A program made the translations under genes and the position numbers. A model generated the notes under the pieces. That model did no database searches and had not been told where the DNA came from. It saw only the letters and a list, made by a program, of their open reading frames with translations. Positions 1-64,000 of a DNA stretch of 64,000 nt are shown here, one piece after another. Every line of letters starts with the position of its first letter. Positions within the stretch are counted from its first letter, which is position 1. Origin of the DNA: Nocardia spumae (GTDB lineage: Bacteria > Actinomycetota > Actinomycetes > Mycobacteriales > Mycobacteriaceae); assembly GCF_020733635.1 (NCBI RefSeq), contig NZ_JAJFZL010000001.1, forward strand, positions 4,650,001 to 4,714,000. The letters run 5' to 3'.

Positions 1-1410
1 GTAACCGCGCAGCACCGCCCACCGGGAGCGGCGCCCACCGGTGGCCGGATCGGCGGCCAGCTCACGCGCCCGCGCGCTACCGAAGCGGAAGACGGTGCGC
101 ATGCCCGCCAGCAGCGGCGCCACGCAGATCACACCCGAGGGCGCGGCCGTGAAACTGAAGGCCGCCACCAGGATCGCGATCGCGTACGGCAGCAACCGCC
201 GGGTCGCGATCGCGCGTTCGACGAAACACCAGGTCAGCAGAACGCAGACCGCGATGACCGGCTCCGGCCGCAAGCCGTTGTTGTAGGGCAGCCACACCGC
301 CAGGAAGATCAGCGCGCCGGTCCAGACCGCGACTCGGTCGTGGCGCACCGCCACCCCGAGCCGCGGGATCACCTCCCGGCTCAACGCCAGCCAGGTCACC
401 ACACCGGCCAGCAGCGTCGGTATCCGCATCCACGGACTGGCGGTGCTGATCTCGGTCATGTGGGCGATGATGTCGTACGGCGGTGTGCCGACCGGATTTT
501 CGGGCACGCCGAAGAATCGGAAGTAGTTCGCCATATAGCCCGAGGCCAGTGACGCGCGCGCCATACCGAACTGATAACCGTCGTCGGAGGTGGTCGATCC
601 GATGAAATGCCACACCACGAGGCTGCCGAGCACCACGGCGTCGACCACGCCGAACGACCACCACCGCTGCGGCAGCCAGCGCCGGACCCGGCGGCCGTCG
701 AGCCGGTCCAGGCGGAACAGCGCGGCCAGCGCGATGAGGGTGAACACCACGGCCAGCACCGTGGCCACCCGCTTGATCATGGTGGGCACCACCGAGAATC
801 GGCTGTCGACCTGGGCGGTGACGCTGGTCCCGGCCGCCGCGGTCAGATCGCTGTAGACGCCCACCAGCTGAGGACGCCAATCCCCCTGCAGTGTCACCGG
901 TTTCACATCCGTGCCGGTGAAAGTCGCGGTGGTGTGCGAGATCTCGGAGTGCACCGTGAGGACGCAGCCGGCACCCAGCCGATCGACCGGCACACTGGCG
1001 AGGGACTGATTGCGCAGCACCGCCTCGAACTGCCCCGGTTTACCGTCGGTTCCGGGCCGCACCCGGGCGACGAAGCCGTACCTCTCCCGATCCGGTGCGC
1101 CCGCGGGCATCGTCGAGGTCAGCGTCGTGCCCTCGACGGGCAACTGCGATACCGCGGCGCACGGAACGGTGGCATCGAAGGTCAGCGGCGCGTACGACAC
1201 CAGCGGGGCATCGATCCCGCGGGTCGATCCCCGCTGCGGCCACGACAGCGTGGTGTGGTCGACCTGGACCGGCAGCAGCGGCACCGCGATGGCGCACAGG
1301 GCGCCCAGCAGTCCGGCGATGAGTGCGATCGGCTGGGCCCAGCGAGCGAATCGTGACCGGTCGACCCGGTGTCCCTGTCCTGCAGCGGGCGCGTCGTCCG
1401 CCCTCACCAT
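1..1410 (-). CDS. Arabinosyltransferase, EmbA/B/C family (5' part, cut by window edge)
   Basis: This is the N-terminal ~470 residues of a membrane enzyme that transfers arabinose from decaprenyl-phosphoryl arabinose onto arabinogalactan or lipoarabinomannan. The family is about 1,050-1,100 aa, so more than half lies outside the window. The N-terminus shows a first membrane helix (ALIAGLLGALCAIAVPLLPV) followed by VDHTTLSWPQ, the SWPQ signature that opens the periplasmic N-terminal domain of Emb proteins. Further hydrophobic segments follow towards position 1. ATG at 1410 was chosen; an in-frame GTG at 1422 would add VTDT, and neither has a clear ribosome binding site. EmbA, EmbB and EmbC cannot be told apart from this fragment. 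Confidence 0.85.
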   Translation of the reverse strand, partial: MVRADDAPAAGQGHRVDRSRFARWAQPIALIAGLLGALCAIAVPLLPVQVDHTTLSWPQRGSTRGIDAPLVSYAPLTFDATVPCAAVSQLPVEGTTLTSTMPAGAPDRERYGFVARVRPGTDGKPGQFEAVLRNQSLASVPVDRLGAGCVLTVHSEISHTTATFTGTDVKPVTLQGDWRPQLVGVYSDLTAAAGTSVTAQVDSRFSVVPTMIKRVATVLAVVFTLIALAALFRLDRLDGRRVRRWLPQRWWSFGVVDAVVLGSLVVWHFIGSTTSDDGYQFGMARASLASGYMANYFRFFGVPENPVGTPPYDIIAHMTEISTASPWMRIPTLLAGVVTWLALSREVIPRLGVAVRHDRVAVWTGALIFLAVWLPYNNGLRPEPVIAVCVLLTWCFVERAIATRRLLPYAIAILVAAFSFTAAPSGVICVAPLLAGMRTVFRFGSARARELAADPATGGRRSRWAVLRGY

Positions 1411-1545
1411 CGTGTCGGTCACGGACGCAGATGCTAGCGCGGGCCCCACGAGGCGAACGAAGTCGTCCGACCTTTCTCAGTCTTTGTTTAGATTCCCCGC
1501 ACTCACGCCACGGCGAACCGCCACGTCATCGCCGTGTCGAACGAA

Positions 1546-1580
1546 GCGGGGCCGGCGTCCCGCAGGAGCGCCGGCCCCGC
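1546..1580 (-). terminator. Hairpin terminator after the lipoprotein gene
   Basis: A perfect 12-bp GC stem (1546-1557 with 1569-1580, arm GCGGGGCCGGCG) encloses an 11-nt loop. It begins 18 bp beyond the stop of the minus-strand lipoprotein gene at 1598. It lacks a strong U-tract, as is common for intrinsic terminators in high-GC actinobacteria. Confidence 0.6.
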
Positions 1581-1597
1581 GACGGGGATTACCGAAC

Positions 1598-2107
1598 CTA
1601 TTCGCACGCGGGCGACTGCTGGCCCAGGTTCTTCAGCGCGGCACAGGCCCAGCTCTTCTGCAGCTTCCACTGGCCGTCCTGCGCGACGAACGGCACGTCG
1701 GCCGGGTTCGGGGCGCCGCCGTTCACCGAGAAGTCCACCTTCGCCGTCAGCGTGTCGCCGCCCAGGTACTGCACCTGGGTGACGTTGATCTTGGCGTTGT
1801 TCTGCTGATACGCGTTGGTCAGGTTACCCATCATCTGGGGATCCTTGGCCAGCGCTTGCTGGCCGTCCTCGAGCCACTGCGCCTTCTGCTCGGCCGGCAC
1901 GTTCGGGTCCAGCGCCTGCGCCAGTTCCGTGTTCAGATCAGCGGCCGTCGGCACCGGGGGCGTGTTCGCGGCCGAGGTCGCCGCCGCTTTGCTCGTCGTG
2001 GCCTTGTGGCTCGAGTGCTTGTCACCGCTACCGCAGGCAGACATGCCGAGCGCAGCCACGACAGCCAGGGTGGCGACCGCGATGCGTCCAGTCATCTGAA
2101 GCTTCAA
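1598..2107 (-). CDS. Mtb12-like secreted lipoprotein
   Basis: A 169-aa exported protein. A charged start and hydrophobic stretch (RIAVATLAVVAALGMSAC) end in a plausible lipobox cysteine, followed by a Ser/Thr/Ala linker. The C-terminal ~110 residues resemble the low-molecular-weight antigen Mtb12/CFP-2 family: an opening PTAADLNTELAQALDPNV-like helix, then the VPFVAQDGQWKLQKSWAC strand pair. The function of the family is unknown. TTG at 2107 was chosen because AAAGGACG lies 4-6 nt before it; ATG at 2095 is the alternative. The lipobox has Met at -3, which is unusual, so lipidation is inferred. It is monocistronic, with a terminator hairpin just downstream. Confidence 0.75.
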   Translation of the reverse strand: MKLQMTGRIAVATLAVVAALGMSACGSGDKHSSHKATTSKAAATSAANTPPVPTAADLNTELAQALDPNVPAEQKAQWLEDGQQALAKDPQMMGNLTNAYQQNNAKINVTQVQYLGGDTLTAKVDFSVNGGAPNPADVPFVAQDGQWKLQKSWACAALKNLGQQSPACE

Positions 2108-2209
2108 TGCTCGTCCTTTGCGTTCGAGTTGGTCTCTGGTTCTGTTCACGTGACAGCTCCCACCCGATCGGCAGCAGTGCACGAGTGGCCTCACGGTACC
2201 CGTCGAATT

Positions 2210-3616
2210 TCAACGAAGACTAAGGAGAGGATCGGCCGGGGCGAGATCGTCATCGTCGGCAGCGAACGTATACGCCGGGCCGGGCCCTGTCGAGCGGGTC
2301 TCGAAACGAACGGTGACCCGGCCGTGCCCGCTGCCCTGAACCCAGCCGTGTCCGTGTGCCGGATGGGCCACATCGCGTCCCGGATACCAGAATTCGGTGG
2401 TGTAGGACCGAGTGGGCGGCGGCACCACCGGTTCGACGGCGAGGGCGGGCGCGGCGATGGGCTCCTCGAAAACTGTGTCGCGGACCTCTCCGGTGTCCCT
2501 GTCCAGATCTGGGAACAGCGACTCCTGCCGGACCACCGACAGCCCGCCGAATCCCACGCCCACCAACCGGATCGAACCGAGTTCGACCGGATCGATGGCC
2601 GAGCGCTGGGCCGCGGCGGTGAGTGTCGCGAGATCGGCGGTGGCGTAGGGCAGGGTGAGCGAGCGCGTGACGATACCCATGTCGCTCTTCTTCAGCTTCA
2701 GGACCACGGTGCGCGCCGCGCGGCCGTCGCGCAGCAACCGGCGGTGGGCCGACGCGGCCATCACCTCGATGGCCGGGCGCAGTTGCGCCAGGGTGACGAT
2801 ATCGGTCTCGTACGTGGTTTCGGCACTGATCTGTTTGGCCTCGGCGCGCTCGGCCACGGGTCGCTCGTCGATCCCGCGCGCGAGCCGGTGCAGCGCCGCG
2901 CCGGCACTGCCGCCCAGCAGCGATGCCGCCTCCGCTTCGGGCAGCGCCGCGAAGGCCCCGACCGTCTCGATCCCCACCGAGCGCAGCCGCTGTTCGGCCA
3001 CCGGCCCGATTCCCCAGAGTTTGCGTACCGGCAACCCGGCCAGCAGGCTCTGTTGTTCGGCGGGCGAAATCACCCGCACCCCATCGGGTTTGGCCATCCC
3101 GGAGGCGATCTTGGCCAATTGCTTTCCGGTGCCGGCGCCCACCGAGGCGACCAGTCCGGTCCGGTCCAGCACCGCGTGCCGCAACCGCTCACAGAAATCC
3201 CGGACACCCGCGACGCTCGCGCCCGCGAGTTCGGCCGGCTCGCCGAAGGCCTCGTCGAACGACAGCGTCTCCAGGATCGGGATCCACGTCCGCAGCGTCT
3301 CGAAGACCTGGCCGCTGACCTCACCGTAGACCGCCCCGCGCGGCGGGATCACGACCGCTGTGACACCGACCAGCCGGCGCGCCTGATGCATCGGCATGGC
3401 CGAACGCGCCCCGAACACCCGCGCCTCGTAGCTGGCTCCCGCCACCACCCCGCGACCGCCCATGCCACCGACGAGGACCGGCCGGCCGCGCAGCGTCGGC
3501 CGGGTGAGCTGTTCGACCGAAGCGAAGAAGGCATCCATATCGATGTGCAGCACCCACCGCCGCGCCGAGACCGTGTCGTCGGTCGCGGAGGCGACGCCGG
3601 GCGCGTTCATCGGCAC
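2210..3616 (-). CDS. dinB: DNA polymerase IV (Y-family)
   Basis: An error-prone translesion polymerase of 468 aa. The palm carboxylates are present: HIDMDAF near residues 24-30 (Asp26) and SFDEAF near 119-124 (Asp121-Glu122). The helix-hairpin-helix segment [11 protein letters not shown] follows near 201-211, then the little-finger domain. A QESLF motif at about 364-368 fits a sliding-clamp binding peptide. A further ~100-residue tail without a recognised domain follows. GTG 3616 or ATG 3610 may be the start. No LexA box (TCGAAC-N4-GTTCGA) was seen upstream, so SOS control is not supported by sequence. In M. tuberculosis dinX also neighbours ileS; here galU, a MarR/efflux-like pair and an NlpC/P60 gene lie between them. 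Confidence 0.93.
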
Positions 3617-3860
3617 CCGGGCGTACGGCGCCCGGACCGGAGGACGGCCGCAGCTGTCCCCGCCGCCGGGAACTGTTCGGCGACTCCGGAATTGCTGTCG
3701 GGTTCCTGTGTACCGGGGTAGACATCCGGCCGTCCCGCGATACCCGCACCGACCCGGGTGGATACCCTCTGACCAGGCACGAGCCGTGTCGTAGCCGAGG
3801 CGAAGTCAGGGTGCATGGCCCGAAATCTACGCGTGGGGACCGACATGTCCGGTAACGAGA

Positions 3861-4757
3861 ATGTGTGATGATCGATTCATGACCATCCGCAAGGCCGTGA
3901 TCCCAGCCGCCGGTATCGGCTCCCGCCTGCTGCCGCTGACCAAGGCCATTCCCAAGGAGATGCTGCCGGTCGGCGACAAGCCGGTGATCGAGCACACCGT
4001 CCGGGAACTGGTGGCCTCGGGGATCACCGATATCACGATTGTCGTGAGCGGCGGGAAGTCGCTGATCCAAGATCATTTCCGCCCCAATCCCGCCCTGGTG
4101 GCGCAGCTGCGCGCCGACGGTAAGTCCGCCTACGCCGATGCCGTGGAGGAGGTCGGCGAACTGAGCCGGCTCGGCCACATCACCTATCTGGACCAGCACG
4201 GGCCGTACGGCAACGGCACGCCTGTGCTCAATGCCGCCCGCACACTCGGCGACGAGCCGATGCTGGTGCTGTGGCCCGACGATGTCTTCGTCGCCGAGGT
4301 GCCGCGTGCCCAGCAGCTCATCGACGCCTACAACAAGACCCACTCTCCGGTGCTGGCACTGCTGCCGATGGATCCGGCCGACTCGAAGCGCTACGGCGTT
4401 CCGGTGGTGGAGGAGACCTTCGACAACGGACTGATGCGCCTCACGGGCCTGGTCGAGAAGCCCAAGCCGGAGGACGCGCCCTCGGCCTTCGCCGCGATCG
4501 GCGGGTACGTTGTCACCCCCGGCATTATCGAGGAGCTGCGCAAACAGGTCGACGAGTGGTACACCCACCGCACCGGTGAGGTCTACCTGACCGACGCGAT
4601 CAACGTGTTCGCCGCGTCGAACGCGGCCTACGGCCAGGTGATCCGCGGCAAGTGGTACGACACCGGCAATCCCGCCGACTATCTGGTCGCCCAATTCGCC
4701 TCGGCCCTCGCCCATCCCTCCTACGGGCCGTTGTTGCGCGATCTGTGCACGGAGTGA
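3861..4757 (+). CDS. galU: UTP-glucose-1-phosphate uridylyltransferase
   Basis: Makes UDP-glucose from UTP and glucose-1-phosphate, feeding glycan and glycolipid synthesis. The nucleotide-binding loop VIPAAGIGSRLLPLTKAIPK lies at the N-terminus, followed by EMLPVGDKP. The Mg-binding region shows LWPDDVF and the sugar site GLVEKPKPEDAPS. At ~298 aa it has the normal bacterial GalU length. ATG 3861 is given; ATG 3879 (MTIRKAV) fits family alignments equally well and neither has a strong Shine-Dalgarno. It stands alone, divergent from dinB and convergent with the MarR gene. Confidence 0.93.
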   Translation: MCDDRFMTIRKAVIPAAGIGSRLLPLTKAIPKEMLPVGDKPVIEHTVRELVASGITDITIVVSGGKSLIQDHFRPNPALVAQLRADGKSAYADAVEEVGELSRLGHITYLDQHGPYGNGTPVLNAARTLGDEPMLVLWPDDVFVAEVPRAQQLIDAYNKTHSPVLALLPMDPADSKRYGVPVVEETFDNGLMRLTGLVEKPKPEDAPSAFAAIGGYVVTPGIIEELRKQVDEWYTHRTGEVYLTDAINVFAASNAAYGQVIRGKWYDTGNPADYLVAQFASALAHPSYGPLLRDLCTE

Positions 4758-4806
4758 CCGACACCCCGGCGCAACGCCGCTGCCCGACGCCGAGGTGGTG
4801 GCGGGC

Positions 4807-5250
4807 TCAGCCGTCGGTGGCGTTGTAGCGCACCAGGTACGCGGCGAACCGGTCGATATCGCGATCGTCCCAGTCGTCGAACCGCTCGTCCACGGCCGCG
4901 CTGCGGGCGCGCTCGGCCGCCGCGGCGATCCGCCGCCCGGCGTCGGTCGCGCGCAGGATGTGGTTGCGCCGGTTGGCCGGATCCACTTCCTTGACCAGAT
5001 AGCCCTGCTTCTGCAGCGCCGCGACCTGCCGGCTCATCGTGGACTTGTCCAGCACGAAGTATTCGGCCAGTTCGGCGGCCAGACAGCCGTCACGGGCGAT
5101 CACCAGGTCGAGAATGCTGTAGGCCACCAGCGGCAGATCCGGATGTAGTTCGGCCGCGCGCCCGCGGGCCCGGCGCGCGAACGCGGTGAGTTCGCGCTGG
5201 ATTGTCTGAATCGCCACAACGCGGGACGGGTATGAATCCGCATCCTTCAT
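4807..5250 (-). CDS. MarR-family transcriptional regulator
   Basis: A 147-aa winged-helix repressor. The core shows the recognition region DKSTMSRQVAALQKQGYL, then the wing with DPANRRNHILRATDAGR, the usual D-x-R-x-x-x-L-x-T-x-x-G-R signature of the family. ATG 5250 was chosen because the longer frame to 5373 would run through the operator region and into the divergent gene. It is divergently transcribed from a membrane protein gene starting 55 bp away. Two inverted repeats fill that gap, so autorepression and control of the neighbour are likely. The ligand is unknown. Confidence 0.9.
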   Translation of the reverse strand: MKDADSYPSRVVAIQTIQRELTAFARRARGRAAELHPDLPLVAYSILDLVIARDGCLAAELAEYFVLDKSTMSRQVAALQKQGYLVKEVDPANRRNHILRATDAGRRIAAAAERARSAAVDERFDDWDDRDIDRFAAYLVRYNATDG

Positions 5251-5251
5251 G

Positions 5252-5289
5252 GTTGTATAGTACAACAGATAATAGTTGTATTTACCAAC
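5252..5289. promoter_or_regulatory. Tandem MarR operators
   Basis: Two 15-bp half-palindromic sites lie between the divergent genes. Site 1 is a perfect inverted repeat, GTTGTATAGTACAAC (5252-5266). Site 2 has the same left arm and spacing, GTTGTATTTACCAAC (5275-5289), with one mismatch in the right arm. Their starts are 23 bp apart, about two helical turns, so bound dimers would sit on similar faces. Site 1 abuts the MarR start codon and site 2 lies just upstream of the ribosome binding site of the membrane protein. Binding by this MarR is inferred from position and symmetry. Confidence 0.75.
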
Positions 5290-5305
5290 CTTTGGAGCGG
5301 AGAGC

Positions 5306-6415
5306 ATGCCCTTACACCAGCTTCGGCATATCGCCGGACATCTAGTGACCCCGCTGCTGATGTGCCTGGGCATGGGCTTGGCCTACCTCGGCGCGTTCCA
5401 CCAGCCCGAGCCCCATCATCTGCAGGTCGCGATCGTCGGCGACAGCCCGCAGGTGAAGGTCATGGCGCAGACCTTGAAGGATCGGACCGGCGACGCGCTC
5501 GACATCGTCACCGTCGACAGCCGGGCGGCCGCTATCGACCGACTCCGGCATCGCGACCTCGCCGGCGCCTTCGTCCCCGACGACCGGCAGCCGGAACTGC
5601 TGGTGGCCGAGGCCAATTCGGACACCACTGCGATGGCGGTGGACACGGTATTCGGCGCGGTGACGGCCCAGCGGAATCTCCCGTTGCACACCACCGATAT
5701 CGCGCCCACGGCTCAGGGCGATCCCACCGGCCAGGGCCTGTTCTTCGTACTTGTCGCACTGAGTATCGGCGCCTACGGCAGCGTCGCCGCGATCAGTGTC
5801 GCCGGAGCCGGGGCGAGTATGACGGTGCGGGCCCTGGCCGCGGCCGTGACCTCGTTCGTGGTCAGCGTGATCGGCATCGCGCTCGCCGGACCCGTCTTCG
5901 GTGTCGTCGACCACGGCTACGCCTCGATCTGGGCGATGGCCTGGCTCTACGCCGCGGGCATCCTGTTCATCGGCATCGGCCTGCACACCTACCTGAAGCG
6001 GTGGACGACGCTGGCGGTGATGGTGCTGTTCGTGATGCTCAACTTCACCACCTCCGGCGGCATCTACCGGCCGGAGTTGCAGAACGGATTCTTCGGCGCC
6101 CTGCACTCCTTCTGGAACGGCGCGGGCTTCGTGGAGGGTGCGCGCAGCCTGCTCTACTTCGACGGCAACGGCGGACTCGCCGGTCGCCTGGTGAGCCTGG
6201 CGCTGTGGTTCACCGCCGGTGTGACCCTGGTGGTAGTCGCCGGAATCCACGAGCGCCGGGCAGCGCGGGGACAGGCGACCACGGCAGCGTCGCCGGCCGC
6301 CGCGGCGGCCACGATCCCCACCGGCCCCGCCGCCGCCACCGCGCACCACGAGGCGGCGGACGCCGAGGCCCGGGACGAGGCCGAAGAGGAGCTGGAACAG
6401 GCGGTGGGCGTCTGA
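5306..6415 (+). CDS. YhgE/Pip-like membrane protein, probable MarR-controlled exporter
   Basis: A 369-aa integral membrane protein. One N-terminal helix (TPLLMCLGMGLAYLGAF) is followed by an extracytoplasmic domain of ~130 residues and five or six further helices. The segment LNFTTSGGIYRPELQNGFF then ARSLLYF matches the signature loop before the last helix of YhgE/Pip and ABC-2-like permeases. The C-terminal ~50 residues are an Ala/Glu-rich cytosolic tail. ATG 5306 has a good ribosome binding site (GGAGCGGAGAG). The divergent MarR gene and operators suggest induction by a toxic small molecule, as in many MarR/efflux pairs. No ATPase partner lies nearby, so the transport role is inference. Confidence 0.75.
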   Translation: MPLHQLRHIAGHLVTPLLMCLGMGLAYLGAFHQPEPHHLQVAIVGDSPQVKVMAQTLKDRTGDALDIVTVDSRAAAIDRLRHRDLAGAFVPDDRQPELLVAEANSDTTAMAVDTVFGAVTAQRNLPLHTTDIAPTAQGDPTGQGLFFVLVALSIGAYGSVAAISVAGAGASMTVRALAAAVTSFVVSVIGIALAGPVFGVVDHGYASIWAMAWLYAAGILFIGIGLHTYLKRWTTLAVMVLFVMLNFTTSGGIYRPELQNGFFGALHSFWNGAGFVEGARSLLYFDGNGGLAGRLVSLALWFTAGVTLVVVAGIHERRAARGQATTAASPAAAAATIPTGPAAATAHHEAADAEARDEAEEELEQAVGV

Positions 6416-6431
6416 CCGACGCCGCACCGCC

Positions 6432-6467
6432 CGCGATCCGCCGCCTCAGAAGAAGCGGCGAATCGCG
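6432..6467. terminator. Bidirectional hairpin between convergent genes
   Basis: A 13-bp stem with one mismatch (CGCGATCCGCCGC at 6432-6444, GCGGCGAATCGCG at 6455-6467) has a 10-nt loop. It lies 16 bp after the stop of the plus-strand membrane protein gene and overlaps the last codons of the minus-strand NlpC/P60 gene. It could terminate the plus-strand transcript; termination on the minus strand is less certain because part of the stem is coding. Confidence 0.45.
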
Positions 6468-7027
6468 TAGATGTCGAAATCACTCATCGGGGTCAGCCCG
6501 ATCGGCACGCCGGGCGAATGCGCGTTGAACAACATGCCGCCACCGGCGTAGATCCCCTCGTGCGAGCCGTCGTCGTTCACGATCACCACATCGCCGGGCA
6601 TCATCGATCCGAACGGCACCGCACTGCCGGCCCGGGCCTGTTCCCAGGTGGTGCGCGGCAGGAAGATCCCGACCTGCCGGAACGCCCACTGCACCAGTCC
6701 GGAGCAGTCGAAGGCATTGGGTCCGGTGCCACCCCACTCGTAGGGCTTACCGGCCTGGGTGCCGGCGACGCTCAGCGCGATCAGCGCACGTGGACTGGCC
6801 AGCGGCAGGGCCGCCGAACCGCTGGCGCTGCCGGAGGCCGACCCCGACCCGGAACCCGAACCGCTGCCCGTCTCCGCCGACCCCGACGAACTGCCGGTGT
6901 CGGCGGGTGCGGCCGTCGCCGGACCCGCCCAGATCGTGAAGCAGACGGCCACCACCGCGGCGGCCGACAGATATCGCGAGAAAGAGAATCTGCTGTACGC
7001 GATTCCGCGCACGCGTAACGCTGCCAT
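6446..7027 (-). CDS. Secreted NlpC/P60 peptidoglycan endopeptidase
   Basis: A 193-aa exported hydrolase expected to cut peptide stems of peptidoglycan. A signal peptide (YLSAAAVVAVCFTIWAGPATAAPA) is followed by a low-complexity Gly/Ser linker and a C-terminal NlpC/P60 domain. The catalytic cysteine lies in NAFDCSGL and the histidine in DGSHEGIY or, less likely, NAHSP. It is a minimal hydrolase with no coiled coil or SH3 domain, in contrast to the longer RipC-like gene at 59.5 kb. ATG 7027 has AAGGGCGAGC upstream. It appears to be transcribed alone. Confidence 0.88.
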   Translation of the reverse strand: MAALRVRGIAYSRFSFSRYLSAAAVVAVCFTIWAGPATAAPADTGSSSGSAETGSGSGSGSGSASGSASGSAALPLASPRALIALSVAGTQAGKPYEWGGTGPNAFDCSGLVQWAFRQVGIFLPRTTWEQARAGSAVPFGSMMPGDVVIVNDDGSHEGIYAGGGMLFNAHSPGVPIGLTPMSDFDIYAIRRFF

Positions 7028-7503
7028 GTGCTCGCCCTTCGGTAGGCAATGCCACCACCACGGCACGCCGACCGGCGATTACACAGCACACAGCAGAGAT
7101 TTGGGATGGCCGCTTCCCCACGGACACCTCATCCGGTCAACTACCAGGTGGTGCACTTTTTCATCGGGTTCGATCGGGAACAACACACAAGCTCTAGTAA
7201 ACAGTGATGGTTGCTGTGACATAGCTGTTTTAGCGCAAGTCACATGCACACCACAAGTACCCATTCGCAACCGTGACCCTGTCGGGCACCATCGGACACA
7301 TGCCAGGTCGTACCGCGAATCGGACGATGACCCCCTCTCCGCGGCCCGCCGGGCGCCCCGAGAACCGGAGTGTAGATGCGGTCCAGCAGGGTATACATGG
7401 TCCCGCGCCGCCACCGATGCGGTCCGGAGAGCAGCGCACCGATCGGCTCATCGGCCGCCGGGCTCCCCGCCCGACCGACGCGATCGCCGATCCGGGCGGT
7501 CCC
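7028..7503. other. Intergenic region upstream of the NlpC/P60 gene
   Basis: These 476 bases hold no convincing gene. The part from about 7140 to 7270 is distinctly AT-richer than its surroundings and probably carries the minus-strand promoter of the NlpC/P60 gene. A long-spaced inverted repeat at 7215-7244 is listed separately. I looked for a c-di-AMP (ydaO) riboswitch, which precedes many actinobacterial wall hydrolases, and did not recognise one. Confidence 0.5.
7215..7244. promoter_or_regulatory. Long-spaced inverted repeat TGTGAC-N18-GTCACA
   Basis: Perfect 6-bp arms TGTGAC (7215-7220) and GTCACA (7239-7244) lie about 190-215 bp upstream of the NlpC/P60 start. On the minus strand one arm reads GTCACAGCA, resembling the GTCACAgcg-type motif reported for mycobacterial MtrA, a regulator of wall hydrolase genes. 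The spacing is far too long for a CRP site. Function is speculative. Confidence 0.3.
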
Positions 7504-7536
7504 GCCGGGCCCGGCCGAGATACGACCGGGCCCGGC
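7504..7536 (-). terminator. Terminator hairpin of ileS
   Basis: A perfect 11-bp stem (GCCGGGCCCGG at 7504-7514, CCGGGCCCGGC at 7526-7536) with an 11-nt loop lies 7 bp beyond the ileS stop codon at 7544. There is no U-tract. Its position and perfect pairing support termination or 3'-end protection of the ileS mRNA. Confidence 0.65.
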
Positions 7537-7543
7537 GTCGCGA

Positions 7544-10500
7544 TCAGGCCTTGGCGATCGCCGCGCGCACCCCACCGACCACCTCGGCCGCCGCAGCGCC
7601 CGCGGCGCCGAAGCTCAGCTCGGTGGCCAGGATCTCGCCCGCGATCAGGTCACGATGGGTCCGCGCCCATTCCGCGCGATCGGCGGGGACCTCGAGCACC
7701 ACCGTGATCCGGTCGGACACGTCCAGCCCCAGCGATTTGCGAGTCTCCTGCAGATCGCGGATCAGGTCCCGGGCCCAGCCCTCGGCCTCGAGTTCCTCGG
7801 TGACCTCCGAATTCAGCACCACCAGACCGGCGTTGCCGGGCAGAGCCGCGGTGGATTCGGGTTCGGCGGCCACCAGGCGCTGGGTGTATTCCTCGGGCAG
7901 CAGGACGATCCCGTCCTCGTGACCGGGTACCAGCGCCCGCACCACACCGTCGTCCTCGCGCCACTGGCCGGCCTTGACCGCCTTGATCACCGCCTGCACT
8001 TCCTTGCCCAGGCGCGGACCCGCGGCACGGGCGTTGACGACGAGTTCGAAGCGACCGTGCGCGGCCACGTCGGCGGTCAGATCGACCTTCTTGACATTCA
8101 CCTCGTCGGCGATCAGGTCCACGAACGGACGCAGCCGATCCGCGTCGGCCGCGGCCACGGTGACCTCCGACAGCGGCAGGCGCACCCGCAGGTTCTGGGC
8201 TTTGCGCAGGCTCAGCACCGTCGAGCAGGCGGTGCGGACCTCATCCATGGCCGTCACCAGATCGGCGTCACGGGACAGTTCCTGCGCGGTCGGCCAGTCG
8301 GTCAGGTGCACCGAACGGCCGCCGGTCAGGCCGCGCCAGATCACCTCGGTGATCAGCGGCAGCAGCGGCGCCGCCAGTCGCGTCGTCACCTCGAGCACGG
8401 TGTGCAGGGTGTCGATGGCATCGCGATCCTCTTCCCAGAAGCGCGAACGCGACCGGCGCACATACCAATTGGTGAGCGCGTCGGCGAAGGTGCGCAACTC
8501 GTCGCAGGCGGTGGCGATGTCGTACACCTCGAGCGCATCGGTCATGGCGTCGCGGGTCTGCGCCAGCTTGGCCAGGATGTAGCGGTCCAGCACATGCTGC
8601 GAATCGGTCCGCCACTCCCCCGGCCGGGATGCGTAGAGCTGCAGGAAGGTCCACGCGTTCCACAGCGGGCGCAGCGCATGGCTCACCCCCTCGCGGATAC
8701 CGCGCTCGGTGACGATCAGGTTGCCGCCGCGCAGTACCGGCGACGCCATGAGGAACCACCGCATGGCATCGGAGCCGTCGCGGTCGAACACCTCGTTGAC
8801 GTCGGGATAGTTGCCCTTGGACTTCGACATCTTCAGCCCGTCGTCGCCGAGCACGATGCCGTGCGCCACAACGGACTTGAACGCCGGGCGGTCGAACAGC
8901 GCGGTCGAGAGCACGTGCAGGTTGTAGAACCAGCCGCGGGTCTGGCCGTTGTACTCGACGATGAAATCGCCCGGGCTGTGCGGCGACGCGTCCGACGTAC
9001 CTTCGAACCACTCCTTGTTCTCGAACGGGTAGTGCACCTGCGCGTACGGCATCGAACCGGACTCGAACCAACAGTCGAGCACCTCCGGGGTGCGCCGCAT
9101 CATCGATTTCCCGGTCGGGTCATCGGGATTCGGGCGCACCAGCTCGTCGATCATGGGCCGGTGCAGGTCGTCGGGCCGCACCCCGAAGTCGCGCTCGAGC
9201 GCGTCCAGCGAGCCGTACACGTCCACCCGCGGATAGGCCGGATCATCGGAGATCCACACCGGGATCGGCGCGCCCCAGTAGCGGTTGCGGCTGATGTTCC
9301 AGTCGCGGGCGTTCTCCAGCCACTTGCCGAACTGGCCGTCGCGGATGTGCTCGGGGACCCAGGTGATCTCCTTGTTGAGCTCCACCATGCGGTCACGGAA
9401 CTTGGTGACCGCCACGAACCAGGACGGCACCGCCATGTAGATCAGCGGCTGACCGGAACGCCAGCTGTGCGGATACGAGTGCTCGATGGTCTCGTGCCGC
9501 AACAGCTTTCCGGCCGCCTTGAGATCCTTGATGATGACCGGATTGGCATCGAAGACCATCAGACCCTCGTACGGCGGCACCATCGAGGTGAACTTGCCGC
9601 CCGCGTCCAGCGGCTGCACCACCTCGATGCCGTTGGCCGAGGCCACATCCATATCCTCCTCACCGAACGCGGGTGCCAGATGCACCACGCCGGTACCGGA
9701 GTCGGTGGTCACGTAGTCGGCGCCCAGCACCCGATGCGAGTTCGGGTGACCGAGGAAGAAGTCGAACGGCGGCCGGTAGCTCAGGCCCACGAGCGCGGCG
9801 CCGGAATGCTCCGACAGCAGTTCGAGGCCGTCCTCGGCGGTGCCCAGTTCCCGCGCGTAGTGCGAGACCCGCTCGACGGCGAGCACATACCGCTTCCCGT
9901 CCTTACCCCGCACATGGGCGTAGGTGATGTCCGGATGCACCGCGACCGCCAGGTTCGACGGCAGTGTCCAGGGCGTAGTGGTCCAGATCAGCGCGTTGGC
10001 GCCGTCGAGCTCGTGCAGCGGATGACCGGCCGGGACCTGGAGCCGCATGTCGACGGTGACCGCCGGATCCTGGCGCATCCGGTAGGCGTCGTCGAGGCGG
10101 GCCTCCTGATTCGACAGCGGCGTCTGCTCGTACCAGCTGTAGGGCAGCACCCGGAAGCCTTGGTAGATCAGGCCCTTGTCGTACAGCGACTTGAACGCCC
10201 ACATCACCGACTCCATGAAGTCGAGATCGAGGGTCTTGTAGTCGTTGTCGAAGTCGACCCACCGGGCTTGGCGCGTCACATACTCACGCCACTCATTGGT
10301 GTAACGAAGCACAGAGGATTTGCACGCGGCATTGAATTCCGCAAGGCCCATCGCGTCGATCTGTGATTTGTCCGTGATACCGAGTTGCTTCTCCGCTTCG
10401 ATTTCCGCGGGCAATCCGTGTGTGTCCCAACCGAAGCGCCGTTCGACGCGCTTACCGCGCATCGTCTGGAACCGCGGAACCAAATCCTTCACATATCCGG

Positions 10501-10750
10501 TGAGCAGATGCCCGTAATGCGGCAAACCGTTGGCGAATGGCGGGCCGTCGTAGAAGACGAACTCCTCGCGGCCGGCGCGGTGGTCGATGCTGGCGCGGAA
10601 CGTGTCGTCGGCGGCCCAGTACTCCAGAACCCGGCGCTCGAGCTCCGGGAACGTCGCGCTCGCGCCCGTCCGCGAGCCGGCATCCGCATCGCTGAATTCG
10701 ACGCGGGGATAGGCGTTGCGGGTGGATGTCTCGTCCGCCATGGCGGCCAC
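7544..10750 (-). CDS. ileS: Isoleucyl-tRNA synthetase
   Basis: A class I synthetase of 1,068 aa charging tRNA-Ile. The HIGH-type motif is PHYGHL at about residues 77-82 and the KMSKS loop is present as LKMSKSKGN near residue 640. The large CP1 editing insertion lies between them, and the C-terminus is long, as in eukaryote-like type 2 IleRS; this type is linked in other bacteria to mupirocin tolerance (not testable here). GTG 10750 is supported by GAGG six bases upstream; ATG 10741 is an alternative. The leader carries a T-box, so expression should rise when uncharged tRNA-Ile accumulates. Confidence 0.97.
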
Positions 10751-10814
10751 GGTCTCCCTCGTGCCAGTGCGCTCGATCGGCGCAATCGGTGGGCACGGGG
10801 ACGACGCCGGCGCC

Positions 10815-10975
10815 TGTGCGCCGCTGCCGCGGTACCACCCCGCTTGTCCGTCCCGGAGCCTGCTCCGAGGTGCGGACCTCTCGTTTCGAGCTGTGACGGG
10901 CTCGCCCGTTCGGTTCTACTGAGCGCCTGAGCACCGTTCTTCCGAAGACTCCCCGGTGATGGCCGGATCACTGCC
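10815..10975 (-). promoter_or_regulatory. Translational T-box riboswitch of ileS
   Basis: On the minus strand the leader contains GGGTGGTACCGCGG (T-box, 10827-10839 and flanks), the almost invariant T-box sequence whose UGGU pairs with the tRNA acceptor end. About 110 nt upstream lies CGGCCATCACCGGGGAG, where AUC (10958-10960) is the likely isoleucine specifier codon in a very short stem I. GTAGAACCGAACGGG lies between them. Known family fact: ileS T-boxes of Nocardia and Mycobacterium have an ultrashort stem I and act on translation by exposing the Shine-Dalgarno. Consistent with that, no terminator lies between the T-box and the start codon. Confidence 0.9.
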
Positions 10976-11039
10976 GATCTACAGGTTTGATTGTAGCCAG
11001 TGCGGGCAACGCTATTTCCGTGCCCCGTTCATGCTGCGC

Positions 11040-11240
11040 TCACCGTTTGGCGTGACGACCCGGGCGTGACTGTTGACCATCGTCGGGATTGCGAATCGCC
11101 AGCGCGCTGACCAGCAGGACGACCGCGCCGATGACGCATACCACGATGCACCCCCAGGCCCAGAGCACCGATCCGGTTGTCAACGCCGTCACCAGGAGAG
11201 CGAAGCCGATCGCGGCCAGCACGAGTGTCAGGACGAGCAT
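11040..11240 (-). CDS. Small two-helix membrane protein
   Basis: A 66-aa protein, nearly all of it two membrane helices (MLVLTLVLAAIGFALLVTAL and LWAWGCIVVCVIGAVVLLVS) with a short basic C-terminus. ATG 11240 was chosen because AGGGGG lies five bases upstream; GTG 11246 overlaps that site. It sits immediately downstream of wag31 on the same strand. M. tuberculosis Rv2144c, a small membrane protein, occupies the equivalent place beside wag31, so this is probably its counterpart. No function is known. Confidence 0.65.
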   Translation of the reverse strand: MLVLTLVLAAIGFALLVTALTTGSVLWAWGCIVVCVIGAVVLLVSALAIRNPDDGQQSRPGRHAKR

Positions 11241-11378
11241 GGTCACCCCCTAGGCGGCAGGCGGGCCGCGTCGCCCACGAGGGGCCCCGGCGGCTCCACA
11301 GAACAACGACCACACAGCGGAATGCGACGTCCTACCCCGACAGCTCGGCGGGGTGCGGCCGACGCACCCGGGAACGAG

Positions 11379-12212
11379 CTATTTGCCGCCCTTGGCGAAC
11401 GAGGCGGGTGCGTGGTTGTTGGAGACGGCCTCGAATGCCTCACCGCCGTCGACCGGCACTGCGGAACCACGATTCTCCAGCTCCTCGAGCTGCGATTCCA
11501 GATAGGACTTCAGCCGCACCCGGTACTCACGCTCGAAGGTCTTCAGCTGCTCGATCCGGCTTTCCAGCACGCTGCGCTGCTGGGTGATGGTGGCCATGAT
11601 CTCGGTGTGCTTGCGCTCGGCATCGGCCTGCAGCGCGTCGGCCTTCTCCTTGGCCTGCCGCAGCTGGCTGTCGGAACGGTTCTGGGCATCCGACAGCAAC
11701 GAGTCGGCTTTCTGACGTGCCTCGCCGACCATCGCGTCCGACCGGGTCTGCGCCTCGCTGACCATTCGCTCGGAATTCGCCCTTGCGTTGGAGAGAAGCT
11801 GTTCGGCCTCCGCCTTGGCATCGGTGGTGAGCCGATCGGCCATCTCCTGCGCCAGGCTCAGCACCTTGGCGGCCTGCAGATTCGCATCCGCGGCGGAGTT
11901 GTCCTTGGGTGCGACCGGCGCCGGGGCGGGAACCGGCACCGGCGGTGCCACGGGCACGGGCTTCGGCGGCTCCGGTTGCGGCGGTACCGGTTTCACCGCC
12001 TGCGGAGCCGGACGCGACTTCTTCGCATCGGCCAGCTCGGCATCCAGCTCAGCAACCCGCTGGCGCAGGTCCGCGTTCTCCTCGATGAGGCGTGAGAGCT
12101 CCTGTTCGACCAAGTCGAGGAAGGCGTCGACTTCGTCCTCGTTGTAGCCGCGCTTCCCGATCGGCGGTTTGCTGAACGCGACGTTGTGCACATCGGCTGG
12201 AGTCAGCGGCAT
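11379..12212 (-). CDS. wag31: DivIVA-family polar growth protein Wag31
   Basis: A 277-aa coiled-coil scaffold that marks cell poles and recruits the elongation machinery. The N-terminal DivIVA domain begins [20 protein letters not shown] with [13 protein letters not shown] after it, the membrane-curvature-binding module. A Pro/Ala/Val-rich linker (about 67-105) separates it from a long C-terminal coiled coil rich in Ala, Glu, Lys and Gln. Proteins of this family are substrates of PknA/PknB in mycobacteria; the phosphosite was not identified here. It is the last gene of the dcw block and has its own upstream palindrome, suggesting an independent promoter. Confidence 0.96.
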
Positions 12213-12239
12213 GGAAGGATCCCTTCACGCTTCGTACGG

Positions 12240-12256
12240 AGATCTACCGTAGATCT
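12240..12256. promoter_or_regulatory. 17-bp palindrome upstream of wag31
   Basis: AGATCTAC-C-GTAGATCT is a perfect inverted repeat with 8-bp arms, 28-44 bp upstream of the wag31 start codon. A second overlapping symmetry, TACGG...CCGTA, spans the same place. The position fits an operator at or just after the promoter. The binding protein is unknown. Confidence 0.45.
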
Positions 12257-12287
12257 TCTAGCAAGCTCTTCTTCTCGGCCCATTCTG

Positions 12288-12590
12288 TCACACCGGAGCT
12301 ATCGGCTGCCCGAGCCTGCTGACGATCGACATGAGAATGAACACGATGAAAAGCAGGACCATAATCGAAAGATCGAGTCGAATTCCCCCCAAGTTCACCG
12401 GAGGTATCAGGCGTCTCAGCAGTTTCACCGGGGGATCGGTGATCGTGAAGATCACCTCCAGCACGACGGCGACGAACCCCCGCGGATGCCAGTCGCGCGC
12501 GAAGCTGCGGATGAACTCGACGATCACTCGGCTGATCAACAACAGCCAGAAGAGGAACAGGAGTACATACAGCACCTGAAACAAGGCCAC
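12288..12590 (-). CDS. YggT-family membrane protein
   Basis: A 100-aa protein with two hydrophobic segments separated by a conserved loop: LFQVLYVLLFLFWLLLISRV, then ITDPPVKLLRRLIPP (the family's DP-x-x-x-x-R-R-x-x-P signature), then a C-terminal helix. GTG 12590 gives the normal family length; the longer open frame to 12671 would add a non-conserved extension. YggT genes lie beside sepF and divIVA across Gram-positive bacteria and plants (YLMG). The role is thought to concern membrane or nucleoid organisation during division. Confidence 0.88.
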   Translation of the reverse strand: MALFQVLYVLLFLFWLLLISRVIVEFIRSFARDWHPRGFVAVVLEVIFTITDPPVKLLRRLIPPVNLGGIRLDLSIMVLLFIVFILMSIVSRLGQPIAPV

Positions 12591-12713
12591 CTGTCCACTT
12601 TGCCTCAGATTCGGTGTCCTGCAAACTCCCCGCGCCGTCCATACGGCATCGATTCCCCCCATCGCGGCCACTCGACCGGGGCCGCCGCCGCGCCGCGGCT
12701 CCCGGTTCGAGGG

Positions 12714-13514
12714 TTATTTCTGGTTGTAGAAGCCGTTTTCGGCGATGCGCCGGCGCTCCTCGGCCGATACATCGACATCCGACGGTGAGAGCAGGAACAC
12801 CTTGGTCGCCACCTTGTCGAACGAACCACGCAGTGCGAAGGCCAAACCGGCGGCGAAATCCACCAGTCGGCGCGCATCGGCGTTGCTCATCTCGACCAGG
12901 TCCATGATCACCGGAGTTCCGTCACGGAAGCGCTCGCCGATGATCGCGGCCTCGGCATAGGTGCGCGGACGCAGCGTCGTGATCTTGGACAACGGACCTC
13001 CGTCCTCGAAGACAGGGGTCCGGCGCGGAGCCGGTTCGAACCGGGCACGCTCCTCCAGCCTCCGCTCTTCCATCCGCCGCTCGGCCTCGGGATCGACCGC
13101 CAGCGCACCGTGCGTGGTGCCGCGCACCATCGGAGTGCCGCCACCGAGTCCCCGCGAACGGCCCGAGGGCGCGGATTCGATCCGCGTCGGGCGGCGCACG
13201 GGCTCGTAGCGATCATCGGAGTAGGACTCGTCGGCGAACTCCGAGCGCCGCGGCACCGTGTAACCGGGCTGATAGGGCGCCTTGTAGGCCGGCTCGGGAT
13301 AACCCGGATCGTCGGCGAACCGGTCGTCGCCGAAGTGGGACCGGCCGGTGTCGTACGGGTCGTCGCCGAAGCGCGACCGCCGGCCACGGTCGTCCGATCC
13401 CAGCGGGCCGCGGTCGTCGATACCTCGTGGGCCGCGGTCGTCGACATAGTCGTCTTCGTATTCCTCGAGCGGAACCATGCCGAAGTACGCCTTGAACCTG
13501 TGCAGCGTGCTCAT
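12714..13514 (-). CDS. sepF: Cell division protein SepF
   Basis: A 266-aa protein that tethers FtsZ filaments to the membrane, replacing FtsA, which this cluster lacks. The N-terminal amphipathic membrane anchor [19 protein letters not shown] is followed by a long acidic/arginine-rich linker (Asp-Asp-Arg repeats, about 20-165). The SepF core starts near residue 175 ([19 protein letters not shown]) and ends in [17 protein letters not shown]. The start overlaps the stop of a 27-codon ORF (ATGA), so translation may be coupled to it. Confidence 0.95.
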
Positions 13515-13594
13515 GCCTCCACCTCGCTGACGCTCGGCTCCAGCACGAACACGCTCGTGGCTGCGCTGACTTCTCGCTCGCTGCGCTCGCTCAT
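13511..13594 (-). CDS. 27-aa ORF coupled to sepF (MSERSE type)
   Basis: A short frame starting ATG 13594 encodes [20 protein letters not shown] plus seven more residues, and its TGA overlaps the sepF ATG (ATGA). GGAAGG lies nine bases before its start. Its first 19 bases recur exactly at 57118-57136 in front of another gene, again as a short ORF ending in a stop/start overlap. It may be a leader peptide for translational coupling or merely a dispersed repeat; no protein evidence is possible here. Confidence 0.4.
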
Positions 13595-13701
13595 CCTGGT
13601 CGACCTTCCTACGGCCCCGACTGGCCTGGGGTGTTGAAGTCCTGCTCAGTCCTCGTCAGCCCCAAGCATATGTTTCGAATGTGACTGATGAGGTTTATTT
13701 G

Positions 13702-14475
13702 CTATTGCGAGGTTATCGGTCGTTCGCCCATGAGAGCGGTACCGACACGCACGCAGGTAGACCCGTGTCGCACGGCGGCCTCCAGGTCGCCGGACATTCC
13801 TGCCGACAATTCGCTCGCGCCCGGATGCGCCCGCAGCAGAGTGCGGTGCAGACCGGCCAGTTCGGCGAACGCCGAATCCGGATCCATGCCGAGTGGCGGA
13901 ATAGCCATCAGTCCCCCTAGCTGCAAATTCTCCGTCGCTTCGACCTGATCGGCGAGTGCGGCAAGATCATCGGGCCCGACGCCGCCCCGGGTGGGATCAC
14001 GGTCCAGACTCACCTGCAACAGCACCCGCAGCGGGTTCGTCCGCACCCCCTCGTCGCGGGCCGCGCCGGCTGCGGTGTCAAGTGCCCTCACCAACCGGTC
14101 GGAGTCCACAGAATGCACTGTATCGGCCCAGCGCACAACCGATTTCGCCTTGTTGCGCTGCAGACGGCCGATCATGTGCCAGCGCACCTGAGACAGCCGG
14201 CCCAATGATGCCACCTTGTCGGCGGCCTCCTGTTCTCGCGATTCGCCGAATTCGCGGCGCCCGAGCTGGTACAGGATCTCGATGTCGGAGGCCGGGAAGT
14301 ACTTGGTCACCGGCAGCAGCCGGACGCTGTCACGTTCGCGGCCCGCTGCCCGGCAGGCGGCATCGATGCGTTGCTCCAGACGGGTCAGGGCCGCGGCCAG
14401 ATGGGCCGCACGCTCGCCGCCGGACGGCGGCCCCGATTCGGTTGTGCGGATACCGGATTCGGCGCCCCCGCTCAC
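13702..14475 (-). CDS. YggS-family PLP homeostasis protein
   Basis: A 257-aa pyridoxal-phosphate-binding TIM-barrel protein (YggS/PLPBP) that buffers PLP and affects amino acid balance. The PLP lysine lies in LLPVTKYFPASDI, and the signature WHMIGRLQRNKAK follows. The C-terminal region has LSAGMSGDLEAAVRHGSTCVRVG, the phosphate-binding signature. GTG 14475 is chosen because it overlaps the pgeF stop (GTGA), consistent with the operon. It lies between pgeF and sepF, the standard order in actinobacteria and firmicutes. Confidence 0.93.
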   Translation of the reverse strand: MSGGAESGIRTTESGPPSGGERAAHLAAALTRLEQRIDAACRAAGRERDSVRLLPVTKYFPASDIEILYQLGRREFGESREQEAADKVASLGRLSQVRWHMIGRLQRNKAKSVVRWADTVHSVDSDRLVRALDTAAGAARDEGVRTNPLRVLLQVSLDRDPTRGGVGPDDLAALADQVEATENLQLGGLMAIPPLGMDPDSAFAELAGLHRTLLRAHPGASELSAGMSGDLEAAVRHGSTCVRVGTALMGERPITSQ

Positions 14476-15197
14476 CGAGGAGCCTCCATCCAGATCACAC
14501 TCGCGATGCGGCCGGTCGGAGCGCCGCGCCGATGGCTGAACAGGGTTGCATCGGAGATCGTGCACCGCGGATCCACCGCCACCGCGGCGACACCGGCCTC
14601 CTCGAGCTGGCGGCGGATACCCGCCCTCAGGTCGAGCCCGGGGGTGCCGCGCCGGGTGGTGGTGGCACTGCCGGGCAGATGGGCCTCCACATCGTCGCGC
14701 ATCGCCGCGGGCACCTCGTAGCGGTCGCCGCCGGCGGCCGGGCCGAGGAAGGCACCGATGCGTTCGGGTTGCGCGCCAACCGAAATCATCGCCTCCAGCA
14801 CCGCGGGCACGATTCCGATGCGGGCGCCGACCCGTCCGGCGTGTACGGCCGCGATCACCCCCGCCTGGTCGTCGGACAGCAGAATCGGCACACAGTCCGC
14901 GGTCAGGACCACCAGCGCCAGGCCGGCCACCGTGGTGACCAGGGCATCGGTGACCGGAACGGGTTCGGCCCGGGGCCCGTCCACGATCTCGACGTTGCGG
15001 CTGTGCACCTGTTCCATCCAGACCAGCCGCTCCGGGGGCAGGCCGATGCCCTCGGCCAGGCGAATCCGGTTCCGCCGCACCGCCTCCGGATCGTCACCGA
15101 CATGATCACCCAGGTTGAACGAATCGTAGGGCGCACGGGAGAACCCGCCCGCCCGCGTGGTGGTCACCCGCCGGGTCCGAACCGAAGCCTGTGTCAT
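14472..15197 (-). CDS. pgeF: Peptidoglycan editing factor PgeF (YfiH family)
   Basis: A 241-aa multicopper-oxidase-like-fold protein. In E. coli PgeF removes wrongly incorporated residues from muropeptide precursors. The metal-binding residues are visible: His in EQVHSRN, Cys in LTADCVPILLSD, His in IAAVHAGR. The usual HAGWRG motif is HAGRVGAR here. ATG 15197 (MTQASVRTRR) was chosen; an open frame extends further upstream but is not conserved in type. It follows ftsZ after a strong terminator hairpin, so it probably has its own promoter, and it overlaps yggS by 4 bp. Confidence 0.9.
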   Translation of the reverse strand: MTQASVRTRRVTTTRAGGFSRAPYDSFNLGDHVGDDPEAVRRNRIRLAEGIGLPPERLVWMEQVHSRNVEIVDGPRAEPVPVTDALVTTVAGLALVVLTADCVPILLSDDQAGVIAAVHAGRVGARIGIVPAVLEAMISVGAQPERIGAFLGPAAGGDRYEVPAAMRDDVEAHLPGSATTTRRGTPGLDLRAGIRRQLEEAGVAAVAVDPRCTISDATLFSHRRGAPTGRIASVIWMEAPR

Positions 15198-15337
15198 ACC
15201 CCAAAGATTAGTAGCCACCATGAACCCATCGGCACCGATGCCGCTCACCACCAGGCATTTCACCGGTGGGGCGTGCCGACGATCACCTCCTACACGATCG
15301 AGCTGGGCCTCGTATACCCGCTGTCGCCGACCGGAAA

Positions 15338-15377
15338 CCGACTGCGCCCGCTCCGGGTTCGGAGCGGGCGCAGTCGG
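15338..15377 (-). terminator. Strong hairpin after ftsZ
   Basis: A perfect 17-bp stem (arms 15338-15354 and 15361-15377, core ACTGCGCCCGCTCC) closes a 6-nt loop, 16 bp past the ftsZ stop. It is the longest perfect hairpin noticed in the window and marks the end of the main dcw transcript before pgeF. Confidence 0.75.
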
Positions 15378-15393
15378 CACGGAGAGGCGGGGC

Positions 15394-16620
15394 CTACCGC
15401 CGCATGAACGACGGCACGTCGACGTCGTCGTCGGTGTCCTCATCGGGCGGCTGGATGTGAGAACGGGTGTTGCTGGCGATCGTCGGCTCGGTGGCCGGTC
15501 GCGGCTCGTACGACGGCGCCGGGCCGCGGGCGGGCGCGGGATCGGCCGCGCGCTCGGGTTCGGATTGACGCGTGGTGCCGAAATCTCTACTCCGGCTCGT
15601 GGTCTGGCCGACGTCGCCGGCGCGGGCCGCGCCGATATTGGTTCGACCGGCCGGCTCGATCCGCCGGGCCGGGGTACCGCCGTCGAATCCCGCGGCGATG
15701 ACCGTGACCCGGACCTCGTCACCGAGCGAATCGTCGATCACCGTTCCGAAGATGATGTTGGCCTCGATATGTGCCGCCTCCTGCACCAGCGAGGCCGCCT
15801 CGTTGATCTCGAACAGACCGAGGTCGGACCCGCCGGCGATGGACAGCAGCACCCCGTGCGCGCCGTCCATCGACGCCTCCAGCAGCGGTGAATTGATCGC
15901 GGCCTCGGCGGCTTTCACCGATCGCCCCTCACCCCGGGAGGAGCCGATACCCATCAGCGCCGAACCGGCGCCGGACATGACGCTCTTGACGTCCGCGAAG
16001 TCGACGTTGATCAGACCCGGGGTGGTGATCAGGTCGGTGATGCCCTGAACACCGTTGAGCAGCACCTCGTCGGCGGAGCGGAAGGCGTCCATCAGACTCA
16101 CCGCCGCGTCGCCCAGCTGCAGCAGCCGATCGTTCGGGATCACGATGAGGGTGTCGCAGGATTCGCGCAGCGCCTGTATCCCCGATTCGGCCTGGTTGCT
16201 GCGCCGCTTGCCCTCGAAGGAGAACGGTCGCGTGACCACACCGATGGTCAGCGCGCCCAGCTTGCGGGCGATCGAGGCCACCACGGGCGCACCACCGGTA
16301 CCGGTGCCGCCACCCTCGCCGGCGGTGACGAAGACCATGTCGGCGCCCTTGAGCACCTCTTCGATCTCGTCCTTGTGGTCCTCGGCGGCCTTGCGGCCCA
16401 CCTCCGGATCCGCGCCGGCGCCCAGACCGCGGGTGAGTTCGCGGCCGACGTCGAGCTTGACGTCCGCATCACTCATCAGCAGTGCCTGCGCGTCGGTATT
16501 GACGGCGATGAACTCGACTCCCTTGAGTCCCTGTTCGATCATTCGGTTGACGGCGTTCACGCCGCCGCCGCCGATACCGACGACCTTGATCACTGCAAGG
16601 TAGTTGTGCGGGGGCGTCAT
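15394..16620 (-). CDS. ftsZ: Cell division GTPase FtsZ
   Basis: The tubulin-like GTPase that forms the Z-ring, 408 aa. GGGGVNAVN at residues 17-25, the tubulin signature GGGTGTG at 103-109 and the T7 catalytic loop NVDFAD at 205-210 are intact. After the C-terminal domain (~315) comes an ~85-residue disordered linker and the conserved tail peptide [10 protein letters not shown], which binds SepF and FtsW in this group. It begins 424 bp after ftsQ, a gap that probably contains dedicated promoters, and ends in a strong hairpin. Confidence 0.98.
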
Positions 16621-16718
16621 GGGCTCTCGCCTTCCTTCGATCCAAAGCCTGTCGTTTTCGGATTCTCGGCAGAGCGCCGGTTCGAGGTCCCCGGTTCGCC
16701 CGGGTTTTCACTCGGACA

Positions 16719-16756
16719 AACCCTAAACCTGAACCATAGGGTTGGCGTTATGTCAA
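16719..16756 (-). promoter_or_regulatory. Putative ftsZ promoter with inverted repeat
   Basis: In the 424-bp ftsQ-ftsZ gap the minus strand has TTGACA (16756-16751), a consensus -35, followed by an inverted repeat AACCCTA-N11-TAGGGTT (arms 16737-16743 and 16719-16725) over the expected -10. No good -10 at 16-18 bp spacing is visible (TATGGT occurs at 12 bp). The repeat could be an operator. The rest of the gap (16621-17044) contains no gene I can support. Confidence 0.45.
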
Positions 16757-17044
16757 GTATCCGACTGGTGCGGAACGCTATTCGCACCCGCCGCGATCCG
16801 TGCGCAGGCGCGCCGAAACGAGGGGCAGAATCTTGTGTGATCCTTCTCGTCCGAGCCCGTCGGGCATCGTATCGCGAACGGCCACCGCAGACACCGGGAT
16901 CGACTCCCGATATCCGCGTGACCGTGGATTCACCGGCCGAGTACGCGGCTGCGACACCCCGGCAGTCCGTGGTGCCACGGCCACCGCACGTGGCCATCGA
17001 CTCCCGGCCGCCGGTCGAAAACCGCAACGGCACAACGAGTGTCA

Positions 17045-17821
17045 CTATCGTACCGTTACCAGATCGGGACTCGAAACGTCGAATACCGTTCCCGGGCGGG
17101 TCAGCACCGGAAGTACCACCGCCGCTTTGCGTTCGGAGTCGTCCGAACCGCCCCATACCACCGTACGCCCATCGCGCAGGCTCAATTCGATATCCGAAAC
17201 CGACCGCGCCGCAACCTCTCCCACCTGCGCACGAAGCGCCGGTGGCGCGGCGTCGAGAACCGCCACCGCGGCACGGGTCACCGGGTCCGCGCTGCCCGGG
17301 TGCCCGGTGGTGAGCTTCGGGACACCGGGCGGCGCCGGTTCGATGGCGAATTCCACCCCTTCGGAGTCCAGCAGATGCGGTCCCTGCGGGCCGTCGAAGA
17401 ACAGCACCGCGCGGCGTTCGTCTACGGTGACCCGCACCGTCGACGGAAATACCCGCTGCACCCGGGCGGAGCGGACCTTCGGCAGAGCCGCCACCCGTCG
17501 CGCGATCGCGTCGGTGTCTATCCGCAGCATGGAGCGTCCCTCGGGAATCTGCAGAACCGCGCGGACATCCTGGTCCGGGACCGCCGACACCCCCTCGATC
17601 TGAACGGTGCGCACCGACAGCAGCGGCGTGAAGTACGCGACCGCGAGCAGCACGATCACCACCACCACAACCGGGATGCCCCACAACAGGATTCGCCGCC
17701 ATCGGCCCTGCCCCATCGTGCGCACCCGCGACGCGGTACGGCGCGGCCGATAATCACGGTCGTCGTCCGGATCGACGTCGGCGGCGAGATCGGGCTGTTC
17801 GGTCACCCCACGCTGTGCCAT
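17045..17821 (-). CDS. ftsQ: Cell division protein FtsQ
   Basis: A 258-aa single-pass divisome protein linking early and late division proteins. An acidic/basic cytoplasmic N-terminus (~42 residues) precedes one membrane helix (ILLWGIPVVVVVIVLLAVAY) and a POTRA domain starting near SVRTVQIEGVSAV. The FtsQ beta-domain carries VRSARVQRVFPSTVRVTVDE. ATG 17821 has an excellent ribosome binding site (GGGAGGTGGAC). It lies 55 bp after murC. Confidence 0.95.
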   Translation of the reverse strand: MAQRGVTEQPDLAADVDPDDDRDYRPRRTASRVRTMGQGRWRRILLWGIPVVVVVIVLLAVAYFTPLLSVRTVQIEGVSAVPDQDVRAVLQIPEGRSMLRIDTDAIARRVAALPKVRSARVQRVFPSTVRVTVDERRAVLFFDGPQGPHLLDSEGVEFAIEPAPPGVPKLTTGHPGSADPVTRAAVAVLDAAPPALRAQVGEVAARSVSDIELSLRDGRTVVWGGSDDSERKAAVVLPVLTRPGTVFDVSSPDLVTVR

Positions 17822-17876
17822 GTCCACCTCCCTCTCCGGTGTGCGCGGCGGCGCCCACCGGGCGGGGGCGCCACGA

Positions 17877-19421
17877 TCACCGCCCCGATGGCGGACGCAC
17901 CCGCAGTCCGTCCAGAATCTGCCCACCGAGCATCGTCACATCGCCGGCGCCCATGGTGATCACCACATCGCCCGGCCGGGCCAGGCTCGCGGCCTGGCGG
18001 CCCACCCGAGACATATCGGGTTGATAGTGCACGGGTCCGGTCACCGCCTGCGCCACCAGGGCACCGTTCACCCCGGGCAGCGGCTTCTCCCGCGCACCGT
18101 ACACATCGAGCACCACCACCTCGTCGGCCAGCGACAGCGCGGCGCCGAACTCCTCGGCGAAGGTGGCCGTGCGGCTGTACAAATGCGGCTGGAACACCAC
18201 GATCACCCGGCCCTGCCGCGAGCGTGCGCCGTCGGCCGCCTCCTGGCGGACCAGCTCGGCCGCCGCGCCGAGAACCGCGCGCACCTCCGTCGGATGATGG
18301 GCGTAGTCGTCGAAGACCCGCACACCGTTCTCCCGGCCCACGAACTGGAACCGGCGGTGCACCCCGCCGAAACCCTCGAGACCCTGCAGCACCTCGTCCA
18401 CATCGGCACCGGCGTCCCGGGCCGCGAGCAGTGCGGCCAGGGCGTTGAGCGCCATGTGGCGGCCGGGCACCGACAGCCGCAGTGTTCGGACCGCGGGTTC
18501 GTCACCGAGCTGTACGGTGGCCAATCCACCGACATCGCGCGGCTCCCAGGCCACCAGCCGAGCCTGCACCGGCACCGGAGCATCGGGAAGTTCCGCCGAG
18601 CCGTACCCGGCCACCCGGATATCGAGTTCGCCGGCGGCGACCCGATCCGCGACCCGCCGCGCCAGCGCCAGCGATCCGGGATCGTCCAGGCACACCACCA
18701 GCAGTCCGCCGCGCCCCAGCCGCGCCACGAAATCGTCGAAGACCTGAACGTAGGCCTCGTCGGTACCGAAGAAGTCCAGATGGTCGGATTCGATATTGGT
18801 GACCACCGCGACGTCCGGATCGTATTGCAGCAGTGAGCCGTCCGATTCGTCGGCCTCGGCCACGAAGTAGCCGCCGGTGCCGTGATGGGCGTTGGTCCCG
18901 GCCTCGTTCAGCTCGCCGCCGACCGCGAACGACGGGTCGAATCCGCAGTGCTGCAATGCCACCACCAGCATCGAGGTCGTCGAGGTCTTACCGTGGGTGC
19001 CCGAGACCAGCAGGGTGTGATGGCCGCGCATCAATTCGGCGAGAACCGTGGGCCGCAACAACACCGGCACGCCGCGCCGATTCGCCTCCACCAGTTCGGG
19101 ATTCGTCTTCGGAATCGCGGCATAGGTGGTCACCACCGCGCTCGGACCGCCGGGCAGCAGGTCCAGGGCGCCGGCGTCGTGGCCGATCCGGACCTGCGCG
19201 CCGCGTGCCCGCAACGCCAGCACCCCGCGGCTCTCCTTGGCATCGGAGCCGGAGACGGCGCCGCCGCGCGACAGCAGAATCCGTGCGATCCCCGACATTC
19301 CGGCGCCGCCGATGCCAACCATGTGCACGCGCCGCAGCAGCTCCGGCAATTCGGCAGAGGTCTGTCCCGGCGCCGCCGAACCCTCGGCGTTCGCCTCGAC
19401 CGTCTCGTTTCCTCCGGTCAC
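17877..19421 (-). CDS. murC: UDP-N-acetylmuramate-L-alanine ligase
   Basis: Adds the first stem residue, L-Ala, to UDP-MurNAc using ATP; 514 aa. The UDP-binding loop is [12 protein letters not shown] (about 33-44) and the ATP-binding P-loop is GTHGKTST (141-148). ESDHLDFFG carries the metal-binding region, and [10 protein letters not shown] is the typical MurC signature in the C-terminal half. GTG 19421 overlaps the murG stop (GTGA), showing tight operon coupling. Confidence 0.97.
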
Positions 19422-20590
19422 CGGCCGGCCACCTCCACCACGATCCGCGCCACCTCGTCCGCGGCATCGCGATGCCCGGCCCCGGCCGCGGCGACCGACA
19501 TGTTCGTCAGTGCGGCCGGATCGGTGAGCAGCGCGATCACCTCGTCCATCACATACTTCGGCGTCATCTCCGCATCCGCGACAATTCTGCCACCACCCTT
19601 GGCCACGATGGGGCGGGCATTGAACTCCTGCTCGCCGTTACCGTGCGGCAGCGGAACATAGAAAGCGGGCAGACCCACCGCCGACACCTCGGCCACCGTC
19701 ATCGCGCCCGATCGGCACACCGCCGCATCAGCGGCCGCATACGCCAGATCCATCCGCGACAGGTACGGCACCGCGACGTATTTCGCGCCGTCACGACCCG
19801 AATCGGGATCGACACCGCCGAGTTCGAGCGTGTTCTTCGGGCCGTGGGCGTGCAGCACCGAGACGCCGGCGGCCAGCAGTTGCGCGGCCGCACCCGAAAC
19901 CGCCTCGTTCAACCGGCGCGCCCCCTGGGAGCCGCCGAAGACCAGCAGTACCGGCCCCTGCCGCGGGAGCCCGAAATGCTCGCGGGCCCGGTCACGCAGA
20001 CCGGCCCGGTCCAGGGTGGCGATCGACTCGCGCACCGGAATCCCGACGACCTCGGCATCGGCGCGCCCCCTCGCGTGCACACCCGAATTCGGCACGGCGG
20101 CCAGCACCCGGGCCGCGCGGCGAGCGCCCACCTTGTTCGCGATGCCGGCCTTCACATTGGCCTCGTGCACCACCAGCGGCACCCGGCGCCCGCGCCGCAG
20201 CAGACCGCCGCCGACAGCCAGATACGCGGGGACACAGACGTATCCGCCGAAGCCGATGACCACATCGGCCTCGACCGCCTCGATCACCGCGCTGGTGCGG
20301 GCCACCGCGGCACGCACCCGGCCCGGCAACCGCAGCAGGTCCATCGTGGGCTTGCGTGGCAGCGGCACCGGCGGGATCAGCTCCAGCGGGTAGCCGCGCT
20401 CGGGGATCAGTGTCGTCTCCAGCCCGCGCTGGGTACCCAGTGCGGTGATCCGGATCGAGGGATCCAGCCGACGCAGTGCGTCCGCGACCGCCATCGCGGG
20501 TTCGATATGTCCGGCCGTGCCCCCGCCGGCGACGATCACCGAGAGCGTGCGTTGCCCGGAAACCGTCGTCCCGCTCCCGCCGGTTGTCAC
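19418..20590 (-). CDS. murG: UDP-GlcNAc:lipid I N-acetylglucosaminyltransferase
   Basis: A peripheral membrane GT28 enzyme converting lipid I to lipid II; 390 aa. The acceptor-binding loop [17 protein letters not shown] lies near residues 20-36, a second glycine loop is [13 protein letters not shown], and the C-terminal UDP-GlcNAc site has [13 protein letters not shown] and [18 protein letters not shown]. It overlaps ftsW upstream and murC downstream by 4 bp each. Confidence 0.97.
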
Positions 20591-22116
20591 CTCGAATTAC
20601 CTCGTTCTCTCGCATGTGTCATCGGATAGCTGGGCTCCCAGGCCCGGGTCGTACGCCACGACGACGCCCCGCGCGCCTCCCGCCGGGCGGGCTCGGCGCT
20701 GCGCCGTCGTGCCGAATCCGAATCTATCGAGCGCCGCGACGGCACCGCCGCGCCACCCCGCACCTTGGCGGCACCACGAGACTTGCCCGATCCGCGCGAC
20801 TGCCCGGATTTGTCCGACCGCTTGCGCGCCGGCGGCAGCTCACGCCGCCGCGACCCCGCCACCGCCGCCGCGCGCGACCGGGCCGCGCGAGCGGAGGAAT
20901 AGGTCTCCGGAACGGGTAGTCGCAGCAACCGGCTGAAGCGTCCGTCCTGGCCCGCCTTCAACGCGGCGATCGCCTCGGGTTCATGCCTCGCCGCGCTCGC
21001 GATCAGGCCGAACATCATCAAGGTGATCGCCAGCGACGAGCCACCGGCCGACACCAGGGGAAGCTGCAGACCGGTCACCGGCAGCAGGCCCACCACATAG
21101 CCGATATTGATCAGCGCCTGGCCGGTGATCCAGGTGGTCGCCGCCGCGGTCAGCAGCCGCAGGAACGGATCGACCGAGCGGCTGGCGATCCGCAGTCCGA
21201 CGAAGACGAACAGGGCGAACAGACCCAGCACCAGGGCGCAGCCGAGAAATCCGAGCTCCTCGCCGATGATGGCGAAGATGAAGTCGTTGTGCGCGTTGGG
21301 CAGATAACTCCACTTGGCCCGGCTCTGTCCCAGGCCGCGGCCCCAGATCCCGCCGTCGGCGAGTGAGAACTGCGCCTGGCGCGCCTGATACCCGATGCCC
21401 TGCGGATCGTCACCGGGATTGAAGAACGCGCGCATGCGATCGGACCGGTATCCGGCCGACAGCGCCAGAATCCCGGCCGCCACCGCACCGGAGACGGCGA
21501 TCGTCACGAACAACCGGACCGGCAACCCGCCGAACCACAGCAGCGCGACCAGTACCAGGCCGACCGCGATGGTGGTCGACAGGTTCGGCTCCAGCACGAT
21601 CAGCAGGCAGACCAGCAGCCCGGCCGGGACCAGCGGCACCAGGATGTCCTTGTACCCCATCTGATCGCTGCGGCGGGTGGCCAGCAGGTGCGCACCCCAC
21701 ACGATCAGCGTGACCTTCACGATCTCCGACGGCTGCACCGAAACGAAGCCGAGATCGAACCAACGCCGCGACCCCTGCACCTGAGAACCGATGCCGGGAA
21801 TCAGGACCAGCACCAGCAACAGCACCGATACCGCGAACAGTGGGAACGACAAGCGCCGCAACACTCGCAGCGGAATCCGCAACGCCAGATAGAACAGGAT
21901 CGTGCCGAGCCCGGCGAAGAACGCCTGCTGCATGAACAGTGAATAGGCCGAACCGCCGTCGGCGTAGGCCTCCACACTGGAGGCCGACAGCACCATCACC
22001 AGCCCGAGCACGGTCAGCAGGGTGGCGATGGTGACGACGAGATGGAAATCGGCCAGTGGGCGCGCCAGCCAGGCACCGAACCAGGTGCCGACGGGCTTGC
22101 GCGCCGAATTCGTCAC
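20587..22116 (-). CDS. ftsW: Septal peptidoglycan polymerase FtsW
   Basis: A SEDS-family glycosyltransferase that polymerises lipid II at the septum with FtsI; 509 aa. About ten membrane helices span residues ~25-390. Signature loops are present: [40 protein letters not shown] and [19 protein letters not shown]. The last ~110 residues are an Arg/Ser/Ala-rich cytosolic tail, longer than in E. coli; in mycobacteria this tail contacts FtsZ. Confidence 0.96.
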
Positions 22117-23618
22117 TGCTGGCTCCCGATATCTCTCTCGTCGAGTGCCTGGACCGCCGCGACGAAGCTGCGGCCGCGGTGGGTGTAGTCGGCGAACATG
22201 TCGAGCGAGGCGGCCGCCGGGGCGAGCAGAACGGTATCGCCGCGACCGGCAAAGCCGGCAGCGATGCGCACCGCGCGCGCCATCACCGCGTCCGCACCGT
22301 CGATCTCGGCGACCAGCGATGCCGTGGAGGGTTCCCCGCTCATCTGTGCATCGTCACCCGAACCGAGCTCCACCACCGGGACATCCGGCGCGTGTCGCGC
22401 CATTGCCGCCGCGATCAGGGGCGCGTCCTGGCCGAAAACCACTGCGGCCACGAGGCGATCGGCGACCTCCTCGATCAGATCGTCGATATGCGCGCCCTTG
22501 AGCAGGCCACCGGCGATCCACACCACCTGCGGATGCGCCATGATCGACGACCGCGCCGCATGCGGATTGGTCGCTTTGGAATCGTCGACGAATCCGACAC
22601 CGCCCAGCTCGCGCACGAAGGCCGCGCGATGCGGGCCCACCTTGTGCTCGGCCAGCCCCTCCTTGACGAACTGCGGGGCCACATCGATGGCGCGGGTCAG
22701 CGCGGCGGCGGCCAGGGCGTCGGCCACACCCGCCGGCCCGGGCGGGCTGATATCGCCGACCTCGGCCAGGATCGCGGCCTTGGTGAAGGCGCGGTCGAGC
22801 AGTTTGCCGTCGACCACGCCGAGTTCACCGTCCGCGGGTACGCCGACCCGGAAGCCGACGGTGCGGCGCGCCTTGGACTTTCGCGCCAGCGCGGCGGCCA
22901 CCGCGTCGTCGAGTCCCACCACACCGACCCGGCCGGTCAGTGCGCGTGCCTTGGCGGCGGCATAGGCGTCCAGACCGCCGTGCCAATCCAGATGATCCTC
23001 GGCCACGTTCAGCACCACACCGGCCTCCGGACGGACCGAAGGCGCCCAGTGCAGTTGGAACGACGACAGTTCGACCGCCAGGATCTGCGGGCCGGGGGTA
23101 CGCCGCAGTGCGTCCAGGATGGGCAGGCCGATGTTGCCGCAGGCGACACTGGCCAGCCCGGCGGCGCGCAGAATCGCATGCGTCATCTGGGTGGTGGTGG
23201 TCTTACCGTTCGTCCCGGTGATCACCAGCCATTTGCGCACCGGACCGTACAGCCGCGCCTGATCGACCCACCAGGCGAATTCCACATCGCCCCAGACGGG
23301 AATGCCCTCGGTAACCGCCGAGACCAGCACCGGCGAATCCGGCCGCCAGCCCGGACTGGTGATCACCAGCGCGAAGCGGGTCAGCGCATCGGGTTCGAGC
23401 AGTTCGGCGCCGGTGGCGGTATCGAGCCCGAGTTCGGCGGCCTCGGCCATCGCCTTCTCGCCGGCGTCGGTGACCACCGGACGGGCACCGATATCGCGCA
23501 GCGGCTCGATGAGCGAGCGTCCAGACACTCCCCATCCCGCGACGAGAACGTCACGGCCGCGCAGAAATTCGAGCATGGGACCCGGTGATCGCAGGGTCCG
23601 CGGAGTATGTTCGACCAT
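22113..23618 (-). CDS. murD: UDP-N-acetylmuramoylalanine-D-glutamate ligase
   Basis: Adds D-Glu to UDP-MurNAc-L-Ala; 501 aa. The N-terminal Rossmann domain has VLVAGWGVSGRS (24-35), the ATP P-loop is ITGTNGKTTTTQ (133-144), and LNVAEDHLDWHG and FVDDSKATNPHA are the Mur-ligase catalytic and C-terminal signatures. It overlaps ftsW by 4 bp and begins just 6 bp after mraY. Confidence 0.97.
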   Translation of the reverse strand: MVEHTPRTLRSPGPMLEFLRGRDVLVAGWGVSGRSLIEPLRDIGARPVVTDAGEKAMAEAAELGLDTATGAELLEPDALTRFALVITSPGWRPDSPVLVSAVTEGIPVWGDVEFAWWVDQARLYGPVRKWLVITGTNGKTTTTQMTHAILRAAGLASVACGNIGLPILDALRRTPGPQILAVELSSFQLHWAPSVRPEAGVVLNVAEDHLDWHGGLDAYAAAKARALTGRVGVVGLDDAVAAALARKSKARRTVGFRVGVPADGELGVVDGKLLDRAFTKAAILAEVGDISPPGPAGVADALAAAALTRAIDVAPQFVKEGLAEHKVGPHRAAFVRELGGVGFVDDSKATNPHAARSSIMAHPQVVWIAGGLLKGAHIDDLIEEVADRLVAAVVFGQDAPLIAAAMARHAPDVPVVELGSGDDAQMSGEPSTASLVAEIDGADAVMARAVRIAAGFAGRGDTVLLAPAAASLDMFADYTHRGRSFVAAVQALDERDIGSQQ

Positions 23619-23624
23619 CGCTGC

Positions 23625-24701
23625 TTACCCGACCTGAGAGAGGTATTCGCTGTAGAACAAGCCCAGACCGACCGCCGCCGCGATTCCGGCCAAGAGCCAG
23701 AACCGGATGATGACCGTCGTTTCCGCCCACTTGCTCAATTCGAAATGGTGATGGAACGGCGCCATCTTGAACAAGCGATTGCGGGTGGTCCGGAACACCG
23801 CCACCTGCAGCACCACCGATACCGTCTCGGCGACGAACAGCGCGCCGATCACGACCATCAGCAGTTCGGTGCGGGTGGTGATGGACAAACCGGCGAGCAG
23901 GCCACCGAGGGCCAGCGATCCGGTATCGCCCATGAAGATCTTCGCCGGCGCGGCATTCCACCACAGGAATCCGACGCAGGCCGCCGCTCCGGCGGCACAC
24001 ACCAGGGCCAGATCCAGCGGATCGCGCACGTTGTAACAGCCGGCCTCGGCCTTGAATTCGCAGGCGTGGTAGTACTGCCAGAACGTGATGATCACGTAGG
24101 CACCCAATACCAGGCTCATCGAACCCGCGGCCAGGCCGTCGAGTCCGTCGGTCAGATTCACCGCGTTCGACCAGGCGACCACGACCAGGCAGACGAAGGC
24201 CAGGAAGATGATCACACTCATCGAGACGGTGTTGATCTCGCGAACGTAGGACAGATGCCGACTCGCCGGGGTGCGTCCCCCGGCGCCGCGGAACTGCAGC
24301 GCCAGCACACCGAAGATCACCGCGGACCCGAGCTGGCCGATGTACTTGCCGGCCGCGGTCAAGCCGAGATTGCGCTGTTTACGCAACTTGATGAAGTCGT
24401 CGATGAAACCGACCACGCCCAGCGCGGTGGCCAGGCCCAGCACGAGCAGACCGGAGACCGAGGGCCCGTCGGCGTGATAACCGATACCGATCAGATGGGA
24501 GCCGAGGTAGCCCGCCCACATGCCGATCAGAATCGCCACGCCGCCCATCGTGGGGGTGCCGCGCTTGGCCTGATGGCTCTCGGGGCCGTCGATGCGGATC
24601 TCCTGGCCGAATCCACGTCTGGCGAACATCCGGATCAGCAGCGGCGTCAGCAGGATCGACACCGCCAGCGCGATCCCCGCCGCGAACAGAATCTGCCTCA
24701 T
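23625..24701 (-). CDS. mraY: Phospho-N-acetylmuramoyl-pentapeptide transferase
   Basis: Makes lipid I on undecaprenyl- or decaprenyl-phosphate; 358 aa with ten membrane helices. Catalytic motifs are present: GTPTMGG (48-54), FIDDFIK (99-105, the Asp pair), [10 protein letters not shown], and [13 protein letters not shown] near the C-terminus. ATG 24701 overlaps the murF stop (ATGA), which fixes the start despite a longer open frame to 24788. Confidence 0.97.
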
Positions 24702-26248
24702 CCAGCTGCCTCCGTGCCCGCCTCCGTGGACGGACCCTGTGTTACCGATTGCGGACCCGATGCGAGCACATGCCGCGCCACCGCCCACAAACCGGCGGAA
24801 TTCGACGCCTTCACAAGTACGACATCACCGGCCGCGATCTCGTTGTCCAGCACCGCGATCGCGGATTCGATATCGGGTACGAGGATCGATTCCTCGCCCC
24901 ATGAGCCTTCCATGACCGCACCCTGGTGCAGCGCGCGGGCCGGGCGCCCGGTGCCGACCACGATCAAGCGGTCGACGTCCAAGCGCACCGCGAGCCGTCC
25001 GATGCGATCGTGTTCGACCACCGACTCCTCGCCCAGTTCGGCCATCTCGCCCAGTACCGCCCAGCTGCGCCGGCCCCGCGGCACCGCCGGTGTACCACCG
25101 GAACCCGACATCGAGACCAGCGCCTTGAGAGCGGCGCGCATGGAATCGGGATTGGCGTTGTAGGAATCGTCGACCACGGTCACCCCGTCGGGCCGGGTAC
25201 GCACATCCATTCGATGGGCCGAATCGACGGTCGCACCGGCCAGCGAGCGAGCCACCGTCGCCAGGTCCGCACCGCATTCGAGAGCGACGGCGGCCGCGGC
25301 CAGCGCGTTGGCGATCTGATGTTCGCCGTGCACCGCGAGCTGGACCTGCTCCCGAGATCCGTTGGCGTGCAGGGTGAACCGCGCACGCGCGTCGGAATCG
25401 AGCACGATATCGGTGGCGCGCACATCGGCATCGGCCGACTGGCCGTAGGTCACCACCCGGGCACGGGTGCGGGTGGCCATGGCCGCCACCCGCGGGTCGT
25501 CGGCGTTCAGCACCGCGACACCGGATTCCGGAAGCGCTTCCACCAGTTCACCTTTGGCCTGTGCGATGGCGTCGCGGCCACCGAACTCACCCAGATGCGC
25601 GGTACCGACGTTGAGAACCACGCCGATGCGCGGCGGCGCGATCTCGGTCAGGGCCTTGATGTGGCCGGGGCCGCGCGCCGACAGTTCGAGAACCAGGAAC
25701 CGGGAGTCGGGACCCGCGCGCAGCGCCGTCCACGGATGTCCCAGTTCGTTGTTGAACGACCCGGGGGGCGCGACCACCGCGCCGTGCGGTTCGAGTACCC
25801 GGGCCAGCAGATCCTTGGTGGAGGTCTTGCCCGCCGACCCCGTCACGCCGACCACCGTCAGCCCACCGGCCGCCAGCCGATCGACGCTGGCGCGGGCCAG
25901 TTTCGCCAGCGCCGCCAGCACGGCCGCGGCCGATCCGTCGGAGTCGTGGGCCAGCACATAGGACCGGTTCGACCCGGCCTCCGCGGCGGGCCCGAACGGC
26001 TCGACCACGACGGCGGGTACACCGACCGGCCGGGCCGCGAGCACGGCGACGGCTCCGGCCGCCACCGCCCGGTCCGCGTAGTCGTGGCCGTCGGCGTGCT
26101 CACCCGGCAGCGCCAGGAACAGATCACCGGAATTTATTCGGCGCGAATCGAATTCGACCGCGCCGGTCACCGTCACCGCGGGATCGCTCACATCGTGCAG
26201 CGTGCCGCCGACGATCTCGGCGATCTCCCGCAGAGTCATTTCGATCAT
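24698..26248 (-). CDS. murF: UDP-MurNAc-tripeptide-D-Ala-D-Ala ligase
   Basis: Completes the pentapeptide by adding D-Ala-D-Ala; 516 aa. The N-terminal domain carries the family loop [19 protein letters not shown]; the P-loop is [12 protein letters not shown] near 135-146, followed by [10 protein letters not shown] and the C-terminal [11 protein letters not shown]. Both ends overlap neighbours by 4 bp (murE and mraY). Confidence 0.97.
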
Positions 26249-27948
26249 GAAACCGTCAGGTCCTTGTCATCGGGCGCCGGTCGCCGGCCCTCCGTGGTTA
26301 CGCGAGCTGCCGCCTCCGGGCCCGAGCCGACCGGCGCGGCGGTTTTCCGCTCCAGCGCCTGTGCCAGCACCTCGCGGTCGTCGAACGGATACTTCACACC
26401 CGCAATCTCCTGCCCGGTCTCGTGTCCCTTACCCGCCACCAGCACCACATCGCCCGACCGCGCCCAGTCGACCGCGGCGGTGATGGCCGCGGCGCGATCG
26501 CCGATCTCGCGCACTTCACCGCGCTCGGATTCGGCGATGCCCAGCGCACCCGCGCGCACCGCCGCACGAATCTCGGCCGGATCCTCCGTCCGCGGATTAT
26601 CGTCGGTGATCACCAGCAGATCGGCGCCCCGGGCCGCGGTGGCGCCCATCAGGGGCCGCTTCCCGGCGTCGCGATCACCACCCGCACCGACCACCACGGC
26701 CAGGCGCCCCCCGGAATCGCGCAGGTGCCGGCGCAGCGTCGCGATCACCGATTCGACCGCGGCGGGCTTGTGCGCGTAGTCGACCAGAGCGAGGAAATCC
26801 TGCCCCTCTCCCACGCGCTGCATGCGACCCGGCACGTCGACCGCGCCGAGCGCCGTGGCCGCGGCCGGGACATCCGCACCCGCACTCGCGCACACCGCGA
26901 GTGCGAGCAGGCCGTTGGCGATGTTGTAACGCCCGGGCAGCCGCAGCCGGGTGGGCACCGGACCGTCCGGACCGACAGCGGTGAACCGCTGTCCGCCGTC
27001 GGCGAGCGCGGCGGCATCGGCGACCGTCCATTGTGGTTCGGTCTCACCGGTCGGGCAATCGGCGGTCGCGACGGTGACGACCGTCGCGCGGCCGCTCGCC
27101 TCCCGGGCCAGCCGCCGCCCCCACGCGTCGTCGACGCAGATGACACAGGTGTCGGCCGCGACCTGCCGGTCCGGCGTTCCGGGATCGGGGACGAACAGGC
27201 GACGCTTGGCGGCGAAGTAGTCCTCGAAGTCGGCGTGGAAGTCCAGGTGATCCTGCGACAGGTTCGTGAACGCGCCCACCGAGAAGTGCACACCGTCGAC
27301 GCGGCCCAGCGCCAAGGCGTGGCTGGACACCTCCATGACCACGGCCTGCACCCCCTGTTCGACCATCACCGCGAACATCGCGTGCAGCTGCGGCGCCTCG
27401 GGAGTGGTGAGGGCGCTGGGTACCCGGTGACCACCGATGCGGGTCTCGATCGTCCCGATCAGGGCGGTCGACAATCCGGATGCCACCAGCCCCGCCTCGA
27501 CCAGATAGGAGGTGGTGGTCTTACCGGAGGTCCCGGTGATCCCGATGACCCGCAACTTCCGCGACGGATGCCCGTACAGCGCCGCCGACAGTTCACCGAG
27601 CACCCCGCGCGGATCGTCGTGGACCAGCACCGGCACGTCCAGCGCGCCGATCAGCTCCGCGCCCGCCGCATCGGTGAACACCGCGACCGCGCCGCGAGCG
27701 ACCGCGTCCGCGGCGAAGCGCGCACCGTGGGCCTTGGCACCGGCCAGTCCGGCGAACAGATCGCCGGGCCGCACCGCATCGGACCGCTGCTCGATGCCGG
27801 TGATCTCGATCCCGGCCGCGGCACCGGAGTGCAGCCGCGCGCCGGTCGACTCGACAACGGCCTGCACCGGCGTGGACAACGCGACGGCCGGGCGAAGCAC
27901 CTGCGGACTGGGCTGCACGGGCACCAGGCTCCTTTCCGATTCGCACAT
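26245..27948 (-). CDS. murE: UDP-MurNAc-dipeptide-meso-diaminopimelate ligase
   Basis: Adds the third stem residue; 567 aa. The P-loop is ITGTSGKTTTSYL near 137-149. The specificity motif DNPR lies at about 450-453 (in TDDNPRTEDP), the form found in meso-diaminopimelate-adding enzymes, in line with mycolata walls. The first ~30 residues are a variable extension. It starts 184 bp after ftsI, the largest gap between ftsI and murC, and may have its own promoter; nothing else was recognised in that gap. Confidence 0.97.
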   Translation of the reverse strand: MCESERSLVPVQPSPQVLRPAVALSTPVQAVVESTGARLHSGAAAGIEITGIEQRSDAVRPGDLFAGLAGAKAHGARFAADAVARGAVAVFTDAAGAELIGALDVPVLVHDDPRGVLGELSAALYGHPSRKLRVIGITGTSGKTTTSYLVEAGLVASGLSTALIGTIETRIGGHRVPSALTTPEAPQLHAMFAVMVEQGVQAVVMEVSSHALALGRVDGVHFSVGAFTNLSQDHLDFHADFEDYFAAKRRLFVPDPGTPDRQVAADTCVICVDDAWGRRLAREASGRATVVTVATADCPTGETEPQWTVADAAALADGGQRFTAVGPDGPVPTRLRLPGRYNIANGLLALAVCASAGADVPAAATALGAVDVPGRMQRVGEGQDFLALVDYAHKPAAVESVIATLRRHLRDSGGRLAVVVGAGGDRDAGKRPLMGATAARGADLLVITDDNPRTEDPAEIRAAVRAGALGIAESERGEVREIGDRAAAITAAVDWARSGDVVLVAGKGHETGQEIAGVKYPFDDREVLAQALERKTAAPVGSGPEAAARVTTEGRRPAPDDKDLTVS

Positions 27949-28132
27949 CTGTGCATGGGGTATCGAGATTGGGGTCGGGGAGTCAGGTTACCTGTGAGCG
28001 ATCGACGGCTCTGCAGCATGGCCGCCTCCGGCGCACCGGTTCCGCGGCCTCACCGCGCCCGCACCGGCCTGTGCGGTGGCCCGCAGGCCCCCGACCACGG
28101 ATCCGAGAAAGGATTACCAGCTCTGGGAACCA

Positions 28133-30055
28133 CTACATCGCCTGCAGCACAAGCCGTTTCGGCGGAACCGTGGACGGGGGTACCCGATCGCGCTGCAGCG
28201 CCCAGGAAGCGATGCTGTGGAACAGCGGCGCGGCGGACTGCCCGCCACTGCCGTCGGAGCTGCGCACCGGCGCGTCCATCATGATGCCCACGACGTAACG
28301 CGGGTTGTCCGCGGGGGCGATTCCGGCGAAGGTGATCCAATAGCGGTCGCTGGAGTAGCACTGGCATTTCTGATCGATCTGCTGCGCGGTTCCGGTCTTA
28401 CCGGCGATCTGATACCCCTCGACCGCGGCCGGGGAACCGGTGCCCTGCTGGACACCCATCGGATCGCGCTGCACCACCGCCTGGAACATATCGCGCAGGG
28501 TGCGCGCGGTCTCCGGCCGGACCACCCGCACCCCGTCGGGCTGCGGTTCGCTGCTCCGGTGGCCGTCGGGGCCGATGACATCCTTGATGATGCGCGGCGG
28601 AATCCGCACCCCGTCGTTGGCGATCGCCTGATACATTCCGGTCATCTGCAGCAGGGTCATCGAAAGACCCTGGCCGATGGGAAGATTGGCGAAGGTCGAC
28701 CCCGACCACTGATCACGCGCGGGCACGATGCCGGCGCTCTCGCCGGGCAGACCGACTCCGGTGCGCTGCCCGAGCCCGAAGCGCTGCACCATATCGGAGA
28801 ATCGGTTCTCCCCGACCTTCTGCGCCAGCATCAGGGTGCCCACATTGGACGACTTCCCGAAGATTCCGGTGGTGGTGTACGGCGCGAGACCGTGTTCCCA
28901 GGCATCGTGGACGACCACGCCGCCCATCTGGATCTCGCCGGGAACCTGATGCACCTCGTCGGGGGTGGTCAGTCCGTATTCGATCGCCGACGCGGCGGTG
29001 ATGATCTTGTTCACCGACCCCGGTTCGTAGGCGTCGGTGACGGCCGGATTGCCGATATTGGCCGCATCCCAGTACTTCGGATCCTGCGCCGGATCGAAGG
29101 TGTTGTTGTTGGCCATGGCCAGCACCTGGCCGGTGTGCGCGTCCAGGACCACCGCCGACGCCGATTGCGCCCCGGACTTGTCCTTGGCCTCCTGCACCTG
29201 CTGCTGTACGTAGAACTGCAGATCCGAATCCAGAGTCAGCTCGACGGTGGAACCGTTGACGGCCGCGACCTTGTCCCGCTCGCTGCCGGGAATCACCGCA
29301 CCGTCGGAGCCCCGGTCGTAGGTGTGGGAACCGTCGGTGCCGGCCAGTACCGAATCCATCGAGGCCTCGAGCCCGACCTGACCGTGCCCGTCCCAGCCGG
29401 TGGCGCCGACGACGTTGGCCGCCAGCGAACCGCCCGGGTAGACCGGCGTGTCCTGACGCTCCATCCCGACCTCGGGGAAGCGCTGGCTGATCTCGTCGGC
29501 CACCCGGGGGTCGACGTTGTAGGCGAGATAGACGAACTGATCGTCACCGCGGAACTTGGTGAGCAGATCCGATTCGCTCGGCGCGGCCTTGCCCAGCTTC
29601 TCGTGCAGGCCCTTGGCGATCGCCTGCAACCGCCGATCGACATCGGGCGCCTTGTCACTCTTGCTGCGGGCCTCGGCCAGCTCCTTGCGCACCGCGACCG
29701 GACGGAAGTTCAACTTCTTCGTCGCGACCGTGAACGCCAGCGCCCGGCCGTCGCGATCGCGGATGGAACCGCGCAGCGCCCAGTCGGTCTGGTGCACGGT
29801 GCGCTGACTCGCCGCCTCGGCGGACAGACTGGGCGCGGAGAAGGTCTGCAACCAGAGCAGCTGCATCGCCACGACCAGCAAAGCCACAAGCATGAGAACG
29901 CGGCCGACACCGAACCGCAGGCGCGCGGCGGCATCCGCCGGCGAACCGGGACGGGGCCGGGAAACGGGGCGCGGCCGGGCAGGCGCGGATCGCGCCCCCG
30001 CCCGGCCGCGCCCCGAGGCACCCCCGCCGGTTCTGCCGCCGCCGCGCGCGGTCAT
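28133..30055 (-). CDS. ftsI: Septal transpeptidase FtsI (PBP3/PbpB)
   Basis: A class B penicillin-binding protein of 640 aa, the partner of FtsW. A basic Arg/Gly/Pro cytosolic N-terminus (~47 aa) precedes one membrane helix (VLMLVALLVVAMQLLWLQ). The pedestal region carries LRGSIRDRDGRALA. Transpeptidase motifs: SVNK at 347-350 (nucleophile Ser347), SSN at 402-404, and KTG at 553-555 (AGKTGTAQ). The start overlaps the upstream FtsL-like gene (ATGA). Confidence 0.96.
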   Translation of the reverse strand: MTARGGGRTGGGASGRGRAGARSAPARPRPVSRPRPGSPADAAARLRFGVGRVLMLVALLVVAMQLLWLQTFSAPSLSAEAASQRTVHQTDWALRGSIRDRDGRALAFTVATKKLNFRPVAVRKELAEARSKSDKAPDVDRRLQAIAKGLHEKLGKAAPSESDLLTKFRGDDQFVYLAYNVDPRVADEISQRFPEVGMERQDTPVYPGGSLAANVVGATGWDGHGQVGLEASMDSVLAGTDGSHTYDRGSDGAVIPGSERDKVAAVNGSTVELTLDSDLQFYVQQQVQEAKDKSGAQSASAVVLDAHTGQVLAMANNNTFDPAQDPKYWDAANIGNPAVTDAYEPGSVNKIITAASAIEYGLTTPDEVHQVPGEIQMGGVVVHDAWEHGLAPYTTTGIFGKSSNVGTLMLAQKVGENRFSDMVQRFGLGQRTGVGLPGESAGIVPARDQWSGSTFANLPIGQGLSMTLLQMTGMYQAIANDGVRIPPRIIKDVIGPDGHRSSEPQPDGVRVVRPETARTLRDMFQAVVQRDPMGVQQGTGSPAAVEGYQIAGKTGTAQQIDQKCQCYSSDRYWITFAGIAPADNPRYVVGIMMDAPVRSSDGSGGQSAAPLFHSIASWALQRDRVPPSTVPPKRLVLQAM

Positions 30056-30933
30056 CGATGCGCCCCCTCGGGCGCCGCTTGCGCCACCGGCACCTCACCG
30101 GCGGGCGGCGCCGGAACCGGCTGAGCCACCGGGACGTCGCCGGCCGGAGCCGTGGTAGCGGCCGGGGCCGCTTGCGCCGCCGGGGCCTGCTCCGCCGGTG
30201 GCGCCGGAGCGGGCGCGGCCGGGGCGGCCTGCACCTGCGCGGGCACCGGCGCCGGCTGGGCCGGTGCCGGAGTGGACTGCGGTGCCGGGGCGTGGTTCTG
30301 GTCGGACACGTTGCGATCGGCCGCGCCGGGAGCCGGAGCCGGCGCGGGTGCGGTGGTCACCGGCACCAGCCGCTCCCCTTGTGCCTGAACGAGTTTCGGC
30401 GGCAGGGCGCCGGGCGCGGCCGGAGTGGTGTTGAGCGGCGGCATCGGCGCGCCCTCCGCGGCGGTCTCCTTACCGATCACCGTGACCGCACCATCGGGCG
30501 CCACGAGCAGCCGCGCCGGATCCTTGACCGGGATCATGCCCAGTTCCCGTGCGCGGTCGGCCAGTTCGGGCGCGGAATCGGCGGCCTCGACCTCACGCTG
30601 TAGCGCCGCGCGCTCATCGAGCAGCTGCTGATTGATCCGGCGGGCGTCGCCGAGCTGATAACTGTCCTCGGCCGCGTGCGTGGTGAGCAGCAGCGTGGCC
30701 AGCAGGCCGCAGCCGAGCAACGCCAGAATGGCGGCGACGAACGGCAGCCGCCCTGCCATCAGCGATCCGGCGCGGCCCGGTAGCGGCGGCAGCATCCGCT
30801 CCCCCGAGCGGTTGCGCCTGCGCGCATAGGCACGCTGGGCCGCACCGGATTTCACGCGGTCGGCACTCTGCGCCCGCCGCGCGACGGACCGCTGGGTCCG
30901 TCGTGGTGCGTCCACCCGTGTCCGCACACTCAT
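30052..30933 (-). CDS. FtsL-like divisome protein with long Pro/Ala tail
   Basis: A 293-aa bitopic protein in the ftsL position between rsmH and ftsI (compare M. tuberculosis Rv2164c). A basic cytosolic domain (~60 residues) leads to one membrane helix (LPFVAAILALLGCGLLATLLL) and a short periplasmic coiled coil with INQQLLDERAALQREVEAAD, typical of FtsL/FtsB. Residues ~155-293 are Pro/Ala/Val-rich low complexity with repeated VPVAQ and PAPA units. ATG 30933 has a strong ribosome binding site (GGGAGGCAGG), excluding the longer frame to 31071. Confidence 0.85.
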   Translation of the reverse strand: MSVRTRVDAPRRTQRSVARRAQSADRVKSGAAQRAYARRRNRSGERMLPPLPGRAGSLMAGRLPFVAAILALLGCGLLATLLLTTHAAEDSYQLGDARRINQQLLDERAALQREVEAADSAPELADRARELGMIPVKDPARLLVAPDGAVTVIGKETAAEGAPMPPLNTTPAAPGALPPKLVQAQGERLVPVTTAPAPAPAPGAADRNVSDQNHAPAPQSTPAPAQPAPVPAQVQAAPAAPAPAPPAEQAPAAQAAPAATTAPAGDVPVAQPVPAPPAGEVPVAQAAPEGAHR

Positions 30934-30994
30934 AGTCCTGCCTCCCCTACCGTATTCCTGTGGGACTGGCCGTGCCCCCGATGCCGGATCACCT

Positions 30995-31966
30995 TCATCC
31001 GGCCGTCTGTATTCGCTCGGCGGCGCGCATCCGCACCGGTGCCGCGCGCGGATTCTCCGCGATCTCCGCATCGGTCGCCTTCTCCGCGCCCCGGGTCAGA
31101 ATCGCGAATTCCGGTCCCATACCGGGCAATTCGACAGGAAGATCCAGCGGGGTGCGCGAGGCCGAAACCTGCGCGAAGATCTGCTTGACCACCTTGTCCT
31201 CGAGCGACTGATAGGACATGACGACGATCCGCCCGCCCACCTCGAGCGCCGCCAGCGCCGCCGGCACCGCGGCCTGCAGCGATTCCAGCTCCCGATTGAC
31301 CTCGATCCGCAACGCCTGGAAGGTGCGTTTGGCCGGATGGCCGCCGGTGCGCCGGGTCGCCGCCGGAATCGCGTCGTAGAGCAGCTCCACCAGTTGCGCA
31401 CTCGTGGTGAAGGGTGTGCGTTCCCGGCGGCGGACGATCGCGGAGGCGATCCGGCCCGCAAAGCGTTCCTCGCCATAGACTTTCAGAATCCGGGCCAGGT
31501 CACCGTGACTGTAGGTGTTGAGCACGTCGGCCGCGGTGAGAGTGCCGGTCGGATCCATTCGCATGTCCAGCGGCGCGTCCACCGAATAGGCGAACCCACG
31601 CTCGGCCTCGTCGAGCTGCATCGACGACACGCCCAGATCCATCAGTACCCCGCGCACGGAACCGCGTTCAGGCAACCCCGCCTCGCGCAGAGCGCCCGGC
31701 AGGCCGTCATATCTGGTGTGCACCAGCGTGATTCGGTCCGCGAAGGGTTCCAGCCGCGCACCGGCCAGGCGCAGCGCCTCGGTGTCGCGGTCGAGCCCGA
31801 TCAGATGAATCGACGGATAGGTACGCAGAAAGTGCTCGGCGTGCCCGCCCAGACCGAGGGTGGCATCGACCAGGACGCCACCGGATTCCAGTGCGGGACC
31901 GAGGATTTCGTCCGCTCGCCGCAACAGAACCGGAACATGGCGGGGGTGGTCGCTGTCATGGTTCAC
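30995..31966 (-). CDS. rsmH: 16S rRNA m4C1402 methyltransferase RsmH
   Basis: Methylates N4 of C1402 in the 16S rRNA decoding centre with SAM; 323 aa. The N-terminal [13 protein letters not shown] and SAM motif [15 protein letters not shown] (34-47) are diagnostic, followed by [20 protein letters not shown] and LVAFQ-type motifs replaced here by [14 protein letters not shown]. It is the second gene of the cluster, 149 bp after mraZ. Confidence 0.96.
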
Positions 31967-32115
31967 CTCGACCTCCCGAATCCTGGCTCACGGTGCTTAC
32001 GACGGGTCGGTGGCCAATGCCCCGGGGTCTCTGTCCGAAGCACGGCACCTGGCGTTGGGGAAGTACGTCAGGGTCCGTGTCGGGCAGAGGCCGCAGGGCA
32101 CTCGCCTGTCTCGGA

Positions 32116-32547
32116 TCAGAAAATTCCGCCCAGCGACTCGTCTCCTGCCAGCGAGTAGTCCTCCTCGTGCTCGGCGAGGTAGGAATCCCACGCCTGTTTG
32201 TCCCAAATCTCGAGGAAATCGACCGAGCCGATCACCACGCAGTCCTTGGTGAGATCCGCGTAGCGGCGATGTTCGGCCGACAACGTGATCCGGCCCTGCC
32301 CATCGGGACGCTGTTCGTCCGTGGACGCCGCCAAGGCACGGACGAAAGCCCTTGCCTGCGGGTTGCTTCGGGACGCCGCCGCGGCTCTCCGCGCCAGCGC
32401 GGTGAACTCTTCTTTGGGATAGACGGCAAGGCTGTGGTCTTGACCCTTCGTGACCATCAACCCTCCCGCCAGCTCGTCGCGAAACTTCGCAGGCAACGTC
32501 AGTCGCCCTTTGTCGTCCAGCCGAGGCGTGTAGGTACCGAGAAACAC
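32116..32547 (-). CDS. mraZ: Transcriptional regulator MraZ
   Basis: A 143-aa DNA-binding repressor that opens the dcw cluster. It has two SpoVT/AbrB-like half-domains: [16 protein letters not shown] (about 10-25) and [18 protein letters not shown] (about 81-98), each with the conserved D-x-x-G-R. It forms ring-shaped oligomers that bind direct GTGGG repeats at its own promoter, and such repeats are present 57 bp upstream, so autoregulation is strongly supported. Confidence 0.96.
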
Positions 32548-32603
32548 AGTCTCGACACCTCCCGCTCGATCACCTCGTCTGGTCGGCTCTTATCAGTGCG
32601 CGC

Positions 32604-32628
32604 TCCACATTACCCCACTTTCCCCCAC
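32604..32628 (-). promoter_or_regulatory. MraZ box (three GTGGG-type repeats, 10-bp period)
   Basis: On the minus strand GTGGG (32628-32624), GTGGG (32618-32614) and GTGGA (32608-32604) are spaced exactly 10 bp apart (5-nt repeats with 5-nt gaps). This is the known MraZ operator architecture. It lies 57-81 bp upstream of the mraZ start codon. Confidence 0.88.
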
Positions 32629-32801
32629 TTTCAATCGAAAGCAGTGGTGATCTCGATCCCCGAATTCGGGATTCACCAGGTCAACTCAGCTATCACCGCG
32701 GTGGGGAGATTTCGTCGAGTTCCCCCGACACGCGTCGCCGTATGGACAGGTATCCCGACAACCATCAGCAAACCCGCAGCTGGGAAGGGCAGAAACGGCC
32801 G

Positions 32802-32839
32802 GTGGGAGAGAGTGGGGGAACCACGTGGGGAGGTGTGGG
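32802..32839 (+). promoter_or_regulatory. Second GTGGG array in opposite orientation
   Basis: Four GTGGG pentamers occur on the plus strand at 32802, 32812, 32825 and 32835: two pairs with the MraZ-type 10-bp period, separated by 13 bp. They lie about 255-290 bp upstream of mraZ and ~200 bp from the DUF3040 stop, in the 488-bp gap 32548-33035, which otherwise contains no gene I can support. A second MraZ binding region is a reasonable inference. Confidence 0.5.
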
Positions 32840-33035
32840 GATCTGCGGGACGCGGTGAATCCGATACGGGGCGAATGCGATCCGGACCACACCGCACACA
32901 AAGGAACGACACGCCACCAGTCCGGCGTGTCGTTCGATGATCTTCAGTTGTCGGCTACCGGAGGAGGCACATGGCAATCCTCACGCAACCTCGATGTGCC
33001 GTTCACATCCGAGCGGTACGGACGTGCGCCGAACC

Positions 33036-33464
33036 TCAGCTGTCCTGTTCGAAACGGCGTCTGAACCGATCTTCCATCCGGGCGGAGAAACCACCCGCCT
33101 TACGTTGCTTGCTCTTTGCCGCACGGCCGGGTGCGCCTCCGGGACCGGACGGCTCATCACCGTGACCCCGGCCTCCCTTGGACAACCCGGAGCCACCGAG
33201 CAGCAACAACACACCCGCACCGAACATCACGATGAAGCCGAGCAGGCTGATGATGGGGAATCCGCCCGGCTTGACCGGCAGCGCGATACCCGCGATGAGA
33301 AGTACGAGGCCGAGGACGAAGAGCGCGGCCGCCTGAAGTCTGCGTCTTCCGGTGGCAGAGCGAAGCCGTCCGCCCCGAACGGTCGAGGCGAATTTGGGGT
33401 CCTCAGCATAGAGAGCGCTCTCGATCTGTTCGAGCATGCGCTGCTCGTGCTCGGAGAGTGGCAC
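33036..33464 (-). CDS. DUF3040 small membrane protein
   Basis: A 142-aa actinobacterial protein of unknown role, the equivalent of M. tuberculosis Rv2169c, always found upstream of mraZ. The diagnostic N-terminus VPLSEHEQRMLEQIESALYA is followed by DPKFASTVRG, two adjacent membrane helices (LFVLGLVLLIAGIALPV and ISLLGFIVMFGAGVLLLL) and a Gly-rich basic tail. GTG 33464 has GGGAGG six bases upstream, so the longer frame to 33701 is not used. Confidence 0.88.
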   Translation of the reverse strand: MPLSEHEQRMLEQIESALYAEDPKFASTVRGGRLRSATGRRRLQAAALFVLGLVLLIAGIALPVKPGGFPIISLLGFIVMFGAGVLLLLGGSGLSKGGRGHGDEPSGPGGAPGRAAKSKQRKAGGFSARMEDRFRRRFEQDS

Positions 33465-33588
33465 GGTACCTCCCCCGGCACTAGGTCCTGGTTGTCGCCT
33501 CCGGGTAGACGACAAGTAGCCGACCTTGGCGGCTACTGCCACCAATGATACGAGTTCGATCAGTGCGCTACCACCTACTCGCCGATGT

Positions 33589-34032
33589 TCACGCCGTGCC
33601 GTCGCCGAGTCGGCCCGCCGCGGGCCGTAGCCGAACCGCGGTAACCGACAGCGCATCCTCCACATCTCGCAGGAAAGCCTCCACCCGCGAGGCGAATTCA
33701 TCTGCCTGGATATCGCTGATAGCGCGGTCCAGGCCGGCCTCGAGCGCCGCCCGGAGTTCGGAGAAGGAACTGAAGTAATCGGCCCACATGACGAATTCGG
33801 GCGCCGCCTGTTCCATCAGCACCCAGGCGTTGCGCGAGCGAGCCCGCGGTGCGCGATCGGCGCCCGTGGCGGCCAGCACCGCGCCGGCCCCGCGCAGCGC
33901 CGCCAGGTACGCCGTGCGCAGCCGTTCCCGCGGATCGGTTTCTGCCCAGGCCTGCACCACCATCGTGTCGGCGCGGTCGAGCAGTCCACCCGCCCGGCCC
34001 GCACGTCGGGGATCATCCATCCGACCAGCCAT
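33589..34032 (-). CDS. SAV_6107-family HEPN domain protein
   Basis: A 147-aa all-helical protein. RERLRTAYLAALRGAGAVLA, ARSRNAWVLMEQAAPEF and WADYFSSFSELRAALEAG match the actinobacterial SAV_6107 HEPN family. Many HEPN proteins are RNases with an R-x4-6-H motif; I do not see a clear one here, so nuclease activity should not be assumed. ATG 34032 is preceded by GGAGG at seven bases. It lies upstream of DUF3040 and is divergent from the acetyltransferase gene; the 219-bp gap between them probably holds both promoters. Confidence 0.78.
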   Translation of the reverse strand: MAGRMDDPRRAGRAGGLLDRADTMVVQAWAETDPRERLRTAYLAALRGAGAVLAATGADRAPRARSRNAWVLMEQAAPEFVMWADYFSSFSELRAALEAGLDRAISDIQADEFASRVEAFLRDVEDALSVTAVRLRPAAGRLGDGTA

Positions 34033-34251
34033 CACGACACCTCCACATTCCGCGTACCCGACCCGGTCGACCGAACGAACCGAACAGGTATTCGAACGTT
34101 TCAATTGAATGTGAATATAGAGACGACCACCGACAGACTTTCGCGCCGAACGAGAGCCGCGCACCCTGGATATGGCCCACCCGCACCCGGCCGCGACCGC
34201 CGCGGCCCTCCGACAGACAGAGACGGCCCCCGAAGATATGGCTCCCCGCAG

Positions 34252-34878
34252 ATGACCGCCGTGAGGCAGCACCAGACCCCAGCCCCCGTCGTCGTCGACC
34301 TCTCGGCCGCGACCCTGCGCCATCGCCTGCACGACGCGCTGGCGGTGTACGTGGCGGCGATGGACTATCCGCGCGGCACCGAACATCACCGCGCCCCGAT
34401 GTGGGCCGAGCACACCACCCGGCCCGGCTGGCAGGCCGTGGCCGCTGTCGTTCCCGACGCCGACGGCCACGTCGATCTGCGCAAGGCGCCGATCGTCGCG
34501 ATCGCCTACGGCTACCACGGTGCGCCCCATCAGTGGTGGCATCAGCAGGTGCACACCGGGATGCGCCGTTCGGGCTGGCCGGAACACGCGGCGCGGGAAC
34601 TGCTGTCGAACTATTTCGAACTCACCGAACTCCATGTGCACCCGGCGGCGCAGGGACGCGGCATCGGCGAAACCCTGCTGGTGCGACTGCTGGAACAGCG
34701 CACCGAAGCGGCGGTGCTGCTGTCCACCCCGGAGGTCGACCGCGAGGACAATCGCGCGTGGCGGCTGTACCGGCGGCAAGGGTTCACCGATGTGGTCCGC
34801 CATTTCGTCTTCTCCGGCGATACCCGGCGTTTCGCCGTCCTCGGCCGGCAGCTGCCGTTGCGAGTGCCGGCACAGTGA
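34252..34878 (+). CDS. GNAT-family N-acetyltransferase (Rv2170-like)
   Basis: A 208-aa acetyltransferase. The acetyl-CoA site is visible as LTELHVHPAAQGRGIGETLLVRLLE (motif A, Q-G-R-G-I-G), preceded by YHGAPHQWWHQQV and followed by NRAWRLYRRQGFTDVVR. The position before lppM, beside DUF3040 and mraZ, corresponds to M. tuberculosis Rv2170. Its stop overlaps the start of crtO (GTGA), so an ancient core gene and a carotenoid gene share one transcript here. Confidence 0.88.
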   Translation: MTAVRQHQTPAPVVVDLSAATLRHRLHDALAVYVAAMDYPRGTEHHRAPMWAEHTTRPGWQAVAAVVPDADGHVDLRKAPIVAIAYGYHGAPHQWWHQQVHTGMRRSGWPEHAARELLSNYFELTELHVHPAAQGRGIGETLLVRLLEQRTEAAVLLSTPEVDREDNRAWRLYRRQGFTDVVRHFVFSGDTRRFAVLGRQLPLRVPAQ

Positions 34879-36437
34879 CCACCCTGATCATCGGATCCGG
34901 ACACAACGCCCTGGTCGCGGCCTGTTATCTGGCGCGCGACGGACATCCGGTGGAGGTTCTCGAACGCGATGAGGTGCTGGGCGGAGCGGTATCGACCGTG
35001 GAACGCTTCCCCGGCCACCAGGTCGATCGCGGTTCCTCGGCACACATCATGATCCGGCACACCGGGATCGTCGAGGAACTCGAGCTCGCGCGGTTCGGAC
35101 TGCGCTACATCGATTGTGATCCCTGGGCTTTCGCCCCCGCACCCCCCGGGTCGGCGGGCGTTCCGATCGTCTTCCATCGCGATCTCGACCGCACCTGCGC
35201 CTCGATCGAGCGGGCCTGCGGGGCTCGCGACGCCGAGGCCTACCGGCGATTCGCCGGCCTCTGGGGGCCGCGAGCACAGCGCGTGATGCGAGCCTTCGGC
35301 GGCGCGCCCACCCCGGGACGATTCGTGCGGTCGTTCTGGGGGCTGGACGCCCGCGCCGGCGGCAGCGCCCTGTCGCGGGAATTCCTGCAGTCCGGCGACG
35401 CCCTGCTCGACACCTGGTTCGACGACGAGCGGCTCAAGGCCGCGCTGGCCTGGTTCGGCGCGCAATCGGGTCCGCCGATGTCGGAGCCGGGCACCGCGCC
35501 CATGGCCGGATTCGCCGCCCCGATGCACATCCTCCCGCCCGGTCGCGCGGTCGGCGGCAGCGGGGCGCTCACCACCGCGCTGGTGGCCCGCCTGCGCGCC
35601 GATGGCGGGGTCGTCTCACCCGGTGACGCGGTGACCGAACTGCGGCGCACCGGCGACGGCTGGCGGGTCCGCACGGCCGCGGGCCGAAATCTGTTCGCTC
35701 GCACCGTGATCTCGGGCACCCATGTACTGACCACCCTCGACCTGTTGCGGCGCGGCGGATTCGACAGCACCGTGATCGACGACTGGCGACGCCGGATCCG
35801 GGTCGGGCCCGGGATCGGCATGGTGGTGCGCGCCGCCACCACCGGGCTGCCGGCCTACCCCGGGGCCACGACCGCGGAATCCGCGCGCGGACTACAACTG
35901 CTGGTGACCGATCGCCGGCAACTGCGCCTCGGCCATGCCGCCGCGCTGGCCGGGGAACTACCGCCGCGCCCCGCCGTCCTGGCGATGAGTTTCAGCGCCC
36001 TCGATCCGACGATCGCACCGCCCGGTGAACATCAACTGTCGCTGTGGGCGCAATGGCATCCGCATCGGCTCGCCGACGGCAGCGATTGGAGCGCGCACGG
36101 CGACCGCGAGGCCGACCGCATCATCGCCGAGGTCGACACGTTCGCACCGGGTTTCGCGGAGACGGTGCGGCAGCGCCACGTGCAGACCCCTGCCGATCTG
36201 GAGCGTGAGCTCGGCCTGCTCGGCGGCAATGTCATGCATGTCGAGATGTCGCTGGATCAGATGTTCTTCTGGCGTCCGCTGCCCGAGCTGTCCGGACAGC
36301 GGGTGCCGGGCGCGCCCGGACTGTATCTGACCGGCGCCTCGACCCATCCCGGTGGCGGCGTCTCGGGTGCCAGCGGGCGCACCGCGGCCCGGCTGGTGTC
36401 GCGGACGCTGCGGCGTCGTCGTCTCCCCCGGCGATGA
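34875..36437 (+). CDS. crtO: Beta-carotene ketolase CrtO-type (phytoene-desaturase-like FAD protein)
   Basis: A 520-aa FAD-dependent oxidoreductase expected to add a 4-keto group to beta-ionone rings. The N-terminal Rossmann loop is LIIGSGHNALVAACYLA, then ERDEVLGGAVST. DRGSSAHIMIRHTGI and LRYIDCDPWAFAP closely resemble Rhodococcus erythropolis CrtO as I recall it, and the C-terminus has YLTGASTHPGGGVSGASGR. It is unlike the window's CrtI, so it is not a second desaturase copy. GTG 34875 overlaps the GNAT stop; its own stop overlaps cruF (ATGA). Product specificity is inference. Confidence 0.82.
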   Translation: MTTLIIGSGHNALVAACYLARDGHPVEVLERDEVLGGAVSTVERFPGHQVDRGSSAHIMIRHTGIVEELELARFGLRYIDCDPWAFAPAPPGSAGVPIVFHRDLDRTCASIERACGARDAEAYRRFAGLWGPRAQRVMRAFGGAPTPGRFVRSFWGLDARAGGSALSREFLQSGDALLDTWFDDERLKAALAWFGAQSGPPMSEPGTAPMAGFAAPMHILPPGRAVGGSGALTTALVARLRADGGVVSPGDAVTELRRTGDGWRVRTAAGRNLFARTVISGTHVLTTLDLLRRGGFDSTVIDDWRRRIRVGPGIGMVVRAATTGLPAYPGATTAESARGLQLLVTDRRQLRLGHAAALAGELPPRPAVLAMSFSALDPTIAPPGEHQLSLWAQWHPHRLADGSDWSAHGDREADRIIAEVDTFAPGFAETVRQRHVQTPADLERELGLLGGNVMHVEMSLDQMFFWRPLPELSGQRVPGAPGLYLTGASTHPGGGVSGASGRTAARLVSRTLRRRRLPRR

Positions 36438-37282
36438 CCGCCGCACGGTGGCCGGCGCTGACGGCTCTGGCCTGGGTTGCCGCGCAGATCGCCTACCCGC
36501 TCACTGACGGCGCGGCGCGGGATCGGGTCACGGTCCTCGTGGTCGGATTGTCGGCCGCGACCGCGCTGCTGCACGCCCGCGCGGTCCGGGGGCTCGGTTA
36601 CGCGGCCGGATTTCTCCTGATCGTGGCCGGTCTCGGCGGTCTCGCCGAGATGATCGGCACCGCATCCGGATTTCCGTTCGGCTGCTACGGCTACGCGGAC
36701 GGACGACTCGGCCCGGAGTTGGCCGGGGTGCCGCTGCTGATACCGCTGGCGTGGGTGGGCGGGTTGTATCCGATCCGGGTGGCGGCGGGACTGCTGTGCC
36801 GGAGCAGCGGCGCGCAGATCGCGCTCACCGCGGCGGGCGCGGTCGGCTGGGATCTGTTCCTGGATCCACAGATGGTGGACGACGGACAGTGGCGCTGGTG
36901 CTCGGCGCTACCGGGACTGCCCGGCCTGTCCGATATCCCCTACACCAACTATCTCGGCTGGTTCGCGGTCGCGGCGGTGATGACGACGCTGGTGATCGGC
37001 CTCGAACGCCGCTGCCCGGAACGGATCTTCGCGCCCGCGGTGCCGATCGCGGTGTTGCTGTGGACCTGGTTCGGATCGGCGCTGGCACACGCGGCGTTTC
37101 TCGGACTGCCGGTCTCGGCGCTCTACGGCCTGATCGGACTCGGCGTGGTCGCGGTCCCGATGCTGGTGGTGCTCGTGCGAGCGGCGCGCACCGCAGGCGG
37201 CGGCACGCGCCCGGGCGCGGGACCGGATCGAGGAAACCCCGGATTTCCGGGCCGGCCTCCGATGCGGCGAACAGGGCCGTAG
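36434..37282 (+). CDS. cruF: Carotenoid 1,2-hydratase CruF-type membrane protein
   Basis: A 282-aa integral membrane protein with about seven helices. Characteristic segments are GFPFGCYGYADGRLGPELAGVPLLIPLAW, read in part (GCYGY at about 76-80), then AVGWDLFLDPQMVDDGQWRW and IPYTNYLGWF. These are the conserved loops of the CruF/CrtC-analog family that hydrates the psi end of gamma-carotene to give a 1'-hydroxyl. It overlaps crtO by 4 bp. The hydroxyl is the probable attachment point for the glycosyltransferase encoded two genes downstream. Confidence 0.85.
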   Translation: MTAARWPALTALAWVAAQIAYPLTDGAARDRVTVLVVGLSAATALLHARAVRGLGYAAGFLLIVAGLGGLAEMIGTASGFPFGCYGYADGRLGPELAGVPLLIPLAWVGGLYPIRVAAGLLCRSSGAQIALTAAGAVGWDLFLDPQMVDDGQWRWCSALPGLPGLSDIPYTNYLGWFAVAAVMTTLVIGLERRCPERIFAPAVPIAVLLWTWFGSALAHAAFLGLPVSALYGLIGLGVVAVPMLVVLVRAARTAGGGTRPGAGPDRGNPGFPGRPPMRRTGP

Positions 37283-37330
37283 CGCGGCAACGCCCGTCGC
37301 GTGCCGACGATCACGCCGGCGCATGGCACG

Positions 37331-38086
37331 ATGTGTGCCGTGCAGCCGCGTCCGACACTCTCGATGCCTGAGTCGACCCTCGCCCCGTCGCGCCGACACC
37401 GGCGTCATCGCATCTGGTCCGTAGCGTTGCTGGCCGCCCTGCTGGCGCCGTTGCTGACCGGCTGCCTGCGGATGCAGGTGTCGATGGGAGTGTCGTCCAA
37501 CGACCGGGTCTCCGGACATCTGGTCGCCGCGGTCATCCCGGCCAACGACAAGGACAAGGGACCCGAGCTCAAGGCGCCGGAGACACTCGCCACCAAGATC
37601 CGGGTGGAGCCCTACAGCCAGGACGGATACGTCGGCAGCCAGGTCTATTTCGACGATCTGACCTTCGGTGAGGTCCAGCAACTGGGCGCCCTGTCGGATC
37701 AGACCCAGGGCATGTTCACCCTGCAGTTCATCCGGACCGGCGACAAGGTCACGCTCAGTGGTCGGGTGGATCTGAAATCCGTTCCGCCGCAGGGCTCGGA
37801 CGTGCAGTTCACCGTCGCGTTCCCGGCGCGCGTGGCCACCACCAACGGCACCCGGCAAGGTGATTCGACGGTGTCGTGGAAGCTGCCCGCCGGTGATGTC
37901 AGCACCGTGCGCGCCGAGGTGAGCTACGCCGATCCCAACACCCGCTCCTTCGCGGGCTGGGCCGGCATCGTCGGTGGAATCACGCTCGCGGTGGCCGCGA
38001 TCGTCGCCGTGCTGGCATATCTGACCCGCAATCCCACACCGCCGTGGCGCCCGCGCGCCGAACGGCGCGTCGGACAGGACGCCTGA
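37331..38086 (+). CDS. lppM: LppM-family lipoprotein
   Basis: A ~251-aa envelope lipoprotein. A signal segment (IWSVALLAALLAPLLTGC, lipobox LLTGC with Cys near residue 45) is followed by a beta-rich domain (MQVSMGVSSNDRVSGHLVA) and one C-terminal membrane helix (GGITLAVAAIVAVLAYLTR). M. tuberculosis LppM (Rv2171) has this same layout and affects phagosome trafficking. The start is uncertain: ATG 37331, GTG 37340 or ATG 37364, none with a clear ribosome binding site. It sits between two carotenoid genes. Confidence 0.85.
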   Translation: MCAVQPRPTLSMPESTLAPSRRHRRHRIWSVALLAALLAPLLTGCLRMQVSMGVSSNDRVSGHLVAAVIPANDKDKGPELKAPETLATKIRVEPYSQDGYVGSQVYFDDLTFGEVQQLGALSDQTQGMFTLQFIRTGDKVTLSGRVDLKSVPPQGSDVQFTVAFPARVATTNGTRQGDSTVSWKLPAGDVSTVRAEVSYADPNTRSFAGWAGIVGGITLAVAAIVAVLAYLTRNPTPPWRPRAERRVGQDA

Positions 38087-38153
38087 TCCGGGGGCCGATG
38101 GGCACCGGGGTGACCAATCCTCCGGCCCCGGCGAACAGACCGGAGACGTCGCC

Positions 38154-39329
38154 GTGAACCTGTCCGGTCCGCTCGTCGCCGCGGGCACGGCGATCGCCGG
38201 CGCCGGCTGCGCGGCGGCACTGGTGAATCGGCTGGGGATGCGCCGGTTGCGCCCCGAATCCGCACCCGTGATCGAGCCGGTGGTGGTCGTCGTCCCGGCC
38301 CGCGACGAGGCCTCCCGGCTGCCGCACCTGATCGCCGATCTGCGTGCCCAGCAAGGTATTTCCCGGCTTCGGGTATGGATTCTCGACGATGGTTCCACCG
38401 ACGGCACCTTCCCGGCCGCGGTCACGGCGATCGGCGACGACGAGCGCTTCTCGGTCGTCTCCGCCGATCTGCCTCCGGCACCGGGCTGGACCGGTAAGAC
38501 GGCCGCGTGCGCGCGGCTGGCCGAGATCGCGGGCATTACGACCGATTCCACGGATCCGCCCCCGGGCGCGCTGATCTTCCTCGACGCCGATGTGCGGTTG
38601 CGGCCGCGGGCACTCGCCGCGGCGGTGAGTGAATTGCGCCGCAGTGGTGCGGGTTTGGTGTCGCCCTGGCCCTGTCAGCGAGCCGGATCGGTGGCCGAGG
38701 CCCTGGTGCAGCCACTGCTGTGCTGGTCGTGGGCGACGACACTGCCGGTGCGGCTCGCCGATCGGAGTCTGCGGCCGTCGACGGCGGTGGCGTGCGGGCA
38801 GTTCCTGGTCTTCGACACCATGGTCTACCGCGCGGTCGGCGGACATACCGCCGTAGCCGGATCGATCACCGAGGATCTAGCGCTGGCCCGGGTGCTGCGC
38901 CGGGCCGGACACCGCACCGCGCTGGTCGCCGCCGGACCGCTCGCGAGCACCCGGATGTACAGGGGCGCACGGGAAGTCGACGAGGGATATACCCGCTGGC
39001 TGTGGTCGGCCTACGGTTCCGCCGCGGGCACCCTCGCGGTGGGGTCGGTGGCCGCGCTGGCCTACGTGGCGCCCGCGCTGGCCGCGGTCTTCGGGACCGG
39101 ACGGGTACGCCGCACGGGCGTCCTCGGTTACGGGCTCGGCGTCACCGGCCGATTGCTCGCCCGGTCCCTCGAGTCCGGGACCGGGCCGCGCGGCGCCGAC
39201 CTCGTCGCCGCCCTCGCACATCCGGTATCGGTCGCCGCGTATCTGCGGCTGTCGGCGCGGTCGCACCGGTTACGCCGGCGCGGCGCGCTGACCTGGAAGG
39301 GACGGCCGGTGGTCAGGGCACCGAGGTGA
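38154..39329 (+). CDS. GT2 glycosyltransferase, CruG-like (carotenoid glycosylation)
   Basis: A 391-aa membrane-associated family 2 glycosyltransferase. Motifs: VVVVPARDEASRLP (nucleotide-sugar site), WILDDGSTDGTF, LIFLDADVRLRP (DxD-like), GSITEDLALARVLRR (general-base Asp) and GYTRWLWSAY. One N-terminal and several C-terminal hydrophobic segments anchor it. Proximity to cruF and crtO and overall form suggest CruG, which glycosylates the 2' or 1' hydroxyl of myxol-type carotenoids; specificity is inferred from context. GTG 38154 was chosen; the 3' end overlaps the convergent gene by 17 bp. Confidence 0.75.
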   Translation: MNLSGPLVAAGTAIAGAGCAAALVNRLGMRRLRPESAPVIEPVVVVVPARDEASRLPHLIADLRAQQGISRLRVWILDDGSTDGTFPAAVTAIGDDERFSVVSADLPPAPGWTGKTAACARLAEIAGITTDSTDPPPGALIFLDADVRLRPRALAAAVSELRRSGAGLVSPWPCQRAGSVAEALVQPLLCWSWATTLPVRLADRSLRPSTAVACGQFLVFDTMVYRAVGGHTAVAGSITEDLALARVLRRAGHRTALVAAGPLASTRMYRGAREVDEGYTRWLWSAYGSAAGTLAVGSVAALAYVAPALAAVFGTGRVRRTGVLGYGLGVTGRLLARSLESGTGPRGADLVAALAHPVSVAAYLRLSARSHRLRRRGALTWKGRPVVRAPR

Positions 39330-40017
39330 TGCCGACGGTCGGCAGGAACAGGCAGGTGTGATCGCCGTTGCGCACCGTGCCGAACATCGCGGCGAGCACC
39401 GTGCCCGAACCCGTGTCCACCGGGACCGCGCGCACCCCGCCCAGCGGGAGCGCGGACAGGAAGAAATTCCGAATCCCCTGCTCGAAGGCCGGCCGCACCT
39501 CCGGCGGCAGATTCCGCGGAATCATCGACTCGACGATCTGCGACATCGGCCCCATGGCCGCGAATCCGCCGCGGCCGGTCGAGGCGTTGAACCAGGCGAC
39601 CTGCATACCCGAGGTGTCGGCGGTGTCGGGACCGAGTCCGTAGGGTACGAACGCGAACATCGTCTGCCCGGATTTCACCGCGGACAGATCCAGTCCGGGC
39701 ACCGGCACCGCGAGCTTCGGCCACGGACCGGGCACCGCGCCGGCCAGCGCCGGCACCAGTCCCAGCGTGCTGCCGTCCTGGCAGAACGCCGCCGCCGACG
39801 GGTACAGGAACGGCTCGATTCCGAGCTGTTTCAAGCTGTCCACCGCGGCTTGGTAGGCGCCGAGCAAATCGGTGGCGGCGGCCGGTGTTCCGACTGCCGC
39901 GATCGCCGCCCGGGGATCGGGGGGCGCGGCACCGGCGGTCACCGCGCCCGCGAAGGTGAGCGCGCCGGTCACGGCGAGCACGGCGGAAAGGCGGACGACA
40001 CTGCTAACCACGGCCAT
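39313..40017 (-). CDS. Secreted protein of unknown function
   Basis: A 234-aa exported protein with a Sec signal peptide (LSAVLAVTGALTFAGAVTAGAAPP). The mature part has two cysteines (AAFCQDG and DHTCLFLP) that may pair, and the motifs MFAFVPYGLGPDTADTSGM and QVAWFNASTGRGG, a pattern I have seen in uncharacterised secreted proteins of nocardiae and mycobacteria. ATG 40017 is preceded by GGAGA. It is inserted against the direction of the surrounding carotenoid genes, convergent with the glycosyltransferase. No function can be given. Confidence 0.72.
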   Translation of the reverse strand: MAVVSSVVRLSAVLAVTGALTFAGAVTAGAAPPDPRAAIAAVGTPAAATDLLGAYQAAVDSLKQLGIEPFLYPSAAAFCQDGSTLGLVPALAGAVPGPWPKLAVPVPGLDLSAVKSGQTMFAFVPYGLGPDTADTSGMQVAWFNASTGRGGFAAMGPMSQIVESMIPRNLPPEVRPAFEQGIRNFFLSALPLGGVRAVPVDTGSGTVLAAMFGTVRNGDHTCLFLPTVGITSVP

Positions 40018-40163
40018 CGGGGTCTCCTGCATCAGGCGGAACATCCGCACCAGGTCGGTCCGCGGGTCACGCACACACGACTCGGGACCTCCGCGTCATC
40101 ACGGTGCAGAGACGGTACCGCCGACAGCCGCGAATCCGCGGCAACTCGCCGGTGTGGCGTCGA

Positions 40164-41162
40164 TCAGGCGCTGACGACCGCCGGAGTCACCGTATAGCCC
40201 AGATTCGTCAGCACCTCGGTGGTGGCCTTGGCGAAGTTCAGAGTGATGAAATGCAGGCAGGGCGCGCCCTCGTCGATCAGCCGCTGCCCGATCTCGGTGG
40301 CGATCTCGATACCGGCCGCGCGCACCGCGTTGCGGTTGGCCTCCGGATCGTTACCGGCGGCCCGCTCCAGCCGCTGCATCACCTGCGCGGGCAGGGCCCG
40401 GCCGGACAGCTCCTCGGCCCGCTGCACCGTGCGCAGCGAGGTGATCGGCATCAACTCCGGGATGATTGGCTTGGCGCCCTGCTCGGCGTCGAAGGCCGCG
40501 ACCCGATCCCGCAGGCGCAGATAGTGTTCCACGTCGAAGAACATCTGGGTGATCGAATACTCCGCTCCCGCACGCAGTTTCGACACCAAAAAGCGGGTGT
40601 CGTGGTCGAGATCCGGAGAGCGGTAGTGGCCCTGCGGGAACGACGCCACCCCGACGTGGAAATCGCCGAGACCGCACACCATGCGAACCAGCTCCTCGGC
40701 GTATTCGACGCCCTCGGGGTGTTTGGTCCACTCCCCCAGCGGATCACCGGGCGGATCTCCGCGCAGGACGAGCATGTTGCGGATGCCTGCGTCGGCGTAG
40801 CTGCCGATGATGGATCGCAGCTCGGCCACACTGTGCCCGACCGCGGTCAGATGGGCGACGGTGAGCAGAGTGGTTTCGCGGGCCAGCTGACCGGTGATCC
40901 TGGCGGTGCGATCGCGGGTGGACCCACCCGCGCCGTAGGTCATCGAGACGAAGGCCGGATGCATCCGCTCGAATTCGCGGGCGGCACGCCACAGCCGCGC
41001 CTCGGCCGCCTCGTCGCGTGGCGGGTTGAATTCCACGGAGAACGGCACGGTGCCGTCGGGACGGGGACGCAGCTGCCCCACCACGGAGGGAGTTCCGGAA
41101 ACCTGCGGCGTCCGGGAAGGTCGGCCAGGGGTCGATCGTCCCCGTACGTTGTCGAAACTCAC
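40164..41162 (-). CDS. metF: Methylenetetrahydrofolate reductase
   Basis: A 332-aa FAD-dependent TIM-barrel enzyme reducing 5,10-methylene-THF to 5-methyl-THF for methionine synthesis. Family signatures: PFSVEFNPPRDEA near the start, FVSMTYGAGGSTRDRT, RNMLVLRGDPPGD, and GAEYSITQMFFDVEHY. It corresponds to M. tuberculosis Rv2172c in position. Start GTG 41162 (SFDNVRGR) is likely but lacks a strong ribosome binding site. It is divergent from crtE. Confidence 0.92.
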   Translation of the reverse strand: MSFDNVRGRSTPGRPSRTPQVSGTPSVVGQLRPRPDGTVPFSVEFNPPRDEAAEARLWRAAREFERMHPAFVSMTYGAGGSTRDRTARITGQLARETTLLTVAHLTAVGHSVAELRSIIGSYADAGIRNMLVLRGDPPGDPLGEWTKHPEGVEYAEELVRMVCGLGDFHVGVASFPQGHYRSPDLDHDTRFLVSKLRAGAEYSITQMFFDVEHYLRLRDRVAAFDAEQGAKPIIPELMPITSLRTVQRAEELSGRALPAQVMQRLERAAGNDPEANRNAVRAAGIEIATEIGQRLIDEGAPCLHFITLNFAKATTEVLTNLGYTVTPAVVSA

Positions 41163-41365
41163 CGGTCCAGTGTAGTAGGGGCGCTGGTCCCGGCGGTGCG
41201 CCACGGTGTCTTCGCCCCCGGGCCGGGCACCCCGTGGGCGTATCCACCGCCAGCCGGGCGCGACGCCCCTCCCGCGCCGATCCGGCCTGCCGGCCACGGT
41301 GCGCGGCCGCCGGCGAGCGCGCGGGTGCCTGCCACTGCGACCGAGTTCACGCGGTGACGACTGCC

Positions 41366-41396
41366 TTGTCGAGCTGTGAAATCGACGCAGTAAAGT
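41366..41396 (+). promoter_or_regulatory. Possible crtE promoter in the metF-crtE gap
   Basis: TTGTCG (41366-41371) and TAAAGT (41391-41396) could be -35 and -10 elements with a 19-bp spacer, about 100 bp before the crtE start. Support is weak. The whole divergent gap (41163-41498, 336 bp) contains no gene I can support and should carry both promoters. Confidence 0.3.
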
Positions 41397-41498
41397 TCTC
41401 GGTGATCCGGCCGGTCACCCGCCGGAACGGATCGATACGCGATCGGCGCACGGGGGGTCTTCTGCCCGCCGATGCGACGAAACTATCTGGAGGTTGCG

Positions 41499-42611
41499 TT
41501 GTCCGTTGGTCCGGCCAGCCCGGCACGCCCGGTGCCGAACGACTCCGCCGAGCTGATCAGCGCGGTCGAGCAGGCACTGACCGACTTCTTCGCGAGTCGC
41601 GGCGAACTGGTCGAGGAGCTGGGTCCGGTCTTCGTCTCGGCCGCCTCCGCCCTCGAGGATTTCGTGCTGCGCGGCGGTAAGCGCACCCGCCCCTCGTTCG
41701 CCTGGACCGGATGGCTGGGTGCTGGTGGCGATCCGGCCGGTGAGCAGGCCTGCGCCGTACTCACCGCCTGCTCGGCCCTGGAGCTGGTGCAGGCGTGCGC
41801 GCTGATCCACGACGACATCATCGACTCCTCCCGCACCCGGCGCGGCTTCCCCACCGTGCACGTGGACTTCGAGCACCGTCACCGCGATCGCGCCTGGGGC
41901 GGGGATTCCGGGCATTTCGGGGTGAGCGTCGCCATCCTGATCGGTGATCTCGCCCTGTCGTGGGCCGACGACATGGTGGCGGCGGCCGGTCTCGACGCCG
42001 AGTCGCGCGCGCGCTTCGCGCCGGTGTGGGCCGCGATGCGCACCGAGGTCATGGGCGGGCAGTTACTCGATGTGCACGGCGAGGCCGGGGCCGACGATTC
42101 GGTGGCCGCGGCGCTGCGGATCAACCGGTACAAGACCGCCGCCTACACCGTCGAGCGGCCGCTGCATCTGGGGGCCGCGCTGGCGGGCGCCGATGCCGGA
42201 CTGATCACCGCCTACCGGGAGTTCGGCACGGATATCGGCATCGCCTTCCAGCTGCGCGACGACCTGCTCGGCGTCTTCGGCGATCCGGCCGTCACCGGTA
42301 AGCCGTCCGGGGACGATCTGCGCGAGGGGAAGCGCACCGTCCTGGTGGCTGAGGCGCTGCGCCGCGCCGATGCCACCGATCCCGCGGCGGCCCAGCTGCT
42401 ACGCGACTCGCTGGGCGCCGATCTCAGCGCCGAACAGGTCACCGCACTGCGCACCATCATCACCGACCTCGGCGCGGTCGACGATGTGGAGCGGCGCATC
42501 GGTGAGCTCACCGAGCGGGGCCTGACCGCGCTGGCGGCCAGCGCGGTCACCCCAGAAGCCGGAGCGAAGCTGCGGGCCATGGCCTTGGCCGCCACCCGGC
42601 GGGTGGCATGA
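41499..42611 (+). CDS. crtE: Geranylgeranyl diphosphate synthase (CrtE / IdsA2-like)
   Basis: A 370-aa trans-isoprenyl diphosphate synthase supplying C20 precursor for carotenoids. GGKRTRP (about 59-65), the first Asp-rich motif HDDIID (104-109) and the second, FQLRDDLLGVFGD (near 250-260), are all present. TTG 41499 is chosen because CTGGAGG lies five bases upstream; the ATG at 41472 has no ribosome binding site. It occupies the place of M. tuberculosis Rv2173 (idsA2), so here a core isoprenoid gene doubles as crtE. It overlaps crtI (ATGA). Confidence 0.88.
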   Translation: MSVGPASPARPVPNDSAELISAVEQALTDFFASRGELVEELGPVFVSAASALEDFVLRGGKRTRPSFAWTGWLGAGGDPAGEQACAVLTACSALELVQACALIHDDIIDSSRTRRGFPTVHVDFEHRHRDRAWGGDSGHFGVSVAILIGDLALSWADDMVAAAGLDAESRARFAPVWAAMRTEVMGGQLLDVHGEAGADDSVAAALRINRYKTAAYTVERPLHLGAALAGADAGLITAYREFGTDIGIAFQLRDDLLGVFGDPAVTGKPSGDDLREGKRTVLVAEALRRADATDPAAAQLLRDSLGADLSAEQVTALRTIITDLGAVDDVERRIGELTERGLTALAASAVTPEAGAKLRAMALAATRRVA

Positions 42612-44185
42612 AAACCGTTGCGGGGCCGACGGATCGAATCGTCGTCGTCGGCGCCGGCCTGTCCGGTCTGGCCGCCGCGCTGTATCTGACCGGCGCCGGT
42701 CGCACGGTCACCCTGCTCGAGCGCGCCGACCATCCCGGCGGCCGTGTCGGCGTCTACCGCGGACCGGATTACGAGATCGATTCCGGCGCCACCGTTCTGA
42801 CCCTGCCCGGCCTCGTCGACGACGCACTGGCCGCGGTGGGCTCCGATGCCGCGGCCCACGATCTGCGCATCCACCGCCTCGATCCGGCCTATCGGGCGCG
42901 GTTCGCCGACGACGCCACCATCGCGGTGTACTCCGATCCCGAGCTGATGGCCGCCGAGGTGCGACGGGTCCGCGGTGCGGCCCAGGAGCGGCGTTATCTG
43001 GAACTACGGCAGTGGCTGGCCCGGATCTACACCGCCGCCTACGGCGAGTTCATGGACACCAATTTCGACTCGCCACTGGATATGGTTCGCATCCCCGCCA
43101 AGCGCGCGGCGCTGTGGGAATTGCTGCGACTGGGCGCGTTCGGCCGCCTCGGCCCGCGGGTGGGCCGCATCCTGGACGATCCGACATTGGCCCGGCTGTT
43201 CACCTTCCAGGCCCTCTACGCCGGAACCGCCCCCGGCCAGGCGCTGGCCGTCTACGGCGCGATTCCGCATATGGACACCTCCCTGGGGGTGTACTTCCCG
43301 ACCGGTGGCATGCGCGCGATCAGCGCGGCGCTCGCGGACGCCTTCACCGGCGCCGGAGGGCAGCTGGAGCTGAACTGCGAGGTCACCGGCATCGAGTATC
43401 GGGACGGGCGCGCCCGCCGCGTCCGGACCGCGGACGGGCGCGCGCACGAGTGCGACGTGGTGGTGCTGACCGCCGACCTCGGCTCCCTGGACCGGTTCGG
43501 CATCCACCGCCGCCGCCCGCTGCGCGCAGCGCCGTCGGCGGTCGTCGCACATGGTCTGATCCCGGCCGAGATCGCGGCGCAGTGGCCGCTGCAAGCCCAC
43601 CACACCATCGATTTCGGGCAGGAGTGGGACCGCACCTTCACCGAGATCGCCGCCCGGCCGCACCGGGGGCGGCTGATGAGTGATCCGTCGCTGCTGCTCA
43701 CCCGCCCGGCACTGTCGGATCCCGGCCAGTTCGTCACCCGCGGCACCCGCCGGTACGAGCCGCTGTCCCTGCTGGCGCCGTGCCCGAATCTGCGTGCGGC
43801 ACCACTGGATTGGCCCCGGATCGCCCCGGCCTACCTCGGCGAGCTGCTGCGGGTGCTGGAAGCACGCGGCTACCGCGGCATCGCCGATCACTTCACCGCC
43901 GACCATCTCGACACCCCGCGGACCTGGTACGACAGCGGGATGATCGCCGGCACTCCGTTCTCCGCGGCACACCTGTTCCGCCAGACCGGGCCGTTCCGGA
44001 CCCGCAACCTCGCGCGCACCCCCGCCAACGTCGTGCTGGCCGGGTGCGGGACCACGCCGGGTGTCGGGGTGCCGACGGCACTGTTATCGGGCAAACTGGC
44101 CGCTGAACGTGTTATCGGCACCTTCCGGCACGTCGTCGGCGCCACCGCGCCGACCGGCGCGCTAGGGTTGCCGACAACCCATTAA
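42608..44185 (+). CDS. crtI: Phytoene desaturase
   Basis: A 525-aa FAD enzyme that desaturates phytoene to lycopene in the bacterial CrtI manner. The Rossmann loop is VVVGAGLSGLAAALYLTGAG (12-31), followed by ERADHPGGRVGVY. The C-terminal carotenoid-desaturase signature is CGTTPGVGVPTALLSGKLAAE. Its start overlaps crtE by 4 bp; crtB lies one gene further on, with mptA between. Confidence 0.93.
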   Translation: MKTVAGPTDRIVVVGAGLSGLAAALYLTGAGRTVTLLERADHPGGRVGVYRGPDYEIDSGATVLTLPGLVDDALAAVGSDAAAHDLRIHRLDPAYRARFADDATIAVYSDPELMAAEVRRVRGAAQERRYLELRQWLARIYTAAYGEFMDTNFDSPLDMVRIPAKRAALWELLRLGAFGRLGPRVGRILDDPTLARLFTFQALYAGTAPGQALAVYGAIPHMDTSLGVYFPTGGMRAISAALADAFTGAGGQLELNCEVTGIEYRDGRARRVRTADGRAHECDVVVLTADLGSLDRFGIHRRRPLRAAPSAVVAHGLIPAEIAAQWPLQAHHTIDFGQEWDRTFTEIAARPHRGRLMSDPSLLLTRPALSDPGQFVTRGTRRYEPLSLLAPCPNLRAAPLDWPRIAPAYLGELLRVLEARGYRGIADHFTADHLDTPRTWYDSGMIAGTPFSAAHLFRQTGPFRTRNLARTPANVVLAGCGTTPGVGVPTALLSGKLAAERVIGTFRHVVGATAPTGALGLPTTH

Positions 44186-44254
44186 ACTGGCCCGCGACCA
44201 CACCACCAGCCGCGGTCTCGACCGCGCACCGACATCCCGGGGGGAAGACGAACC

Positions 44255-45895
44255 ATGCCGACCCCCGATATGGATACCGCACCCGTGACATCGCCTGTGA
44301 CCAGCACGGTTACCACGGCACCGGTGACCGCGCTACCGATTCCGGAGCCCACCGCGCACACCGTCCGCTGGTGGACGCGCTGGGCCGGCGACTTCTTCCG
44401 CAGCCCCGAGGGCCACGCCGCGTTGCTCGGCTTCTGGGGTGCGGTCATGATCACCTTCGGCGGTCTGGGCGCCGGCGCGGTGCGCCGCAGCGATCCGCTG
44501 CTGGAATCGGCCCATCTGTCCTGGCTGCGTTTCGGCCACGGCTACGCGCTGGCCACCATCGTGGTGTGGCTGGGCGTGTTGTCGATGATCATCGCCTGGG
44601 TCCGGTTGGGCCGCATCACCATCGGGACCGGCCCGTACCGCGGCGCCGACCGATCCGCGAGCGCCGTCACCCTCAACGAGTTGCGTGTGACCGTCGGCAT
44701 CTGGATCCTGCCGCTGCTGTTCGCCGTCCCGATGTTCAGCCAGGACGTCTACTCGTATCTGGCGCAGGGCGCGCTGCTTCGTGACGGTTTCGACCCCTAC
44801 ACGGTCGGACCGGTGGTCAATCCCGGTGTGCTGCTGGACAATGTGAGCCCCGTGTGGACCACCACCACCGCTCCCTACGGCCCGATCTTCCTGCTCATGG
44901 GCCAGGCCATCACCAGTATCACCGGTGACAACGTGGTCGCCGGAACCATCGCGATGCGGCTGGTCATGCTGCCGGGCCTGGCACTGATGATGTGGGCCGT
45001 CCCGCACCTGACCAAACACCTCGGCGGCAAACCGACGGTGGCGCTGTGGCTGGCGGTGCTCAATCCGCTGGTGCTCATCCATCTCATCGGCGGCGTGCAC
45101 AACGAGATGCTGATGGTGGGGCTGATGGCCGCCGGTATCGCACTGGTGCTCGAACGTCACCACGCGGCGGGCATCGTGGTGGTCGCGATCGGCGTCGCGA
45201 TCAAGGCGACCGCGGGGGTGGCGCTGCCGTTCCTGGTGTGGATCTGGATGATTCACGAACGCGAACGGCGGGCGGCGGAGAACAAAGGGCCGCTCCCCCA
45301 TCCGATTCGAACGTTCGTCAAGATCGCGGGGCTCGGGGTATCGGTCTTCGCGGTGGTCTTCGTGGCCGCCTCGGCCGCCGCCGGGGTCGGCATCGGCTGG
45401 CTCACCGCGCTGTCGGGATCGAAGAAGATCATCAACTGGCTGTCGCTGCCGACCATCATGGCGCACATGATCACCTGGGTGACGCCGCTGAACCTGGGCG
45501 AGGTGCTGGTGTGGACGCGCGGGCTCTGCGCGGTCGCACTGGTGCTGATCCTGGCCTGGACCTGGTGGCGCTACAAGAACACCGAACGGCAGGCGGTGAT
45601 GGGTATTCTCATCGCCTTCGTCGCGATCGTGATCCTGTCCCCCGCCGCGCTGCCCTGGTACTACTCGTGGCCGCTGGCGCTGGCAGCCGGTTTCGCCATG
45701 TCCACCACGACCCTGATGGTGCTGGTGGGGCTGTGCACCTGGTTGATGCTGGTGTTCCAGCCGGGCGGTTCCATCGGCCTCTACAACATCTGGCACGTCG
45801 CCGCGGCCACCTTCGTGGCGGTGGTGGCGGCGCTGTCGCTGCGCAAGGTGGATCCGCTGCGGCTGCGCGCGGACTCGGGCAGATCCAAGCAATGA
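44255..45895 (+). CDS. mptA: Alpha-(1->6)-mannosyltransferase MptA-type
   Basis: A 546-aa GT-C fold polyprenyl-phosphomannose-dependent mannosyltransferase extending the lipomannan backbone. About twelve to thirteen membrane helices; the extracytoplasmic catalytic loop is FSQDVYSYLAQGALLRDGFDPY, followed by TTTAPYGPIFLL and IGGVHNEMLMVGLMAAG, all typical of MptA/MptB. Position matches M. tuberculosis Rv2174 (mptA). ATG 44255 has GGGGGGAAG upstream. It is sandwiched between crtI (69 bp) and crtB (4-bp overlap), so lipoglycan and carotenoid genes share a transcript. Confidence 0.9.
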   Translation: MPTPDMDTAPVTSPVTSTVTTAPVTALPIPEPTAHTVRWWTRWAGDFFRSPEGHAALLGFWGAVMITFGGLGAGAVRRSDPLLESAHLSWLRFGHGYALATIVVWLGVLSMIIAWVRLGRITIGTGPYRGADRSASAVTLNELRVTVGIWILPLLFAVPMFSQDVYSYLAQGALLRDGFDPYTVGPVVNPGVLLDNVSPVWTTTTAPYGPIFLLMGQAITSITGDNVVAGTIAMRLVMLPGLALMMWAVPHLTKHLGGKPTVALWLAVLNPLVLIHLIGGVHNEMLMVGLMAAGIALVLERHHAAGIVVVAIGVAIKATAGVALPFLVWIWMIHERERRAAENKGPLPHPIRTFVKIAGLGVSVFAVVFVAASAAAGVGIGWLTALSGSKKIINWLSLPTIMAHMITWVTPLNLGEVLVWTRGLCAVALVLILAWTWWRYKNTERQAVMGILIAFVAIVILSPAALPWYYSWPLALAAGFAMSTTTLMVLVGLCTWLMLVFQPGGSIGLYNIWHVAAATFVAVVAALSLRKVDPLRLRADSGRSKQ

Positions 45896-46971
45896 CCCGC
45901 CGCGGTGCCGACGCCGATCCGGCCGCCGCGTACCGGCACTGCAAGGCGATCGCCGCCGCCCATGGCCGCACCTATTTCCTGGCCACCCGGCTGCTCTCGG
46001 CACCTCGCCGGGCCGCGGTGCACGCCCTCTACGCCTTTGCCCGCACCGTCGACGACATCGTCGATCACGCCGAGGACACCGGTGCGGCGCCGACGCGGGC
46101 CCGCGCCCGGCTGGACCGGATCGAACTGTGCCTGCGTGCGGCCCTGGCCCCCGCCGCGCCCGGCGCGGCATCGGGCGACGAGCAGGTGATCGACGACCGT
46201 GTGCTGACCGCGCTGGTGGATACCGTCACCCGATTCGATGTTGCGCCCGAACACTTCTGGACCTTCCTCGACGCGATGCGCATGGACGTGCCGGGTGGCC
46301 CGGCGTTCCGCGACCGGTATGCCGATATGGCCGAGTTGCGGGAGTACATGCGCGGTTCGGCGGCGGCCATCGGGCTGCAACTGCTGCCGATCCTCGGCAC
46401 CGTCGGCCCGGTCACCGAGGCCGAGCCGGCCGCCGCGGCCCTCGGCGAGGCCTTCCAGCTCACCAATTTCCTGCGCGATGTGGGCGAGGATCTCGACCGC
46501 GGGCGCGTCTACCTGCCGGCCGACGCCCTGGCCGCCTTCGGCGTGAGCACCGATCTACTCGCCCACTGCCGGCACACCGGCCGCACCGACACGCGGGTCC
46601 GCCGCGCACTCGCCCACCTGATCGCGGTCAACCGTGCCGTCTACCGCACCGCGATGCCCGGAATCGATCTGTTGCAGCCGCGGGTCCGGCCCGCGATCCG
46701 GACCGCGGCCGTGCTGTACGCCGAGATCCTCGACCGGATCGAGGACCACGACTACGCCGTATTCGACCGGCGCGCAACGGTTCCCACATCGCGGCGGCTC
46801 CGGGTCGCGATCACCGAATTCGGCACCGGACTCCGGCTGCCAGCGGTATCAGCGGTGACCGCGACGCCGGCTCAGAACGGTTCGGCGGCGGCGCGACGCA
46901 CGACCTCACGCGCCAGCGGGCCGTGGATGGCGTCGACGGGCCGCCCGGGCAGCGATTCGTCCACGGTGTAG
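45892..46971 (+). CDS. crtB: Phytoene synthase
   Basis: Condenses two GGPP to phytoene; 359 aa. The two Asp-rich motifs are VDDIVDHAED (53-62) and NFLRDVGEDLDRGRVYLP (about 192-210). The conserved core ends near residue 320; the last ~33 codons lie opposite the 3' end of the convergent HTH gene (46872-46971) and look unlike any family sequence. ATG 45892 overlaps the mptA stop (ATGA). Confidence 0.92.
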   Translation: MTRRGADADPAAAYRHCKAIAAAHGRTYFLATRLLSAPRRAAVHALYAFARTVDDIVDHAEDTGAAPTRARARLDRIELCLRAALAPAAPGAASGDEQVIDDRVLTALVDTVTRFDVAPEHFWTFLDAMRMDVPGGPAFRDRYADMAELREYMRGSAAAIGLQLLPILGTVGPVTEAEPAAAALGEAFQLTNFLRDVGEDLDRGRVYLPADALAAFGVSTDLLAHCRHTGRTDTRVRRALAHLIAVNRAVYRTAMPGIDLLQPRVRPAIRTAAVLYAEILDRIEDHDYAVFDRRATVPTSRRLRVAITEFGTGLRLPAVSAVTATPAQNGSAAARRTTSRASGPWMASTGRPGSDSSTV

Positions 46972-47246
46972 ACCCACTGGAGGATTTCCTCGTCGCTGTA
47001 CTTCGCGTCCCGCATCACGGTGATGAGACCGGGCAGTGGTTTGACCACCGCACCCGAGGAATCGAAGAAATCCTTCGGGATTCCGGCGATGCCGCCGCGG
47101 CGGATCGCGATCAACTGATGATCGCGCAGCATCTGATGCACTTTGGTCACCGCGATACCGAGTTGGTCGGCCACGTCCGGCAACGGGAGCAGGGTGACCG
47201 ATTCGGGAACGACATCATCGCTGCAAGGAAATGCACTCACGGGCAC
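46872..47246 (-). CDS. Rv2175c-like DNA-binding protein
   Basis: A 124-aa helix-turn-helix protein. LPLPDVADQLGIAVTKVHQML is the HTH, followed by RRGGIAGIPKDFF and VVKPLPGLITVM, a close match to M. tuberculosis Rv2175c, which binds DNA and is phosphorylated by PknL. It is divergent from pknL (151-bp gap), keeping the kinase/substrate pairing. GTG 47246 is the chosen start; GTG 47240 is possible. Its last 100 bp overlap crtB on the other strand. Confidence 0.88.
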   Translation of the reverse strand: MPVSAFPCSDDVVPESVTLLPLPDVADQLGIAVTKVHQMLRDHQLIAIRRGGIAGIPKDFFDSSGAVVKPLPGLITVMRDAKYSDEEILQWVYTVDESLPGRPVDAIHGPLAREVVRRAAAEPF

Positions 47247-47397
47247 AACGGTAGCCCGTCCGCGTGGAGGTACAGCGTACGCCCCGTTTCCCGACCACCA
47301 TGAGCACGTCCTGAGAGACCGTGACGGCGCGCGCCTATACGATCGGGTATGCCGTCGTGGGGGCGGCACCCGCTAGGTGAAACTCGGAGGACAGCAG

Positions 47398-49353
47398 TTG
47401 ATCGGCCAGATGCTGGACGGGCGCTACCGCATCGACGCGCCGATCGCGCGCGGTGGGATGTCGATGGTTTTCCGGGGAGTCGACACCCGGCTGGACCGGC
47501 CCGTGGCGATCAAGGTGATGGACCCGAAGTTCTCCGGCGATCCACAGTTCTTGACCCGGTTCGAATTCGAGGCCCGCTCCGTGGCCAAACTGAAGCATTC
47601 GTCGCTGGTCGCGGTGTACGACCAGGGCATCGACGGCGAGTACCCGTTCCTCATCATGGAGCTGGTGGAGGGCGGCACCCTGCGCGAACTGCTGCGCGAA
47701 CGCGGGCCGATGCCACCGCACGCGGTGCGCGCGGTCGCCGAGCCGGTCCTGCGCGCGATCGGCGTCGCGCACGCCGCCGGCCTGGTCCATCGCGATATCA
47801 AACCGGAGAACGTGCTGATCTCCGATGCCGGCGAGGTCAAGATCGCCGATTTCGGGCTGGTCCGGGCGGTGGCCGGATCGAATCTGACCTCGGCCAGCGT
47901 CATCCTCGGTACCGCGGCGTATCTGTCGCCCGAACAGGTCACCGCCGGTAGCGCCGATGCCCGCAGCGATGTCTACTCCTTCGGCATCCTGATCTTCGAA
48001 ATGCTCACCGGCCGCGTTCCCTTCACCGGCGACACCTCGCTCTCGATCGCCTATCAGCGGGTGGAGAAGGATGTGCCGAGCCCGAGCGACTTCATCGACG
48101 GGGTGCCGCCGGAATTCGACGAGCTGGTCGCCCGGGCCACTGCCCGTGAGCCCGCCCATCGCTTCGCCGACGCCACCGAGATGGCGATCGAACTGCATCG
48201 CCTGGCGACCGCCCTACAGCTGCCCGACTATCGCGTGCCCGCACCGCGCGAATCGGCCGAACACCTGTCCGCGCGCTATCGAGTGCCGCAGACCCCGGCG
48301 GCGATGCACGAACCCCCGCACGTCGGCGGCCCGGTCACCGAGGCCACGACCAGGCTGGCCGCCGAACCCTCGCACACCAAGGTCATGACGGCGGCCCATC
48401 CGATGCCCGAGCCCGAGCGGCCGCGTCAGCCACCGCAGCCGCCCTACCGGGAGGAATTCCTGCCCGATCGAGGCCGATCGCGGCGCCGGGTGCTGATCTG
48501 GGCGGCCGTGGTCGTCACGCTGGCACTGCTGCTGGGTATCGGCGGCTGGTGGCTGGGTGTCGGCCGGTATTCCTCGGTCCCGCCGATCGCCGGGATGAGC
48601 AGTGAACAGGCCGCCACGACTCTGAAGAACGCCGGGTTCGGCACGACGACGCGCGACCGGGCCTCCGACATCATCCCGGTCGGCGGGGTGGTGGGCACCG
48701 ATCCCTCGGCCGGGGCGCGGGTGCTGAAGGGATCGACGGTCGCGGTGCTGGTGTCGAGCGGGCAGCCGCATGTGCCCGAATTCCAGCCGGGCCAGGATGC
48801 GAAGACGGTGAATCAGCTCATCCGCGATGCCGGATTGCAGCCCGTCGACAGCGGCGAGCGCCCCAGCACGGCGCCCAAGGGTTCGGTGGCACAACTGGAA
48901 CCGTCGCCCGGAACCGTTCTGCCCACCGGCGCCCAGGTGAAGGTCTATCGCAGTAAGGGTTCGCAGCCGGTGCGCCTGCCCGATCTGCGCGGCAAGACAG
49001 TGGACGAAGCCAAATCGGTGCTGCAGAACGCGGGGATCTCGGTGGCGGGCACCCGCGACGAATTCGATGGCAGGGTCAAGCCGGGGCAGGTCGCCGGCAC
49101 CGATCCCGCGGCCGGCACGCAGGTGCTGTCCGGCAGTTCGGTCACCCTGATCATCTCCAATTCGGTTCAGGTTCCGGATGTCACGGGTAAGAACGCCGCA
49201 GCGGCCCGCACCGAACTAGAGGGTCTGGGCCTGAAAGTGGTGCTGAACCAGGTGTTCAGTGGCGACCGGGGCACGGTGCGCGTGCAGTCACCGTTCGCCG
49301 GGTCGAATGTGGCGCCCGGATCCACGGTGACGCTCACGGTCCTGCCCTTCTGA
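47398..49353 (+). CDS. pknL: Serine/threonine kinase PknL with four PASTA domains
   Basis: A 651-aa transmembrane receptor kinase. The kinase domain (about 10-275) has PIARGGMSMVF, the ATP lysine VAIKV (Lys39), HRDIKPENVL (Asp133), DFG (151-153) and GTAAYLSPEQ. A Pro/Ala/Glu juxtamembrane linker leads to one membrane helix near 365-387 (IWAAVVVTLALLLGIGGWWL). Outside are four PASTA repeats of ~65 aa, opening PPIAGMS, PEFQPG, PDLRGK and PDVTGK. M. tuberculosis PknL lacks PASTA domains; corynebacterial PknL has them. TTG 47398 is chosen because GGAGG lies seven bases upstream; GTG 47377 has no such site. Confidence 0.93.
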   Translation: MIGQMLDGRYRIDAPIARGGMSMVFRGVDTRLDRPVAIKVMDPKFSGDPQFLTRFEFEARSVAKLKHSSLVAVYDQGIDGEYPFLIMELVEGGTLRELLRERGPMPPHAVRAVAEPVLRAIGVAHAAGLVHRDIKPENVLISDAGEVKIADFGLVRAVAGSNLTSASVILGTAAYLSPEQVTAGSADARSDVYSFGILIFEMLTGRVPFTGDTSLSIAYQRVEKDVPSPSDFIDGVPPEFDELVARATAREPAHRFADATEMAIELHRLATALQLPDYRVPAPRESAEHLSARYRVPQTPAAMHEPPHVGGPVTEATTRLAAEPSHTKVMTAAHPMPEPERPRQPPQPPYREEFLPDRGRSRRRVLIWAAVVVTLALLLGIGGWWLGVGRYSSVPPIAGMSSEQAATTLKNAGFGTTTRDRASDIIPVGGVVGTDPSAGARVLKGSTVAVLVSSGQPHVPEFQPGQDAKTVNQLIRDAGLQPVDSGERPSTAPKGSVAQLEPSPGTVLPTGAQVKVYRSKGSQPVRLPDLRGKTVDEAKSVLQNAGISVAGTRDEFDGRVKPGQVAGTDPAAGTQVLSGSSVTLIISNSVQVPDVTGKNAAAARTELEGLGLKVVLNQVFSGDRGTVRVQSPFAGSNVAPGSTVTLTVLPF

Positions 49354-49373
49354 CTCCGTCAAGGCCGTTCCGC

Positions 49374-49721
49374 TCAGGGCAGCACACCGCCCACATCGGC
49401 GCCACCGAGTAGTTCGGCCGCACTGATGCCCAGTCGCTCCCCGGCCAGATCGAGGGCCTGCTGCAGTACCGCGCCGGCGCTGACGCCGACCACCTGCGAT
49501 TGTTCGAGCCGACCGTTCCCGCGTACCACCCGCAACCGGCACCGCCAGGCGATGCCCGCGCGGTCGACCTCAGGGCGTTCGATCACGATCGTCACCGGGA
49601 CGCCCTCGATCTCGAGTACATGTTCAGCAAGGGCCGCAACCGGCCTGTTCGCGAGCCGACCACCGGCAATCGAATGATCAGCAGACGAACGCAATCCTCT
49701 GGCTACCGATACGCCCTGCAT
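49374..49721 (-). CDS. Hypothetical protein, convergent with pknL
   Basis: A 115-aa cytosolic protein I do not recognise. It has a mixed alpha/beta pattern: LEIEGVPVTIVIERPEVDR, IAWRCRLRVVRG, then the helix AGAVLQQALDLAGERLGIS and a Gly-rich end. Codon-position GC bias and a good ribosome binding site (AGAGG six bases before ATG 49721) support translation. It ends 20 bp from the pknL stop. Confidence 0.55.
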   Translation of the reverse strand: MQGVSVARGLRSSADHSIAGGRLANRPVAALAEHVLEIEGVPVTIVIERPEVDRAGIAWRCRLRVVRGNGRLEQSQVVGVSAGAVLQQALDLAGERLGISAAELLGGADVGGVLP

Positions 49722-49868
49722 AACGATCCTCTCCGAGCATGTCCCGCACAGCCTGTTGCCGCTGCAGTCCCACGCCTGGAAACCTAGTGCAGGTTTCAGG
49801 GTTCAGCAACCGAACAGTTAACTTGTGCGGAATCATGTCACGATCACGCCACGGGCACCCCGGTCCGA

Positions 49869-50261
49869 TCAGCCGACCGTCAGCAGGGGTGTGCCCGTTT
49901 CCGGGTCGTTGACCGCGACCACCGCGGCGGTGGTGAAAACCTCCACCGACACCCCACCGATACTCGGGCTGATATTGGTCGTGATCTGGGCGGCGGCCGC
50001 GGCCGGCGCGTAGCCCCGCGACACCTCGAAATCCCACGAGATCTCGTATCCCCAGCAAATATTGAAGATCAGCAACCGGCTGCCGTCGCGGAGGACGACC
50101 TCCGACGGAATACCGTCCCGGTCACGATCACGCAGCAACCGCAGGATGGTGCGGTCGGCACTGCCGATTCGAGTCGAGCTCTGTGCGCTGGCCGGCCCCT
50201 CCCCGCGCGGGCGGCCGTCACCGCGCGAGGGGCCTTCGTCATTGCGAAATACGACGTCCAC
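49869..50261 (-). CDS. Hypothetical protein downstream of aroG
   Basis: A 130-aa protein I do not recognise. A charged N-terminus rich in Gly, Arg and Asp (~30 residues) is followed by ADRTILRLLRDRDRDGIPSE (a helix running into an EF-hand-like acidic loop, DRDRDG), then GSRLLIFNICWGYEISWDFE and beta-type segments. There is no signal peptide. It begins 13 bp after the aroG stop, so it is probably co-transcribed. GTG 50261 has only a weak ribosome binding site. Confidence 0.55.
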   Translation of the reverse strand: MDVVFRNDEGPSRGDGRPRGEGPASAQSSTRIGSADRTILRLLRDRDRDGIPSEVVLRDGSRLLIFNICWGYEISWDFEVSRGYAPAAAAAQITTNISPSIGGVSVEVFTTAAVVAVNDPETGTPLLTVG

Positions 50262-50274
50262 TAGATCCGGTCCG

Positions 50275-52401
<2,127 letters not shown>

Positions 52402-53127
52402 TCAGCTCGCGAGAGTCGCCGGGATGCGCTCCGCATCGGGACGGCTACCCGAGGGAACATCCTTCTTCAGGCTGGCGGCGTAGACGTCGACGTACTCCTG
52501 ACCCGACATCCGCATCAGCTCGTACATGATCTCGTCGGTGACGGCGCGCTCGACGAACCGGTTACCGCCCATGCCCTCGTAGCGCGAGAAGTCGATCGGC
52601 GCACCGAATTTCACGGTGACGCGACGATGACGCCAGCGGAACGGACCGGGCGGGCACACCTCGTCGGTACCGATCAGCGCCACCGGGATCACCGGGACAC
52701 CGGTCTCCAGGGCGAGGCGTGCCACACCGGTCTTGCCCTTGTACAGCCGGCCATCGGGCGACCGCGTGCCCTCCGGGTACAGGCCCACCATGCGGCCCTG
52801 CTCCAGCAGTTTGCGGGCGGTGTTGAGCGCGTCCTCGGCGGCGCTGGCGCCACTGCGGTCGATCGGGTACTGACCGGTGCCGGAGAAGAAGAATTTCTGC
52901 AGCCGGCCCTTGAGTCCCGGAGTGGTGAAGTATTCGGCTTTCGCCAGATAGGTGATTCGGCGGGGGCTCAGCAACGGGGTGAACAACCAGTCCGTGAACG
53001 AAAGATGATTACCGGCGAGGATGACTGCTCCGTCGGCGGGGATATTCTCCACGCCCTCGACCTTGGGACGGTTGTATACATGCATGAAGGGCCCGACCAG
53101 CACGAATTTGAGCAGCCAGTAGAACAT
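52402..53127 (-). CDS. 1-acyl-sn-glycerol-3-phosphate acyltransferase (PlsC family)
   Basis: A 241-aa membrane-bound phospholipid-synthesis enzyme. The acyltransferase motifs are NHLSFTDW (HX4D, His41-Asp46) and YPEGTRSPDG (about 117-126), with KTGVARLALETGVPVIPVA after them. One N-terminal hydrophobic segment. ATG 53127 follows AAAGGACG. It matches Rv2182c in place. The 252-bp gap upstream (53128-53379) shows no gene; a promoter is expected there. Confidence 0.9.
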   Translation of the reverse strand: MFYWLLKFVLVGPFMHVYNRPKVEGVENIPADGAVILAGNHLSFTDWLFTPLLSPRRITYLAKAEYFTTPGLKGRLQKFFFSGTGQYPIDRSGASAAEDALNTARKLLEQGRMVGLYPEGTRSPDGRLYKGKTGVARLALETGVPVIPVALIGTDEVCPPGPFRWRHRRVTVKFGAPIDFSRYEGMGGNRFVERAVTDEIMYELMRMSGQEYVDVYAASLKKDVPSGSRPDAERIPATLAS

Positions 53128-53379
53128 TGCGTCCTTTCCCCTGTGATTGTGGAACGGAACCGGCCTCGTCGCAGGCACCTCCGTCGAACCCGACTCTACC
53201 GCCGCAAACCAGCTGCGACCAACCCCACACGAGGTATTTCACATGCGCGCAATCACAACGGTGAATTCGGGTACTCGTCAGCCGCTTCGCACCGTGAAAA
53301 CGGGGCGATCGTCGGCAATTACCGGCTGGGCAAAACGGTCACCCCGAACCCGTTCGGGTGATCTCCCCGAGCGGGTCGA

Positions 53380-54435
53380 TCATTCCCGCCCCGCGGTGGT
53401 ACGGGCCCGGCGGCGCGCCGCGTCGGCGCCACGATCGGTGTCGGCGGCCCGGTGTTCACTGTCGGAATCCAGCGCGGCACGGGCGAGTTCGGCCGCGCCG
53501 ATCATGCCGGCCGCTTCCCCGAGCTGCGTGGTGCGGATCCGGGCCAGCGGGCGATGCCGGGCACCGGTGATCGCGGCCGCGTAGTGATCGCGGGCATCGT
53601 CGAGGAACAGCGGCGCCGAGGAGCTGACCCCGCCGGCGATCACGATCAGATCCGGATCGAAGATATCGCTGACGAATGCCAGGCCCAGCCCGAGCCAGCG
53701 GGCGAAGTCGGCCATCACCCGCAGCGCCACCGGATCGCCGTCGTGCGCGGCGCCCGCGACCCGGCGTCCGGTCAGCGAACCGGGATCACCCACCACCTCG
53801 CGCGCCAGAATCGTCGACGGCAAGGGATCGGTGGCCAGCATCTCGATCGCGGTGTCCACCAGAGCCGTTCCGCTGCAATAGCGTTCCCAGCATCCGCGTT
53901 TACCGCACGGGCACACCCGGCCGTTCGGCACCACCTGCAGATGTCCGAGTTCCGGTGCGACCCCGAAACTTCCGCGATAGAGGCGGCCCTCGACCAGCAG
54001 CGCCGCGCCGATTCCGGTCCCGATCGCGACCAGGACGCCGTTGTGCGCGCCCGACGCCGCACCGAATCGGTATTCCGCCCACATCGCGGCATTGGCATCG
54101 TGTTCGAGGATGACCGGCAGGCCGAGACGCCGGGTGAGCCGCCCCGCCACCGCGGTGTCCTCCCACGGCAGGTGTGGAGCGAACCGGACCGAGGACCTGG
54201 ATTCGTCGACGAATCCGGCGACCGCCAGCCCGACCGCGCCGATCTCGTGGCGCGCGCACAGCTCCCGCACCGCGCGATCGAGGCCGTCCTCGAGCGCGTG
54301 CGCCGAATGCGGAGTGGGCGCCTGCACGGTATCGAGCACCTCACCGGTCCCGTCGACGACCGAGGCGCGAATATTCGTCCCGCCGACATCGATGCCGACG
54401 GTCAGCGGAGTATCCCGCCCGATGCGGGGGGTCAT
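53380..54435 (-). CDS. ROK-family glucokinase
   Basis: A 351-aa sugar kinase, most likely ATP-glucokinase. The phosphate loop is VGIDVGGTNIRASVV (13-27), the catalytic Asp lies in LEHDANAAMWAE, and the ROK zinc site is GHLQ with CPCGKRGCWE (His165, Cys175, Cys177, Cys182). The C-terminal ~30 residues are a charged extension. There is no HTH, so it is a kinase and not a ROK repressor. Its start overlaps the upstream gene (ATGA), putting it at the end of an operon with an ArsA-like ATPase, an association not found at this locus in M. tuberculosis. Confidence 0.88.
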   Translation of the reverse strand: MTPRIGRDTPLTVGIDVGGTNIRASVVDGTGEVLDTVQAPTPHSAHALEDGLDRAVRELCARHEIGAVGLAVAGFVDESRSSVRFAPHLPWEDTAVAGRLTRRLGLPVILEHDANAAMWAEYRFGAASGAHNGVLVAIGTGIGAALLVEGRLYRGSFGVAPELGHLQVVPNGRVCPCGKRGCWERYCSGTALVDTAIEMLATDPLPSTILAREVVGDPGSLTGRRVAGAAHDGDPVALRVMADFARWLGLGLAFVSDIFDPDLIVIAGGVSSSAPLFLDDARDHYAAAITGARHRPLARIRTTQLGEAAGMIGAAELARAALDSDSEHRAADTDRGADAARRRARTTAGRE

Positions 54436-54977
54436 TTCTTGATCCGCACCGTGATCGGGGTGTAACCGGGCCGGGCCGCGGCCGAGTGACGTCCGCGCCC
54501 ACCGTGTTTCGCACCGGGCCTGCCCGCCGCCTCCGCACCGACAGCCTCCGCGCCGACGGCCTCCGCGCCGGGGGCGTGCGCGCCGGGGGCGTGCGCGCCG
54601 GATGCGCTCGGTCCCGGCGCATCGGGACCGCCGGGCTCGTCCGGCCACGGGCCGGACCCGTCACCGCCCGGTTCGGCGCCCTCGTCGAGGTCGTCCGGCA
54701 GCAGGGGTTCCACCGGGACGCCGGCGAGGGCCTCGCGCAACACCGTCACGATCGCGGTGCCGTGGTCGGCCACCGCCGCCACCACGTCGTGGTGTTCGCC
54801 GCGGACCAGCGCCGCGGCGGCACAGACCGGGCACCAGCTGCAGCTGTCCCATTCACGGGAGTCGGCGGCGGCGCGCCGCAGGGTGGGCTCGATACGTTCG
54901 AGCAGGATCTCGGCCAGGGCGCGCAATTCCTGCGCGAATTCGCCGAAGGTGTCGTCGTGAGGGTGGGCGTGGGTCAT
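54432..54977 (-). CDS. Rv2183c-like protein with CxxC motif and repeat linker
   Basis: A 181-aa protein of unknown function. The N-terminal ~80 residues are helical and contain CSWCPVCAAAAL, a possible metal or redox site. The C-terminal half is Pro/Gly/Ala-rich, including GAHAP and GAEAV repeats encoded by a 15-bp tandem repeat, and ends in the conserved-looking TPITVRIKK. It overlaps the ArsA-like gene (ATGA) and the glucokinase (ATGA), so all three should be translated in step. Confidence 0.78.
   Translation of the reverse strand: MTHAHPHDDTFGEFAQELRALAEILLERIEPTLRRAAADSREWDSCSWCPVCAAAALVRGEHHDVVAAVADHGTAIVTVLREALAGVPVEPLLPDDLDEGAEPGGDGSGPWPDEPGGPDAPGPSASGAHAPGAHAPGAEAVGAEAVGAEAAGRPGAKHGGRGRHSAAARPGYTPITVRIKK
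54526..54600. repeat. Five-copy 15-bp tandem repeat inside a coding region
   Basis: Five 15-bp units run from 54526 to 54600; the last two are identical (GGGGCGTGCGCGCCG) and the others differ at a few bases. In the protein they give repeated GAHAP or GAEAV/GAEAA pentapeptides, keeping the frame. Copy number may vary between strains. Confidence 0.75.
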
Positions 54978-56269
54978 TGCGGCCAGACTCCCGGGTCGGG
55001 CCGGAACCGCACGACGAGGTGTTCACCGTCGAGTTCGGCGCCCTCGACCGTGCATCGCCGCAATACCGGTGCCAGGCGTAGCCGCCGCCGGACTCCGTCC
55101 GCTCCCACGATCACATCGTCCTCCACTCGTCCCAGTCGCACAGTTCCCGGGTCGACCACCGGCAGACGCATCCGCAACGTGAATACCGATTCCAAACCGG
55201 TGCCCGACTCCCATCGCACCTCCGGCTCCCCCGCCACGCTGCCCGGTGTCGCTCCGCCCAGCATAGGGTCTGGCGCCGGAACCGCAGGGTTGCCACGAAC
55301 GGGCAGCGCCTGCGCCAGTGCCGACAGTGCGTGCGGCCCGACCGGTTCCGGGCCGCTGTGGTGTGCGATCGTCACCGGCACATCCGGGATGCGGCGGCGC
55401 AGATCGCCGATCACGTCGAGTTGTTCGGTACGGCGCTGCAGATACCACTGCACCGCCGGATGCGGCGGGCCCTCGGGCGGGGGCACCGGCGGCAGCACCT
55501 TGTTCACCACCACCGCGTCCAGCCGCATACCCAGCAGCGCCGCCGCCGAGCGCACCCGGGCCGATTCGGCCAGCGCGACCCGTTCGGCCCCGGTGATCAG
55601 GCGGGCGCCGGTGCGCTGCGGATCGGCCAGCAGATCGCGAATCGCGGTGACCGCGGCGGCGATCCGCTCCACCGTCGAGGCCAGTACCGCGCGCCGCAGA
55701 TCGGTGCCGGTCGCGCTGAGCACCCGGGCATGGGTGGGCCACACGCGCTCCAGATAGCCCAGCAGCGTGTCCGGCGCGGTGACGATGCGCAACATATCCG
55801 CCGAGGGCGGACAGTCCACGATGATCAGATCCCAGTCGTCCTCACCCGCGAACTGCGCGATCTCGGTCAATGCCAGCAGTTCCTGCACACCCGGCAGTCC
55901 GGTCAGCTCGGCCGGATCCAGGGCGGCGAGGTCGATACCGTGATCGTGACCGGCGCCGGACAACATCAGCACCACATCGCGGAACCGATCCTCCAGCAGC
56001 GCAAGGGAATCGATCTCGATGACGTCGAATCCGGGTGCGACCGTGACGACCCCGGCCACCGTGCCGGGATCGTGCGCGAACCGGAAACCCAGGGCGTCAC
56101 CCAGGGAATGGGCCTGATCCACCGAGGCGACCAGCACTCGCTGTCCGGCCTGCACCGCGGCGATGGCCGCCGCGCACGCGAGCGTGGTCTTACCGACCCC
56201 GCCCTTGCCGATGAACAGTTCGAGCCGGGTCGTGACGGCACCACGACCACGCGGCGCGGCCGGGGTCAG
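54974..56269 (-). CDS. ArsA/GET3-like P-loop ATPase, probable CTG start
   Basis: A ~431-aa SIMIBI-class ATPase equivalent to M. tuberculosis Rv2184c. The Walker A motif LFIGKGGVGKTTLACAAA lies at about residues 17-34, upstream of the first ATG, GTG or TTG in frame; that first GTG is at 56155 and would remove it. The only plausible start is CTG 56269, whose last bases overlap the stop of the upstream gene as CTGA, copying the ATGA/GTGA couplings around it. Switch II-like DLIIVDCPPSADMLR follows, then VNKVLPP. Family members handle membrane-protein or metalloid targeting; substrate unknown. Confidence 0.82.
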   Translation of the reverse strand: MTPAAPRGRGAVTTRLELFIGKGGVGKTTLACAAAIAAVQAGQRVLVASVDQAHSLGDALGFRFAHDPGTVAGVVTVAPGFDVIEIDSLALLEDRFRDVVLMLSGAGHDHGIDLAALDPAELTGLPGVQELLALTEIAQFAGEDDWDLIIVDCPPSADMLRIVTAPDTLLGYLERVWPTHARVLSATGTDLRRAVLASTVERIAAAVTAIRDLLADPQRTGARLITGAERVALAESARVRSAAALLGMRLDAVVVNKVLPPVPPPEGPPHPAVQWYLQRRTEQLDVIGDLRRRIPDVPVTIAHHSGPEPVGPHALSALAQALPVRGNPAVPAPDPMLGGATPGSVAGEPEVRWESGTGLESVFTLRMRLPVVDPGTVRLGRVEDDVIVGADGVRRRLRLAPVLRRCTVEGAELDGEHLVVRFRPDPGVWPQ

Positions 56270-56703
56270 CCTTCGACCCGTTTCTTGAGTTCCTTGAGAG
56301 CCGTATCGGTGATCACCTTCTCGGCCTTGCGTTTGAACATCCCGATCATCGGGATGGTGAGGTCCACGGTCAGCTCGTACACCACCTGGGTGGTGCCGTC
56401 GGGCTGGTCGATGAGCTCGTAGGTGCCGTCCTGCGCTTTCTGCAACTCACCACTGACGAGTTTCCAGCTCACCGCCCGGCCGTCCGCGCGCCAGGTGTAG
56501 GACAGCACGTAGGTGTCCTTGACGACACCGGCGTCGAGCACGAAGCGAGCCGTGCGAGCGCGCCCGTCGGGATAGGTCTCCAGCACGTCCACCGATCGCG
56601 CCGCCGATACCCATTCCGGATACGACTGCAGATCGGCGATAACGGCCATCACTCGATCCGAGGGGGCATCGACGATGATCGACCTCTGGGTCCGGTCGGC
56701 CAT
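56266..56703 (-). CDS. SRPBCC-fold protein (Rv2185c/TB16.3-like)
   Basis: A 145-aa START-like ligand-binding protein (polyketide cyclase/dehydrase family). RSIIVDAPSDRVMAVIADLQ and YPEWVSAARSVDVLE form the typical opening helix and strand; a hydrophobic pocket is expected. Ligand unknown, but conserved association with the ArsA-like ATPase and PimB suggests envelope lipid chemistry. Its stop overlaps the CTG start of the ATPase gene. Confidence 0.88.
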   Translation of the reverse strand: MADRTQRSIIVDAPSDRVMAVIADLQSYPEWVSAARSVDVLETYPDGRARTARFVLDAGVVKDTYVLSYTWRADGRAVSWKLVSGELQKAQDGTYELIDQPDGTTQVVYELTVDLTIPMIGMFKRKAEKVITDTALKELKKRVEG

Positions 56704-56726
56704 GACTGACAGCGTTTCCTTTCGAG

Positions 56727-57110
56727 CTAGCGTGACGGCGCCACACCGGCCGGACGGCCGGCTTCCAGCCGGGATTTCACCTCGAACGACATCTTCTTAC
56801 CGGCCACTCGCCGAGATCTGTTGGCCGCCATCAACGTTCGCGCCGACACGGTTCCCGCGGCCGGCGGTTCTGCGTGCAGGAAGTAATGCAGGATCACGCC
56901 GTCCAGCGACGGCTCCAGCCAGACCTCCATGGTGCCGGTCAGCGGGCCCGCGACCGACCAGCGAATACCCTTGTCGCCCCGATCCTCTCGCACCTCCAGG
57001 GTGAGATCGGGCCACCACTGCCGCCAGCGGCCGCGATCGGCCAGCACCTCGGCGACCGCGGCGCCGGACGCGGCGACGAAGGTCTGGTCGGCCACCTGAA
57101 TGCTGCTCAC
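56727..57110 (-). CDS. Second SRPBCC-fold protein (Rv2186c-like)
   Basis: A 127-aa protein with a polyketide-cyclase-like fold. MSSIQVADQTFVAASGAAVAE and RGRWRQWWPDLTLEVRED begin the domain; GTMEVWLEPSLDGVILHYFL lies in the middle. GTG 57110 overlaps the stop of a nine-codon MSERSE ORF (GTGA). It is 23 bp upstream of the other SRPBCC gene; the pair may share a ligand. Confidence 0.82.
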   Translation of the reverse strand: MSSIQVADQTFVAASGAAVAEVLADRGRWRQWWPDLTLEVREDRGDKGIRWSVAGPLTGTMEVWLEPSLDGVILHYFLHAEPPAAGTVSARTLMAANRSRRVAGKKMSFEVKSRLEAGRPAGVAPSR

Positions 57111-57136
57111 GGCTGTGGCTCGCTGCGCTCGCTCAT
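57107..57136 (-). CDS. Nine-codon MSERSE ORF coupled to SRPBCC gene
   Basis: ATG 57136 opens MSERSEPQP and its TGA overlaps the GTG of the following gene. The first 19 bases are identical to those of the 27-codon ORF before sepF. It could be a leader for translational coupling or the end of a dispersed repeat; translation is unproven. Confidence 0.3.
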   Translation of the reverse strand: MSERSEPQP

Positions 57137-57145
57137 GGGAGCCGA

Positions 57146-57188
57146 GCCTACTGGGTCGGAGCCCGGAGGCGGTAACGGAGTGTGACCA
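57146..57188. repeat. 43-bp direct repeat, copy 1
   Basis: GCCTACTGGGTCGGAGCCCG at its left end begins a 43-bp unit repeated exactly at 57221-57263. Between the copies, 57193-57210 carries an inverted partial copy (GGGCTCCCCAGTAGGCTC), so copy 1 and this segment can form a long stem-loop. The element occupies the gap between pimB and the SRPBCC gene. Confidence 0.85.
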
Positions 57189-57220
57189 CGCAGGGCTCCC
57201 CAGTAGGCTCCATCGACACT

Positions 57221-57263
57221 GCCTACTGGGTCGGAGCCCGGAGGCGGTAACGGAGTGTGACCA
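57221..57263. repeat. 43-bp direct repeat, copy 2
   Basis: This copy is identical to 57146-57188, 75 bp downstream on the plus strand, and ends one base from the pimB stop codon. It contains GAGGCGGTAACGGAGTGTGA. It may be part of a dispersed intergenic element of this genome; only a genome-wide search can tell. Confidence 0.85.
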
Positions 57264-57264
57264 T

Positions 57265-58443
57265 CTAGCTCAGCGGACCGACGCCGTCGCCGTCGCGGCT
57301 GCCCGAACGCGTCTCGGAACCGAGCAGGGCACGTAGCCGGGCGCCCCGGGCGTCCCATCCCCACTGGTCGGCGACCCATTCTCGGCCGGCGGCACCCATT
57401 CGCGCCGCGGCGTCGCGGTCGGACAGGATATCGACGACGGCCGCGGCCACGGACCGCTCGCTGCGCCCGTCGACCACCGTGCCGGTACGTCCCTCGAGGA
57501 CGGTTTCCGGTGCGCCACCGGAATTTCCGGCCACCACGGGCACCCCCGTCGCCGACGCCTCCAGATAGACGATGCCCAGACCCTCGACATCGAGTCCAGC
57601 ACCGCGAGTCCTCGACGGCATCGCGAAGACGTCGGCGATGGTGTGGTGGGCGGCCAGTTCGGCGGCCGGGACCCGTCCGGTGAACACCACATCGCCGTCG
57701 AGTTCCAGCGAATTCGCCAGGCCGCGCAACCGCTCCTCGTACGGGCCGCCACCCGCGATGACCAGCACGGCGCCGTCCACGCGCCGGCGGATCTCGCGCA
57801 TGGCCAGGATCAGCATGTCCTGTCCCTTGCGCGGGACCAGCCGGGACAGGCAGAGCACGGTGGGCCGGTCTCCGAGTCCATAGCGGGCCCGCAGCTCCGC
57901 GCGCGCCGCCGGGTCCGGGCGGAAGACCGCGCTGTCGACGCCCGGGGGCAGATATTCCAGCGCCGCCCGCGGGCCGAACGCCGCGGCGAATCGGCGCCGG
58001 GTGTATTTGCTGACGTAGGTGATCGCGTCGGTGTGGTCTCCGATCACGCGCAGCACCTGGCGCGCGCCGGGCAGCATCGACCAGCCCACCTCGTGGCCGT
58101 GGGTACTGGCCGCGATCCGGTGCGCGCCCGCGCGGCGCAGTGCCGGCGACATCAGCGCCAGCGGGGCGGCCGCACCGAACCAGACGGTGTCGCATCGTTC
58201 GTCGCGCAGCAGTTTCGCCGCGCGGCGCAGGACCAGTGGCGTCGGCAACATCAGGGTGGTGGGATGGCGCACCACCTGGAACGGCTGCTGGGCGTCGAAG
58301 CGCAGATGGGAGTCGCCGCGCCAGCGAGGTGCGTAGACGACGAGATCCTCCGGTGGCATCCGCAACGCCAGCGAATGAACATACGACTGGATCCCACCCG
58401 GCCGAGGCGGAAAGTCGTTGGTGATCAACAGCGTGCGGGCCAT
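57265..58443 (-). CDS. pimB: Phosphatidylinositol mannosyltransferase PimB-type
   Basis: A 392-aa GT4 enzyme adding the second mannose to phosphatidylinositol monomannoside at the inner leaflet. The N-terminal loop is LLITNDFPPRPGGIQSYVHSLA; the nucleotide-sugar domain has LVPRKGQDMLILAMREI, IAGGGPYEERL and the E-x7-E motif in EGLGIVYLEAS. It matches Rv2188c. The neighbouring fadD15 of M. tuberculosis is absent. The end is followed directly by the 43-bp repeats. Confidence 0.92.
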   Translation of the reverse strand: MARTLLITNDFPPRPGGIQSYVHSLALRMPPEDLVVYAPRWRGDSHLRFDAQQPFQVVRHPTTLMLPTPLVLRRAAKLLRDERCDTVWFGAAAPLALMSPALRRAGAHRIAASTHGHEVGWSMLPGARQVLRVIGDHTDAITYVSKYTRRRFAAAFGPRAALEYLPPGVDSAVFRPDPAARAELRARYGLGDRPTVLCLSRLVPRKGQDMLILAMREIRRRVDGAVLVIAGGGPYEERLRGLANSLELDGDVVFTGRVPAAELAAHHTIADVFAMPSRTRGAGLDVEGLGIVYLEASATGVPVVAGNSGGAPETVLEGRTGTVVDGRSERSVAAAVVDILSDRDAAARMGAAGREWVADQWGWDARGARLRALLGSETRSGSRDGDGVGPLS

Positions 58444-58495
58444 GGGCCCGAGTCTATGGGTGCACCCCGCCGCGACCGGCCGGGACCCCGCATCC

Positions 58496-59500
58496 CTAGG
58501 TGGCTACCCGGGCCTTGATCCAGTCCCGCCAGGCGGTGACGAATTCGCTGTGACCGAGAGCGAGGGTGTCGCGCAGGCCGCGATCCAGCGCGGCCTCGTT
58601 CTGCGGTCCGGTTGCCAGGCGGTGATAGAGCGCCACCAGTTTCGGCTCACCGAACCGGTCGGCGACGAAGGCGTGGACCGACCAGGCCTGTTCGTAGGCC
58701 AGGGCGGCGTCGTTGCCCGGTGCGGGGACGAAGGCGGTATCGGCGGGGAGATCGGCGGGCAGGTCGCCGGCGCGAGCGCGGGTGGTCACGGTCGGCGCCA
58801 CCTGGGCGAAGCGTTGCGCATCCCCGCGGTGGCCGCAGTATTCGGCGAATCCCTCGAGCACCCACTGCGGGGAGCCGTCGACGGTATCGGCGCGCGCGGC
58901 GATATGGGTGAGTTCGTGGCGCAGGGTTTCGCGCAGGCCGTCCGGGCCGAGCCGGTGACCGGCATCGGCGGCGAAGACGATCCGCTGCCCGGCCGGCTGC
59001 GCGCCCGGCACGACGGGATCGGCGACCGACGCGGCCGCGACCTGGGTGGACACCGGGCCGATGGCGTGGGTCAGTGCCGCGAATTCGGAGCTGCTGGAGG
59101 CGACGGCGACCACGGCCTCGTGCGCCCATCCGGTGCCCCAGACCTGTGAGACGGCCGAGACCGCGGGACCCACCTCGCGCGCCAGCTGATCGACGTCACC
59201 GCGCTGGTACGGATGTCCGAGTACCACCGACAGTTTGCCGTCGTCACCGGAAACCTGCTGTGCCACAACCGGTCCGTAGGACCCCATGACCCGGCGCAGC
59301 TCCGGGACCTGCGGATCGGCGTGCGCCATCGGCACGGAATCGGTCTCCGCGGCCGTGGGCACGGCGCGCAGGCCGGTCTTCGGTAACAACAGCAGCGCAC
59401 CGCCGGCCGCGGTCAGGGCGATCACCACCGCGACGGTCGCGACGAATTCGAACCGTCCCCGGTGCGCCAGCCATTCCCGGGCCCGCAGCAGTGCGCTCAT
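58496..59500 (-). CDS. Membrane-anchored HEXXH metalloprotease-like protein
   Basis: A 334-aa protein with a single N-terminal helix (FVATVAVVIALTAAGGALLLL) and an extracytoplasmic domain. TLRHELTHIAA contains HELTH (His195-Glu196...His199), and WVLEGFAEYCG 17 residues on offers the third zinc ligand (Glu216), the arrangement of gluzincin/peptidase MA-like enzymes. Position corresponds to Rv2189c. It lies between pimB and the RipC-like hydrolase, suggesting processing of envelope proteins; substrate unknown. Confidence 0.8.
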   Translation of the reverse strand: MSALLRAREWLAHRGRFEFVATVAVVIALTAAGGALLLLPKTGLRAVPTAAETDSVPMAHADPQVPELRRVMGSYGPVVAQQVSGDDGKLSVVLGHPYQRGDVDQLAREVGPAVSAVSQVWGTGWAHEAVVAVASSSSEFAALTHAIGPVSTQVAAASVADPVVPGAQPAGQRIVFAADAGHRLGPDGLRETLRHELTHIAARADTVDGSPQWVLEGFAEYCGHRGDAQRFAQVAPTVTTRARAGDLPADLPADTAFVPAPGNDAALAYEQAWSVHAFVADRFGEPKLVALYHRLATGPQNEAALDRGLRDTLALGHSEFVTAWRDWIKARVAT

Positions 59501-59553
59501 ACGACACGATCCTCACGTCTGTGTGATTACTCGCCGCCAGATTCTCGCAGTGT

Positions 59554-60648
59554 TTACGACATTCCCATCCAATATCGGCGGGCCGAATGGAAGGGCGTGT
59601 TCCCCATCGGGGCTACGGCGACCGGTACACCGAAGGTGGAGGCATGCAGGATCATGCCATTGCCCGCGTAGATTCCGACATGGGAGGCATCGGAATAGAA
59701 GAACACCACGTCACCGGGCTGCAGTTCGTCACGTGAGACGGGTGAGCCGACCGTGGCCTGCGCCTGACTGGTCCGCGGCAGATCGATACCGACGTGATGG
59801 AAGGCCCACTGCACCAGACCGGAACAGTCGAACTGATCCGGGCCGGTGGCGCCCCAGACGTACGGATCGCCCACGCGGGTGAGACCGGCGGCGAGCGCAC
59901 TGGTCCCGCTACCGGGGACCAGTCCCTTCAGCAGGGTTTCACGATCGAATCCGGGCGGGAACAGCGATCCGGCCAGAGCGGACTTGTCTCCCGCCGACAG
60001 CGCACCCCACGCCTGGATCACCTGCGCCATCGACCCCTGCAGGTCGGCGCGCTTACGTTCCAGATCGGCCCGCACCTCATCGGCCTTCTGCGCGGCCGAG
60101 CGCGCGGCGTCGGAGGCGGTCTTCGCGGAGGTTTCGGCCGCGGTCGCCGACTCGCTGGCCTTGGAGAACTGGGCCAGTTGATCGGAGGTCTGCGCGGAGA
60201 GCACATCCAGCGTCGACATCTGATCGAGCAGTTGCTGGGGGGAATCGGAGACCAGCACCGAGAACAGCCGGTTGGTGCGAGCGCCCTGGTAGGCCGCGAT
60301 CGCCGTACGGTCCACGGCCGGTTGGTATTTGCGGACTTCGGCCTTGGCCGCGTCCACGGCCTGGGTGGCGGTGATCAGTTTGGCGTCGGCGTCGCGAGCC
60401 ACACCCTGTTTGGCGTCCAGATCACCCTGCGCGGTCAGTGCCTGCTGATTGAGCTGTTCGGATTGATGTGACAACTCGATCAGCCGTTGCACGGCGTCGC
60501 CGGCGCTGGTCGGCTGGCCCGGCGCCGGATCGGCCGATGCCAATCCGCCGGTTCCGGCTCCGATCACCAGCGCGCCCACCGCGAGTGATCTGCCGACCAA
60601 GCGTCTGGTCCTGGTGTTGCTGTGCGCGTTGCCTCTGTGCACTGTCAC
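59554..60648 (-). CDS. RipC-like NlpC/P60 peptidoglycan hydrolase
   Basis: A 364-aa secreted endopeptidase, the counterpart of Rv2190c (RipC). Signal peptide (SLAVGALVIGAGTGGLASADP), then ~180 residues of coiled coil (QSEQLNQQALTAQGDLDAKQ onward), which in RipC contacts FtsX and autoinhibits, then the catalytic domain with Cys in DQFDCSGLVQW and His in DASHVGIY and ILHAS. GTG 60648 was chosen; the longer frame to 60753 lacks a signal-like start. A motif shared with the next hydrolase gene lies 46 bp upstream. Confidence 0.9.
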   Translation of the reverse strand: MTVHRGNAHSNTRTRRLVGRSLAVGALVIGAGTGGLASADPAPGQPTSAGDAVQRLIELSHQSEQLNQQALTAQGDLDAKQGVARDADAKLITATQAVDAAKAEVRKYQPAVDRTAIAAYQGARTNRLFSVLVSDSPQQLLDQMSTLDVLSAQTSDQLAQFSKASESATAAETSAKTASDAARSAAQKADEVRADLERKRADLQGSMAQVIQAWGALSAGDKSALAGSLFPPGFDRETLLKGLVPGSGTSALAAGLTRVGDPYVWGATGPDQFDCSGLVQWAFHHVGIDLPRTSQAQATVGSPVSRDELQPGDVVFFYSDASHVGIYAGNGMILHASTFGVPVAVAPMGNTPFHSARRYWMGMS

Positions 60649-60693
60649 GGCCTGCCGTGCCCCGTTCTCTCGTCCCGAGCTGAAAACCACAAA

Positions 60694-60712
60694 GGTCTCG
60701 ATAAGGTTACGG
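60694..60712 (-). promoter_or_regulatory. Shared NlpC/P60 upstream motif, copy 1
   Basis: On the minus strand CCGTAACCTTATCGAGACC lies 46 bp upstream of the RipC-like start. The same sequence with one internal change lies before the next hydrolase gene. It is likely a promoter element or regulator site common to both. Confidence 0.5.
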
Positions 60713-60770
60713 AACGGCGAGCGTCCATGTCCAGCAGGCCACGAAATGATCACGCCGCATAACCGGAAAT

Positions 60771-60815
60771 GCCCGGATCGGCAGTCCGAACTGTGCGGAA
60801 TGCGCCGATCCGGGC
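60771..60815 (-). terminator. Hairpin after the second NlpC/P60 gene
   Basis: A perfect 12-bp stem (GCCCGGATCGGC at 60771-60782, its complement at 60804-60815) with a 21-nt loop begins 6 bp after the stop at 60822. A short T-run (ATTTCC on the minus strand) follows. Confidence 0.6.
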
Positions 60816-60821
60816 GGGATT

Positions 60822-61427
60822 TCAGTAGCGGCGGGCGCCCGCCACCGGCATCGAGGAGATCGGAGCGACCTTCACCGGCTGCCCGTAGGTCGAGGCGTGC
60901 ACGACGTTGCCGTCACCGACGTAGAGACCCGAGTGGCTGCCGCCGTAGAACGAGATCACGTCACCGGGCTGCAACGCGTCGAGCGATACCGGGGCGCCCG
61001 CGTCGAGCTGTTCGTAGCTGGTGCGCGGCAGCTCGCGACCGGCCTGCTCGTAGGACCACTTCACCAGACCCGAGCAGTCGAAGGCGTTGGGACCGGCCGC
61101 ACCGTACGAGTAGGGGGCGCCGATCTTGGACATGGCGGCGTCGGCCGCGCGCTGACCGACGGTCTGCTGCGGTGCGAACGGCGCCCCGAGACCGGGGATC
61201 TGCACACCCGGCGGGATCACGTTCGGCGGGATCGCGCCCGGCGGGATCGCGCCGAGAACCTGATCGGGCACGTCGATGGCGCCGACGCCCGGTACGGTGA
61301 CCGGCGCGGCGGCGGCAGTGGTCGCAGGCAGCAGCAGGGCGCTGAGGGTTGCTGCGCCAACGGCTCCGGCCGCAACAGCCCGGCGGGCGGTGCGAGGCAG
61401 CCCCTGAACCTGTCGCTTGATCGCCAT
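60822..61427 (-). CDS. Small secreted NlpC/P60 endopeptidase (RipD/RipB-like)
   Basis: A 201-aa exported hydrolase. A signal peptide (AVAAGAVGAATLSALLLPATTAAAAP) is followed by a Pro/Ile-rich linker with repeated GAIPPGAIPP units and the catalytic domain: Cys in NAFDCSGLVKW, His in GGSHSGLYVG, polar third residue in VVHAST. No coiled coil. ATG 61427 follows GAGGAG. It lies directly upstream of the RipC-like gene, but a terminator and separate motifs suggest separate transcripts. Confidence 0.9.
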   Translation of the reverse strand: MAIKRQVQGLPRTARRAVAAGAVGAATLSALLLPATTAAAAPVTVPGVGAIDVPDQVLGAIPPGAIPPNVIPPGVQIPGLGAPFAPQQTVGQRAADAAMSKIGAPYSYGAAGPNAFDCSGLVKWSYEQAGRELPRTSYEQLDAGAPVSLDALQPGDVISFYGGSHSGLYVGDGNVVHASTYGQPVKVAPISSMPVAGARRY

Positions 61428-61487
61428 GATGCGGTACTCCTCATCTGCCCCGCGACGCCGCACCCGGTGGTGCGTCGGACTCCGCGA

Positions 61488-61508
61488 GGTCTCGAAAAGG
61501 TTACGAGG
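61488..61508 (-). promoter_or_regulatory. Shared NlpC/P60 upstream motif, copy 2
   Basis: Minus-strand CTCGTAACCTTTTCGAGACC lies 61 bp upstream of the small NlpC/P60 gene and matches copy 1 at all but one of the 17 core bases (GTAACCTT[A/T]TCGAGACC). Next to it GTTATGTCCTCGTAAC forms a GTTA...TAAC inverted pair. MtrA, which controls rip hydrolases in mycobacteria, is one candidate binder; this is inference. Confidence 0.5.
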
Positions 61509-61976
61509 ACATAACGGTGCGTTGTAAAGCCCCGACAGCCCGGAACTAGATCAGGTATGAGGCACCGCTCGGCGGCATGCGAGATAGCTCACAGTGATCA
61601 CGAAAAGATAACGACGGGCGTGCGCGGCGACGGCGACGACCCCCTCCCCACCCGTGTGACCGGAGGCGCGGGCGACATTCGCGACCAGCGCCCGGAGCAC
61701 GAAACCGCACGTACGCCCCGCGGGCGAAGACGCTGAAACCAACCGAACAGTCCGCACGTTTACCCGCGTCATCGGTGGGCATTCCACAGCGGTTGCGCGT
61801 TTCGAAACTCGTCACCGATTCGCCGTCGGCAATAGCCGTTCCGAATCATTGTGGCGCTGGTCACTTTTCCGCATATCCGCGCGATCCGAACCTCGTACAT
61901 CGCAACCTTCACGACGCACCGGCCGCGAAATCGGGCAAAGCCGACCCTGTCGGACCTTGCGTTTACGCTGCTCGCC
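61509..61976. other. Intergenic region before the exonuclease gene
   Basis: These 468 bases lie between divergent genes. Small open frames occur (for example minus 61546-61815) but are Arg-rich and have no ribosome binding site, so I do not call them. The stretch should carry the promoters of both flanking genes. Confidence 0.45.
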
Positions 61977-63815
61977 GTGCCCACCCCCGCTCCACGATCA
62001 TCCCAGCTGGCCCTCGAATTACCCGGTCACGGAGCTGATGAGGCCGAGCGGGCACTGCGCGAGATCACCTTCGTCGTGGTCGACCTGGAAACCACGGGCA
62101 CCAGTCCGGACGGGGATGCGATCACCGAGATCGGCGCGGTCAAGGTGCGCGGCGGCGAGATTCTCGGCGAGTTCGCGACACTCGTCGATCCCGGCCGGGC
62201 CATCCCGCCGCAGATCGTGCAGGTCACCGGCATCACAACCGCGATGGTGCTGCAGGCTCCCCGGATCGAAGCCGTACTGCCGGGCTTTCTCGAATTCGCC
62301 GCGGGCGCCGTGCTGGTCGCGCACAACGCCCGCTTCGACATGTCGTTCCTGCGCGCGGCGGCGCAGCGCAGCGATACCGCGTGGCCGGCCTTCACCGTGC
62401 TGTGCACGGTGCAGCTGGCGCGGCGCATTCTCGATCGAGACGAGGCACCGACGGTGCGGCTGTCCGCGCTGGCACAACTGCTGGGCTCTTCCACCCGGCC
62501 GACCCACCGCGCTCTCGACGACGCGCGCGCGACCGTCGACGTCCTGCACGCGCTGTTCGAACGAGTCGGCAATCTGGGGGTGCAGACGCTCGGTGAACTC
62601 GTCGACTATCTGCCCGCGGTCACACGGCGCCAACGAGCCAAACGGGTACTGGCCGCCGATCTGCCCGCGGCGCCGGGTGTGTACCTGTTCCGCGGGCCGG
62701 CCGAGGAGGTCCTCTATATAGGGACGGCGGTCGATCTGCGCCGCCGCGTACGCAATTACTTCACCGGATCCGAAACCCGCACCCGGATGCGGGAGATGGT
62801 CACCCTCGCCACCCGGGTCGACCACGTCCGGTGCGCGCACGGCCTCGAGGCCGGTGTCCGGGAACTGCGGCTGCTGGTGGCACACACCCCGCCCTACAAC
62901 CGGCGCTCCAAATTCCCTCAGCGCGCATGGTGGCTGACGCTGACCGATGAGGCCTTCCCCCGTTTCGCGGTGAGCCGCACACCGACCGCCCACGCCCTGG
63001 GCCCCTTCGGTTCTCGCGCCGAGGCCACCGAGGTCGGGGCGATCGTCGCGGAGTACAGCGGGGTGCGCACCTGTACGACCCGGATTCCGCGCGGTGGCAC
63101 GCACGGCGCGCACTGCCCACCCGCCGTCGTGGGCGGATGCCCGGCCACCACATTCGGGGAGCGGGCCACCGCGGCCACCTACGCCGCCGCCCCGCGTGCG
63201 GTGCGGGCACTGTTCACCGGTAGTGACGACGCGCCGCTGCGCGCCATCGCCGAACGGATCGACACCTGTGTCACCGCAGAGCATTTCGAGGCCGCCGCGC
63301 GACTGCGGGACCGGACCTGCACCGTGGTGCGGGCACTGCGGCGCACCCAGCGGCTGGCCGCCCTGGCCCGCATCGCCGAACTGATCGCGGCGCGCCCGGC
63401 CGCTGACGGCGGATGGGACTTCGCGGTCGTTCGCTACGGCCGTCTGGCCGCGGCCGGAACCGCGGCCCGGGGTGTCGCGCCCATGCCGGTGGTCGACAGC
63501 CTGGTCGCCGCGGCCGAAACCGTCCGGCCGGCCACACTGAGCACCACCCCGGACGGCGCAGAAGCCGGACTGCTCTGCGACACAGACGAATTCGACGATC
63601 CCGATCATCCCCCGCTACGCGGCGCCCCACCCGAGGAGACGGCGGTCATCGCCCGCTGGCTGAACCAGCCCGGCACCCGCATCGTGCGCACCACCGACGG
63701 CTATCGCGAGCCACGCCTGGGGGCCGGGCCGTGGTTGTCCTGGGTCGAACGGGCCGAAGCCGCGACTCGCGCCGAATCGGGGGCGGGCGAGTATCTTTCA
63801 CGTACCGGCGCCTGA
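61977..63815 (+). CDS. DEDDh exonuclease fused to GIY-YIG endonuclease (Rv2191-like)
   Basis: A 612-aa two-domain nuclease. Residues ~30-195 are a PolIII-epsilon-like exonuclease: [15 protein letters not shown] (Asp36, Glu38), [11 protein letters not shown] (Asp121) and [15 protein letters not shown] (His177, Asp182). Residues ~232-310 are a UvrC/Cho-type GIY-YIG domain: GVYLFRG and [18 protein letters not shown] UvrB/C-like helix pair ([13 protein letters not shown]) follows, and there is no second UvrC endonuclease domain. A repair role is inferred. GTG 61977 was chosen over GTG 61851, whose extra 42 residues lack family character. Confidence 0.88.
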
Positions 63816-64000
63816 GAGCGAGGCCCGCGCCGCCACCAGCGACCGCCGCACCTGTTCGACCGCATCGGCGCCCAGATCGCTTCGCAGGCGCTCCTCGATT
63901 TCGGCGATTCGCGCCGCCGCCACCGCCACCGCGGCGCGTCCGGCCGCCGTGGCGACCACCAGCCGAGCCCGCCGATCGGCGGGATCGAGACGACGCTCGA
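63798..64000 (-). CDS. MarR-family regulator, C-terminal fragment (cut by window edge)
   Basis: The last ~66 codons of a minus-strand gene. [20 protein letters not shown] is the wing and post-wing signature of MarR proteins, followed by a dimerisation helix ([21 protein letters not shown]) and a TGA at 63798-63800. The N-terminal HTH lies outside the window. It overlaps the 3' end of the nuclease gene by 18 bp, tail to tail. Confidence 0.75.

Follow-up and report, generated by a model that had tools for sequence, protein, structure and literature searches.

CruF and CruG are a hydratase and glycosyltransferase pair. In Mycobacterium tuberculosis, the region Rv2170–Rv2176 includes idsA2 (Rv2173) and mptA (Rv2174), and these two genes may form a transcriptional unit (PMC3229680). 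In Nocardia, the carotenoid gene-cluster family GCF 3 with CrtE, CrtB and CrtI is said to be conserved in all genomes, the cyclase is placed in a separate cluster and a glycosylated monocyclic product is suspected (PMC7413640). A saccharide/terpene (carotene) hybrid cluster family was found in all Rhodococcus strains studied, and its authors thought it probable that such hybrids are two unrelated clusters lying side by side (PMC5550956). In C. glutamicum, IdsA is the major GGPP synthase and is encoded away from the decaprenoxanthin crt operon; a figure legend of the same paper places mptA among the genes drawn near crtR homologues (PMC5401885).

We analyzed a 64,000-nucleotide stretch of the Nocardia spumae genome, hereafter the window. 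Family assignment with Pfam and NCBIfam, gene coordinates and PDB sequence matches placed 13 genes in one block, in the order that a first-pass annotation had given:

34252..34878, + strand: GNAT acetyltransferase, backbone gene, Rv2170-like (number from the first-pass annotation); PF13508/PF00583 over cut-off
34875..36437, + strand: crtO-like carotene ketolase; PF01593/PF13450; NF045689 260.6 bits, E 2.8e-77, cut-off 1000
36434..37282, + strand: cruF-like carotenoid 1',2'-hydratase; PF04240 112.9 bits, over cut-off
37301..38086, + strand: lppM lipoprotein, backbone gene, start codon uncertain; PF21946 199 bits; PDB 2nc8 (LppM) E 7.4e-39
38154..39329, + strand: GT2 glycosyltransferase, cruG-like by context; PF13506/PF00535
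39313..40074, - strand: secreted-looking protein without Pfam family
40164..41084, - strand: metF-like MTHFR, start codon uncertain, splitting the block; PF02219 273 bits
41085..41471, no strand: divergent metF/crtE gap of 387 nt, from gene coordinates
41472..42611, + strand: crtE/idsA2 polyprenyl diphosphate synthase, shared by backbone and pigment genes; PF00348
42608..44185, + strand: crtI phytoene desaturase; TIGR02734 389 bits, over cut-off 238.1
44255..45895, + strand: mptA alpha-1,6-mannopyranosyltransferase, backbone gene; TIGR03459 654 bits, over cut-off 439.4
45892..46971, + strand: crtB phytoene synthase; SQS_PSY, PF00494 234 bits
46872..47246, - strand: Rv2175c-type wHTH protein, backbone gene, 3' end overlapping crtB; PF21531, PF18367; PDB 2kfs match
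47377..49353, + strand: pknL-like Ser/Thr kinase with four PASTA stretches, right border; PF00069, PF03793

Four 4-bp overlaps were read from the sequence: GTGA at 34875 (GNAT/crtO) and ATGA at 36434 (crtO/cruF), 42608 (crtE/crtI) and 45892 (mptA/crtB). The first-pass annotation had named all of these except crtO/cruF. Four of the six backbone intervals hold a pigment gene, and the metF/crtE and 2175c/pknL intervals are without.

The GNAT, lppM, idsA2, mptA, Rv2175c-type and pknL genes of the window share the order and strand pattern of mycobacterial Rv2170–Rv2176. To place this more widely, we used a set of named loci, the best 80 of 587 confirmed stretches (70 non-Mycobacterium and 10 Mycobacterium, an uneven sample). 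The same backbone, in the same order but without crtO, cruF, cruG, crtI and crtB, was found in 10/10 named Mycobacterium loci, M. tuberculosis not being among them. The earlier claim that the mycobacterial backbone order is kept therefore stands for every gene except metF, which had been equated with Rv2172c: the position is the same, whereas the window gene belongs to PF02219 and the Mycobacterium gap genes to PF19345 ("Mycobacterial methylenetetrahydrofolate reductase"; 3/3 tested). The window metF query gave no match in any of 24 mycobacterial loci; the metF place, a gap of 1.1–1.3 kb in 20 of them, holds the other MTHFR family (in the three tested) or is empty.

GCF 3 is probably either this locus or the second crt set described below, although the available part of its description does not mention mptA, lppM or the interleaving (PMC7413640). 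The Rhodococcus saccharide/terpene neighbourhood is likely to be this block, in which case the view of two unrelated clusters is open to question, as the genes alternate singly in the window rather than forming an adjacent pair (PMC5550956). The C. glutamicum crt operon differs in that it belongs to the C50 type and has CrtR, a regulator of MarR type (PMC5401885); no MarR family was found among the window block genes scanned with Pfam and NCBIfam. A full-text literature search, with most subscription papers outside its reach, found no description of the interleaving.

Judged by model scores, names at the substrate level are less secure than those at the family level for CrtO, CruF, CruG and CrtE/IdsA, because their equivalog scores all fall below the NCBIfam cut-offs. 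MptA passed its model (short name crt_membr), as did CrtI at the level of the phytoene desaturase family. The first of the genes below cut-off failed the beta-carotene ketolase equivalog and is CrtO-like only. The putative gamma-carotene 1'-hydroxylase CruF passed at the family level (PF04240 cut-off 25 bits) and failed both equivalogs (NF045693, 60.7 vs. 400 bits; TIGR03460, 83.8 vs. 154.7 bits), and is likewise CruF-like only. For the GT2 protein, the CruG 2'-O-glycosyltransferase equivalog NF045692 failed (67.4 vs. 600 bits) and was outscored by the HpnB model (105.8 bits), itself below its cut-off of 379.25. CrtE matched PDB sequences 3lk5 (360.8 bits) and 8f8f (311.1 bits).

Within the family to which the window belongs, the full interleaved set was present in 78 of 120 distinct complete loci representing 18 genus codes (duplicates removed), and chance is excluded because the gene order is conserved across them. 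This set leaves out loci without the GNAT, lppM, crtE, mptA or Rv2175c type within the stretch, and the GNAT of the window, masked by an overlapping HEPN query and confirmed by Pfam, was entered by hand. The interleaving is thus real and not peculiar to the window genome, and its recurrence in many independent genomes disposes of an assembly artefact, which the first-pass annotation had offered as a refutation. The CruF-family protein and the GT2 protein, a combination resembling the known CruF/CruG pair, are kept or missing together: 84 loci had the two genes and 36 had neither, a joint state in 120/120. They differ from that pair in equivalog scores below cut-off and in having lppM between the two genes. 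Partial decay is common in the family and, with letters read as crtO, cruF, cruG, crtI and crtB, took the forms OFGI (4 loci), O only (4), O--IB (4), ---IB (3), OFG-B (2) and ---I (1).

Among the 70 named non-Mycobacterium loci (from the best 80 of 587), all five pigment genes lay within the stretch in 44, and crtI or crtB adjoined mptA in 69; one named locus, L195, gave an mptA-like match only. R. jostii NBRC 16295 (L203) is a Rhodococcus strain with the full block. crtI without lppM in the stretch was seen in 19 of the 70, of which 5 were short contigs and 14 Nocardia loci whose stretch ended ~10 kb upstream of mptA before coming to the first run, the presence of which is mostly unseen there. 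In two of these Nocardia loci (L196 and L216), cruG stood at the stretch edge.

The first-pass annotation had left open whether the interleaved form was ancestral and mycobacteria lost the crt genes or whether these were threaded in. The trees largely decide for the former: the deepest family branch carries the full set, the core is found in other families and the sampled mycobacterial crt clusters belong to another lineage. In the backbone tree, a quick tree built from the block genes including crtE and not from independent markers, that deepest branch comprises L049 and L054, and nine crt-less rows of the mycobacterial genus code g2 lie nested within the family; crt genes were absent from the block in 14/14 g2 loci. 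The block CrtI of the family formed one clade (support 100/99), with L049 and L054 again adjoining the outgroup, and the CrtI tree followed the backbone at its base. The block CrtB also formed one clade (96/89), weakly supported in a larger tree (50/96).

Outside the family, crtE-crtI-mptA-crtB was found in four loci of family f12 (L106, L117, L161 and L163) and one of f7 (L247). An f10 locus (L250) showed crtI-mptA-crtB, with no crtE seen and with crtO beside GNAT, while an f2 locus (L249) had crtE-mptA without crt genes and an f8 locus (L248) mptA only. The 28 f12 loci divided into 4 with crtI and crtB, 4 with crtI only, 2 with crtB only, 5 with neither and 13 without a visible block; one of the crtB-only loci, L103, had a weak match, listed as such in these counts and scored as absent in the backbone-tree table by its bit threshold. 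Among the coryne-like loci, L144 had crtE-crtI-mptA-crtB and L145 crtE-crtI-mptA. In an f6 locus, an apparent 3' fragment of crtI lay between crtE and mptA. As crtO, cruF and cruG were seen in none of the 15 f12 loci showing the block, they probably joined an older crtE-crtI-mptA-crtB core, so that of the earlier either/or the ancestral interleaving and mycobacterial loss are favoured, with part of the set a probable later addition.

That addition is as far as the distribution goes towards a recent origin of the interleaving, in which the Nocardia/Rhodococcus lineage would have gained its crt genes singly, within a block like that of mycobacteria. For the core, such a history is largely refuted, and as a whole we consider it very improbable: it conflicts with the full set on the deepest family branch, with the core or most of it in the coryne-like, f12, f7 and f10 loci, and with the basal agreement of the CrtI tree with the backbone and the apparent crtI fragment in f6. 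Nor is it credible, save as an outside chance, that mycobacteria merely moved the block genes elsewhere and lost nothing. A strong CrtB match elsewhere in the genome was indeed found in 27 of 37 g2 genomes, and among 12 non-block crtB loci taken, 11 were g2, all with crtI beside crtB. The sampled mycobacterial copies (six g2 CrtB and five g2 CrtI rows), however, grouped with a second crtE-crtI-crtB set of the window genome in a separate clade with 100/100 support in both trees, and a second copy of that type accompanied the block genes in 7 of the 11 other g1 genomes. On the sampled rows, the trees reject a move of the block genes to the mycobacterial crt clusters and argue that the block genes were lost. 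Not all second sets are alike: in the larger tree, clusters from g4 grouped apart together with a copy from g6 (L158), and L159 (g2) had a very long branch and no clear place. Because of its second set, the block copies may not be the sole lycopene source in the window genome.

A single transcript for the whole block is ruled out by metF and the Rv2175c-type gene on the opposite strand. The genes form two same-strand runs, GNAT-crtO-cruF-lppM-cruG and crtE-crtI-mptA-crtB, which are probably two operons, a reading favoured by conserved tight spacing and the scarcity of insertions inside the runs. In 145 of 147 mptA/crtB junctions, a count that takes in duplicates and outgroups, the crtB start lay –20 to +30 nt from the end of mptA, and crtO/cruF spacing was in the same range in 113 of 121. 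Among family loci, gaps above 600 nt were found in 3 of 727 same-strand and 25 of 474 strand-switch intervals, counts that omit gaps holding the secreted-protein gene, the locus L007 (no mptA in the stretch) and the g5 loci, in which genes were inserted between crtE and mptA after crtI loss. Same-strand insertions do exist: L006, L027 and L007 have more than 1.3 kb between cruF and lppM (1452 nt in L007), and L054 has 1.4 kb between mptA and crtB. The metF/crtE gap, whose median over 149 family loci is 240 nt when duplicates are counted, is in the window a likely place for a promoter of the second run. Scans for promoter-like sites (0 vs. 0.9 in shuffles) and terminator-like sites (3 vs. 3.0) found nothing above chance.

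Taken together, the block is in our view probably a mixed envelope-lipid locus of ancient origin with two probable operons, a core predating the family and loss in mycobacteria. Gene content, order, conservation, tree positions and the shared fate of cruF and cruG across loci ground this account in the analysis; the two transcripts, the structure of the product and whether it is mycolated are parts that we infer, as is any regulatory cause of the mixed order. The core would be older than the family, and crtO, cruF and cruG would have been in place by its common ancestor; the block copies of crtO, cruF, cruG, crtI and crtB would then have disappeared entirely from mycobacteria and in part from coryne-like and other lineages. 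The mycobacterial idsA2-mptA pair can be read as the remainder of a run with crtI and crtB around mptA.

An ancestral insertion of crt genes into a slowly rearranging region, with pigment and mannan genes unrelated, is a serious contender that falls short of being probable, and passive synteny may explain part of the pattern because the whole region keeps its order even without crt genes, as in mycobacteria. The block tolerates insertions and gene losses, retains a GNAT gene without known envelope role, and in mycobacteria holds an MTHFR of another family at the metF place. Against this stand the rarity of insertions within same-strand runs and the tight mptA/crtB and crtO/cruF spacing, although the latter argues for co-transcription and not by itself for a functional link. 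At the other end, the block could be one outer-envelope unit, with a shared CrtE isoprenoid supply, translation-coupled mptA and crtB, and LppM, whose gene sits between those of the hydratase and the glycosyltransferase, handling a carotenoid glycolipid; mycobacterial LppM, MptA and IdsA2 would then be the remnant of a carotenoid-glycolipid machine. We regard this extension as rather doubtful. Should mptA and crtB prove to be co-transcribed, expression would tie pigment output to that of lipomannan.

Under the mixed-locus account, the likely block product is a keto-gamma-carotene glucoside, an orange pigment of the cell surface. CrtE, CrtB and CrtI would make lycopene, a cyclase encoded outside the block would convert it to gamma-carotene, CrtO would place a keto group on the ring, CruF would hydrate the open end and the CruG-like GT2 would glucosylate it. 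Mycolation of the sugar may follow, as Rhodococcus suggests by analogy, yielding an outer-envelope glycolipid alongside lipomannan. Monocyclic carotenoid glucoside mycolate esters are made by R. rhodochrous (PMC4365757), and since these are envelope-type glycolipids, the contrast of pigment and envelope may itself mislead. For Nocardia carotenoids, we predict a glucoside, possibly mycolated, in lineages with cruF and cruG, and a pathway stopping at keto-carotene in the others. R. erythropolis L171 (named set, best 80 of 587) kept crtO in a block without cruF and cruG, and a whole-genome search with the CruF query gave no match there, the result being 0 of 3 for genomes with that pattern; the same query matched 98 of the 161 family genomes searched, 80 of which were taken for locus analysis. 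For strain AN12, production of 4-keto-gamma- and gamma-carotene has been reported (PMC10534354). Elsewhere than in the block, the cyclase-like genes L142:8923-10152(-) and L143:9847-11112(+) exceeded the Pfam PF05834 cut-off and fell below that of TIGR01790 (190 and 146 vs. 209.5 bits).

In the window CrtE, the position five residues ahead of the DDxxD motif holds C, a small residue, in contrast to Rv2173 with W five residues ahead of the aspartate-rich motif (PMC12035560). A general change of CrtE to a short-chain enzyme once crt was lost, with W before the motif, was not borne out: of the 14 g2 block loci, 10 had C and 2 had F, with S and W in one each. The secreted-looking protein gene was found in 7 of the 80 named loci (best 80 of 587 stretches), all with Nocardia titles.

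Positions 34252-49353 of the window hold, in this order, GNAT, a crtO-like gene, a cruF-like gene, lppM, a GT2 gene (CruG-like by context, hereafter cruG), a secreted-looking gene (-), metF (-), crtE, crtI, mptA, crtB, an Rv2175c-type gene (-) and a PASTA kinase, matching the content and order given by the first-pass annotation. Those Rv numbers that do not come from databases or papers follow that annotation or general background, and are presumed here. Pigment genes occupy four of the six backbone intervals. The three 4-bp overlaps already noticed are present and are joined by a fourth, at crtO/cruF; the shared motif is GTGA at GNAT/crtO and ATGA at crtO/cruF, crtE/crtI and mptA/crtB, all same-strand junctions. 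There are two same-strand runs, GNAT-crtO-cruF-lppM-cruG and crtE-crtI-mptA-crtB. As metF and the Rv2175c-type gene lie on the opposite strand, the proposed sharing of transcripts cannot extend to the whole block, and the two runs fit two operons. The secreted-looking gene was seen in 7 of the named loci (the best 80 of 587 confirmed stretches), all 7 Nocardia-titled.

Window 39313-40074, (-): secreted-looking protein, no Pfam family, between the GT2 gene and metF

The comparison across genera proposed in the annotation was carried out on 80 CruF-centred regions (from 98 family genomes with a CruF match among 161 searched), 20 MptA-centred regions, further regions and the named loci (10 Mycobacterium and 70 others). 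We annotated the loci by tblastn with the window's proteins as queries; once identical genomes were removed, the window's family was represented by 120 complete loci. The full interleaved pigment set was found in 78 of these, no crt gene in 24 and an intermediate set in 18 (with O, F, G, I and B for crtO, cruF, cruG, crtI and crtB: OFGI 4, O only 4, O--IB 4, ---IB 3, OFG-B 2, ---I 1). The crt-free loci were the 10 named Mycobacterium loci and 14 of genus code g2, presumably mycobacteria. The genes cruF and cruG were both present in 84 loci, both absent in 36 and never apart, despite the lppM between them.

Among the 70 non-Mycobacterium loci of the best 80, crtI or crtB adjoins mptA in 69 (the exception being L195), and all five pigment genes were visible within the stretch examined in 44. 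In 14 named Nocardia loci of the same best 80, the first run was not reached within ~10 kb upstream of mptA; in one comparable g1 genome (G278, loci L081 and L104), it is intact past 12 kb of inserted sequence that separates the secreted-protein gene from metF. Three g5 loci (L085, L086, L087) retain an orphan crtO after GNAT, with cruF, cruG, crtI and crtB not in the block and a CrtB match in none of the three genomes; their crtE and mptA are separated by genes resembling, by eye, a siderophore-type ABC transporter. In L183 (Antrihabitans) and L052, a crtB-like gene sits past the Rv2175c-type gene and not after mptA; its identity is 40% in L052.

The annotation had offered two histories: an ancestral interleaved form later lost by mycobacteria, or crt genes threaded into an existing backbone. 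A backbone tree, built by a quick method from block genes only and rooted on family f12 (probably Pseudonocardiaceae), favored the former, as the deepest family branch (L049 and L054) carries the full set and the g2 rows are nested within the family, beside crt-bearing genera. On this tree, crtO, cruF and cruG require 5 changes each, crtI 7 and crtB 8. The family's block CrtI copies form one clade (100/99), as do the CrtB copies (96/89, lower at 50/96 in a larger tree), while the f12, f7 and f10 block copies fall outside. The core crtE-crtI-mptA-crtB also occurs in other families (f12 loci L106, L117, L161 and L163; f7 locus L247), and the f10 locus L250 reads GNAT-crtO-metF(-)-crtI-mptA-crtB, with no crtE seen. 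From these core loci and the tree positions, we infer that the core predates the family, that the family's ancestor already had crtO, cruF and cruG in the block and that mycobacteria lost all five pigment genes. Among the 28 f12 loci, 4 have crtI and crtB, 4 crtI only, 2 crtB only and 5 neither, the block not being seen in 13. Two of the four g6 loci (small genomes, probably corynebacteria) retain crtI or crtI plus crtB; L249 (f2) has crtE-mptA without crt genes and L248 (f8) mptA only. Between crtE and mptA of the f6 locus L123, a short stretch (9443-9535) resembling the CrtI C terminus, at 37 bits only, looks like a crtI remnant. L123 and L247 each carry a tandem pair of mptA-like genes.

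The metF query had matches in none of 24 mycobacterial loci. In 20 of these, lppM and crtE lie 1.1-1.3 kb apart, and in the other 4 the distance is 74-139 nt. All three Mycobacterium gap genes tested lie on the same strand as the window's metF but fall into PF19345 ("Mycobacterial methylenetetrahydrofolate reductase", 525-540 bits) and not into PF02219. With one family standing in the place of the other, the function was apparently kept and the gene family exchanged.

PF19345 reductase genes (Pfam) at the metF place of three Mycobacterium loci
L222:7756-8889, (-)
L224:7767-8870, (-)
L243:7808-8872, (-)

In the family loci, taken from a set of 181 distinct ones, 3 of 727 same-strand vs 25 of 474 strand-switch intervals had gaps exceeding 600 nt, and 0 vs 12 had gaps exceeding 1500 nt; no p-value is attached because the intervals are mutually dependent. 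At junctions (counts including duplicates and outgroups), a start was counted as possible within -20 to +30 nt of the upstream stop. By this measure, a crtB start in range of the mptA stop is possible in 145 of 147 cases, with an exact 4-bp overlap possible in 83; of 40 junctions with mptA immediately after crtE, 28 allow an mptA start in the same range.

Junctions at which an exact 4-bp overlap is possible
crtO/cruF: 99/121
GNAT/crtO: 72/115
lppM/cruG: 49/122
crtE/crtI: 33/155
cruF/lppM: 17/122
crtI/mptA: 7/150

On these counts, translational coupling is predicted to be well conserved at mptA/crtB and crtO/cruF and not at crtI/mptA. The spacing and gap pattern is compatible with two operons; spacing alone is insufficient to establish a mutual dependence of pigment and mannan. 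A transcriptional unit Rv2173-Rv2174 is suggested in PMC3229680. The NCBIfam model of mptA bears the short name crt_membr, so curators had evidently noticed the pigment neighborhood. Published work describes GCF 3, a carotenoid cluster with no assigned product that is reportedly conserved across all genomes of Nocardia (PMC7413640), and Rhodococcus saccharide/terpene hybrid clusters that their authors considered probably unrelated neighbors (PMC5550956). Our full-text literature search found no description of the gene-by-gene interleaving or its mycobacterial loss.

Family assignments and two lycopene-cyclase-like genes outside the block predict a keto-carotene with a single ring, its open end hydrated and glycosylated. 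This is in line with Rhodococcus chemistry: R. rhodochrous is reported to make a glucoside of a monocyclic carotenoid that carries a mycolic acid acyl group (PMC4365757), and 4-keto-gamma-carotene and gamma-carotene are reported from R. erythropolis AN12 (PMC10534354). The window's organism may make a product of the glucoside kind, and may mycolate it. The blocks of R. erythropolis NBRC 15567 (L171), HNM0569 (L178) and SMB37 (L215) lack cruF and cruG, and none of these three whole genomes had a CruF match at E 1e-10.

The window's genome carries a second crtE-crtI-crtB set ~290 kb upstream of the block (G000:C1:4386000-4405999; L141:5657-10601), divergent from a CarH-like MerR/B12-binding regulator, which suggests a light-controlled second pigment pathway alongside the block. 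Its CrtI and CrtB cluster with the sampled mycobacterial copies, apart from the block copies (100/100 in both trees); given this separation, mycobacterial pigments seem to derive from another lineage of genes. A strong CrtB match away from the block was found in 27 of 37 g2 genomes, and a second CrtB occurs in 7 of 11 further g1 genomes. Five g4 loci (L072, L075, L077, L078, L082) hold a different cluster of crtE, cruF, cruG and crtI-like and crtB-like genes, in a stretch that lacks mptA; in L095, from the same genome as L078, crtO is the sole pigment gene left in the block. A second CruF match lies elsewhere in genomes G333, G377, G303 and G323; in G377 it is within ~2 kb of a CrtB match, and the block there (L044) shows no crtB.
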